Part shown: positions 1 to 34,868 of the stretch, piece by piece
How the letters are laid out: each line of letters begins with the position of its first letter
How positions within the stretch are numbered: position 1 is the first letter of the stretch
Source of the DNA: a bacterium
GTDB taxonomy: Bacteria > Omnitrophota > Gorgyraeia > Duberdicusellales > 4484-171
DNA: 34,868 nucleotides
Direction of reading: 5' to 3'
Assembly: GCA_021796115.1 (NCBI GenBank)
Contig: JAJYOP010000002.1
Span: 134,842 to 169,709 of the forward strand
Translations under genes and position numbers: made by a program
The notes under the pieces: model-generated
Told to the model about the DNA's origin: nothing
Seen by the model: only the letters and a program-made list of their open reading frames with translations
Database searches by the model: none

Positions 1-9
1 CGTATCTAA

Positions 10-885
10 TTAATAAATTAGTTTGTTTAACGGGTATTCGATAATACCCTCTGCCCCACTTTCTTTAAGCAAAGGAAGTAATTTCCTAACTTCCTTCTCC
101 TCTATAATAACCTCTAAGGCAAACCAGTCTTTTAAGGTAAGTGTCGAAATTGTTGGTTTTTTCAATGCTGGAAGAAGAGAAGTTATCTTTTCAATATTCT
201 CTTTTTTGATGTTTAGTTTCAAGCCAACCTTATCTCTTGCCTCAAGGGCGCCCTTTAAAAGAAGTAAAATGTGTTCCATCTTTCTTTTTTTCCATTCGTC
301 TTTGTAGGCGTTTTTATTGGCAATGAATTTAGTAGTGGAAACACAGAGCGTATCGATTTCGATTAAACCATTTGCACGCAATGATTCTCCAGTTTCGGTT
401 AATTCGACTATCGCATCAACCAGGCCAGTTTTCACTTTTACTTCCGTAGCGCCCCAGCTGAATTCAACTTCAACATTTATTTTTCTATCTTTAAAATATT
501 TCTTCGTATAATTTGCCAGTTCGGTGGCGATAATTTTTCCTTCAAGATCCTTCAATTTCCTTATCTTTGAATCCTCCCGCACGGCAACCACCCAGCGTAC
601 CGGATTAAGCGTTCTTTTTGCGTACAAAAGCTCTGCTACCCGCACAACGTCCGAACCGTTCTCTAAAATCCAATCTTCGCCGGTAATACCGCAATCAAGA
701 ACGCCGTCCTCAACGTAGCGGGACATTTCCTGGGCTCTAAGGAGCGTGGGCTTTATTTCGACATCATCTATGGAGGGCGTGTAAGAACGCGAGCTTACCG
801 AGATATTAAAACCGCCGTGCTTGAAAATTTCCAAGGTTTTTTCCTGAAGGCTTCCCTTTGGTATGCCTAATTTTAATATTTTCAC
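10..885 (-). CDS. hisG: ATP phosphoribosyltransferase, long form (HisG)
   Basis: This enzyme catalyses the first step of histidine biosynthesis, joining ATP and PRPP to give phosphoribosyl-ATP in the cytoplasm. The 291-residue length matches the long HisG form, which carries a C-terminal regulatory domain that binds histidine. Visible family segments are the N-terminal GIPKGSLQ, the GITGEDWI block, and the PRPP-binding region GATEVKVKTGLVDAIVELTE followed by TGESLRANGL; the C-terminal LPALKKPTIS matches the conserved start of the regulatory domain. The start is GTG at 883-885 with GGAGG (893-897, minus strand) seven bases away. No other histidine gene is visible, but the window ends just downstream, so operon partners could lie beyond it. 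Family assignment is firm. Confidence 0.96.
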   Translation of the reverse strand: MKILKLGIPKGSLQEKTLEIFKHGGFNISVSSRSYTPSIDDVEIKPTLLRAQEMSRYVEDGVLDCGITGEDWILENGSDVVRVAELLYAKRTLNPVRWVVAVREDSKIRKLKDLEGKIIATELANYTKKYFKDRKINVEVEFSWGATEVKVKTGLVDAIVELTETGESLRANGLIEIDTLCVSTTKFIANKNAYKDEWKKRKMEHILLLLKGALEARDKVGLKLNIKKENIEKITSLLPALKKPTISTLTLKDWFALEVIIEEKEVRKLLPLLKESGAEGIIEYPLNKLIY

Positions 886-935
886 TTTTTAACCTCCATC
901 CCATGTACCCTTATTTGATGCCTTACAAAGTCTAA

Positions 936-964
936 ATTATACAGCTTCTTATTAAGGTTGTAAA
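936..964 (-). promoter_or_regulatory. Sigma70-like promoter of hisG
   Basis: On the minus strand TTTACA (959-964) and TATAAT (936-941) are separated by 17 bp, close to the sigma70 consensus. This would give a leader of about 45 nt before the GTG of hisG, containing the GGAGG site. The left end of the insertion sequence begins about 20 bp upstream of the -35 box, so the promoter appears to have been left intact. Confidence 0.6.
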
Positions 965-983
965 GGAAAAATAGGTAAACGAA

Positions 984-2284
984 TTGACTCACATTAAATC
1001 TAACCCAAAATATTTTATACGGGTATCGTTGACTCATAATTCATCTGACCGAAAATATGCTTCTAAAAGGAGGCATATTTATGAGCCCAGGAGCCCGTAT
1101 GGAATACCTTGAGTCTATAGTTTCAAGATATAAACAATCTTCAAAGAAGCAAAAAACAGCTATTCTTGATGAATTCTGTACGTCAACCGGATATAACCGT
1201 AAGTACGCAATTTATCTTATTTATACTTTTAAACGGTTTACCAAGCAAAGGCCTAAGAAGCGCGGTAAGCCGTCAAAGTACAATAAACCTGAAATTATAG
1301 AGCCATTACGCCGTATATGGCTGGCAGCTAACTTGCCTTGCTCAAAACGGTTAAAAGCCATATTGCCACAGTGGATTGGGTTTTATCACAAAGAATATGG
1401 TTCGCTACCGGTGCCAATCGTACAATTACTGCTTAAAGTGTCTGCGCCAACCATAGACAGGAGACTTAAGCCTTTTAAGGCAAAATATAAAAAACATGGA
1501 AGATGCACTACTAAACCCGGCACATTACTCAAAGAACATATTCTGGTCAAAACCGACCAGTGGGATGAAACAAGGCCCGGATTCCTTGAAGCTGATACTG
1601 TAGCCTTATGCGGCGGCTCATTATTAGGCGATTTTACGTATATTATCGATTATACTGACATCGCTACCACCTGGTGCGAACAACGCGCTGTTTTTGGTAA
1701 AGGTGAAACTGACGTTTTAAAACAAACCAAAGATGTCGAAGATAAGCTGCCCTTCCCTCTCCTTGGCTTTAATTCTGATAACGGCTCTGAGTTTTTAAAC
1801 TGGCATTTACTTAGGCACTTTACTAAGCGTAAAAAGCCTGTTCAGTTTACCCGTTCACGGCCGTACCATAAAGACGATAATGCCCACATAGAACAGAAGA
1901 ACTGGACTCAAGTCAGGCAATGGCTTGGTTATTCAAGATTCGATAACCCCAACGTAGTGCCACTGCTTAATGATTTATTCCGCAGTGAGTGGCGGCTATA
2001 TCATAACTTCTTTATGCCATCAGTTAAGCTCTTAGAGAAAAAACAAGTTGCAGCCAAAACCATTAAGCGTTATGATGCGCCCAAGACTCCTTATCAAAGA
2101 GTTATGGAGTCAAAGCATATACCGGCTAGTGTAAAGCATGATCTCAAAGAACAATTTGAATCTTTAAATCCGTTTACCTTACGAAAGGCTATTGATGCAA
2201 AACTTAAAAAAATTTTCTCTATCTGTACCCTTAAGAACAGACAAAGAACCTAAACCCGTATGGTTAGATTCTAATATGAGTCAA
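984..2284 (+). mobile_element. Insertion sequence with DDE transposase and imperfect terminal inverted repeats
   Basis: The transposase gene is bounded by imperfect inverted repeats. The left end TTGACTCACATTAAATCTAACC (984-1005, written here split as TTGACTCACATT / AAATCTAACC) matches the reverse complement of the right end at 2262-2284 with one indel and two or so mismatches. A second left-end-like copy starting TTGACTCATAATTC lies at 1029-1050, so the true left end could be 984 or 1029. If it is 1029, the flanks CGGGTATCG (left) and CGGGTAAAG (right) agree at 7 of 9 positions and could be a decayed target duplication. The element sits between hisG and a dispersed ACGGATG repeat. Family not assigned. 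Confidence 0.7.
1081..2253 (+). CDS. DDE integrase-core transposase
   Basis: This protein moves the surrounding insertion sequence by cut-and-paste or copy chemistry with a two-metal RNase H-fold active site. Counting from the chosen start, the acidic triad is visible as D172 (in FLEADTVAL), D233 (in FNSDNGSEF) and E271 (in DNAHIEQKN), which is the rve/integrase-core spacing. The N-terminal 70 residues contain a helix-turn-helix-like segment (TGYNRKYAIYLI) followed by a basic stretch. I chose ATG 1081 over the in-frame ATG 1057 because AGGAGG sits eight or so bases before it and the reading frame is otherwise uninterrupted. At about 390 residues it seems full length, so the element may be active. 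It resembles ISNCY/IS481-like transposases but I cannot place the family. Confidence 0.88.
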   Translation: MSPGARMEYLESIVSRYKQSSKKQKTAILDEFCTSTGYNRKYAIYLIYTFKRFTKQRPKKRGKPSKYNKPEIIEPLRRIWLAANLPCSKRLKAILPQWIGFYHKEYGSLPVPIVQLLLKVSAPTIDRRLKPFKAKYKKHGRCTTKPGTLLKEHILVKTDQWDETRPGFLEADTVALCGGSLLGDFTYIIDYTDIATTWCEQRAVFGKGETDVLKQTKDVEDKLPFPLLGFNSDNGSEFLNWHLLRHFTKRKKPVQFTRSRPYHKDDNAHIEQKNWTQVRQWLGYSRFDNPNVVPLLNDLFRSEWRLYHNFFMPSVKLLEKKQVAAKTIKRYDAPKTPYQRVMESKHIPASVKHDLKEQFESLNPFTLRKAIDAKLKKIFSICTLKNRQRT

Positions 2285-2297
2285 CGGGTAAAGACTC

Positions 2298-2460
2298 TTA
2301 TTTTTAAGGACGGATGTCACGGATGATTGTGGATGCATACGGATAATTATAGGTTTTTTATCCGTCTGCATCCGCCCCCTGAATAATCTAGATTTTTATC
2401 TTCGTTATCGCTTGTTTTACATAGAGTTATGCAAAGATACCCTTAAATTTTGGGGAATGT
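2298..2460. repeat. ACGGATG-family dispersed repeat, copy 1 (gene-free)
   Basis: About 163 bp that is nearly identical to 22610-22793. It contains ACGGATGTCACGGAT (2310-2324) and a hairpin with a 16-bp arm, GGATGCATACGGATAA (2331-2346) against TTATCCGTCTGCATCC (2358-2373), 15 of 16 pairs. The remaining 85 bp after the hairpin are also shared with the second copy, which carries a 21-bp insert absent here. The copy lies 14 bp after the insertion sequence and ends 7 bp before the 3' end of the GT9 gene, so it may act as its transcript end. Confidence 0.85.
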
Positions 2461-2467
2461 CCAGATA

Positions 2468-3547
2468 TTACAACAACAGTTTTTTTGCCGCTAAAAATAC
2501 TTCGTTGACTGTTATTTCTCTAAGGCACTGCCGGTCTAAATTGCAGCCACTAAAGCGAAACGATTTATAGCATGGCCGGCAGGAAATGGTTTTAGCGAAA
2601 ACTGTGCAATTATCAGTTAAAGGATATGCCCCATAAACCTTCTCATCCACCGGGCCAAAGAGAACTATCGCCTTTTTATTTAAAGCTTGTGCAATATGGA
2701 AAGGACCGCCGTCATTGGTTATCATAAGGCTGCTTAATGCAATGGCACCGGAAAACTCTTCAAGTCCGATTTTGCCGCATAAATTTATCGCAGCCTGGCT
2801 CAAGCCCTGCAAAATACCTTCGCATAGTTTTTCTTCTGATTTAGAGCCGAAAAGGATAATCTTTACTTTTAACTCATCCTGTAATTTCTGGCAAAGTTCT
2901 AAAAAATTCTCTTCCGGCCAGCGCTTAAAATAAGCGGTGTCGCCCCAGCTATCGCCTGAACCAGGGCAAACCGCAACGGTTTTATCTTCTTTTTTAATAC
3001 CGTTTTTTTCAAAAACCTCTTTTGCCATGGATAGAGTTTCATTATTCAGGAATAAATCGAACCCGTAATCTTTCGGCGAAAGATTTAAAAATTTTAAAAG
3101 TTCAAGATGATACCGCGCCACATGTTTATTGCTGTAGCCTTGAGGCAAATCAATTTTATCCGTAAGGAACCTTCCCCTGTTTTTAAAATTAAAACCAATG
3201 CGCTTTTTTATTCCGCAGGCTTTCAAAAAAAATCCGTATTGCGAATTTAAAGAAAGATCAAAAACTATATCGAATTTATGCTTCCGGATTTGCCAGAAAA
3301 AAGAAAATACTTTTTTTAGAAAGACAATTTTAGAAATTTTCAGAACTTCCCGCCACTCATCTTTTTCAAAAATCAAAACTTCGCTAAACAAAGGATGATT
3401 TTTTAATAATGGATATACTCTGGCATTGCACAGGTAAATGATTGAAACATCTTTGAAGTTTTCCTTGAGATTGCGCACCAGTGGCATGCTGAACAACACA
3501 TCGCCAATGCCGAATGGGTTAAAAATGAGGATTTTCTTTACTTCCAT
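2468..3547 (-). CDS. Glycosyltransferase family 9 (heptosyltransferase-like)
   Basis: GT9 enzymes transfer heptose or a related sugar from an activated donor to a lipid-linked acceptor, classically the lipopolysaccharide core, on the cytoplasmic face of the inner membrane. The 359 residues show the N-terminal Rossmann start ILIFNPFGIGDVLFSMPLV, the central CPGSGDSWGDTAYFKRWP loop, and the C-terminal nucleotide-sugar site with NLCGKIGLEEFSGAIALS, TNDGGPFHIAQAL and VLFGPVDE. A cysteine-rich tail (SCRPCYKS, CNLDRQC) is common in this family. The start ATG 3547 has no Shine-Dalgarno; TATACT lies 6 nt upstream, so it may be leaderless. It stands alone between an upstream divergent regulator and a repeat. 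The sugar and acceptor cannot be told from sequence. Confidence 0.9.
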   Translation of the reverse strand: MEVKKILIFNPFGIGDVLFSMPLVRNLKENFKDVSIIYLCNARVYPLLKNHPLFSEVLIFEKDEWREVLKISKIVFLKKVFSFFWQIRKHKFDIVFDLSLNSQYGFFLKACGIKKRIGFNFKNRGRFLTDKIDLPQGYSNKHVARYHLELLKFLNLSPKDYGFDLFLNNETLSMAKEVFEKNGIKKEDKTVAVCPGSGDSWGDTAYFKRWPEENFLELCQKLQDELKVKIILFGSKSEEKLCEGILQGLSQAAINLCGKIGLEEFSGAIALSSLMITNDGGPFHIAQALNKKAIVLFGPVDEKVYGAYPLTDNCTVFAKTISCRPCYKSFRFSGCNLDRQCLREITVNEVFLAAKKLLL

Positions 3548-3675
3548 TCTTTAAGTATAGCGTAATTTAGGTATAGAAAAAAGAGATTTGTTAAATATTA
3601 TCTGTTTATCGGTTTATAAATTAATTTCTCATTCCTGAAAGATATAACCAAATTTTGCATATTCGCAAAAATCTG

Positions 3676-3703
3676 TTGACTATTTTGTAAAATACGGTAC
3701 ACT
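3676..3703 (+). promoter_or_regulatory. Candidate promoter of the XRE-Fic operon
   Basis: TTGACT (3676-3681) and TACACT (3698-3703) are 16 bp apart and about 40 bp before the regulator start. The -35 box is strong and the -10 is fair. Confidence 0.45.
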
Positions 3704-3741
3704 TTAAACCAATATAAGTTATCTCAAACGAATGCAAAACT

Positions 3742-4347
3742 ATGGGGGGCAGCGTCAGTAAAATGAAAAATATAACAACCTCAGCCAATAAAAACATGAA
3801 TGTCGGTACAGTTATCAGAAAATTACGCAAAGAGGCCGGAATGACTTTAGCGCAACTTTCGGACACAAGCAAAGTCGCCCTGGCAACCCTAAGCCGTATC
3901 GAAACCGGAAAGATGACCGGTACCCTTGAATCCCACATGCAAATCGCAAAAGCCTTTGGCCTGACCTTGCCGCAATTTTACAGCGAAGTCGACAAATTCA
4001 AATCCACCCAAAATAAACCTGAAGAAGAACCTCGCGCAAATCTGTTCGTGCATAGCAAAGGTGCTTCTTCCACTATTTTGACCAGCGATATTTTTAACAA
4101 AAAGATGTTGCCGGTACTTATCGAGTTAAAGCCCGAGGCAAAAACGCATAAAGAAGAATTAAAAATCGGCACGGAAAAATTTATTTATGTTTTGAATGGA
4201 AAGGTTGAAGTTGTTATAGATACAAATAAAGAAGTTTTAGATAAAGGCAGTACACTTTATTTTGTCGCCTCGCAACCCCATTACCTAAAAAATATTGGTA
4301 AAACGGATGCGGCATGCCTATGCATCGTAACACCCGCTAGTCTTTAA
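3742..4347 (+). CDS. XRE-family regulator with C-terminal cupin domain
   Basis: A DNA-binding regulator with a sensor-like barrel. Residues about 20-80 form a helix-turn-helix of the Xre/Cro type (VIRKLRKEAGMTLAQLSDTS, then ATLSRIETGKMTGTL). Residues about 95-200 look like a small cupin, with the KFIYVLNGKVEVVID strand pair and a late QPHYLKNIGK stretch. The usual two metal-binding cupin motifs are weak, so metal binding is doubtful. The start is uncertain: ATG 3742 is the longest choice, ATG 3763 or 3796 would still keep the whole helix-turn-helix; none has a good Shine-Dalgarno. Only 5 nt separate the stop from the Fic gene, so the two are likely co-transcribed. HTH-cupin proteins usually control metabolic or stress genes; here self-control and control of the Fic gene is the simplest reading. 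Confidence 0.85.
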   Translation: MGGSVSKMKNITTSANKNMNVGTVIRKLRKEAGMTLAQLSDTSKVALATLSRIETGKMTGTLESHMQIAKAFGLTLPQFYSEVDKFKSTQNKPEEEPRANLFVHSKGASSTILTSDIFNKKMLPVLIELKPEAKTHKEELKIGTEKFIYVLNGKVEVVIDTNKEVLDKGSTLYFVASQPHYLKNIGKTDAACLCIVTPASL

Positions 4348-4352
4348 ATATA

Positions 4353-5384
4353 ATGAACTCATTTAAACGAGAAAATATCGAGTTACCTTTAAGTGCTGTT
4401 TGGCTTATGAATTCTATAGCTGAATATAAAGGTAAACAGGAACTTTACACCAAACAATCGCCGCAGATTTTAAAAACTTTGCTTGAGACAGCATTAATCG
4501 AAAGTACGGAATCATCTAACCGTATCGAGGGTGTAACCGTCGAACATGCACGATTAAAACCACTCATTATCGGCCATAGCAAGCCGCGTGACCGTTCCGA
4601 AGAAGAAATCGCGGGTTATCGTAAAGCGCTCGACCTGATTCATACCAGATACAAAGCCCTTCGGATTGCTCCGGAAACCATCAAAGAATTACATCGACTT
4701 TGCCGAGGTGAATTAGCAGACGCCGGCAAATGGAAAGAAAAAGATAATGACATTATTCGCAAGCATCCTGACGGTCGCGTTGAAATTATCTTTAAACCGG
4801 TCAGTGCGGCTAAAACACCTGAAGCGATAAAACAATTATGTTTATCTTACGAGCATAGTATCTCACAGCTTAAATACCCTGATCTTTACGCGGTCGCCTG
4901 CCTTGTGCTTGATTTTTTAAGTATTCATCCATTCCGCGATGGTAACGGTAGAGTGTCGCGACTCCTGACCCTGCTTGCGCTTTATCAACATGGCCTTATG
5001 GTCGGAAAGTATATCAGCCTTGAGCGTATCGTTGAACAATCAAAAGAAACCTATTATGAATCGCTCAATAAAAGCTCACAAAGATGGCACGAAGCCAAGC
5101 ATGATACTACTCCATGGTTTAACTATTTCCTCGGAACTGTACTCGCCGCCTATAAGGAATTTGAGGAACGAGCGGAAAATATCAAACCTGCACGAGGAGC
5201 TAAGACGCAATTTGTAATACAAGCAATCGAACGGCGGGTGGGAGAATTTAGTTTAAGCGATATTGAACGAGAGTGCCCAAGCGCTAGCCGTGAAATGATA
5301 AAAATTATATTCAGAGAATTGCAAAAAGCGAAAAAGATTAGATGTCTCGGCAAAGGCAAAAGCGCAAAATGGAAAAAGGTTTAA
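4353..5384 (+). CDS. Fic domain protein (probable AMP-transferase) with N-terminal inhibitory motif
   Basis: Fic enzymes attach AMP, or another phosphate-containing group, to a hydroxyl side chain of a target protein. The catalytic motif HPFRDGNGRVSR is at residues 192-203, with H192 and the anion-binding loop intact. The inhibitory motif (S/T)xxxE(G/N) is present before the Fic core as S55-x3-E59-G60, which marks a class II Fic protein that holds itself inactive. The C-terminal 70 residues (SLSDIERECP, MIKIIFRELQKAKKI) look like a winged helix. At 343 residues it is a typical Fic/DUF4172-like length. It follows the XRE-cupin gene by 5 nt. After the stop come three GGGTAAT repeats (about 5386-5424) of unknown meaning. 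Confidence 0.92.
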   Translation: MNSFKRENIELPLSAVWLMNSIAEYKGKQELYTKQSPQILKTLLETALIESTESSNRIEGVTVEHARLKPLIIGHSKPRDRSEEEIAGYRKALDLIHTRYKALRIAPETIKELHRLCRGELADAGKWKEKDNDIIRKHPDGRVEIIFKPVSAAKTPEAIKQLCLSYEHSISQLKYPDLYAVACLVLDFLSIHPFRDGNGRVSRLLTLLALYQHGLMVGKYISLERIVEQSKETYYESLNKSSQRWHEAKHDTTPWFNYFLGTVLAAYKEFEERAENIKPARGAKTQFVIQAIERRVGEFSLSDIERECPSASREMIKIIFRELQKAKKIRCLGKGKSAKWKKV

Positions 5385-5442
5385 TAGGGTAATAACCTCT
5401 CGAATGGGGTAATAAATAGGGTAATGGATATAAAGAATGCTA

Positions 5443-5940
5443 GGGATGCAGACGGATGGTTACGGATGTCACGGATGATAAATTACTGTACCGCTCATTG
5501 ACTTATAAAGTTATTGGGATTTTTTATAAAATTCATACCGCTCTCGGCTGTGGTTTTCCCGAAAAGATCTACCAGAAAGCCATTGAAATAGAGCTAAAGA
5601 AAGAACGAATCCCATATGAAACTGAAAAAGCGATAAAAGTTGTATATGCCGAAGAGCAAGTAGGCACCTTTCGGCTAGACTTAGTCATTGATAAAAAAGT
5701 AATCGTCGAATTAAAAGCAGTAGATTTTTTGCCTAAAATACACAAAGAACAGTTAATTTCGCAATTGAAAGCTTCACCATATGAGATAGGTCTACTAGTA
5801 AACTTCGGTGCAGCTAAATTAGAATATATTCGAATAATTCGTTCTAAATAATAGTGGATGCATGCGGGTGTTTTTAGATTTATGTGGATAATTGCTTCTT
5901 ATCCGTTTGCATTCGTAATGATCCGTGACATCCGTCCTTA
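5443..5940 (+). mobile_element. Inverted-repeat element carrying the GxxExxY gene (ACGGATG family)
   Basis: The GxxExxY gene is enclosed by repeat arms of the same family as the gene-free copies. Left arms: A, GGATGCAGACGGATGG (5444-5459) and B, ACGGATGTCACGGAT (5462-5476). Right arms: A', ATCCGTTTGCATTC (5901-5914, two mismatches to A) and B', ATCCGTGACATCCGT (5921-5935, exact complement of B). The order is A-B-gene-A'-B', not the nested order of a normal insertion sequence. The right end TAAGGACGGATG... (read on the minus strand) matches copies 1 and 2. I infer an element boundary near 5443 and 5940; no target duplication is obvious. Confidence 0.65.
5456..5851 (+). CDS. GxxExxY family protein (PD-(D/E)XK nuclease-like)
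   Basis: A small protein of 131 residues with the naming motif in GCGFPEKIYQKAIEIEL and a putative nuclease core, FRLDLVIDKKVIVELKAV, where D and E-x-K have the spacing of PD-(D/E)XK folds. The family is classed with nuclease-like proteins but its function is not established. The start ATG 5456 lies inside the left repeat, so residues 1-8 (MVTDVTDD) are translated repeat; no Shine-Dalgarno is visible. The gene ends 3 bp before the next repeat sequences. A later start is not available before the conserved region, which suggests the repeat was domesticated as the translation start. Neighbours on both sides look unrelated, consistent with a mobile cassette. Confidence 0.85.
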   Translation: MVTDVTDDKLLYRSLTYKVIGIFYKIHTALGCGFPEKIYQKAIEIELKKERIPYETEKAIKVVYAEEQVGTFRLDLVIDKKVIVELKAVDFLPKIHKEQLISQLKASPYEIGLLVNFGAAKLEYIRIIRSK

Positions 5941-5969
5941 AAAAACTGTAGCCAAACGGAGGTAGCAAC

Positions 5970-6338
5970 ATGGACAAAAAGAAATTAATCCTCATATGCG
6001 ATGATGAAGAAGGCGTACGCGAATCATTAAACCTCATTTTGGGCGATGACTATAAACTGGATTTTGCCCATAACGGCAATGACGCCCTGCAATACCTTAA
6101 GAAAAATAATCCTGACTTAATCATTATGGACATTAAAATGCCCCAAAAGAACGGGCTTGAAGCATTAAAAGAAATACGCCAGCAAAACTTGAAATGCAAA
6201 ATCATCATGGTCACCGGTTACCAGAGTGTTGAAACCGCATCCGAGGCCAGCAAATACAACATCTTCGAATACATCACCAAGCCTTTTGAATCTTCGGTAG
6301 TCAAAGAAACGGTCGAAAAAGCCTTAAAGAATATGTAG
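5970..6338 (+). CDS. Single-domain response regulator (CheY-like)
   Basis: A receiver domain with no output domain, 122 residues. The acidic pocket is D11-D12, the phosphorylated aspartate is D54 in LIIMDIKMPQKNG, and the switch residues T82 (MVTGYQ) and K104 (YITKPF) are present, so it should accept phosphate from a histidine kinase. GGAGG at 5958-5962 precedes ATG 5970 by 7 nt. The membrane kinase gene at 6424 follows on the same strand after a palindromic repeat, so it is the obvious partner. With no DNA-binding domain, it would act by protein contact or in a phosphorelay. The stop codon abuts the repeat at 6340. Confidence 0.93.
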   Translation: MDKKKLILICDDEEGVRESLNLILGDDYKLDFAHNGNDALQYLKKNNPDLIIMDIKMPQKNGLEALKEIRQQNLKCKIIMVTGYQSVETASEASKYNIFEYITKPFESSVVKETVEKALKNM

Positions 6339-6339
6339 A

Positions 6340-6414
6340 CGGATTCAAACGGATGGCTACGGATGTCACGGATAAATCCATCCGTTTGAATCCGCAATAA
6401 TCCGCGACATCCGT
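6340..6414. repeat. ACGGATG-family palindromic repeat, interleaved A-B-A'-B' form
   Basis: A compact copy of the repeat with no gene inside. A, CGGATTCAAACGGATGG (6340-6356), is the perfect complement of A' (6378-6394, 17 bp). B, ACGGATGTCACGGAT (6359-6373), complements B' (6400-6414) at 14 of 15 positions. A/A' and B/B' hairpins cannot form together without an unlikely long pseudoknot, so they are alternatives. It fills the gap from the response regulator stop to 9 bp before the kinase start and has replaced any ribosome binding site there. Confidence 0.85.
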
Positions 6415-6423
6415 TCCCCCTAT

Positions 6424-8043
6424 ATGAACTACCTACTCCTCAATTTCATTATTGCATTATGGATTGAAAGTATCTCCTCATTATTTTTTGGAATCTTTCT
6501 TTTAATCAAAGGTACCGAAAAAAGTCATCGAATTTTTGGGCTGCATTCACTTAGCGTCTCTTGGTGGAGTTTTTGCCAAATTTGGGAAATTTCCTGCGAC
6601 AAATATTCAACTTCACTTTTCTGGGGACGCATTGAAACAATCGGCGTAACTTTCATTGCGACATTTTTTCTTCATTTTGTAATTTCTTTTTTACAAATAA
6701 AAAACAAAAAATGGTTGATCAGATTAGCCTATCTGATAAGTAGCATCTTTGGTGGATTAAGCTTAACTAAATACATGATCGCTACTACAGCACCTAAGTT
6801 TTATCTTAAGCATTACCACGTTCCAGGAATAATTTTCCATTTTATGACTGTTTACTTTTGTATTTGCGTATCATATGCAATCTGGAAAGTAATTGGCGCA
6901 TATAAAAATTCACTCGGTGAGAAAAAAAATAAATTAAAATATTTATGGTTGGGTGAACTTTTAGGTTTTGCAAGTGGTAGTGCAAATTTTCTTCTCGTTT
7001 ACAATATCAATGTTCCTTTCTTACCATTTTTGACTTATTTAGGAAGTATTTGGCCAGCATTCGTTACTTACGCGATCCTCCGCCATCATCTATTAGATAT
7101 TAACATAGTCATTAAAAGAACGGCTGTTTACTCTATACTGGTTACACTAATTACAATGTTATATTTTAGTTTAGTTTACATGATGGAATTCATTTTCCGT
7201 GGTTTTGTTGGCTACAAATCTGTTCCGTGGACATTGAGTGTTATAGCGCTTTTTATTTTAATATTCCAACCTTTAAAAAATCTAAGTCAGTCTTTCGTGG
7301 ATAAATACTTTTTTAAAACTTCTCAAGCAACGCTAGTAGAAGAACTTCAAAAAGCACAAGAAGAGTTAAAGCGCGCGGAACGGCTTAAGGCAGTTGGCAC
7401 GCTTGCTGCCGGGATGGCACATGAGATAAAGAATCCCTTAACTGGCATTAAAACTTTTACAGAATATTTATCGGCAAAACATAGCGAACCTGGTTTTGTT
7501 GATAAATTCCAAAAAATTGTTTCAACCGAGGTTGACAGGATAAATTCTATTGTCCAGCAACTCTTGGATTTTTCTAAACCAAAACCGCTAGAATTAAAAG
7601 AAATAAATATACATCAAATCATTGATCAAACATTATCGTTGCTTAGTAACAGTTCCATCAAGTACAAAATTTCAATTATCAAAAATTATGACGTCTCCCT
7701 CCCCTCTGTGTATGTAGATCCTAATCAAATACAGCAAGTGTTTTGTAACTTATTCCTTAATGCGATAGAAGCGATGAAAAAAGGTGGAAAATTAATCATA
7801 ACCACAGGACAAGATAAAAATATAATAAAAATAACCATCAGTGATACTGGTGAAGGCATTGCTAAAAAGGATATCGAACACATTTTTGACCCATTCTATA
7901 CGAGTAAACAAGGTGGAACCGGCTTGGGAATGTCAATTACTTACGGAATAATTAAGGAGCATAAAGGGGCAATCAAAGTGGAAAGTGAAAAGAATAAAGG
8001 AGCGAGCGTTACTGTAACTCTTCCAATTAAATCTGCTCAATAA
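6424..8043 (+). CDS. Membrane sensor histidine kinase
   Basis: A 539-residue kinase that would autophosphorylate and pass phosphate to a response regulator, probably the neighbour at 5970. The N-terminal 290 residues hold about eight hydrophobic segments (for example 5-28, 72-92, 100-120, 135-155, 172-192, 198-220, 234-255, 268-284) of the 7TM histidine-kinase N-terminal type, with the characteristic YAILRHHLLDINIVIKR after them. Then come a coiled coil (304-322), the dimerisation helix with H333 in GMAHEIKNPLTG, and an ATPase domain with QQVFCNLFLNAIEAM (N box), ISDTGEGI (G1), FDPFYTSK (F) and GGTGLGMSI (G2). All catalytic boxes are intact. The start has no Shine-Dalgarno because the repeat ends 9 bp before it. 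It is convergent with the next kinase, 8 nt apart. Confidence 0.93.
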   Translation: MNYLLLNFIIALWIESISSLFFGIFLLIKGTEKSHRIFGLHSLSVSWWSFCQIWEISCDKYSTSLFWGRIETIGVTFIATFFLHFVISFLQIKNKKWLIRLAYLISSIFGGLSLTKYMIATTAPKFYLKHYHVPGIIFHFMTVYFCICVSYAIWKVIGAYKNSLGEKKNKLKYLWLGELLGFASGSANFLLVYNINVPFLPFLTYLGSIWPAFVTYAILRHHLLDINIVIKRTAVYSILVTLITMLYFSLVYMMEFIFRGFVGYKSVPWTLSVIALFILIFQPLKNLSQSFVDKYFFKTSQATLVEELQKAQEELKRAERLKAVGTLAAGMAHEIKNPLTGIKTFTEYLSAKHSEPGFVDKFQKIVSTEVDRINSIVQQLLDFSKPKPLELKEINIHQIIDQTLSLLSNSSIKYKISIIKNYDVSLPSVYVDPNQIQQVFCNLFLNAIEAMKKGGKLIITTGQDKNIIKITISDTGEGIAKKDIEHIFDPFYTSKQGGTGLGMSITYGIIKEHKGAIKVESEKNKGASVTVTLPIKSAQ

Positions 8044-8051
8044 AATATTCT

Positions 8052-10208
8052 CTATTTCTTGGGAAGTTCGATAATAAATCTGGTTCCTTGCATTTCGGCA
8101 GTTTCAAACCAGATCTTCCCCTTATGATTTTCTTTGATAATCCGGCCGACCACATACATGCCGATACCTGTACCGGATTTATATGAAGATTTGGTGGTGA
8201 AAAATGGGGCAAAAATTTTATGCTTATTTTCCTCTTTTATGCCGCTTCCATTATCGGAAATTTCGATTCGCGAATAAGTAGCATTTTGAATCAATTTAAG
8301 CTTAACTTTGGGCTGAAACGCAAACTTCTCCTCTCCTTCAAAATGGTTTTTCTTATCAATCGCTGCCTCGTAACTATTATCAATTAGATTGTAAATCGCT
8401 TCCATTATCTGTGCCTTCACGCCATACAATAAATCCGAATCGCCCAAATCACATTTTAAAGGAAATTCTGTAGTTTCATGTTTTATTTTAAGAAGTTCCA
8501 AAGAAACATCAATTATTTCTTTTAAAGAAAAATAGGAAAAAAATGTTTCTTTTTCCTCAACGCGGGCATAATTTAAAATACCTTTTACGATACCGTCAGT
8601 TCGCTTTACATTTGTAATTAACGAATCGGAGATTTGCTCGGCATATTCAAAAGTTTTCTTAAGATCAGGGGTTTGCGCCATGAGTTCAGGATGCTTTTTT
8701 TCAAAATCCTGCAGCTCGCATTTAAGCTCTCCTGACGCGATAGAAAAATGATTGAGCCGATTTTTTATTTGATGCGCCAAACCATCAGCCATACCTCCGA
8801 TTGAAGCAAGTTTTTCGGCATTAAATATTTTCTCCTGGGCATTCCTGAATTCTTCAAAAAATAAACAGTTCTCGATGGCCATGGTTGTCTGGTGGGTAAG
8901 TATCTTAAAAACATTAATGTCATCTTCCGTATAATGTTCACGATTATTCTTTTCGCCAAGAACCACGAAACCCAAAAGATTATTTTCAACTATGGATGGC
9001 ACGATAAGACTTATCTGTTTTGGAAATTTTAAATGACTTCGTATAAACAATGGTAATTCTTCATATAAAAGAGGCTCTTTTCTGTCTTTCAAGTAAGCCA
9101 CAAATAAATCATCATAAGAAAATTCTATGGAATCATATATTGCACCAGAATCTCTGACCGCTTTTAGAAGATACTTTTTTTGTTCCTTATTTTCAAGAAC
9201 AATAGCGGCGAAATCAATTTTTACAATGCGCTTTACTATATAAACTACGAGCTTAGATAGATGATTGAGACTATGTTCTCTCGCCATTCCACTAGCAGCC
9301 TGAAGTAATAATTTTTGATAGCGTTTTTGGTCAGCCATAAATCTTTCCTCTACTCCTCTTCTAATTTGATCATAGGCTAAAGGAGCAAGTGTTGCAAAAA
9401 ATGTCATCAGACCAACCGGCGCAAGCCACCAATGCTTACCACATATTGGGTATAACACGGGATACATCCTGTAAGCAAAAAAGAAAGGTACCCCCAACAA
9501 AAAACTATAACTTATTAAAAACGCAACAGCACGAGAAATAAAGAGGCGAATATCCATAAGGCGATATTTTAAAATTGCGTAAGTAGCAATAATAGTATAG
9601 ATAGGGATAGTAAAATTTCCGAAAGGATAAATATTTATACCAAATATCGGCAGAAGAGTTGACCCACCACCAAGAAATCCAGTTATGAATCCGACAAAAA
9701 GATATTTTGCCTGAGTACGTTTAATACCTTTTGAATTTTTGTAATATCTAATGAGTTCAAAATGTCCTAAACAAACAAAAACAAGCCAGATCAGAAATGC
9801 TATAGGATAAATTAACCCAGATGATTTTGCATAATAAAGGCCAAAGAATGGTTTTGTCTGTGAGATAAATAAATTTGTTGTAAGATTTAAAATTTGGAAG
9901 AATATTACTTGGATATAAGCAAAAATAATAGTTTTTCTTCTATTAATTTCGCAAAAAAGGCAGGTCATATGATAAAAGAAAACAGCAATAAATACTCCTC
10001 CTAAATGAGCGAATCTCCAACTAATAAGCGCCTCAGAAACGGTAGTGGCTCGACCAACAAAGAATGAACCAATTCCCCAAATGCATATCGCAACATTACA
10101 TAAAAGCCATATTCGATGGAGTTTAGTTTTGCCATAAATTAAAACAATAATCGCAACAACCAAGCAAGTAGATGCCAATAATAAACCAGCTATAGAAAAA
10201 AAGTTCAT
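8052..10208 (-). CDS. Membrane histidine kinase with GAF domain (PrsK-like)
   Basis: A 718-residue sensor kinase. About eight transmembrane helices cover residues 5-290, with the same YAILKYRLMDIRLFISRA signature as the kinase at 6424. A GAF domain spans about 305-450 and ends in the usual HQTTMAIENCLFFEEF helix. The phosphorylated histidine is H479 in GMADGLAHQIKNRLNHF, and the ATPase domain shows IYNLIDNSYEAA (N box), ISDNGSGI (G1), FAPFFTTK and SGTGIGMYV (G2). The layout resembles PrsK of PEP-CTERM/XrtA systems, but no PEP-CTERM genes are seen. It is the last gene of the biosynthetic operon: the CrtI-like gene ends 8 nt before its start. That placement suggests it senses or controls the product of the locus. 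No partner regulator is next to it on this strand. Confidence 0.9.
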   Translation of the reverse strand: MNFFSIAGLLLASTCLVVAIIVLIYGKTKLHRIWLLCNVAICIWGIGSFFVGRATTVSEALISWRFAHLGGVFIAVFFYHMTCLFCEINRRKTIIFAYIQVIFFQILNLTTNLFISQTKPFFGLYYAKSSGLIYPIAFLIWLVFVCLGHFELIRYYKNSKGIKRTQAKYLFVGFITGFLGGGSTLLPIFGINIYPFGNFTIPIYTIIATYAILKYRLMDIRLFISRAVAFLISYSFLLGVPFFFAYRMYPVLYPICGKHWWLAPVGLMTFFATLAPLAYDQIRRGVEERFMADQKRYQKLLLQAASGMAREHSLNHLSKLVVYIVKRIVKIDFAAIVLENKEQKKYLLKAVRDSGAIYDSIEFSYDDLFVAYLKDRKEPLLYEELPLFIRSHLKFPKQISLIVPSIVENNLLGFVVLGEKNNREHYTEDDINVFKILTHQTTMAIENCLFFEEFRNAQEKIFNAEKLASIGGMADGLAHQIKNRLNHFSIASGELKCELQDFEKKHPELMAQTPDLKKTFEYAEQISDSLITNVKRTDGIVKGILNYARVEEKETFFSYFSLKEIIDVSLELLKIKHETTEFPLKCDLGDSDLLYGVKAQIMEAIYNLIDNSYEAAIDKKNHFEGEEKFAFQPKVKLKLIQNATYSRIEISDNGSGIKEENKHKIFAPFFTTKSSYKSGTGIGMYVVGRIIKENHKGKIWFETAEMQGTRFIIELPKK

Positions 10209-10216
10209 TGTGTTAT

Positions 10217-11632
10217 TTATTTAGAATTAATTCTTTCTTTGCGCAAAATCAACTTCGCTGTATTGTTGCCTAAATATGCGACTCCGCCCACACCTTGTGC
10301 TAAAGTGGACCAATGACTGCATAGGTATAGGTTTTCAATAGGTGTAATTTGAGTTAAACCAGGCTCGGCAAACTGGGAAGGCATGCTTGCCCAACCATAA
10401 GCAGCACCTTTTTGATTTAAAGTAGTTTTATATAGAACGTATGGTGTTGTCATCTGCCGATAGACAATTTTTTGCGATAAGCACGGAAAAGATATTTCCA
10501 ATTTTTTAATAAGTTTAATCGATATTTCTTCTTTATGAGCGTTCCAGTATTCTTTACTATCAAAATTAGCATTAATGAATATCGAAATATTTTTTTTAGT
10601 AAAAATATGCATCATATATTCCGCGATATTATTAGCCCCTCTTTTTTCTGCACCAATATATAACTTTTCTATATCATAATGTGGCAAATACCAGACATTT
10701 GAACCCTCCTTTGGCAATTTTTCTATTTCATTGTCAAAACCAAGATATAGTATAAACATCGATAGCGATGTTTTCATAGTAGACAATTTATTTAGAAAAT
10801 GCTTATCAACGATGGTTTCTCCTAGTAAGCAAGAAAATGTCTGGATTGCATCAATATTTGAAATTACATATTTTGAAGACATGGATATGTTTTTTTTTGC
10901 TAATATTATTTCCATTGTTTTATTATTTTTTATATCGATTTTTTTTACTAAATTGCTCAAAATTAACTCTCCGCCATAATCATTAAATTTATGAGCTAAT
11001 ACATCCGCAAAAGTTTGCATATTCCCACTTGGATAATACCCACCATCAAACATAAATTCTTGATAAAGCTTAAGTGCCGCAAAGGCTGACGCTAATGAGG
11101 GTGGCAGGCCAATATTACCAAGCACAGGAAACCCTAGAATTGCTTTTAGCTCCGCATTGGCGAAATAACGATCAAGTAAGTCTTTAAAAGTATTATTTCG
11201 TATTGACACTAATGAAATGTTATTATGATTTAGTAAATAACTGAAAAAATCTTTAATATTTTTTGCTTCTTTGGGGAAATTTTCTTGAAATTCCTGAATT
11301 GTTTTTCTAAAATCTGACCAAAAAAATATCCTATGGTTAGGTGTAATAATGATATCTGAAGGATCAGATCTATTTAAAGTAATTTCATTAGTTAGGTTTA
11401 ATTCCTCAATAATTTTTGTAATATTACCGTTCTTACGACAACTTCCAAGCGAATGAACAAACGTATCAAAACTAAAACCTTTCGAAGAAAAGGATGTGCA
11501 ATATCCACCTACCTTTGGATTTTTTTCTATAATTACCGTTTTAAGACCTGCTTTAGCAAGATAACATCCACAAACAAGCCCACCTACACCGGCACCAATG
11601 ACAATGGCATCATAATCGTATTTGCTTAACAT
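10217..11632 (-). CDS. CrtI-like FAD-dependent oxidoreductase in the ketosynthase operon
   Basis: A 471-residue flavoprotein of the phytoene desaturase/carotenoid isomerase/retinol saturase superfamily. The FAD-binding fold starts at once: YDAIVIGAGVGGLVCGCYLA, then VIIEKNPKVGGYCTSF, and the C-terminal flavin contact GVGGVAYLGNNTAKLIL. Members add, remove or isomerise double bonds in hydrophobic chains. The gene starts 1 nt after the stop of the ketosynthase at 11634 and ends 8 nt before the kinase, so it is embedded in the operon and probably acts on the acyl chain made by it. CrtI-like proteins are also part of proposed ladderane loci of anammox bacteria; the link here is inference. The direction (desaturase, isomerase or saturase) cannot be decided. 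Confidence 0.85.
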   Translation of the reverse strand: MLSKYDYDAIVIGAGVGGLVCGCYLAKAGLKTVIIEKNPKVGGYCTSFSSKGFSFDTFVHSLGSCRKNGNITKIIEELNLTNEITLNRSDPSDIIITPNHRIFFWSDFRKTIQEFQENFPKEAKNIKDFFSYLLNHNNISLVSIRNNTFKDLLDRYFANAELKAILGFPVLGNIGLPPSLASAFAALKLYQEFMFDGGYYPSGNMQTFADVLAHKFNDYGGELILSNLVKKIDIKNNKTMEIILAKKNISMSSKYVISNIDAIQTFSCLLGETIVDKHFLNKLSTMKTSLSMFILYLGFDNEIEKLPKEGSNVWYLPHYDIEKLYIGAEKRGANNIAEYMMHIFTKKNISIFINANFDSKEYWNAHKEEISIKLIKKLEISFPCLSQKIVYRQMTTPYVLYKTTLNQKGAAYGWASMPSQFAEPGLTQITPIENLYLCSHWSTLAQGVGGVAYLGNNTAKLILRKERINSK

Positions 11633-11633
11633 A

Positions 11634-12935
11634 TTAATCTATTTTTTTAAAAATACTTGCCGCATTGTAACCGGCAAATGCACAACATATTTTCATAGCC
11701 ATATTTAACTTAATTTCTTTTCTCTCTTTAACCAAAGAAATATTAAATTTTGGATCGAGAGTATCACAATTTAAAGTAGGAGGGATAACATTATTATTTA
11801 AAGAAAGTAAAAGTGCAACTGTTTCAAGAAGAGCGCTGCTTCCTAAGTTATGTCCCAAATAAGGTTTAAATGCCGTAATTAAAGGTTTTTTTGGACTTAG
11901 ACCAAAGACATCGGTTATCGCTTTGGCCTCATAATAATCAATGGGTTGAGAGCCTATCCCATGTGGACAAAGAAAATCTATTTCATTTTTATCAATATAA
12001 CTATTTTTAAATGCCGACTGAATAGCTTTTTGATAAGAATCACTTCCGATTTGTGGAACGGTTATTTTCCATCCTTCGAGATTAAATCCCCCACCGATGT
12101 ATTCTGCGTAAATTTGAGCATTACGATTTTGCGCCGAAAATAAATCTTCCATAACTATACCGGCTCCACCGTCACCAAAAACAAGACCATTACTATTTTT
12201 GGCAAAAGGTCGTATTTTCCCGTCAGGAGAATATATTTTCAAATTTTTAAACCAAAGATATTTATATATATCGGAACAATCGGCTGTCGCAACAACAACA
12301 GCGCTTGCTTGTCCTTGTTTTATTATTTGACTCGCCGCCTCGAGAGCATACAAACCAGAGGCGCAGGCATTATTTAAGAACAGTGAATAACTATGGACAT
12401 TGAAAACTCTTGCTACATGAAACAAATCCGCAAAGGTTTGCACATCGTAACCACTTTTTAAGAATTTGCGATAAAACTCATCAAAAAAAACTTTTTTGCT
12501 AATTTCATTTTTGCGCTTATCAATCAACATCTCGTAGGCAAGATTACTAACCTTAAAACCAAAAGGCATCAATCCAATATTTTCATGCGCCAAGACCAAA
12601 CTAATTCTATTATCTTCAGAATTATATTTTAGTTTACTGTCATCAAGGGCCAATTTCACTGCAGCAATAAGATAGCTAAGATCAATTACTTCCTCCCCTT
12701 CTTTCCATTCTTTAATATCATTTAACTTATCTTTATCAATACCAAAATCAGCAATATTGAATTTATCGATTTTATGCAAATGAAATGAATCCCATTGTTC
12801 ATTACCAATAAAACATTTTTCTAGCTTTAAGTTAATTCTTTTCTGTAAAATGCCTTTCCAAAATTCATCTTTTCCGATACCAACTGAACTTATGGGGCCT
12901 ATCCCCGTTATAACTATTCTTTTCTTATTTTCCAT
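11634..12935 (-). CDS. Divergent beta-ketoacyl-ACP synthase (active-site residues intact), KS1
   Basis: Condensing enzyme of the FabF/KS superfamily that would extend an ACP-bound chain by decarboxylative condensation with malonyl-ACP. The thiolase fold is complete and the catalytic set is visible: C191 in NNACASGLYALEA, H325 in CPHGIGSQ (usually HGTGT), K357 and H362 in FKPYLGHNLGSS. At 433 residues it is longer and much more divergent than the other two active ketosynthases here, with an odd middle (135-170) between the core strands. It overlaps the upstream ACP gene by 11 nt, so translation is coupled and this ACP may be its partner. A role in priming or in a distinct elongation step, like the extra KS of aryl polyene loci, is a guess. 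Confidence 0.88.
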   Translation of the reverse strand: MENKKRIVITGIGPISSVGIGKDEFWKGILQKRINLKLEKCFIGNEQWDSFHLHKIDKFNIADFGIDKDKLNDIKEWKEGEEVIDLSYLIAAVKLALDDSKLKYNSEDNRISLVLAHENIGLMPFGFKVSNLAYEMLIDKRKNEISKKVFFDEFYRKFLKSGYDVQTFADLFHVARVFNVHSYSLFLNNACASGLYALEAASQIIKQGQASAVVVATADCSDIYKYLWFKNLKIYSPDGKIRPFAKNSNGLVFGDGGAGIVMEDLFSAQNRNAQIYAEYIGGGFNLEGWKITVPQIGSDSYQKAIQSAFKNSYIDKNEIDFLCPHGIGSQPIDYYEAKAITDVFGLSPKKPLITAFKPYLGHNLGSSALLETVALLLSLNNNVIPPTLNCDTLDPKFNISLVKERKEIKLNMAMKICCAFAGYNAASIFKKID

Positions 12936-13194
12936 CTGATTTCTTCTTTAAGGCATCTTTGACGATTTCGATGACTTGACCTACGGTAGTTATTTGAGGT
13001 ATTTGCTCATCGCGTACGGTAACTTTGTATCTACGTTCGATTGCAACAGTAATAGCAATTGCTTTAATGGAATCAACCCCTAAATCACTCCAAAAATTAG
13101 TAGTGATTTCTAATTCTTCTGGACTTATCCCTATCGTTAAAGCAATAAGTTGTTTTAGTTCATTCTCTAAATTATCTGGGATGTTATTTTGCAT
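12925..13194 (-). CDS. Acyl carrier protein 1
   Basis: Small acidic carrier that holds the growing chain on a phosphopantetheine arm. The attachment serine lies in the GVDSIKAIAI motif (S42 from the chosen start), and the four-helix pattern is typical of ACPs in type II systems. I chose ATG 13192-13194, which has AAGGAGG at the right distance (GGAGG 13203-13207); a GTG three codons earlier overlaps that site and is less likely. It lies between the ketosynthases KS2 (gap 18 nt) and KS1 (overlap 11 nt), which fixes it in the operon. It differs clearly from the second carrier at 19174, so the two may serve different steps. No phosphopantetheinyl transferase is in the window. Confidence 0.92.
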   Translation of the reverse strand: MQNNIPDNLENELKQLIALTIGISPEELEITTNFWSDLGVDSIKAIAITVAIERRYKVTVRDEQIPQITTVGQVIEIVKDALKKKSDGK

Positions 13195-13212
13195 AATATT
13201 CACCTCCTTCCA

Positions 13213-14442
13213 TCAACGTTGTATTTTGTCATTAAAGTTGGGCCTTTTGAACACTAAGCAGGAATTGTTGCCACCAAAAGCAAATGCATTATTTAAAACA
13301 ATATTTACTTTTTGTTTTCTGGCTTTATTAGGAACACAATCTATATCACATTCCGGATCTGGTGCTTTATAATTTATTGTGGGTGGTATGACACTATTTA
13401 CAATTGCAAGGCAACAACTTGCGGCTTCGATAGCAGACGCAGCGCCCATACAATGTCCCAACATAGATTTAATAGAGCTGACTGCAACTTTTTTTTCGCC
13501 GAAAACTTTCTTGATTGCAGCACACTCGGATTTATCGTTATTTTTTGTACCGGTTCCGTGAGCACTTATATAATCGACTCCTTCGGCAGAAATACCTGTT
13601 TTGGCTAATACGTTTTGTATGCATTTTGCAATACCGTCGACACTAGGATTAGTCATGTGGGTTGCGTCACAACTTAATCCATAACCTAATATTTCCGCAT
13701 ATATAAAAGCATTTCTACTTAAAGCTGATTCCAATGTTTCTAAAATCAAAATCGCTGAACCCTCACCAACAAGCATTCCCTTTCTGTTCTTATCAAAAGG
13801 CTGACATTCTTCTTGAGCCATTGCCGATAACTGGCTAAAACCGGTAAAGGAAATGTAAGAAAACGCGTCAGAACCGCCAGCAATAACTGTATCTGCTTTG
13901 CCTAGTTGAATAAGATCAAAGCCATAACCTATAGCATAATTACCGGCTGCACAAGCAGTAGTAAATACTCTATTTACCCCTTTAACTTTAAGCTCCATTG
14001 CAACATTAGAAGAAATGTTACTTACTGGGTACTGAATTATTGACCAGCGATCAACCGCATCCTTACCTTTCTCTACCCATGTAGCATCCATTTTTTCAAT
14101 CTCTTGCGCTTCTCCACCTGTAGTGCCAATAAGAACACTAATTTTTTTTGGGTTTAGCCTCGCGAAAGATAAATCAGAATCCTTAATGGCTAGTTTTGTT
14201 GCCGCAATAGCAAAGTGTGATGCCCGCCCCATTAATTTTACTTTTTTCTTTTCTAAGAAATTGCTAGGCTCAAAATCACGAATTTGTCCGCCATAATGGT
14301 TAAAATGCCTTGAAGTGTCAAACGCGTCAACCTTGGAAATCCCCGATTTTCCTAAGATTAAATTATCCCAGAAAATTTTTTTGCCGGTGCCTATAGAGCT
14401 GATAACACCTAACCCCGTAACAACAACTCTTCTTTTATTCAT
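13213..14442 (-). CDS. Beta-ketoacyl-ACP synthase, catalytically intact, KS2
   Basis: FabF-type ketosynthase of 409 residues. The catalytic residues are all present: C164 in TTACAAGNYAIG, H295 in SAHGTGTKNND, K325 and H330 in SIKSMLGHCMGAAS, plus the closing NNAFAFGGNNSCLVF. It is closely related to KS4 (16239-17450), sharing long stretches such as MGRASxFAIAATK and SSIKSMLGHCMGAAS, so the two arose by duplication. It overlaps the upstream dehydratase gene by 4 nt (ATGA type) and is followed by ACP1. The upstream neighbour in the operon is a chain-length-factor-like protein (14881), its likely heterodimer partner as in type II polyketide synthases. Confidence 0.93.
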   Translation of the reverse strand: MNKRRVVVTGLGVISSIGTGKKIFWDNLILGKSGISKVDAFDTSRHFNHYGGQIRDFEPSNFLEKKKVKLMGRASHFAIAATKLAIKDSDLSFARLNPKKISVLIGTTGGEAQEIEKMDATWVEKGKDAVDRWSIIQYPVSNISSNVAMELKVKGVNRVFTTACAAGNYAIGYGFDLIQLGKADTVIAGGSDAFSYISFTGFSQLSAMAQEECQPFDKNRKGMLVGEGSAILILETLESALSRNAFIYAEILGYGLSCDATHMTNPSVDGIAKCIQNVLAKTGISAEGVDYISAHGTGTKNNDKSECAAIKKVFGEKKVAVSSIKSMLGHCMGAASAIEAASCCLAIVNSVIPPTINYKAPDPECDIDCVPNKARKQKVNIVLNNAFAFGGNNSCLVFKRPNFNDKIQR

Positions 14443-14876
14443 AGCTTCACTATAAATATCAATTCCGCTTTAGCAATTTCTCTATTTTCGACAAACGCCT
14501 TAGCATCTACAAAACTACCTGTGGACATTATTTTAGCCGCAATAACTTCAATTCTCAATTGATCGCCAGGAAATACTGGTTGTTTGAATTTTGTATTTAT
14601 TGAGCCGAGATAAAATTTAGAATTTTTGGTCATTTTATCTTTATATGCGCTCCAATAAAGCACGATTGACGCCTGCGTCATTGCTTCGATAATTAACACT
14701 CCCGGCATAACCGGATTTTGCGGAAAATGTCCCTGAAAAAAATGCTCATTAATAGATAAATTCTTAATCGCTACAACACGCTTACCAGGATCTAACTCCG
14801 TTACCCTATCAATAAAAATAAACGGGAAACTTTGCGGTAAGATTTTTTGTATTTGGTTTATATCGAGCACTTCCAT
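14439..14876 (-). CDS. FabZ-type 3-hydroxyacyl-ACP dehydratase, first copy
   Basis: Hot-dog-fold dehydratase that removes water from a 3-hydroxyacyl-ACP to give the trans-2-enoyl-ACP. Counting from the chosen start, the catalytic histidine is H50 in FFQGHFPQNPVMPG and the acid is E64 in LIIEAMTQAS, both as in FabZ. The usual LPHRYPFLLVDRV opening appears as LPQSFPFIFIDRV, a change shared in part with the second dehydratase (LPQRYPF). I chose ATG 14876, 4 nt after the preceding stop, because it aligns with the start of the second copy; a TTG at 14900 would overlap the CLF gene. At 145 residues it is of normal length. No enoyl reductase accompanies it, so the double bonds may stay in the product. 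Confidence 0.92.
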   Translation of the reverse strand: MEVLDINQIQKILPQSFPFIFIDRVTELDPGKRVVAIKNLSINEHFFQGHFPQNPVMPGVLIIEAMTQASIVLYWSAYKDKMTKNSKFYLGSINTKFKQPVFPGDQLRIEVIAAKIMSTGSFVDAKAFVENREIAKAELIFIVKL

Positions 14877-14880
14877 ATTA

Positions 14881-16122
14881 TTAGCTTTTATATCTTCCAA
14901 TAATTAACGAGGTACACACCCCATTGGGACCAAAGCTATTTATCATAATCTTAGAAACCTCTTTATTGCGCGCCTTATTTGGCATATACTCTAAATCACA
15001 ATTTTTATCTTTCTCTTTATAATTTATAGTAGGAGGCAATATTCCCTTGGTTAACGCTCCCAGGGCCGCAATAGTTGCAAATCCACCAGAAACACTGAAA
15101 GATTCTCCAAGTGCAGACTTAACTGCGATAACATGAATTTTATATGCATATTCATCAAATAAATCTTTTATAACTTTTGTTTCAATGTAATCAGCATCTT
15201 TCGTAGAATTGGCATTGGCAAACACACAGTCAATATCTTTCGGAAAAAGACCAGCAGCCTTTAAAGCTTTTTTCATTGCCTTTTTCATCCCATATCCTTT
15301 TGGATTATATTTATAAAATTTTGCTGGATCAAAACAAGAACCAATACCTAGAATCTCAGCATAAACAACTGTGCCAGTTTTCTTGGCATATTCTTCATCC
15401 TGTAAAATTAATGTTGTTGCACCTTCAGAAAAGATAATGCCATTGCGGCGATTATCGAAAGGACAACTTAGCGGCGCAGCTGAAGTGTTTTTTAAACCCG
15501 ATAAATAGTTTAATTTATAAAAACCTAAAAAAGTCTGCATAGATAAATCTTCTACTGCACCGGCCACAATCGTATCTGCCTTATCTAGACAAATAAAATC
15601 ATTTGCATAATCTATGGCGTCGAGTGCCGCGCTCATGCCAGTTGATATGGTTGAATTGAATCCTTTAATTTGAAATTTAATAGAAATTCTTGAGGCGGGA
15701 GAATTTGCAACTGTATTAGGAAAGATAATAGGATTTACATAGCGAGGACCTTCGGTGAGAGATTCTCGATCGAATTTTGAAATACTATGGAGACTGCCAA
15801 ATGTTGTACCAACAGAAACCCCTGTACGATAAGTATTACTCTCGTCAATTTTTAGGCCAGCATCTTCAAGGGCAAGTTTTGTTGCTGACAATAAAAGAAG
15901 TGTGGCTCTATCTAAATCAAGCAACCCTTTTTCGCCAAGAATCGCTTTTGGATTAAAATTCGTAATTTCGCCAGCGATTTTAACTTTGAGATCTTTTGTA
16001 TCAAAAAGAGTTATATCACGGAATCCGGATTGACCGGCAAAAAGATTTTTCCAGAACTCATTTTTACCAATACCAATAGGCGAAACAACGCCAATTCCAG
16101 TTATAACTACTCTTTTACCCAT
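14881..16122 (-). CDS. Chain-length-factor-like ketosynthase homologue (catalytic residues lost), first copy
   Basis: Ketosynthase fold without ketosynthase chemistry, as in KS-beta/CLF of type II polyketide synthases, which pairs with an active KS and sets chain length. The active-site region reads STGMSAALDA, with Met163 in place of Cys; the first histidine is N303 (FANANST instead of SAHGTGT); the second is E340 (VKSALGE instead of IKSMLGH). The lysine K335 is kept. The STG-x-S/T context is like that of KS-alpha/CLF proteins. It heads the second operon, followed 4 nt later by a dehydratase and then KS2. It has no Shine-Dalgarno; TATAAT lies 7 nt before ATG 16122. It is a paralogue of the protein at 20460. 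Confidence 0.9.
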   Translation of the reverse strand: MGKRVVITGIGVVSPIGIGKNEFWKNLFAGQSGFRDITLFDTKDLKVKIAGEITNFNPKAILGEKGLLDLDRATLLLLSATKLALEDAGLKIDESNTYRTGVSVGTTFGSLHSISKFDRESLTEGPRYVNPIIFPNTVANSPASRISIKFQIKGFNSTISTGMSAALDAIDYANDFICLDKADTIVAGAVEDLSMQTFLGFYKLNYLSGLKNTSAAPLSCPFDNRRNGIIFSEGATTLILQDEEYAKKTGTVVYAEILGIGSCFDPAKFYKYNPKGYGMKKAMKKALKAAGLFPKDIDCVFANANSTKDADYIETKVIKDLFDEYAYKIHVIAVKSALGESFSVSGGFATIAALGALTKGILPPTINYKEKDKNCDLEYMPNKARNKEVSKIMINSFGPNGVCTSLIIGRYKS

Positions 16123-16129
16123 TATTGTG

Positions 16130-16158
16130 ATTATATCATCAAAATTACGAAAAATTAA
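16130..16158 (-). promoter_or_regulatory. Candidate promoter of the CLF-DH-KS-ACP-KS-CrtI-kinase operon
   Basis: A consensus TATAAT (16130-16135, minus strand) lies 7 nt before the ATG, with a weak TTAATT (16153-16158) 17 bp further up. If used, transcription would begin at or next to the start codon, giving a leaderless message. The 116-bp gap to KS4 holds no other feature that I can name. Confidence 0.4.
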
Positions 16159-16238
16159 CCATTCTTGCGCTAAAATTGACTTTTTTAAACAACAAAAAAG
16201 CTTTATAAAGACAGGTAAATAATTCTTGCATCAGAAGC

Positions 16239-17450
16239 TTATGAATAGCAGGGCTTACCCAAAACAACACAGCAGTTATTACCACCGAACGCAAAGCCGT
16301 TATTCAAAGCTGTTTTTACTTTTATTTTTCGTGCGTTATTCGGCACGCAATCGATGTCACATTCCGGGTCAGGTATTTTTAAATTTATGGTAGGTGGAAC
16401 TATATCCTCTTTTATGGCTAGACAACAGGCAATGGATTCAAGGGCACTGGCTGCGCCCATGCAATGGCCAAGCATTGATTTAATTGAGCTTACTGCAACT
16501 TTTCTGTCGTCAAAAATCTCATTTATCGCCCCAGATTCTTCTTTATCGTTTTGCACGGTACCGGTTCCGTGGGCACTGATATAGTCAATATCACATAGAG
16601 AAATATTTGCGTTTTTTATGGCTTTGGTCATTGATTTTTTTATGCCAATCCGACTGGGTATGGTCATATTGTAAGCATCGCAGGAAAGCCCGTATTCTAA
16701 AACTTTTGCGTATATCGATGCGTTTCTTTGCTTTGCTCGTTCAAGTGATTCTAAGATCAAAATGCCGGCGCCCTCGCCAAGCAGCATACCGTGTCTATCT
16801 TTATCAAACGGTGAGCAAACATCCGGAGACATAGCATACAATCTTTGGAAACCTTGAAATGCGACACGGGAAAGGCTGTCTGCTCCGCCAACGATAGCAA
16901 AATCAATTTCGCCTTTTCTGATTAAATCAAAACCATAGCCCAAAGCGAAATTTCCGGCGGCACAGGCATTGGGAATTAAAAGGTTTTCGCCTTTAGTTTT
17001 TAGGAAATATCCTATATTTCTGGCGATGGATGGAGAAAAAACATTCATCAATAACTGCTTGGTTATACTATCCCACTCGTCTTTTATAAACATCCGGCCG
17101 GAAACATCTATCACATTGGCTTCAGCCATAGTTGTGCCGATAATTACGGCTAATTTTTCATTTTCGATATTAGCTATGGGAAGTTTGGAATCTTCCAGGG
17201 CAGACTTGGTTGCGGCAATGGCAAATTGTGAAGCGCGACCCATAAATTTGGCGATATTTTCCGGAATAAAATCGCTTGTGTTGAAATTTTTGATTTCTCC
17301 GGCATTATGACGTTTGAATTTTGAAGTATCAAATTGAGTTACTTCGCTAATCCCGGACTTACCCGTTAAAATATTCTTCCAAAATTCGTCTTTGCCGATT
17401 CCGACTGAAGTAACTGCCCCGAGTCCGGTGACTACAACCTCTTGATTCAT
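16239..17450 (-). CDS. Beta-ketoacyl-ACP synthase, catalytically intact, KS4
   Basis: FabF-type ketosynthase of 403 residues, closely similar to KS2. Catalytic residues are C163 in PNACAAGNFALGYG, H294 in SAHGTGTVQND, K324 and H329 in SIKSMLGHCMGAAS. The longer reading that begins at 17483 (MEFGAWSLEF) is translated from the flanking repeat; the real start is ATG 17448-17450, which opens with the normal NQEVVVTGLGAVTS. Everything immediately upstream is the arm of the four-helix element, so the native ribosome binding site has been displaced and none is visible. It is the last gene of the first module, after the second dehydratase. Its natural partner would be the CLF at 20460, by analogy with KS2 and its CLF. 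Confidence 0.93.
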   Translation of the reverse strand: MNQEVVVTGLGAVTSVGIGKDEFWKNILTGKSGISEVTQFDTSKFKRHNAGEIKNFNTSDFIPENIAKFMGRASQFAIAATKSALEDSKLPIANIENEKLAVIIGTTMAEANVIDVSGRMFIKDEWDSITKQLLMNVFSPSIARNIGYFLKTKGENLLIPNACAAGNFALGYGFDLIRKGEIDFAIVGGADSLSRVAFQGFQRLYAMSPDVCSPFDKDRHGMLLGEGAGILILESLERAKQRNASIYAKVLEYGLSCDAYNMTIPSRIGIKKSMTKAIKNANISLCDIDYISAHGTGTVQNDKEESGAINEIFDDRKVAVSSIKSMLGHCMGAASALESIACCLAIKEDIVPPTINLKIPDPECDIDCVPNNARKIKVKTALNNGFAFGGNNCCVVLGKPCYS

Positions 17451-17453
17451 AAT

Positions 17454-17923
17454 AAATTCCAAGCTCCAAGCACCAAATTCCAATGTTCAAATGACCAAAA
17501 CATTATTTCAAGATTGAAGAAAAGATTTTTTTAAATTCTATCGCTTCTCCTCGTAAAACCATTACTTCGCCTCTCAAGTCTTCACTGTTTGTATCTACAA
17601 GCAAACTTAGCCAATAAGCTGACTCTTTAGCTTCTTTTCGGCATATCTTAATTCGCATCAAAAAATCTTTTTTACTCAATGCTTCATTAGCCTCGATATA
17701 ATTTGCGCCAATCGAGCTCGAAGCTCTTATTAATTGTCGCACATACTCGATATTCGAGGTATTTTTCGGAAACTTTTTACTTAAAATAGCCACACTCAGT
17801 GCAAATTTATAAGTACGTTCTTCTAAATCATATTTTGGAACAACCCTCTCTGTCCTCGTTTTGGAAATTGTAATTTCGGTCATTGGAATTTATTTGGTGC
17901 TTGGAATTTGGGATTTGGAATTT
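17454..17923 (-). mobile_element. Inverted-repeat element carrying the four-helix-bundle gene
   Basis: The small gene at 17503-17883 is bounded by imperfect inverted arms of about 45 bp. The left arm (17454-17502) begins AAATTCCAAGCTCCAAGCAC and continues through CCAATGTTCAAATGACC; the right arm (17880-17923), read on the minus strand, begins AAATTCCAAATCCC and holds CCAAGCACCAAAT and TTCCAATGACC. A gene-free copy of the same arms lies at 20258-20446. The element separates the second dehydratase from KS4 and supplies the last codons of the former. Outer boundaries are judged from where similarity between the copies stops. Confidence 0.65.
17503..17883 (-). CDS. Four-helix-bundle protein (S23 / rRNA intervening-sequence family)
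   Basis: A 126-residue all-helical protein of the S23 family, first known from intervening sequences in 23S rRNA of Leptospira and others and related in fold to the Avd protein of diversity-generating retroelements. Diagnostic segments are YDLEERTYKFALSVAILSKK, ASSSIGANYIEANEALSKKD and MRIKICRKEAKESAYWLSLL. Function is not established; the basic surface suggests nucleic acid binding. The start ATG 17881-17883 lies in the right arm of the repeat, so the first residues (MTEITISK) derive from it. Here it is not in an rRNA gene but between two fatty-acid genes of one operon. No reverse transcriptase or variable repeat is nearby. Confidence 0.9.
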   Translation of the reverse strand: MTEITISKTRTERVVPKYDLEERTYKFALSVAILSKKFPKNTSNIEYVRQLIRASSSIGANYIEANEALSKKDFLMRIKICRKEAKESAYWLSLLVDTNSEDLRGEVMVLRGEAIEFKKIFSSILK

Positions 17924-18378
17924 TTAATCGTTTCTTTAAGCATAACTCCGAACATAATCCGTGCTTTGGTTACAACTTCATCATTAACTTTGGCTATGGC
18001 ATTAACTACTCCGGCATTAGCCATAAGTTTTTCTTTGCTAATTTCAATCACAAGCTGGTCCCCAACTGTAACCGGCTTTATGAATTTTGCTTCGACTTTA
18101 CCGAAATAATAAGTAGGGTGCTGGCTTGCAATTTCCGGTTTTAAGGCAGCAAAACCTAGAATGCTTGCCTGTGCCATAGCCTCAAGGATAATTACACCGG
18201 GAACTACCGGCATCCCGGGAAAGTGGCCGACAAAAAAATGCTCATCGTTCGTAAAATTTTTAAGACAGGTTATTTTACCTATTGTGATATCTACAGCTAA
18301 TACTCTGTCGATAAAAATAAAAGGGTAGCGCTGTGGTAGAATCTCCTGAATTTTATTTATATCCCAAATTCCTTCCAT
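17890..18378 (-). CDS. FabZ-type 3-hydroxyacyl-ACP dehydratase, second copy, with repeat-derived tail
   Basis: Dehydratase of the FabZ hot-dog family. Catalytic H52 is in FFVGHFPGMPVVPG and E66 in IILEAMAQAS; the opening DINKIQEILPQRYPFIFIDR matches the first copy. The protein is 162 residues, about 15 longer than the first copy. The last 11 codons and the stop (KNSKSQIPSTK) are read from the arm of the neighbouring four-helix element, so the native stop was lost when the element arrived. The extra tail is unlikely to harm the hot-dog core. The gene begins 3 nt after the HEPN gene, so the toxin-antitoxin-like pair is co-transcribed with it. Confidence 0.92.
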   Translation of the reverse strand: MEGIWDINKIQEILPQRYPFIFIDRVLAVDITIGKITCLKNFTNDEHFFVGHFPGMPVVPGVIILEAMAQASILGFAALKPEIASQHPTYYFGKVEAKFIKPVTVGDQLVIEISKEKLMANAGVVNAIAKVNDEVVTKARIMFGVMLKETIKNSKSQIPSTK

Positions 18379-18381
18379 AGG

Positions 18382-18780
18382 CTATAATTTTTTCGTGATA
18401 ATTCGCTCTATTGCATCAGCGCATTTGATGGCTTCTTGCGCTTTTTCCCGATTTAACGGCGGATAATGCGATGGATACTTTAATGGAATATAATAAAAGT
18501 TCAATTTTCGGCATTTATTTTCAATCCTTTTAACCCCTTTATCATTCTTTGAAATATGCAAGCATTGCCGGAAAAGCGTAACTAAATCATGAATTTTGGG
18601 CGGGTTAATTCCGTTTACGCTGATATAAGCTTTTAAATATTTTTCGGCAGAATCATGGCAAAGAATGCATATTTGTGAATAAAAGTTGTTAAACTCAGTA
18701 AAACTACACCTGGCAAAGTTTAAATCACTTTTTGCTTTTGAGAGCCATTCTTTAATTAACGGAGTAACCTTTTCTTTCAT
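18382..18780 (-). CDS. HEPN-domain protein (partner of the adjacent nucleotidyltransferase)
   Basis: A 132-residue helical protein of the HEPN class (PF05168-like): the segment KEWLSKAKSDLNFARCSF, then CHDSAEKYLKAYISVNG and PKIHDLVTLFRQC, and the typical YYIPLKYPSHYPPL loop. The RNase motif R-x4-6-H is not obvious, so nuclease activity is uncertain. HEPN-MNT pairs are known as toxin-antitoxin systems in which the nucleotidyltransferase modifies the HEPN protein. I chose ATG 18780; it overlaps the nucleotidyltransferase gene by 29 nt, whereas the longer start at 18825 would overlap by 74 nt. It sits inside the biosynthetic operon, 3 nt before the dehydratase gene. Confidence 0.85.
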   Translation of the reverse strand: MKEKVTPLIKEWLSKAKSDLNFARCSFTEFNNFYSQICILCHDSAEKYLKAYISVNGINPPKIHDLVTLFRQCLHISKNDKGVKRIENKCRKLNFYYIPLKYPSHYPPLNREKAQEAIKCADAIERIITKKL

Positions 18781-19096
18781 AAAGCACTTTACCTTTTTCG
18801 ATAATTTCTCGTAAAAAATAATCATTTAAAGAAAGTCTTTTTCGAATTTCTGATGGGGTATAGACTAATAAATCTATAGGCACCGAATGATCCATAAATT
18901 TTTCTATCATTTCCTGCCTTTTCCAGGGATTACTTTTTGTTTTTTTAATTATCATTAAATCAACATCGGAATCCTTCCTGAATTTCCCATGCGCCAAGGA
19001 ACCAAAAAGAATTATAGCTTCAGGCTTATATCTGGTTTTAAGCCGCCAAACTATGTTTGTTATTTTTTTACGTAATACACGATTTCGTTTTTCCAT
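18752..19096 (-). CDS. Minimal nucleotidyltransferase (MNT, MntA-like)
   Basis: A 114-residue protein of the DNA polymerase beta-like nucleotidyltransferase fold. The active-site pattern is GSLAHGKFRKDSDVDLMII, with G32-S33 and the metal-binding D44-x-D46. It is followed by and overlaps a HEPN gene, the usual MNT-HEPN order. In studied pairs the MNT protein adds AMP to the HEPN toxin to silence it; that role is inferred here from family. It lies 77 nt after ACP2 in the same direction. The gap (19097-19173) contains a short GC-richer stretch around 19130-19150 (GCCCTGCCTGCCAGCAGC) without a clear function. Confidence 0.87.
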   Translation of the reverse strand: MEKRNRVLRKKITNIVWRLKTRYKPEAIILFGSLAHGKFRKDSDVDLMIIKKTKSNPWKRQEMIEKFMDHSVPIDLLVYTPSEIRKRLSLNDYFLREIIEKGKVLYERKGYSVN

Positions 19097-19173
19097 ATCG
19101 ATATTTACAATCCAATATTTTTTGCGACTTTACGCCCTGCCTGCCAGCAGCACTTCTTTGGGATTTTGCGGTG

Positions 19174-19431
19174 TTACTTCATAGCTAGTTTTGCCACCAA
19201 ATCATAAACATTCTGCAAAGAACGTATGTTGGGTATTTCGTTCTCCGGGATAATTATTTTATATTTCTTTTCGATGCTGGCGACAATTTCTAAGGCCATC
19301 ATGCTGTCAATGCCTAAATCTTCGCCGAATGTGGCATCGTCTTTTATTTCTTCAGGGCTTTTTTCGGCAATATCAGCAACTAATTTTTTGATTTCGCTCC
19401 TATAATCACCAAGGTTTGACACTTCAGGCAT
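19174..19431 (-). CDS. Acyl carrier protein 2
   Basis: An 85-residue acyl carrier with the phosphopantetheine site S43 in EDLGIDSMMALEIVASIE. The sequence is closer to canonical ACPs of fatty acid and aryl polyene systems than ACP1, which has GVDSIKA. AAGGAGG lies just upstream of ATG 19431, giving a strong ribosome binding site. It follows the ketoreductase gene by 51 nt and precedes the MNT-HEPN pair. A small hairpin precedes its ribosome binding site. Confidence 0.94.
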   Translation of the reverse strand: MPEVSNLGDYRSEIKKLVADIAEKSPEEIKDDATFGEDLGIDSMMALEIVASIEKKYKIIIPENEIPNIRSLQNVYDLVAKLAMK

Positions 19432-19447
19432 GTTAATCCTCCTTTAT

Positions 19448-19472
19448 AATGTTACGTAACTTCCGTAACATT
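19448..19472 (-). promoter_or_regulatory. Hairpin in the FabG-ACP2 gap
   Basis: AATGTTACG (19448-19456) and CGTAACATT (19464-19472) form a perfect 9-bp inverted repeat with a 7-nt loop, immediately before the AAGGAGG of ACP2. The CGTAAC word occurs three times in 30 bp. It could influence translation or processing of the ACP message, or be the relic of another repeat. Confidence 0.4.
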
Positions 19473-19482
19473 CGTAACTTTT

Positions 19483-20229
19483 TTATATCGCCAATCCGCC
19501 GTCTACTCTGATTACTTCTCCGGTAAGATAACTTGCCTTCTCGGAAGCAAGAAATGTGCAAATCAAAGCAACTTCTTCCGGGGTTCCAAGCCTCTTAAGC
19601 GGAACTAATTTGAGTATTTCTTTCTTTAAGTCCTCGCGCAATGAACCAACCATGTCCGTTTCGATAAAGCCCGGGCAAACCACATTAACCCGTATACCAT
19701 AGGCAGCTACTTCTTTGGCCAAAGCCTTGGAAAAACCGATGATTCCCGCCTTAGAAGCGCTATAATTAGTTTGCCCAACCAGCCCCACGATTCCGCTTAC
19801 CGAACTCATATTTATTATACAACCTTTTTTCTGCTTTAGGAAGGTTATGATTGCGGCTTTGGTCATATTGAAGGTACCGTAAAGATTTGTTTCGATAACA
19901 TCTTTCCACTCTTCTGCCAGCATCATAAAAAGCGCTTTGTCCTTTTTGATACCGGCATTATTAACCAGTATTTCTACTTGTTTAAAATGTTCGAGAGTTT
20001 TCTGCACAACTGCATAGCATTGGTCATAATCACGCACGTCGGTTTGTAAAGACAGGCAGTCAACGCCGAATTTTTTTATTTCCACAACCAAGTCGTCGGC
20101 TTCTTTTTGGCTTTTATTAAAGGTAAAAACTACGTTCGCGCCCTGTTTGGCAAATTCCAGACAGCAGGCTTTGCCTATACCGCGTGAACCGCCCGTAATA
20201 ATTACGGTTTTACCTCTCAAATCGCTCAT
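19483..20229 (-). CDS. fabG: FabG-type 3-oxoacyl-ACP reductase
   Basis: NADPH-dependent short-chain dehydrogenase that reduces 3-oxoacyl-ACP to 3-hydroxyacyl-ACP. The 248 residues show TGGSRGIGK (13-20) for the cofactor, NNAG (90-93), and the catalytic set S143, Y156, K160 in MSSVSG and NYSASKAG. The C-terminus GEVIRVDGGLAI is typical. It is the only ketoreductase in the locus, so it would have to serve both modules. There is no Shine-Dalgarno; TAATAT lies 7 nt before ATG 20229, which suggests it begins a transcription unit after the repeat at 20258-20446 split it from the CLF gene. Assignment to this pathway rather than to primary fatty acid synthesis rests on context. Confidence 0.93.
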   Translation of the reverse strand: MSDLRGKTVIITGGSRGIGKACCLEFAKQGANVVFTFNKSQKEADDLVVEIKKFGVDCLSLQTDVRDYDQCYAVVQKTLEHFKQVEILVNNAGIKKDKALFMMLAEEWKDVIETNLYGTFNMTKAAIITFLKQKKGCIINMSSVSGIVGLVGQTNYSASKAGIIGFSKALAKEVAAYGIRVNVVCPGFIETDMVGSLREDLKKEILKLVPLKRLGTPEEVALICTFLASEKASYLTGEVIRVDGGLAI

Positions 20230-20257
20230 AATTGATATATTATCGCACAGATATTAG

Positions 20258-20446
20258 AAAATTCCAAGTGCCAAGCACCAAATTCCAAATAAGCTCCAAA
20301 CTCCAATGTTCAAATGACCGAAACAGGTTACGTTTGTAACATTGAACATTTGGTCATTGGAATTTATTTGGTGTTTGTCCGCCACCGATGATTTTTTATA
20401 TGTGGGCGGCCTCGCCTCTGGCAGAGAATTTGGGATTTGGAATTTC
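20258..20446. repeat. Gene-free copy of the four-helix element, with a nested 48-bp insert
   Basis: The stretch carries both arms of the element at 17454-17923 but no gene: left arm with CCAAGCACCAAATTCCAA and CCAATGTTCAAATGACC (to about 20320), a short centre with GTTACGTTTGTAAC, and the right arm from GAACATTTGGTCATTGG to GGGATTTGGAATTT. Between GGTGTTTG and GAATTTGGG lies an extra 48 bp (20378-20425) absent from the other copy; it has its own inverted repeat, CCGCCAC against GTGGGCGG, and is GC-rich. The repeat separates the CLF from FabG. Confidence 0.7.
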
Positions 20447-20459
20447 ATAGTTTGTAAGT

Positions 20460-21692
20460 CTATACGTATTTTTCAAGAATACACGCGCTATTGTAGCCGC
20501 CGGGGCCAAAAGATACAACCAGTGCAAGTTTTACATCTTTCTTTTGCGCCTGGTTTGGCACACAATCAATATCACATTCCGGGTCTTTTTCTTTATAATT
20601 TATCGTTGGCGGCACCACTCCGCTCTGCATTGCGCCGATACAGGAAGCGATTTGCAAAGCTCCCGAAGCAGAAAGCGTTTCACCAAGCGCCGATTTTATT
20701 GAACTGACCGGTATTTTTGCTATTCTTTCGCCGAAAATATTCTTCAAAACCTTGACCTCGATTTTATCCAAATCTTGTGAAGAATTAGCGCAACTCGAAA
20801 TATAATCGATTTCCGAAGCTGATACTCCGGCATCACTAATGGCTTTTCGTATTACAATTTCAAGCCCTTCGCCTTCCGGATGGATTTTGCCAATCCTGTA
20901 TCCGTCAAAAAAACAGGAGACACTTTTTAGTTTAGTAAATATTTGCGCATTACGCGATTTTGCGCTTGCCTCATCCTCTAGACAAAACATCGCAGCTGCT
21001 TCTGCCAGCACCGGGCCATTTCTACGTTTATCAAATGGAGAGCTTATTGCTTCACCATTAATACCGGCCATATATCCCAGTTTATAAAATCCAAAATATA
21101 ACGAAAGCGTTAACGATTCGACCGCGCCGCATAAAACTATCTTTGCCTTGCCATTATCAAGTAGTTCACGCGCATATTTCAATGCTTGCAGGGCTGAAGT
21201 ATAACCGGTGCTCACTGAAGCGTTAAAGCCCTGGATATTAAAACGTATCGAAACCTGCGAAGACGCCGCGTTCAGCACTGTTGACGGGAAAAGTGCCGGG
21301 TTAGAAAATTCAAGCCCGTCTTTAAACACCTCTCTGTCAAACTCAAGCATCGAGGATAAATGCGGGAAGGTTGTCCCGGTTGAAACACCGATTTCGTCAG
21401 TGTTTGCTTCGGTTATCTGAAGATTTGCTTCATCCAGGGCTAATTTCGCCGCAGCCATTAAAAAAAGGGAGCTACGGTCTAAGTTTCGTAAACCTTTCTG
21501 GCCAAGATAGGTTTTGGGGTCGAAGTTTTGAACTTCTCCGGCAATGTGGACGGAAAATTTATCCGTAGGAAAGGATTCGATATTCGATATACCGGATATA
21601 CCTTTTTCCAAAAAACCCCAAAATGCCTCTTTTCCAATCGCGCCAGGCGCGACAATTCCTATTGAACTGATTACATATTCGCGATTTGCCAT
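20460..21692 (-). CDS. Chain-length-factor-like ketosynthase homologue (catalytic residues lost), second copy
   Basis: A 410-residue ketosynthase-fold protein that cannot use the usual chemistry: Tyr164 replaces Cys in STGYTSALQA, C301 replaces the first His (YISSCANSS against YISAHGTGT), and E338 replaces the second His (SIKSALGE). Lys333 is kept. The same positions changed in the paralogue at 14881, but to different residues at the first two, so both are under similar relaxation yet have diverged for long. Expected role: the non-catalytic half of a KS/CLF pair that shapes the chain tunnel. It is the first gene of the upstream module, with TAAAAT 7 nt before the ATG and no Shine-Dalgarno. 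Confidence 0.9.
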   Translation of the reverse strand: MANREYVISSIGIVAPGAIGKEAFWGFLEKGISGISNIESFPTDKFSVHIAGEVQNFDPKTYLGQKGLRNLDRSSLFLMAAAKLALDEANLQITEANTDEIGVSTGTTFPHLSSMLEFDREVFKDGLEFSNPALFPSTVLNAASSQVSIRFNIQGFNASVSTGYTSALQALKYARELLDNGKAKIVLCGAVESLTLSLYFGFYKLGYMAGINGEAISSPFDKRRNGPVLAEAAAMFCLEDEASAKSRNAQIFTKLKSVSCFFDGYRIGKIHPEGEGLEIVIRKAISDAGVSASEIDYISSCANSSQDLDKIEVKVLKNIFGERIAKIPVSSIKSALGETLSASGALQIASCIGAMQSGVVPPTINYKEKDPECDIDCVPNQAQKKDVKLALVVSFGPGGYNSACILEKYV

Positions 21693-21699
21693 TTTGATT

Positions 21700-21727
21700 A
21701 TTTTAACCTAAATTCTGGTTTTGTAAA
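21700..21727 (-). promoter_or_regulatory. Candidate promoter of the upstream biosynthetic module
   Basis: On the minus strand TTTACA (21722-21727) and TAAAAT (21700-21705) are 16 bp apart, and the ATG of the CLF gene follows the -10 by 7 nt. Both boxes are good matches; the arrangement predicts a leaderless or nearly leaderless message. Confidence 0.5.
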
Positions 21728-21790
21728 TAATTCTTAGTTAAAATTGTCTGAATTTTAGCAGAATTGCAAAATATTTGTCGCAGTAATATT

Positions 21791-22348
21791 TTAGAGGAGG
21801 AATTCTAGCGCCTTTACTTCTCTTTTTCCATATCTTTGCGCTAATTTTCGCAGCAGGGCAATATCGATGTTTTGCCGTGAAATTTTTAAGGCGCCTTTAG
21901 CGTCATCAATATCTTTGGGACTACCGGAAAATATTTTCATGGCTATAAAATCTTCTATGCCAATAAGGCATATTTTCCGTTTTAAAAACGAAACAGTTAT
22001 TGTTCTGCCAAAAACATCTTCGCGCATGCCTTTAATGCCAGTTATTAAATCCACCTGGTTATCGTATTTATCTCTTATTCTTATTACTCCTGACAGAGGG
22101 TCTTCAGAATCGCCTTGCCGGTAAACAGAACGCAGTCCGGATTTCTGAAAAATGCGGGTCAATTCATTTGCATTAATAGTTGATGCAGCAAGAGAAATGA
22201 TCGCGTCGGCATCCAGGCTTGCGCGGATTACACCGTAGAATGATGCGGCAAACGCACCAATGACTGCGTAGGGCACCTTTTTTTTCAAAAGTATATCAAT
22301 GATATCGAGGAGGAGTAGTACGGATTGGCCTTTACCTTTGGGTTTCAT
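21791..22348 (-). CDS. Nucleotidyltransferase-fold protein (AbiEii/DUF6036-like)
   Basis: A 185-residue protein with a nucleotidyltransferase-like core: VIGAFAASFYGVIRASLDADAIISL, in which a glycine-alanine loop precedes D46-x-D48, and a later strand NQVDLITGI that could give the third acid. A C-terminal helical part (IEDFIAMKIFSGSPKDIDDA) matches the pattern K-x-x-A/S-x-x-x-x-x-D-x-x-D seen in AbiEii-type and related proteins. These are often part of abortive-infection or toxin-antitoxin pairs. The gene overlaps the small upstream gene by 4 nt, so the two are a translationally coupled pair. Substrate unknown; family placement is moderately sure. Confidence 0.72.
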   Translation of the reverse strand: MKPKGKGQSVLLLLDIIDILLKKKVPYAVIGAFAASFYGVIRASLDADAIISLAASTINANELTRIFQKSGLRSVYRQGDSEDPLSGVIRIRDKYDNQVDLITGIKGMREDVFGRTITVSFLKRKICLIGIEDFIAMKIFSGSPKDIDDAKGALKISRQNIDIALLRKLAQRYGKREVKALEFLL

Positions 22349-22542
22349 TTAATTTTTTTAGCAGAATTTAACGAAATTTTTCGGAAAATATGCCGTTTCC
22401 GGTAATGTTTGCCGGCCTCGAATAGGCGCACTAATAACTTCGAGTGCGCAAAAAAAGCGTTAAGGCGTTCCTCGGGAGTCATTCTTTTGTTAAGCAAAAG
22501 AAGTTCTTCTTTTAATGAAACATTCAATTTGGACTCTTCCAT
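22345..22542 (-). CDS. Small helical protein coupled to the nucleotidyltransferase
   Basis: A 65-residue basic, mostly helical protein containing LLLLNKRMTPEERLNAFFAHSKLLVRLFEAG split over two helices. I do not recognise a named family. The 4-nt overlap (ATGA) with the nucleotidyltransferase gene and its own promoter argue that it is real and acts with that protein, possibly as the small partner of a toxin-antitoxin-like pair. TATACT lies 6 nt before ATG 22542 and there is no Shine-Dalgarno. Confidence 0.65.
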   Translation of the reverse strand: MEESKLNVSLKEELLLLNKRMTPEERLNAFFAHSKLLVRLFEAGKHYRKRHIFRKISLNSAKKIK

Positions 22543-22548
22543 GAAAAA

Positions 22549-22577
22549 AGTATACCATGCTGATTGGCGGAAATCAA
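22549..22577 (-). promoter_or_regulatory. Promoter of the small protein-nucleotidyltransferase pair
   Basis: TTGATT (22572-22577) and TATACT (22549-22554) are 17 bp apart on the minus strand, with an extended TGG before the -10. The ATG follows 6 nt later. One of the best promoter matches in the window. Confidence 0.6.
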
Positions 22578-22609
22578 ATAGTCTCTGTTACTTGAGTTTC
22601 CCCATTTTT

Positions 22610-22793
22610 TTATTTTTAAGGACGGATGTCACGGATGATTGTGGATGCATACGGATAATTATAGGTTTTTTATCCGTCTGCATCCGCTAAAATCCGTTTG
22701 CCTCCGCTCCCTGAAGCATCATAGATTTTTATCTTCGTTATCGCTTGTTTTACATAGAGTTATGCAAAGATACCCTTAAATTCTGGGGAATGT
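22610..22793. repeat. ACGGATG-family dispersed repeat, copy 2 (gene-free)
   Basis: A 184-bp copy nearly identical to 2298-2460 in the same orientation. It differs mainly by a 21-bp insert, TAAAATCCGTTTGCCTCCGC plus one base, next to the hairpin, which looks like an added half repeat. The shared part includes the non-palindromic tail with TTATCTTCGTTATCGC and CATAGAGTTATGCAAAG. High identity over the whole length implies recent spread or gene conversion. Confidence 0.88.
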
Positions 22794-22908
22794 TCAGGTC
22801 TCTGTTAAACAGAAAGCGTTTTCAAAAATACACCTCTAAACTATTGAATACGCCTTCAAAAAAATGTTATTTCTTAAATAGGGCTCTTTCAGTAGAGCCA
22901 AAGCCACG

Positions 22909-22944
22909 GACCCTCTCTCCTTTATGGGGGGAGGGGTCTTTATT
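22909..22944 (+). terminator. Possible terminator-like hairpin
   Basis: GACCCTCTCTCC pairs with GGGGGGAGGGGTC with one bulge and a few wobble pairs, then TTTATTT follows on the plus strand. No plus-strand gene ends here, so a terminator role is doubtful; it may be another dispersed hairpin. Confidence 0.3.
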
Positions 22945-23014
22945 TCAATGAGACTTACTGTTTTTTCAGATAGAAATCTGAAAAAGTAGCCGAGTCGAAT
23001 TGACCCTGCTGAGC

Positions 23015-23045
23015 GTTATAAAATTTTTGCAGAAAATTTTATAAC
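23015..23045. repeat. Perfect 13-bp hairpin downstream of YgiQ
   Basis: GTTATAAAATTTT (23015-23027) and AAAATTTTATAAC (23033-23045) with loop TGCAG. It lies just after the minus-strand YgiQ stop. No T-run follows on the minus strand, so it is not a classic intrinsic terminator. Confidence 0.55.
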
Positions 23046-23071
23046 ATCTTCTGTGAGGCGGGGTAATGAGA

Positions 23072-24853
23072 TCATCGCAACTGACTGGCCAAATGTTCTG
23101 CTTTTAAAAGCTTCAGTGCTTCACGGATTAATTGGCGGTTTTTTGGATTACCATACTGAATAAGCGCTCTCTGCATCTTCCTCTCTTTAAACGTTTTAGC
23201 GCTGTAAACTTTTCCACCGGTAAACGGATTTATGCCTGTATAATAAATGCATCCGGCAAGTGTCATCGGCAAAGGCATAAAATCTTGAATCTGCTCGGGA
23301 TGAATTTTATGTTTGGCAAGGTATAAGGCGAGCTCTAAGGATTCTTTTAGCCCGGAGCCTGGATGACTGCTGATAAAGTAATTAACTAAAAAAGTTTTTT
23401 TGTGTTTCTTTTGGTTTATTTTTTCCAGCCGATTGAGAAATCTTTCATAGACACAATGAGCCGGTTTATTCATGATTTGCAAAATTTTATCCGAGATATG
23501 TTCCGGCGCGACTTTCATTTGTCCGCTGATATGTAATTCACAAAGTTTCTCAAGATATTTTTCTGCGTAGTCTTCTGCCAATAAATCATACCGCAGGCCA
23601 CTGCCGATAAAGACATGTTTTACTTTGGGCAATTCGGATATTTTTTTATACAAAGCAAGGCTCTCCTCATATCCCAGCCGCAAGCTATTACACTTGCCAG
23701 GCACGATACAACTTTTATGGCCGCAAAACCCTTCCTTTTCCCAATTGGCACAATGCGCTTTATAAAGATTTGCCGTGGGCCCGCCAATATCCGTGATTGT
23801 GCCGCGAAAATCTTTTTGCTCGGACAATAATTTTGCTTCCTTTAACACCGAATCCGCGCTGCGCGACTGCACGATTCTTCCCTGATGCATAAAAAGCGAA
23901 CAAAAGCTGCAATTTCCGCAGCAACCGCGGTGCGAAATTATCGAGAAACGCACAGTCTCGAACCCCTTTACTCCTCCGGCCTTCTTGTATACCGGATGCC
24001 AGTTTCTGGAAAAATTAAGCCCGTAAATTTTATCGAGCTCCTCTGTTTTTAGCGGATATGTCGGCGGTAGCTGAACAATAAACCTATCAGCATGTTTCTG
24101 GATTACTATCTTTGCTTTAAATGGATTCATCTGGCAAGAGATTTCTTTAAAGGCCGCGTTAAATTTCAGCACATCCTCTTTTACTTCCTCAAAGGATGGG
24201 ATAACTGCATAGTCTTTTAAAAAGTTTGGCGCCTTACGCACGATTACACTTCCGCGTATATCGTTAATCAATTTGATATCCTCCTTTTCGTTAAGACGTT
24301 TTGCCAGCGTAACCATTGCGTTTTCTGCCATTCCATAAAAAAGAATATCTGCCTTTGCATCAATAAGCACGGAACGCCGCACTTCATTATCCCAGTAATC
24401 ATAATGCGCAAGCCGGCGCAAACTTGCTTCAATTCCGCCTAAAACAATTACCGTGTCTTTATATGCCTGTCTGACTCTGTTTGCGTAGACGATAAGCGCT
24501 CGGTCAGGGCGTAAGCCGATTTTTGAACCAGGCGAATAGTCATCAGATTTACGCGGCCGTTTGTTTGCCGTGTAATTTGCCACCATGGAATCGGTGTTGC
24601 CGGAAGTGATTCCGAAAAAAAGTTTCGGCCGGCCTAATTTTTTAAAATCACCCAAACTTCGCCAATCCGGCTGCGCGATAATGCCGACGCGAAAACCTTC
24701 GGCCTCAAGCACCCTGCCGATAAGCGCGGCGCCGTAAGACGGGTGGTCAACGTAAGCATCGCCGCTAATGATAATTATGTCGAGCTCATTCCAGCCGCGC
24801 CTTCTTAAATCTTCCTGCGAAATCGGCAAAAAACCATCATTCATGGTTATCAT
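23072..24853 (-). CDS. YgiQ family radical SAM protein
   Basis: A 593-residue protein of the YgiQ family, which joins an N-terminal cobalamin-binding-like domain to a radical SAM core; the reaction is not known. The iron-sulfur motif C-x3-C-x2-C is C311-C315-C318 in SHRGCCGNCSFCSLF. Other family marks are GDAYVDHPSYGAALIGRVLE near the N-terminus, YANRVRQAYKD, LGGIEASLRRLAHYDYW, ITDIGGPTANLY, and HVFIGSGLRYDLL. The start ATG 24853 overlaps the PrsW gene stop by 4 nt, so the two are translationally coupled. Length is normal for the shorter bacterial form. Confidence 0.95.
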   Translation of the reverse strand: MITMNDGFLPISQEDLRRRGWNELDIIIISGDAYVDHPSYGAALIGRVLEAEGFRVGIIAQPDWRSLGDFKKLGRPKLFFGITSGNTDSMVANYTANKRPRKSDDYSPGSKIGLRPDRALIVYANRVRQAYKDTVIVLGGIEASLRRLAHYDYWDNEVRRSVLIDAKADILFYGMAENAMVTLAKRLNEKEDIKLINDIRGSVIVRKAPNFLKDYAVIPSFEEVKEDVLKFNAAFKEISCQMNPFKAKIVIQKHADRFIVQLPPTYPLKTEELDKIYGLNFSRNWHPVYKKAGGVKGFETVRFSIISHRGCCGNCSFCSLFMHQGRIVQSRSADSVLKEAKLLSEQKDFRGTITDIGGPTANLYKAHCANWEKEGFCGHKSCIVPGKCNSLRLGYEESLALYKKISELPKVKHVFIGSGLRYDLLAEDYAEKYLEKLCELHISGQMKVAPEHISDKILQIMNKPAHCVYERFLNRLEKINQKKHKKTFLVNYFISSHPGSGLKESLELALYLAKHKIHPEQIQDFMPLPMTLAGCIYYTGINPFTGGKVYSAKTFKERKMQRALIQYGNPKNRQLIREALKLLKAEHLASQLR

Positions 24854-25554
24854 TTTTTTGGTTTAAATGGCGATTTATCCAGTTGTATCCTTATGTCACG
24901 AAAAGCAATGCGCCACAAAATTATAAAACTAATCATGAGATAGAAAAAAGCAACCCCAACTCGCAAAAAAAGGAAAAAGTCAAAAAATCCATGCATCACT
25001 ATGGCAACCCCCAAGGCTTTAGAAATATTCCGGCTTTCAGCTTGTGTATCTTGAGAAAATTTCGCAATACCCAGATAATAACCCATAATTACGGCAAAAA
25101 GCGCGTGCGCCGGAACTGACAGTAACGCGCGTAATAAGACGGTGCTAAACCCCAAGACCATGCCGCCTTTTAAATATGCGCCAAGTACATAACCTACATT
25201 TTCGAACGCCGCAAAGCCAAGCGAAATCATAACCGCATAGAGTATCGCGTCATATGGTTCGTTAAACTCTTTATTTTTATAAATAAGCAGCATGAAAATC
25301 ATGAATTTTGTACCTTCTTCAATGATGCCGGCACCAACAAACGACTCCAAAAATATTTTAGCGATAAAATTATTAATTTCTTTTATCAGGCCGATAAGCG
25401 GCATTTGAATTATAATGACCAGGATAGTCGATAAAAATCCGCAGATAAATGCGGCGAGAAGAAGATTTAACGGCTCTTTTTCATACTTATCGCGGTAATA
25501 AAAATAGATTGCAATTGCGATTGCCGGCGCTAATGCAAGTTCAGCTAAAAGCAT
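24850..25554 (-). CDS. PrsW-type intramembrane glutamic protease
   Basis: A polytopic membrane protein of about 234 residues of the PrsW/CPBP-like family, some members of which cut anti-sigma factors in the membrane. From the chosen start, the conserved motifs are E79-E80-x2-K83 (GIIEEGTKF), the FAAFENVGY helix with E118-N119, H150 in VPAHALFAV, and a last HGFFDF motif. About seven hydrophobic segments are visible. I chose ATG 25554, which has AGGAGG seven bases before it, over the ATG at 25587. It follows the aminotransferase gene by 46 nt and overlaps YgiQ by 4 nt. The substrate cannot be inferred; no anti-sigma factor is nearby. Confidence 0.88.
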   Translation of the reverse strand: MLLAELALAPAIAIAIYFYYRDKYEKEPLNLLLAAFICGFLSTILVIIIQMPLIGLIKEINNFIAKIFLESFVGAGIIEEGTKFMIFMLLIYKNKEFNEPYDAILYAVMISLGFAAFENVGYVLGAYLKGGMVLGFSTVLLRALLSVPAHALFAVIMGYYLGIAKFSQDTQAESRNISKALGVAIVMHGFFDFFLFLRVGVAFFYLMISFIILWRIAFRDIRIQLDKSPFKPKK

Positions 25555-25600
25555 AATTGGCCTCCTGCCTAACGCTCGGCCAGGCATTAAAAACAGCGGA

Positions 25601-26827
25601 TTATTGATTCAATAGCTTCTTTATTATTCCAATAATTAATTCCAAATCCTTATCTTTCAAAAAAGCGCTGGTTGAGAGCGTAAGTTGCCGGCTTGAGAAA
25701 CTGCGGGCATTATCATAATTTGTGAATGAAAGGCTATCTTTAAGATAAGCATAATCACATATAGGATTAACATAGATGATAGATAGACCCAAGCCGCAAG
25801 CATCTAAAGTTTCCAATACAAGATTTCTTTTTGCAATGTCGTCAAAAAGAAGCACTAAGAATGGGTATACCGCCTTTGTCGCGGGATTTTCCTGGATTAT
25901 TTTTAAACCGTTTATTCCGGAAAGATTTTTTATATAGTAAAGAGCTTTTTGCCGCTGGCTTTTGATTTCGTTTTCCAGACGGTAAAACGAGATATGCCCA
26001 AAGAATTTCCTTAAAGAGGATACCCTGTGATAATCAAAATCCGTATCGAATTCTTCGCCGAAGGCTTTTACGTCATTGCCCCTATGTTTCCAGAAAACCT
26101 GCGGTAATTTGAATACAAACCAGAAAAATAAAGGCCGGTAAAAAAACCAATAGCCGAATAACTCCAAAATCTTCAAAATTTCCGATAAATAATCCTTATG
26201 GCAAAGCTTTTCTATGGTTTCTTTTAGAATGTTGGAATATTCTTTTTTATTTGAAACCAGGGCTCCTCCTTCATAAATGGTAAGTCCTTTGCCTCTGGCG
26301 AGGCTAAAAAAAGAAAAGTCACTGAGGGTGCCGGCAAGCCTGCCTTTATACTCGGCGCCCAAAGCGTGTGCACAATCTTCGATGGTAAATATTTCATGTC
26401 CTTGCGCTAACGCATTAAGCCGGTCAAAATCAAGGGGAATTCCTGCCAGATGAACGATAATGATAGCCAATATATCTGAATCGTTAGCGCAAATTTCCTC
26501 AAGTGCAGAATATTTATAGTCAAAATTAGCGTAATTTATATCGCAAACCTTAATTCTAAGGCCGGATTTCTTTGCCGCCAAAGCAACGAGCGGGCAAACA
26601 TAAGCCGGTATTATGACAGTTCTTTTCGGGCTTATTTTTTTTAACGATTCAAAGATAAAATATAACGCTGCTGTTCCCGAATAGGTTATTTCCACATAAT
26701 CAGCTTTCAGGTAGGTTTTAAAATCGCCGGCCAGATTGTTTGCATAGTTCTTACGGGATAATGAAAAAAAGTCCTGTAAACGAAAAGACCAACCGGAAGT
26801 AGGCGGGATTTCTTTTAGTATAGGCAT
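25601..26827 (-). CDS. DegT/DnrJ/EryC1-type PLP-dependent aminotransferase
   Basis: An aminotransferase of the sugar-nucleotide type, which usually puts an amino group on a keto-sugar, or a related fold-type I enzyme. From the chosen start: YSGTAALYFIFESLKK (cofactor phosphate), PAYVCPLVA, the IEDCAHALGAEYKG block with D151, and K180 in FSFFSLARGKGLTIYEGGAL as the expected cofactor lysine. The middle part (about 210-245) has an aromatic-rich stretch, FGYWFFYRPLFFWFVFKLP, unusual for the family and possibly membrane-seeking. A longer reading from 26923 runs through a repeat and is rejected; ATG 26825-26827 fits the family start but has no Shine-Dalgarno. It is divergent from the ArnE/ArnF-like pair. 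Confidence 0.88.
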   Translation of the reverse strand: MPILKEIPPTSGWSFRLQDFFSLSRKNYANNLAGDFKTYLKADYVEITYSGTAALYFIFESLKKISPKRTVIIPAYVCPLVALAAKKSGLRIKVCDINYANFDYKYSALEEICANDSDILAIIIVHLAGIPLDFDRLNALAQGHEIFTIEDCAHALGAEYKGRLAGTLSDFSFFSLARGKGLTIYEGGALVSNKKEYSNILKETIEKLCHKDYLSEILKILELFGYWFFYRPLFFWFVFKLPQVFWKHRGNDVKAFGEEFDTDFDYHRVSSLRKFFGHISFYRLENEIKSQRQKALYYIKNLSGINGLKIIQENPATKAVYPFLVLLFDDIAKRNLVLETLDACGLGLSIIYVNPICDYAYLKDSLSFTNYDNARSFSSRQLTLSTSAFLKDKDLELIIGIIKKLLNQ

Positions 26828-27007
26828 GGCAGTAAAATAGAATTTTTTATCGCGGACACAGAGGCATGGTTTCGGATGCCACGGATTACAATATCCGTTG
26901 GATCCGCTACCATCTGTCTGCATCCGTTTTTTTCAAACTTTAGTAGAAACAAAACAATTTTATGATAAAATATTTTTTATTCAAGTTGTTTATCATTACA
27001 TAAATAA
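26828..27007. other. Divergent intergenic region with repeat copy and palindrome
   Basis: The gap between the two divergent genes holds a degenerate ACGGATG-family repeat (26852-26930) and a near-perfect palindrome, ATTTTATgATAAAAT (26957-26971), that could be a promoter -10 region or an operator for the right-hand gene. No clear -35 box is seen. Confidence 0.45.
26852..26930. repeat. ACGGATG-family repeat, degenerate copy
   Basis: Contains CGGATGCCACGGAT (26873-26886), ATCCGTTGGATCCG (26892-26905) and CTGTCTGCATCCGT (26914-26927), the same units as the other copies but in nested rather than interleaved order and with more mismatches. It overlaps the 5' side of the aminotransferase gene and creates a false upstream start. 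Confidence 0.7.
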
Positions 27008-27430
27008 ATGTTTAAAAAACGAATAACCTTTAAAATAATCTTATTTCTTATAGCCTCGGATTTTCTGGAAACCTTCCTCCAGTTCTGCTTTAAGAAAAGT
27101 ACTTTAAACGCAGAGAATTTAAGCATAACAACTTTTCATGATATTATTCTATTCTTAAAAAGCGTTACTTCTTCGTATTATCTCTGGGCGGCGTTGATTT
27201 CCGTAATGTTAATTTTTGTTATCTGGTCAACCATCCTCTCAAAGATAGATTTGAGTGTTGCTGTTCCCATTGCAAGTTTCAGTTACATTCTTGTTCCGCT
27301 CACCTCGATAATATTTTTGCATGAGAAAATCAACTCTTTAAGATGGTTTGGCATAATTTTTATTCTGATGGGGATAATATTTACTTCTTTAAGCAGCAAG
27401 GAACGGATAGAACAAAAAGATGAGAGCTAA
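27008..27430 (+). CDS. Half-size EamA/SMR-type transporter subunit (ArnE-like), first of a pair
   Basis: A 140-residue membrane protein with four predicted helices (about 8-26, 56-77, 82-105, 110-130), the half-size form of the drug/metabolite transporter superfamily. The GIIFILMGIIFTSLSS end and VPIASFSYILVPLTSIIFLHEKI segment are typical of small multidrug resistance and ArnE/ArnF-type flippase subunits. Such proteins work as pairs. It overlaps the next gene, a second half-size member, by 11 nt, as expected for a two-gene heterodimer. The substrate is unknown; a lipid-linked sugar is one possibility given the divergent sugar-aminotransferase-like gene. Confidence 0.85.
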   Translation: MFKKRITFKIILFLIASDFLETFLQFCFKKSTLNAENLSITTFHDIILFLKSVTSSYYLWAALISVMLIFVIWSTILSKIDLSVAVPIASFSYILVPLTSIIFLHEKINSLRWFGIIFILMGIIFTSLSSKERIEQKDES

Positions 27431-27803
27431 TATTTTTTTAATTCTTGGTTTTATAGCCATAAGCAATGCTTTTGATACCGTAAGAGAGCTTTTTTTAAAG
27501 TCAGCCGTAAATTCCGTAGGCGAGATTGGCGAATCTACTCTTAAAAATGTCTTAAAATTTATCTGGAAACTCGTGCAAAAACCCAAGGTATGGCTAAGTT
27601 TTGTCTGCAGCATACTTTCCCTTTTCTTTTACCTCTTTGTTCTTTCCAGGGCTGAATTAAATTTTGCTTTCTCGCTGGATAGCATGCACTATATTTTCAT
27701 CGCTTTCAGCGCAAAAATATTCTTAAAGGAAAAAGTCGGATTAAAGCGCTGGATGGGGACTGCTTTCGTGGTTTTAGGAATAATCATCGTTACGCTAAGC
27801 TAA
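27420..27803 (+). CDS. Half-size EamA/SMR-type transporter subunit (ArnF-like), second of a pair
   Basis: A 127-residue protein with four helices, ending in GTAFVVLGIIIVTLS, which matches the end of its partner. Other marks are FAFSLDSMHYIFIAFSAKIFLKEKV. The N-terminus MRANIFLILGFIAISNAFDTV opens with a helix like that of the partner. The 11-nt overlap (27420-27430) with the upstream gene means coupled translation. The 3' end overlaps the convergent CrtI-like gene by 4 nt. Confidence 0.85.
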   Translation: MRANIFLILGFIAISNAFDTVRELFLKSAVNSVGEIGESTLKNVLKFIWKLVQKPKVWLSFVCSILSLFFYLFVLSRAELNFAFSLDSMHYIFIAFSAKIFLKEKVGLKRWMGTAFVVLGIIIVTLS

Positions 27804-29305
27804 CCTAAATATTTGAAGGCAAGTTCGGCGGCATCAAGGCCAGAAATAAAGCATGCCTGGACCCCTGCTCCGGGGCGAGTCCAGGAACCGGCTAAAAATA
27901 ATCCTTTTATTTTTGTCTTTTGCTCTAAACGAAAAATTCCCGACTGCATTACTGTGTGGGCAAAACCGTATATCGCGCCTTCAGGAACTAGGGTATAGCT
28001 ATGGACGGTTTTGGGTGTGGCCACCTCCATAACCTCGATATGTTCCGACAAGCGAGGTAAATACTTTTCGCATCGTTGAATGATTTTTTGCGCAACTGCT
28101 CTCTTCTTTTGCTGGTAAGCTTCTTCGGTTAAGCCTTTCCAATTATCATAACCATCAAGAGTCATAACAAGAAGCGTCCCTTTTCCTTGCGGGGCAAGAG
28201 AGGGGTCTACTTGAGAGTGGTCAACAATTTCAAGAAGGCAATTATCATAATCTCCTTTGAGCGAATAATTAAAAGATTCGTCGTGGTTATATCGGTTATT
28301 TGTCGCAAGTATAAAACTATTCATGCCAAGGCTTTTCGCAGTAATATTAAGCCCAAGATATATTTGAAATACCGATATGGATTTTTCAAGGCGTGAAAAT
28401 CGTTTTTTGTAATATTTTCGCAGCGGAATGTCATCGAGCATTTCTTCGAGAGTAAGCAGGGCATTCGCATCGGAAATTACGGAATGCGCTAAAAATTTTT
28501 CTCCTTTATTAGTAAGTATTCCTTTTACTTTCCTGCCTTCGGTAAGTATTTTTTCAACAAAAGTGTTATATTTCACCTCCGAGCCATTAGCACATATTTT
28601 ATCCGCGATTGCCTTAAATAACTGCATATAACCGCCTTCAACATAGCAAGTTTTGGCAAAAAAATAACTACGCAGAATAATAAGAAAATACAATGCCGAA
28701 AGTCTTTTTGGGGGCACACCGACGAATTTCCATAAATCGGAAATTATGCTTTTAGCTTTTTCATCCTTTATATATTTACCTAAAAACTCATCCACCGAAA
28801 GGCTTGAAATTTCTATAATCTCAGGATAGACGAAGGGGCTTATCAAAAGTTGTAAAATTGCCGGCCATTCGGAAATGCAGAAATCATCGAATTGCTTATA
28901 AAATTTATCTAACCGGGAAAAAAGTTTTTCCAGATTTTCGTTTTCCGCAGTAAAGTGCGTTTTTAAATAATTCAAAAAATTATCCCGGTTGAAGTCAACA
29001 ATAAAATCGTGGTCAGGATATATAATGTGGCAGAAATTTTTTAATTCGATAAAATTTACTTTTTTATCTACTCCCAAATCTTCCAAAAAATTGCGCATTT
29101 CAAGCCCTTCTCCTAAAGCACTTATGCAATGCATGGAAGCCTCAAAAGTAAATCCTCGCCGACAGAAAGTGGTCGCGCAACCTCCGGGAACTGGTTGTTT
29201 ATCGAGGAGCAGAACCTTTTTCCCGTAGGAAGAAAGCTTAAGTGCAGCACTAAGCCCGCCGACACCGGCTCCGATTACTATTGCGTCATATACAATATTT
29301 TCCAT
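27800..29305 (-). CDS. CrtI-like FAD-dependent oxidoreductase, second copy
   Basis: A 501-residue flavoprotein of the phytoene desaturase/carotenoid isomerase/retinol saturase group. The FAD fold is YDAIVIGAGVGGLSAALKLS, then VLLLDKQPVPGGCATTFCRR, and the C-terminal flavin contact LAGSWTRPGAGVQACFISG. It is longer than the copy at 10217 and closer to typical carotenoid isomerase/RetSat-like proteins. It is transcribed 20 nt downstream of an alpha/beta hydrolase gene. Whether it acts on the product of the ketosynthase locus 6 kb away, on carotenoids or on another lipid is not decided by sequence; no carotenoid synthesis gene is in the window. Confidence 0.88.
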   Translation of the reverse strand: MENIVYDAIVIGAGVGGLSAALKLSSYGKKVLLLDKQPVPGGCATTFCRRGFTFEASMHCISALGEGLEMRNFLEDLGVDKKVNFIELKNFCHIIYPDHDFIVDFNRDNFLNYLKTHFTAENENLEKLFSRLDKFYKQFDDFCISEWPAILQLLISPFVYPEIIEISSLSVDEFLGKYIKDEKAKSIISDLWKFVGVPPKRLSALYFLIILRSYFFAKTCYVEGGYMQLFKAIADKICANGSEVKYNTFVEKILTEGRKVKGILTNKGEKFLAHSVISDANALLTLEEMLDDIPLRKYYKKRFSRLEKSISVFQIYLGLNITAKSLGMNSFILATNNRYNHDESFNYSLKGDYDNCLLEIVDHSQVDPSLAPQGKGTLLVMTLDGYDNWKGLTEEAYQQKKRAVAQKIIQRCEKYLPRLSEHIEVMEVATPKTVHSYTLVPEGAIYGFAHTVMQSGIFRLEQKTKIKGLFLAGSWTRPGAGVQACFISGLDAAELAFKYLG

Positions 29306-29325
29306 AACGATATTACAGGGGATTT

Positions 29326-30156
29326 TTAGAGTCTGTCTAAAAATTTTATCGCCTCAAGGGCTACCTTTTCCCTTTCCTTATCTATGGTAATCATATGATA
29401 AGAATCCTCAAGGACAACTAATGACTTGTCCGGCGAGCCGATGCGGTCAAAACAATAACGGGCATTTCTGATACTTGTCATGTCATCTTCTTTGGCGTGT
29501 ATTATAAGAATGGGTGTTTTAACTCGGGGCATCTCTTTTTTGACGACTTTTGAAAATTGATGATGCTGATAAAGGCTCGCTAGAGGGAAAAACGGGCTGC
29601 CAAACATTACAACCTTATCGCTCGTTTTGCCAATTTCGGCGTTGCTGTAAAATGCATGTATCGTGCTGCGTAAATTTTCGTCTTTTAAACCGTATGGCGG
29701 ATTTTCGCGTATGTCAATTTTGTTGCGAAAATATGGAATATGCCAAACAAGCGGTAAAAGCGCCTGGCCTTTATGCACTGCCCAGCCATCATAAAATATC
29801 GTCGGTGCCAAGGCAATAATTCCGGAAACATCCGAAGAAAATTTATAGGCAAGATGAATTGCCATAAGCGCGCCCATAGAAAGCCCGGCGATAAAAACTT
29901 TTCCCGACTTCTCTTTAAGAAATTTAAGATCGTCACTGCAGGATGCGACAATTTCCTGCCAAGTAACTTTTTTAAGTTCTTCGAGGGTTGAGCAGTGGTG
30001 AGGCAAGATATTACAAAGTATGGTATAGCCTGCCCGGTTAAAAGCTTTGGCTAAATAGCGCATTTCCGAAGGAGTACCGGTAATGCCATGGACAAGAAGC
30101 ACGGCGGCTTTCTGGCCTTCCAAAAAAATTTTACAATTACTTGAATTAATATCCAT
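29326..30156 (-). CDS. Alpha/beta hydrolase (carboxylesterase / monoacylglycerol-lipase-like)
   Basis: A 276-residue serine hydrolase. The oxyanion region is LLVHGITGTPSEMRYLA (residues 20-37), the nucleophile is S93 in IAGLSMGALMAIH, the acid is in HAKEDDMTSI, and the histidine in EDSYHMITIDKERE near the end. This matches small esterases that cut short or medium acyl esters. No signal peptide is visible, so it is cytoplasmic. It lies 20 nt upstream of the second CrtI-like gene in the same direction, so the two are probably co-transcribed; a joint role in lipid turnover or release is possible. A TATAAT lies 11 nt before ATG 30156. Confidence 0.9.
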   Translation of the reverse strand: MDINSSNCKIFLEGQKAAVLLVHGITGTPSEMRYLAKAFNRAGYTILCNILPHHCSTLEELKKVTWQEIVASCSDDLKFLKEKSGKVFIAGLSMGALMAIHLAYKFSSDVSGIIALAPTIFYDGWAVHKGQALLPLVWHIPYFRNKIDIRENPPYGLKDENLRSTIHAFYSNAEIGKTSDKVVMFGSPFFPLASLYQHHQFSKVVKKEMPRVKTPILIIHAKEDDMTSIRNARYCFDRIGSPDKSLVVLEDSYHMITIDKEREKVALEAIKFLDRL

Positions 30157-30244
30157 ATGAATTTCGTATTATATCACAGATTTATTTTTGTAAAATATTT
30201 TATTTTTGCATAGCAATTTTGCCTATATCTATTCACGAAAAATA

Positions 30245-30272
30245 TTGAAAACATAACACAGTTTGCTATACT
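30245..30272 (+). promoter_or_regulatory. Promoter of the FemAB/GNAT-like gene
   Basis: TTGAAA (30245-30250) and TATACT (30267-30272) are 16 bp apart, with an extended TGC before the -10. ATG 30280 follows 7 nt later, so the message is probably leaderless. Confidence 0.6.
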
Positions 30273-30279
30273 CAATTTG

Positions 30280-31443
30280 ATGACAGATTGGAAAGCTAAA
30301 TTAAGTACAAGCCTAATCCAAACTATAAACGATATACCCGAAACGCAATGGAACCGGATTTTTGATGATAACTTCATCGAGAGTTACGGTTATCACAAAA
30401 CAATCGAAGAATCTAACCTCAAAGAATTCGCTATTTTCTATCTAACCGTAAAACGCGGGGAAAATATCGTTGCCATAGCGCCTTTTTTCATTATGGATTT
30501 CTCGCTAACTACTCTCATCCGCGGTTGGCTGCAAAAATTTATCTTTAATTTACAAAAAATATTTAAGCGTTTTTTAAAAATGCGGATACTTTTTGTCGGC
30601 CTACCAACTGCCGAACATTTATACCTTGGAATATCAAAAGAAGAAAATTATGAAGAAATTTTGGATTTGATAATAAAAGAAATTCACGAGTTCCAAAAAA
30701 GAAATAAAATAAATACATTATTATTTTATAATTTGACCGATAAACACCGGGGGCTCAAAGGATACCTTACGAAAAAAGAGTTCTTGGGCATGGAAAATTT
30801 TCCTAATTCGCTTATGGATATAAATGTCGGGAGTGTTGAAGAATATATAAAATCACTCGGTTCAAGCACCAGGAAAGATTTACGACGGAAAATACGAAAA
30901 TCTGAAAGCTTGACTACGCTTGAGACAGAAATTATCGATAACGTAAACGGTTGCGTTGACGATATCTACCGGCTTTACACAAATAGTTTTAACGACTCGA
31001 ATGTACGTTTCGAAGTTTTGACGCCGGAGCTATTTTTAAATATTTGTCGCAATATGCCCGGCATTGCTAAATATTTCATCACCCGGGAAAACGGAAAGAT
31101 GATTGCCTTTAACCTCTGTTTTATAAAAGGAGATACCTGCATCGATAAAATCATCGGGCTTGATTATGCTTATGCGCACAAATATCACCTTTATTACACA
31201 ACTTTCCTCCATAATATCGGCTGGTGCATTAAAAACGGCATACGTTACTATCAGCCCGGCCAGGGGGATTATGATGCTAAAATTCGCCTGGGAGCAGAAT
31301 TATTGCCTTTATATATCTATGTAAAAACTTTTAATCCGATACTAAATTTCTTTATGAAACTGATAATCACATTGGTCGAGCCAAAACAATTTGACCCTGT
31401 TCTTAGAAATATTTCAAAATACCGGAAAGTTTCTGCCGGATAA
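30280..31443 (+). CDS. FemAB/GNAT-like acyltransferase (Acetyltransf_6 type)
   Basis: A 387-residue protein with the double-GNAT look of the FemAB/CelD group (PF13480). The core region starts with KSLGSSTRKDLRRKIRKSES (about 197-216), followed by FKVLTPELFL-like and ITRENGKMIAFNLCFIKGDT strands and the closing YYQPGQGDYDAKIRLGAELL. Relatives add an acyl or aminoacyl group to cell-wall or polysaccharide building blocks, but the substrate varies widely. A preceding TTG could also be read as start; ATG 30280 is preferred. It is convergent with the arginase-fold gene, 3 nt apart. No transmembrane segment is clear. Confidence 0.8.
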   Translation: MTDWKAKLSTSLIQTINDIPETQWNRIFDDNFIESYGYHKTIEESNLKEFAIFYLTVKRGENIVAIAPFFIMDFSLTTLIRGWLQKFIFNLQKIFKRFLKMRILFVGLPTAEHLYLGISKEENYEEILDLIIKEIHEFQKRNKINTLLFYNLTDKHRGLKGYLTKKEFLGMENFPNSLMDINVGSVEEYIKSLGSSTRKDLRRKIRKSESLTTLETEIIDNVNGCVDDIYRLYTNSFNDSNVRFEVLTPELFLNICRNMPGIAKYFITRENGKMIAFNLCFIKGDTCIDKIIGLDYAYAHKYHLYYTTFLHNIGWCIKNGIRYYQPGQGDYDAKIRLGAELLPLYIYVKTFNPILNFFMKLIITLVEPKQFDPVLRNISKYRKVSAG

Positions 31444-31446
31444 TAA

Positions 31447-32397
31447 TTACTCAAGAAGAGATTTGAGGATTTTAATATTTGTTTTTTCGTTTATCGAATT
31501 AATCTTTTTGATATCGGGAATGGCTTTGGGTTTTGGATGGTCTATCGCCGAAAGTAAATTCTTGAAATGGTTTTTGATAAAAATTTCTGAATATTCTCCT
31601 GTGATATCCAGGCCGATTACATTTTTCGTTTTTTTAATTAGCTTTAAAAAATCCAGAAGCCAGTCAAGCTTAATTTCTCCCTCATCCCAATTGGTAAACG
31701 CATAATTATTCAAGAGGCAATCTTTATCAATGCTTATATAAACATCTTCTGTCGGCAGTTTGCTCAATAAACTTTCATAGAAAGCAGCATCCTTTTCTTT
31801 TAAGTTACTCCAATATATCATTGAATTAAAAATACCGCGTTTTACCTTAAAACAATCTTTATCTTCAGGATGCCTGAAAAAGACGCGCGACGGGCTTTTT
31901 TCATACGGAAACACCTCAAGCCGTTTATTCTTTAGAGCAGAAAAACTGGCAGTCACAAGGCCCTGAGTCGATAGATCACTCGAAGAAGGCCCAAGAAGCA
32001 TAATTTTTTTTATATTTTCATTTTTTGAGGCATGTGTTACCCACGAACCACAACTAATGCCCAATGAAAAACTATCCCAGTCCGGGTGATGGTCAAAAAC
32101 AATTAAGCTAAAAGGAGTTGTAAACTGCTCAAAAAGAACGAGTGAGACGTGGTGAAAATCTCCTGAACCATATAAGGTTATAGCATTATGGCAGGTATTG
32201 TTAAGCTCGTCTTTTATGGAAAATAACCGTTTTTTCGACGAAAGATACCGGATGCTTGAAGCAATATTACTAAGATTAATTATCTGGAGAGAATGCGGCA
32301 AGGTGCTGAAAATTTTTATAAAATTTTCCTGGCGTATAACGCTTGCGTCAAAATCAAGGATACGGATTACATTTTGCGAAAGCGACTCATGGGCCAT
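31447..32397 (-). CDS. Arginase-fold (ureohydrolase superfamily) protein
   Basis: A protein of about 316 residues with the metal-binding motifs of the arginase/agmatinase superfamily: GSGDFHHVS, then FDHHPDWD (D-x-H-x-D type), CGSWVTHA, and YISIDKDCLL (usually S-[IV]-D-x-D-x-x-D-P). The last motif lacks the final DP, and GLDITGEYSE replaces the usual EV(N/C)P late motif. So the fold and one manganese site look kept, but the substrate is probably not arginine or agmatine. I chose ATG 32397; a GTG at 32427 lies inside a GC-rich palindromic segment and is less likely. It follows the class III aminotransferase gene by 134 nt. Confidence 0.75.
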   Translation of the reverse strand: MAHESLSQNVIRILDFDASVIRQENFIKIFSTLPHSLQIINLSNIASSIRYLSSKKRLFSIKDELNNTCHNAITLYGSGDFHHVSLVLFEQFTTPFSLIVFDHHPDWDSFSLGISCGSWVTHASKNENIKKIMLLGPSSSDLSTQGLVTASFSALKNKRLEVFPYEKSPSRVFFRHPEDKDCFKVKRGIFNSMIYWSNLKEKDAAFYESLLSKLPTEDVYISIDKDCLLNNYAFTNWDEGEIKLDWLLDFLKLIKKTKNVIGLDITGEYSEIFIKNHFKNLLSAIDHPKPKAIPDIKKINSINEKTNIKILKSLLE

Positions 32398-32531
32398 TTT
32401 TGTACCGGTTAACGGTTGTGGTTGCACAACTCGTTACGGTTGCGTTATACGTAAGATGTCTGACGATAAACGAAACGAGGAGCAAAACCCCGCCGCAGGG
32501 GACCGCGCTACGCGCAACCGAAAGACGATAT
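32398..32531. other. GC-rich palindromic intergenic segment
   Basis: The gap between the aminotransferase and arginase-fold genes is much richer in G and C than the surroundings. It contains GCGCGTAGCGC-like and CCCCTGCGGCGGGG hairpins (minus strand) followed by TTTT, and the words GTTACG, GTTGCG, GTTGTG in tandem. The CCCC...GGGGTTTT part could end the aminotransferase transcript. The rest looks like another dispersed repeat, but no second copy is in the window. Confidence 0.4.
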
Positions 32532-33926
32532 TTATGCCTTAAGTGCTTTTTTGAGCGACTCCTCAAAAAGTTCGATTGCTAGATCCATCTCTTTATTAGT
32601 AATATAAAAAGATGGCGCCAGCGTAAATACGTTTTTATAATAACCGCCGACATCTAAAATTAAACCGCGCTTTTTGCCTTGCGCAGACAGTTTTCCGCTT
32701 AAACCAATTTCATAAATTTCATCAGTCAGTTTTTTGCTTGGCCGGAAACCATCGCTTTCGCAAATTTCCACTCTGATTGCAAGACCAAGGCCGTCGACAT
32801 CGCCGATATATGGATATTTTTTCTGCAACTCCTTAAACCTTTTTACCAAATATTGCCCTTTTTCATTAATAGTTTTATCAAAATTTTCATCTTCGATAAT
32901 CTTTACTGTTTCAAGACCGACAGCGGTGCCAAGCGTATTTGACGAAAAGGTTGAATGAGTTGAACCTGGAGGAAATACTCCTGGCGCGATAAGCGCCTCT
33001 TTTGCCCACATGCCGCTTAAAGGATTAAGCCCGTTGGTTAAAGCTTTTCCAAAAACGATAATATCCGGAGTAACATCGAAATTCTCAATCGCCCAGAATT
33101 TTCCCGCTCGGTAAAAACCCATCTGTATTTCATCGTCAACCATCAAAATATTGTATTTATCGAGAACCTTTTTTAGCTCCTTAAAATAGTTTTTCGGCGG
33201 TATTACATATCCTCCGGTTCCCTGGACTGCTTCTAAATAAAACGCTACGAATTCAGGCTCGTTTGCTTTAGGATCGTAGACGGAATAATACTCCGATTCA
33301 AACAATTTTTCGAATTGTTTTACACAATACATCTCGCAGGATTCCTTGTTTTTGCCATAGAAACACCTGAAACAATATGGATACGGTAAAAAATATGCGC
33401 GGTTTGCGAAATGCCCGAAACGCCTGCGGTAACGGTAACTTGAGGTTATCGAACTTGCTTCAAGCGTTCGGCCGTGATAGCTGCCATGAAAAGCAAAAAC
33501 CAGATTTTTACCGGTTCGGTTCCGCACCAGTTTCAACGAATCCTCAATCGCACTTGCTCCTCCGACATTAAAATGGACTCTGCCCTTTGCTTTAAATTTC
33601 TGTTCGTTCAACTGGCAAAGTTTTGCCGCGAGTTCTATTTTTTCTTTATGCAAATATTGGCAAGCAAGCTGGGGTAATTTATCAATCTGATTTTTTAAAA
33701 CCGTGCTAAGGCGTTCATTGCCATAGCCAAAAGAAGCTGCGGAATACCACATTTGCAAATCAAGGTATTCAATCCCGTTTTCGTCATAGAGATAACTCCC
33801 TTTTGCCCTTTCGAATATCTTTGGTTCTTTAGCGTAGTGGACCGTGTCTCCCCAGGAACAATATTTTTCTTCTAATTTTAAAAGTTCCTCCTGGCCTTTG
33901 GTAGGAACGTTTTTAGAATTGCTCAT
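32532..33926 (-). CDS. Class III PLP-dependent aminotransferase with cysteine cluster
   Basis: A 464-residue aminotransferase of the ornithine/4-aminobutyrate/lysine type (class III), which moves the terminal amino group of a chain to a keto acid. The cofactor lysine is K294 in VFGKALTNGLNPLSG, with VDDEIQMGF (D265) and FHGSYHGRTLEASS, and the glycine-rich GGASAIEDSLKLVR. A cysteine group C185-x2-C188-x8-C197-x3-C201 lies in the middle, as seen in some family members. AAGGAGG precedes ATG 33926. It overlaps the upstream HAD gene by 4 nt. Substrate is not resolved. Confidence 0.92.
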   Translation of the reverse strand: MSNSKNVPTKGQEELLKLEEKYCSWGDTVHYAKEPKIFERAKGSYLYDENGIEYLDLQMWYSAASFGYGNERLSTVLKNQIDKLPQLACQYLHKEKIELAAKLCQLNEQKFKAKGRVHFNVGGASAIEDSLKLVRNRTGKNLVFAFHGSYHGRTLEASSITSSYRYRRRFGHFANRAYFLPYPYCFRCFYGKNKESCEMYCVKQFEKLFESEYYSVYDPKANEPEFVAFYLEAVQGTGGYVIPPKNYFKELKKVLDKYNILMVDDEIQMGFYRAGKFWAIENFDVTPDIIVFGKALTNGLNPLSGMWAKEALIAPGVFPPGSTHSTFSSNTLGTAVGLETVKIIEDENFDKTINEKGQYLVKRFKELQKKYPYIGDVDGLGLAIRVEICESDGFRPSKKLTDEIYEIGLSGKLSAQGKKRGLILDVGGYYKNVFTLAPSFYITNKEMDLAIELFEESLKKALKA

Positions 33927-34645
33927 TGAGTTGCCTCCTTAATATAATTATAAACATCCTCTAAATGTTTAAAACCGATACAAGGTTTATTCTTGTGACG
34001 TAATCGCTCAAGCAAAGTCGCTTTGGCAAAAGTAAGATTAGCCTGCTGGCTGGGACAGAGGTCAGAAAGCCCGTCTCCGATATAGATTGAGAATTTACCT
34101 GAAAATGCGTTATCACTAAAATGACTCGTCTTACAATTCGCACATTTTGCACAGGATTTATTAACATAGGGAAAAATTGCCCTAAGCCTGCCATGACTGA
34201 TATGAAGATGGTTTGCATATATTTTAACGTGGCGGATATTATGTTTTTTAAGTATATAATTTATGACAAAAGCAAAACTATCGCTAAGAATCGCGATTTC
34301 TGTCCTATTCGTTTTAAGGAAATTAAGGAGTTTATAAAAACTTTTATCGATATTTACCGTATCAAGATAATTCAAAAGCTCTTTTTTCGTGACCTTGACT
34401 GACTTCAATTGGCCATTAAGGCATTGCCTTGAACCGATTTTTCCTGACCGCCAATCCTCTTCCAGTTTAACCCAATTCCGGTCACTTGCGAAACGTTTGA
34501 TTATACCATCAAGAACGTCAAAAGTTGTGATAGTATTATCAAAATCGAAGAAAACCACGCAATCGGCAAGTTTTAACTTTTTAATTCTGGCCTCTGGATG
34601 CCCGGTTTTTTCTTCCTTTTCCAATATAGCTGAATTGTCTTTCAT
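33923..34645 (-). CDS. HAD-superfamily phosphatase (MtnX/SerB-like)
   Basis: A 240-residue HAD phosphatase. Motif I is D34-x-D36 in VFFDFDNTIT, motif II is in AILSDSFAF, and motif IV in YIGDGLSDL. The segment KSCAKCANCKTSHF is a cysteine group found in the MtnX-like branch, which contains phosphatases acting on small phosphorylated metabolites, including methionine-salvage and related steps. No other methionine-salvage gene is seen. The gene heads a small operon with the class III aminotransferase (4-nt overlap). It has no clear Shine-Dalgarno; an A/T-rich run precedes ATG 34645. Confidence 0.85.
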   Translation of the reverse strand: MKDNSAILEKEEKTGHPEARIKKLKLADCVVFFDFDNTITTFDVLDGIIKRFASDRNWVKLEEDWRSGKIGSRQCLNGQLKSVKVTKKELLNYLDTVNIDKSFYKLLNFLKTNRTEIAILSDSFAFVINYILKKHNIRHVKIYANHLHISHGRLRAIFPYVNKSCAKCANCKTSHFSDNAFSGKFSIYIGDGLSDLCPSQQANLTFAKATLLERLRHKNKPCIGFKHLEDVYNYIKEATQ

Positions 34646-34770
34646 AAAAAAAACGTTTTATTTTGCGACTTTGCCCCTGGCAGGCAAAATATGAAGGTAT
34701 TATAACATTTTGAAATAATTTTTCTAATGCTTTTTTGATTACGGAAACGCAAGCGAAAGTGTGTAAGTTC

Positions 34771-34866
34771 TCATGATCCCATTTCCTCTAACTGATTGAA
34801 TCTTCTAAAAGGGTGCTCCTTCCAGTGTTTATTCAAGTGATTAAAAATAGCAAAGATTATCCTGTC
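34771..34866 (-). CDS. Possible C-terminal end of a gene cut by the window edge
   Basis: On the minus strand a frame open from the window edge runs 31 codons to a TGA at 34771-34773 and reads like protein (IIFAIFNHLNKHWKEHP, then FRRFNQLEEMGS). No family is recognised. It may be chance; only the sequence beyond the window can tell. The remaining gap to the HAD gene (34646-34770) shows nothing that I can name. Confidence 0.3.
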   Translation of the reverse strand, partial: DRIIFAIFNHLNKHWKEHPFRRFNQLEEMGS

Positions 34867-34868
34867 GC

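Follow-up and report, generated by a model that had tools for sequence, protein, structure and literature searches.

REP sequences are GTAG-tagged, and the RAYT protein is an HUH/Y1 transposase. In the REPIN/RAYT (TnpA-REP) system (e.g., PMC3116915, PMC8266576), a single gene copy has inverted palindromic repeats on its two sides. A second described design is the intervening sequence (IVS) of 23S rRNA genes, which in Coxiella burnetii contains an S23 ORF and a 28-bp terminal stem that is cut by RNase III, with tandem heptamers (GACAGAT) of variable number adjoining the ORF (PMC4990558). The 23S rRNA IVS are regarded as selfish, and their ORF is often decaying (PMC4990558). Annotation pipelines report GxxExxY and S23 proteins, two common families of unknown role, from many genomes, and among the intergenic repeats of the environmental genomes examined, palindromes built of tandem words are frequent.

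The window analysed here, i.e., the whole stretch of 34,868 nucleotides, carries a feature that is probably a mobile cassette of ~0.5 kb, in which one small Cas4/RecB-like GxxExxY nuclease gene lies between inverted tandem-word arms, and which resembles both the IVS and the REPIN/RAYT systems. As far as could be found, minimal mobile DNA of such a design is undescribed outside ribosomal RNA genes; the open-access literature, searched with the family name and the repeat words, returned no description of such an element, an absence that counts as weak evidence.

The GxxExxY gene and its arms

The left modules A and B and the right modules A' and B' were found where the initial annotation had placed them, and B and B' are exact reverse complements (Table 1). 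Their order in the window element is A, B, gene, A', B', i.e., interleaved, and a nested palindrome is excluded. This order holds for the window and was rejected as a general one, as 12 nested arrangements, 10 interleaved ones and three ties were counted across the loci. The origin of the first eight codons from the repeat, also claimed at the outset, was confirmed: the ATG start codon lies inside arm A and codons 1–8 (MVTDVTDD) are read from the repeat.

Table 1. Features of the window, numbered from its first nucleotide
Feature	Position	Strand	Description	Basis
ACGGATG palindrome within MITE-like element	2310-2375	+	left end of the MITE-like element lost, right end near 2464	
Fic-domain gene	4353-5384		adjoins the GxxExxY element; both absent from G002	
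Left arm	5443-5476	+	modules A (5443-5461) and B (5462-5476), ACGGAT words ~9-10 nt apart; letters GGGATGCAGACGGATGGTT + ACGGATGTCACGGAT	sequence, exact 15-mer
GxxExxY gene	5456-5851	+	131 aa plus stop, predicted PD-(D/E)XK fold	PF13366, TIGR04256, AlphaFold2, fold match
Right arm	5901-5935	+	modules A' (5901-5920) and B' (5921-5935), in inverse orientation to the left arm; letters ATCCGTTTGCATTCGTAATG + ATCCGTGACATCCGT	sequence
Gene-free palindrome, same word	6340-6415	.	in the gap from the response regulator stop to the histidine kinase start	
S23 cassette	17455-17930	-	S23 four-helix-bundle gene (17503-17883) flanked by inverted arrays of 7-nt words of the CCAAATT type; second armed cassette of the same general design	
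Complete ~205-bp MITE-like element	22594-22797	+	holds ACGGATG palindrome 22622-22708	
Gene-free diverged palindrome, same family	26852-26928	.		sequence match, folding

The only domain found in the gene is PF13366 (E 1.6e-36), the match starting at residue 14 of the protein, and the score against TIGR04256 (E 8.1e-38; 129.4 bits against a curated cut-off of 35) places it in the GxxExxY family. The motif residues D75, E85-x-K87, Q99 and Y103 are all conserved; among 76 GxxExxY sequences D75 and K87 are invariant and E85 is near-invariant. A profile search for sequence relatives in the PDB found none. The AlphaFold2 model (pLDDT 91.5) had its best match among solved structures in SSO0001 (4ic1; E 2.5e-4), a Cas4 nuclease, followed by LHK-Exo and, more weakly, by lambda exonuclease, MGME1 and the nuclease domains of AddAB/AdnAB; tRNA-splicing endonucleases were also among the weak matches. 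As both the fold and the D...(D/E)xK residues of the PD-(D/E)XK superfamily are present, the protein is a predicted nuclease, confidently modelled, with a fold closest to that of Cas4.

The S23 genes of related genomes are enclosed by arms in the same way as that of the window (median score 35 for arms of the same locus and 18 across loci). Their arms have a clean period of 7 nt on both sides (lags 7, 14, 21 and 28); in the arms of GxxExxY genes the period is 9 nt, or 10 nt for the closest relatives, with no 7-nt signal, and the controls are flat.

Distribution of the arm words

The 15-mer of the arm, with up to three mismatches, matched eight times in the window against 0.38 expected, a number reached in none of 100 shuffles. 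The genome-wide search proposed in the initial annotation gave 39 matches with up to two mismatches in the 1.72-Mb assembly, and none for the reversed-pattern control, but only one GxxExxY gene with which they could be associated (the assembly is 87.75% complete). The four copies described at the outset as gene-free proved to be of two kinds. The 6340 and 26852 copies stand on their own as free palindromes, while those at 2298 and 22610 are passengers of an unrelated element of ~210 bp with the ends CTGGAGYTTCCCC...GGGGAATGTTCAG, which is repeated around the genome and carries an ACGGATG palindrome. This CTGGAG element looks like a MITE and is separate from the GxxExxY element; copies of it with a captured ACGGATG palindrome were also seen at L001, L003, L005-L007, L015, L019 and L020. 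The suggestion that all gene-free copies are deletion derivatives of the window element is ruled out for 2298 and 22610, since both lie within the MITE-like element; it keeps its place for the free palindromes, which may be derivatives or an independent population. There are about ten of these, of ~80 nt each, nearly all in short intergenic gaps. The palindromes at 6340 and 26852 folded much more stably than shuffled sequences, with z-scores of -4.1 and -6.3, respectively. The ACGGATG word also occurs in genomes where no GxxExxY gene was found (e.g., G001). Elsewhere in the window, a 398-aa ORF (1057-2253) has a weak match to the IS481 transposase (20.4 bits, cut-off 224), and an Rfam search of the window gave no match.

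The GxxExxY loci of relatives likewise have inverted arms, in which the word varies by locus (GATTACACAGATT, CACAGAG, CACGAAG, CGCAGAT, CGCTAATT, CACGGAT). The median arm-to-arm score was 35.5 within loci and 20 between them in a sample of 80 loci, representing more than ten phyla, which was drawn with the GATTACA-type subset A2, as alignment A1 was too diverse for the collection scan, and is biased towards the GATTACA clade. The initial annotation was to be abandoned if the repeat and GxxExxY genes showed no association genome-wide; the source genome has a single such gene, and across genomes the association is strong, the inversion of the arms exceeding the 95th percentile of 169 control genes at 58 of 77 GxxExxY loci (p about 1e-24). 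Moreover, loci with similar proteins have similar arms, even when they come from different phyla (Mantel rho 0.61, reached in 0 of 500 permutations). ACGGATG is not a hallmark of the family, whose protein clades each use a word of their own. Words of the GATTACACAGATTA type are strongly over-represented in many relatives, with 97 exact matches in 58 genomes and none for the reversed control. One genome, G019, has 22 GxxExxY matches, mostly decayed fragments, which suggests a past burst. The plasmid collection, searched for polymorphic copies, yielded seven matches, all distant.

The cassettes occupy tight intergenic gaps, as would be expected if GxxExxY or S23 were an RNA-binding protein or ribonuclease acting on the transcribed stem and the cassette were chiefly regulatory. 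The stems are predicted to fold well as RNA (z -3 to -6), tRNA-splicing endonucleases appear among the weak fold matches, and RNase III cuts the S23-encoding IVS out of 23S rRNA (PMC4990558), all of which agree with such a role. However, the cassettes have no excess of sense-strand orientation, 48 of 63 being co-directional with both neighbours compared with 79 of 107 other genes; the gene can occur in either orientation at one site, and GxxExxY is patchy, being present in 19 of 58 relatives. We consider a mainly regulatory cassette improbable.

The proximity of the Fic gene raises another explanation, according to which the Cas4-like nuclease gene belongs with it to a defence or toxin-antitoxin system and the repeats adjoin it by chance, and both genes are indeed absent from the corresponding site of the sister species G002. 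Nevertheless, in the loci read, the neighbours of the cassettes are varied housekeeping genes, and an association with arms at 58 of 77 loci is systematic, which makes this explanation very improbable.

Insertion sites and rearrangements

The reading of the feature as a small gene-carrying element, already made in the initial annotation, is borne out by arms and gene that travel together, by empty sites and inversions in related elements and by the lack of the element in G002. In WOR-3, where two related assemblies contain 19 and 13 matches, the F1 family comprises six copies that are 90-95% identical over arms and gene and have unrelated flanks. Orthologous sites without the element fix the F1 ends with nucleotide precision: the insertion lies before GGAGG at the first (CTCCCCAAAA^GGAGGTAAAAATG) and before GGGG at the second (ACTTAA^GGGGTTAA...ATG), and a third site, ATTA^GGAGG, agrees with them on the right side. 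F1 copies terminate with ...CATTATACC-AGG(A/G)G directly 5' of the downstream Shine-Dalgarno sequence, with the exception of L200, which has ...GATTATACC; hairpins are present at both ends, and the target duplication at the empty sites is 0-2 bp. These exact junctions belong to the GATTACA-type word clade, other than that of the ACGGAT element of the window, whose right arm ends ~20 nt 5' of the downstream Shine-Dalgarno sequence, whereas the F1 elements are directly adjacent to it.

For the window element, the comparison with empty sites in sister genomes that had been proposed was answered in part. At the orthologous site of G002 the HTH-cupin gene is followed directly by the response regulator gene and the element is lacking, but the exact ends of the element are not fixed by this, because the difference also takes in the Fic gene. 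In the gap between the regulator and the kinase, where the window has the palindrome 6340-6415, G002 has a palindrome of a different word (L173, ~1450-1530), the two being species of one genus.

Several pairs of loci revealed rearrangements in place. The gene is reversed between L191 and L214, which represent one site (flanks 97-98% identical), and likewise between L133 and L140 at the ruvX site of Mucilaginibacter; L193 and L215 carry different GxxExxY elements at one site. In the pair L033 and L037 both arms differ at once by one 9-nt word (three words versus two). Host recombination of the ordinary kind, or template switching where repeats are inverted, could account for inversion and arm homogenisation. 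At the orthologous GxxExxY sites L198 and L199 an adjoining tandem array of ~190 bp differs in copy number. In three F1 copies, L090, L093 and L095, a small palindrome, ATCCGTTAGCTAACGGAT, is inserted in the GxxExxY coding region near its 3' end. These three share the disrupted gene yet occupy different sites, so that a copy can move without a protein of its own.

The main rival explanation draws on these observations: host template switching or recombination at quasi-palindromes, or a foreign transposase, would make, homogenise, flip and spread the palindromes, and the GxxExxY and S23 genes would merely sit in the loop. The concerted change of both arms (L033/L037), the in-place inversions, the disrupted-gene copies at several sites, the gene-free palindromes that far outnumber the genes and the palindromes carried by the MITE-like element are all in line with it. 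It does not predict, however, that the type of word tracks the protein clade across phyla, nor that the spacing of the words depends on the gene family carried (7 nt with S23, 9-10 nt with GxxExxY), and the conserved catalytic residues speak against it as well. We regard it as unlikely, though less so than the regulatory and defence explanations. In close kin, the cassette with its arms inserts as a unit into intergenic gaps, and the site context, the inversion, the clade-specific words and the conservation of the catalytic residues are established.

Proposed mechanism and comparison with known systems

Returning to the mobile cassette, we infer that the nuclease itself moves it. The nuclease would recognise its own word arms as a hairpin, cruciform or duplex, and its cut at the arms would initiate the excision, copying or inversion of the cassette. 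The palindromes that share its word but lack a gene may be non-autonomous copies mobilised in trans, as is presumed of REPINs and RAYTs. Once transcribed into mRNA, the arms would form a stem cuttable by the host RNase III, a processing that is a prediction for the stems of the window, and insertion into operons could in this way be tolerated, as for the 23S rRNA IVS.

It is possible, and put forward here tentatively, that the GxxExxY elements, with those of S23 as their parallel, constitute a new mobile-element class, in which a stand-alone Cas4-like PD-(D/E)XK nuclease recognises its own tandem-word arms, moves the armed DNA beside Shine-Dalgarno sites with no transposase or recombinase of a known kind, and underlies the intergenic palindromes dispersed in many bacterial phyla. 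The rRNA IVS are probably one case among a broader group of armed cassettes with a single gene, of which the GxxExxY cassettes would be the nuclease-bearing variant; the likeness seen between the two kinds lies in their design. If one class of minimal cassettes explains both the genes and the repeats, it would give the genes a role, the repeats an origin and both a link to the rRNA IVS, and, if true, a mobile element would have at its core a nuclease fold uncommon among stand-alone transposases. With exact empty sites and in-place inversions at hand, the mechanism can be tested directly.

The window protein belongs to the sequence family TIGR04256/PDDEXK_3 (PF13366) and has the fold and the QxxxY motif of the Cas4/RecB nucleases, but it is stand-alone and single-domain, and no CRISPR or helicase genes adjoin it. 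A classical MITE of a DDE transposon has terminal inverted repeats and a target duplication of fixed length; for the related F1 elements the empty sites show 0-2 bp, and the window element has ends that are not fixed. With its hairpins at both ends, target duplication of at most 2 bp and fixed 3' target context, F1 resembles IS200/IS605, whereas the GxxExxY elements have no Y1 transposase and possess another nuclease fold. Like the rRNA IVS, the window element has terminal inverted repeats around one small ORF, which lies in the loop of the stem they form. The IVS, however, is inserted in rRNA genes and combines S23 with tandem heptamers, while the window element is flanked by protein genes and combines a predicted PD-(D/E)XK nuclease with words of 9-10 nt. 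With REPIN/RAYT the window element shares a single gene copy between inverted repeats and dispersed gene-free intergenic palindromes of the same sequence as the repeat flanking the gene, with presumed mobilisation in trans; in place of the HUH/Y1 transposase of RAYT, its protein has a Cas4-like PD-(D/E)XK fold, and its repeats are tandem words.

Follow-up and report, generated by a model that had tools for sequence, protein, structure and literature searches.

The closest described systems are the candidate ladderane clusters of the anammox bacteria Kuenenia and Scalindua (kuste3603-3608, kuste2802-2805 and kuste3335-3352). Here a ketosynthase (KS) is found with a non-canonical FabF, in which C163, H298 and H333 are replaced and K328 is kept, and FabZ, ACP and CrtI-like genes share the cluster. 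Kuenenia's two CrtI homologues failed to replace CrtI in E. coli (PMC4790861). FASII-like clusters of the non-anammox Desulfotalea psychrophila, likened here by description, carry a ladderane-like gene set that keeps the radical SAM genes, and this organism produced C31:8/C31:9 hydrocarbons but not ladderanes (PMC2649909). The accessible text of PMC9902471 reports ladderane clusters called by antiSMASH in Omnitrophota, Desulfobacterota and other phyla. Two further systems bear comparison: the ishigamide-type PKS (Iga11-Iga12, PDB 6kxd), likened via its KS, which has KR and DH and no enoyl reductase, and the aryl polyene clusters of E. coli CFT073 and Acinetobacter (ApeO-ApeC), with KS/CLF, KR, DH and two ACPs.

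We analysed a window of 34,868 nucleotides, the whole stretch of DNA under study, from an Omnitrophota genome. One operon on the reverse strand (10217-21692) encodes three intact ketosynthases, two inactive chain-length factors (CLFs), two FabZ, two ACPs, one ketoreductase and a CrtI-like flavoenzyme, and no enoyl reductase is present in the locus. Pfam and NCBIfam matches and active-site residues confirm this inventory, which the initial annotation had listed in full, including its five KS-fold genes on one strand. The genes are:

CLF5, 20460..21692, reverse strand: module 1 KS-fold chain-length factor; active site Y-C-K-E; Pfam KS N and C matches; in a clade with 9s5h_C
KR, 19483..20229, reverse strand: FabG-type ketoreductase, the sole KR of the locus; TIGR01830, 309 bits, over cut-off
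ACP1, 19174..19431, reverse strand: module 1 ACP; PP-binding 3e-13; 63% identity with another ACP, encoded on contig C20
MNT-type nucleotidyltransferase, 18752..19096, reverse strand: interleaved in the operon; Polbeta 8.4e-14
HEPN protein, 18382..18825, reverse strand: pairs with the MNT gene; HEPN 1.4e-23
DH1, 17890..18378, reverse strand: module 1 FabZ-type dehydratase; FabA/FabZ 3.4e-24; NF000582 over cut-off
23S-IVP four-helix protein, 17503..17883, reverse strand: interleaved in the operon; PF05635 1.9e-15
KS4, 16239..17483, reverse strand: module 1 ketosynthase; C-H-K-H; CLF5 partner by phylogeny
CLF3, 14881..16122, reverse strand: module 2 chain-length factor; active site M-N-K-E
DH2, 14439..14900, reverse strand: module 2 FabZ-type dehydratase; best solved relatives 8ayd, 7qv0 and 8ayb
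KS2, 13213..14442, reverse strand: module 2 ketosynthase; C-H-K-H; CLF3 partner by phylogeny
ACP2, 12925..13203, reverse strand: module 2 ACP; PP-binding 2.9e-13
KS1, 11634..12935, reverse strand: divergent third ketosynthase; C-H-K-H intact; own clade
CrtI-like FAD oxidoreductase, 10217..11632, reverse strand: TIGR02734/TIGR02733 matches below cut-off
HK2, 8052..10208, reverse strand: 7TM-GAF histidine kinase, last gene of the operon; H-box HQxxNR

The MNT/HEPN pair (18382-19096) and the IVP gene sit among the biosynthetic genes; the MNT and HEPN genes are probably not biosynthetic. Relatives of the IVP protein (57-59%) occur in two related clusters, L052 and L053. The initial annotation had passed over these three genes, the place of HK2 at the end of the operon and the divergence of KS1.

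The C-H-K-H residues are complete in KS1, KS2 and KS4, and on inspection the FabZ, ACP and KR sequences retain their His/Glu, Ser and Tyr-Lys motifs, respectively. CLF5 and CLF3 should be unable to condense, because Y-C-K-E and M-N-K-E replace C-H-K-H at the same positions. Thus Cys163 and His298 are replaced, Lys328 is kept and His333 becomes Glu, as in the ladderane type of KS-CLF, and FabZ, ACP and CrtI-like genes share the cluster. The Lys-Glu pair is present in 82 of the 84 CLFs of the fetched loci, with Lys-Asp in the remaining two. As the anammox-type reference for the KS and CLF trees we used PDB 9s5h_B (KS) and 9s5h_C (CLF). The latter has V-N-K-E at the CLF positions, and its Val163, Asn298, Tyr300, Gly302, Lys328 and Glu333 are the six active-site residues of Kuste3606 (PMC2649909, Table 2). 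It is this residue match by which 9s5h is taken as an anammox-type pair; 9s5h was absent among the matches listed in a fold search meant to name it, and a literature search on 9S5H found nothing relevant.

Among general families, the enzymes of the locus are best named FabF, FabZ and FabG (KS2 to FabF, 1.7e-130; DH2 to FabZ, 2.4e-46; KR to FabG, 1.9e-92), as expected if these were duplicates of ordinary fatty acid synthesis genes serving housekeeping lipid synthesis. The trees already contradict such a role. KS2 and KS4 fall with 9s5h_B and Iga11 (96/89), apart from FabF, although the inner node of this clade without Iga11 reaches only 85/61, and the genome's own FabF joins Listeria FabF (100/97). 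CLF3 and CLF5 fall with 9s5h_C (100/100), and the inactive CLFs are kept as a clade. A separate FabH-FabD-FabG-ACP-FabF cluster also exists on contig C25, and we consider the housekeeping role extremely improbable. Because KS2 and KS4 group with 9s5h_B and Iga11, and both CLFs with 9s5h_C, the locus is, as judged from its proteins' phylogeny, a ladderane-type KS/CLF system and not a housekeeping synthase. The grouping with housekeeping FabF that the initial annotation named as a refutation was not seen, and its proposal of a dedicated locus for an unusual lipid is upheld by the trees and the separate FabF cluster, with the type now given as ladderane. The locus also withstood the second refuting condition, the lack of a primary synthase elsewhere: FabF, FabH, FabD and FabG are on C25. 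No FabI/FabK-type enoyl reductase was identified anywhere in the 88%-complete draft genome. Its absence from the locus therefore does not mean that no such enzyme acts; one that escaped recognition may be shared by the two pathways, which counts against the explanation proposed below.

The clades pair the proteins into two modules. The KS4 clade and the CLF5 clade are drawn from one shared set of five loci, and L058 and L124 are the two loci common to the KS2 and CLF3 clades. Module 1 (CLF5-KR-ACP1-DH1-KS4) stands alone in L049 and L051, and module 2 with its tail (CLF3-DH2-KS2-ACP2-KS1-CrtI-HK) stands alone in L058 and L124; the tandem occurs in this locus only (1 of 85). The two modules proposed earlier are therefore real, each with its own relatives; they are inherited separately and are now side by side. 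KS1 is far more divergent than KS2 and KS4, forms a clade of its own in Omnitrophota and Nitrospirota, and was found in 3 of the 37 genomes of the family. A close CLF is present in about a fifth of the sampled Omnitrophota genomes; with this, and with the Omnitrophota ladderane clusters already published in the part of PMC9902471 considered here, the suggestion that the locus as a whole may be a new type is not supported.

A true ladderane (cyclobutane) product, as proposed for anammox bacteria, would fit the Kuste3606-type CLF residues and the resemblance of the KS, CLF, FabZ, ACP and CrtI set to kuste3603-3607 (PMC4790861). DH2 has anammox FabZ as its nearest solved structures by sequence; it scores 139 bits with the genome's own LpxC-FabZ and 133 bits with Kuenenia FabZ, values from different programs that are only roughly comparable. 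A FabZ tree, tried as a further tie of DH1 and DH2 to anammox FabZ, gave no resolved placement. The anammox candidate clusters, however, add radical SAM and SAM methyltransferase genes. Neither kind is present in the operon, and across 86 loci the three nearest genes on either side of a KS include no ORF with a CX3CX2C motif. Desulfotalea, with its similar clusters, likewise argues against such a product. A cyclobutane lipid is thus very unlikely: the ladderane likeness noted initially holds for the KS/CLF core, but with the radical SAM genes missing it does not imply such a product.

An aryl polyene or similar pigment, with a fully conjugated chain in the outer membrane, would use the same kinds of enzyme (KS/CLF, KR, two DH, two ACPs). 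Iga11, which we take to come from a polyene-making system, lies inside the KS clade, and gene set and KS clade are both compatible with an Iga-type system, in which KS/CLF, KR and DH without an enoyl reductase would give a conjugated chain. Yet the E. coli aryl polyene KSs fall outside the KS2/KS4 clade, albeit on long branches, and CLF3 and CLF5 are full length (410 and 413 residues) against a known aryl polyene CLF of half size (PMC8358021), so the likeness drawn initially is weak. As had been noted, the AMP ligase, thioesterase and MMPL genes of such clusters are missing; neither these nor LolA-type genes were found among the Pfam-scanned genes of the window, and the acyltransferase genes of the E. 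coli cluster are likewise missing from the locus. We regard a pigment of this kind as improbable.

Only 8 bp separate the CrtI gene from HK2, and a kinase directly follows CrtI in 25 of 29 cases; the CrtI-histidine kinase tail is a conserved feature. Response regulators and HD-domain proteins often adjoin kinases of the HQxxNR clade. A second operon of the same genome, on contig C20, has the order ACP-thioester reductase-CrtI-kinase-response regulator, its reductase adjoining the ACP related to ACP1, an arrangement suggestive of aldehyde or alcohol release for some of the chains. Related loci have a thioester reductase, in the slot that KS1 fills here, or a cyanobacterial-type acyl-ACP reductase (the acyl-ACP reductase-like family L054:4959-6077). 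Another gene family of related loci, considered as an acyl-ACP reductase, was rejected as RibD. Only one locus has both KS1 and a reductase (p = 0.09), so mutual exclusion is only suggestive. Tentatively, the cluster could form a lipid-made signalling circuit, in which the KS-CLF product (a polyunsaturated aldehyde, alcohol or ketone), or a membrane state arising from it, is sensed by the linked 7TM-GAF HQxxNR kinases with response regulators and HD-domain proteins, but we think this unlikely. A retinal-like polyenal chromophore for the 7TM kinase was dropped because kinases of the HK2 clade share no conserved lysine in their 7TM part.

We propose, as the probable explanation, that two ladderane-type type II modules build a polyunsaturated acyl-ACP that is then tailored. 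The genes present and their linkage, the residues, the family assignments and the phylogenetic pairing are direct observations, from which we infer the chemistry, step order and product. KS4-CLF5 and KS2-CLF3 heterodimers, each with its own ACP and FabZ and with one common KR, would lengthen the ACP-bound chain. As the locus has no enoyl reductase, the double bond of each round would stay, and the chain would therefore be polyunsaturated. CrtI may next oxidise or isomerise the chain, although CrtI-like enzymes carry out many reactions, which counts against the proposal. KS1 could act late, in an extra condensing or chain-transfer step, the C20 operon could free the chain by reduction, as an aldehyde or an alcohol, and HK2 would be the putative dedicated sensor of the pathway. 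The product is most likely an ACP-built, subsequently tailored polyunsaturated chain, and the locus most likely makes an as yet unknown multiply unsaturated lipid.

A narrower form of this explanation has non-conjugated double bonds: FabZ and CrtI would place isolated double bonds in a skipped-diene fatty acid or hydrocarbon, and KS1 would join or end chains. The acyl-ACP reductases of relatives would give hydrocarbon precursors, and the related Desulfotalea clusters occur beside C31 polyunsaturated hydrocarbons, but that link is a correlation only and no FabA-type isomerase is among the genome's FabA/FabZ-fold matches, which leaves this version doubtful.

Compared with the anammox clusters, the ladderane-type system described here lacks the radical SAM and SAM methyltransferase genes and has two tandem modules and the extra KS1; the organism also has a histidine kinase fixed to CrtI and a thioester reductase operon elsewhere in its genome. 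Clusters with an anammox-type KS-CLF core and no radical SAM genes occur in Omnitrophota, Nitrospirota, Elusimicrobiota and others. Ladderane biosynthesis is unsolved, and such clusters part chain building from the presumed ring making and offer a minimal set for expression. The product class indicated by the reductases and by the constancy of the CrtI-kinase link, polyunsaturated aldehydes, alcohols or hydrocarbons, could be sought in anoxic waters. Aryl polyene clusters differ in their half-size CLF (ApeC), aryl starter and export genes, and KS of the ApeO/ApeR type; for the ishigamide-type PKS we know of no CrtI or kinase tail. The antiSMASH ladderane clusters match this locus in phylum and very likely in KS/CLF family, and the text of PMC9902471 available to us gives class calls without describing the tandem, KS1, the kinase tail or the reductases. 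What is new here is the tandem of two separately inherited modules, the divergent KS1 and the conserved CrtI-HK tail with its HQxxNR box.

The operon is on the minus strand of the window, which forms a contig end in a draft Omnitrophota genome (1.7 Mb, 88% complete). The gene order is CLF5-KR-ACP1-(MNT-HEPN)-DH1-(IVP)-KS4-CLF3-DH2-KS2-ACP2-KS1-CrtI-HK2, and the genes overlap or are separated by short gaps over most of its length. The features referred to here are as follows.

10217-21692, minus strand: type II polyketide/fatty-acid-like operon, CLF5 to CrtI
8052-10208, minus strand: histidine kinase HK2, at the end of the operon
18382-19096, within the operon: MNT/HEPN pair
17503-17883, within the operon: 23S-IVP protein
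5970-8043, plus strand: response regulator and HK1, a second 7TM histidine kinase; convergent with HK2
27800-30156, minus strand: second gene of the CrtI family, directly downstream of an alpha/beta hydrolase gene, around 6 kb from the operon

The gene list and coordinates of the initial annotation were correct; it lacked HK2 and the internal MNT/HEPN and IVP genes. The C-H-K-H residues are intact in the ketosynthases (KS) KS1, KS2 and KS4 and are replaced in the chain-length factors (CLF), CLF5 having Y-C-K-E and CLF3 M-N-K-E. IVP relatives recur within or adjoining the related clusters L052 and L053, and L053 also contains a relative of the second CrtI-family gene.

The operon is not the housekeeping system: contig C25 of the same genome carries a separate FabH-FabD-FabG-ACP-FabF cluster, and KS2, KS4 and the CLFs lie apart from FabF in the trees. 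The genome has 11 ketoacyl-synthase matches. In a 48-row tree with bootstraps, its own FabF pairs with Listeria FabF (100/97). KS2 and KS4 fall in one clade with the PDB KS chain 9s5h_B and Iga11, an ishigamide-type polyene KS (96/89), and CLF3 and CLF5 group with the CLF chain 9s5h_C (100/100). An 82-row tree agreed with these placements. Within the KS clade, the split between Iga11 and the ladderane-type KSs has low support (85/61). A FabZ match at C23:87881 is in a 438-residue frame resembling an LpxC-FabZ fusion, its LpxC part suggested by length and known fusions.

In the 48-row tree, the KS4 and CLF5 clades are built from the same five loci (L068, L072-L075), and the KS2 and CLF3 clades from the same two (L058, L124). 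Module 1 (CLF5 to KS4) occurs on its own in L049 and L051, and module 2 (CLF3 to ACP2) in L058 and L124. Two CLFs with three KSs were found only in the window among 85 CLF-bearing loci, a statement about a sample with many short loci. Of 383 sampled Omnitrophota genomes, 84 carry a CLF close to 9s5h_C. Most of the best 80 named loci come from Omnitrophota or Nitrospirota; Elusimicrobiota, Desantisbacteria and Myxococcota/Deltaproteobacteria contribute one locus each. L132, labelled Planctomycetales bacterium Bin_37_8, behaves like an Omnitrophota record, the window's relatives being matched by genomes of its phylum.

KS1 directly precedes CrtI, a slot filled in other clusters by a thioester reductase (PF07993/TIGR01746). 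L054 (4959-6077) encodes a protein related to the cyanobacterial acyl-ACP reductase (TIGR04058; PDB 6jzq, 3e-31). A single locus contains both KS1 and a reductase, and their mutual exclusion among loci with CrtI is only suggestive (p = 0.09). KS1 occurs in 3 of 37 genomes of the family; genome G009 also has it in the stand-alone mini-operons KS1-CrtI-HK and ACP-KS1-HK (L190:9920-14806; L191:9004-12591). The L054 protein belongs to an acyl-ACP reductase-like family present in Omnitrophota clusters, whose member in L053 (18145-19737) is fused to a polyketide-cyclase-like domain.

Of 29 CrtI cases, 25 have a histidine kinase on the same strand as the next gene, three of them truncated where the contig ends. 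HK2 belongs to a largely CrtI-linked clade of 15 kinases (SH-aLRT 99), all with the phospho-acceptor box HQxxN, followed by Arg in 14, whereas ten other kinases from these loci have HExxNP. HK1 is placed outside this clade. HD-domain (HD_5) proteins, at L053:2478-3689 and in one further family, are recurrent neighbours of the clusters' kinases and response regulators.

Contig C20 of the same genome, unlinked to the main locus, carries a second operon (L177:9544-14952) of ACP (63% to ACP1), thioester reductase, CrtI and HK, ending in a 122-residue gene that, by size, is probably a response regulator. Since this operon carries these components, parts of the pathway are spread over two loci. Contig C43 holds one more KS belonging to the ladderane/Iga clade, accompanied by an ACP and a 298-residue CLF-like protein (L045:10078-12443), possibly a separate pathway. 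On contig C6, L044:8197-17151 carries two paired KSs, one of them inactive (K-D-K-N), along with esterases, a KR, two cyclase-like proteins and a B12 radical SAM gene; many relatives have comparable KS pairs, around 30% identical to CLF5.

We infer that two KS-CLF heterodimers would lengthen ACP-bound chains, and that the ketoreductase (KR) and FabZ enzymes would leave double bonds, as the cluster has no enoyl reductase. CrtI may adjust unsaturation, KS1 may carry out a condensation or transfer at a late stage, and an aldehyde or alcohol would be released by the C20 reductase. The missing enoyl reductase is weak evidence for retained double bonds, because searches of the window and the 88% complete draft identified neither a FabI- nor a FabK-type enzyme. 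Across 86 loci, no radical SAM motif gene lies up to three genes away from a KS, an argument against a product with ladderane rings. Desulfotalea, with similar clusters, made C31:8 and C31:9 hydrocarbons but not ladderanes (PMC2649909).

We found no description of the tandem modules, KS1, the link to HQxxNR kinases or the reductases in the non-subscription literature searched. Ladderane-type clusters in Omnitrophota are already known from antiSMASH calls, their function flagged as unknown (PMC9902471), and Candidatus Omnitrophica is listed in a KS-CLF catalogue (PMC10132072). Comparison with anammox proteins reveals that 9s5h_C is identical at the aligned columns to all six residues listed for Kuste3606 of Kuenenia (Val163, Asn298, Tyr300, Gly302, Lys328 and Glu333; Rattray et al., PMC2649909, Table 2). 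Thus, judged by these residues, 9s5h_C is either Kuste3606 or one of its close orthologues. Kuste2805 has Phe163, Asn298, Lys328 and Glu333 (PMC2649909), and this F-N-K-E pattern is the most frequent among the fetched CLFs. The FabZ tree lacked resolution here; by sequence comparison, the best solved relatives of DH2 are the anammox-specific FabZ enzymes from Kuenenia and Scalindua.
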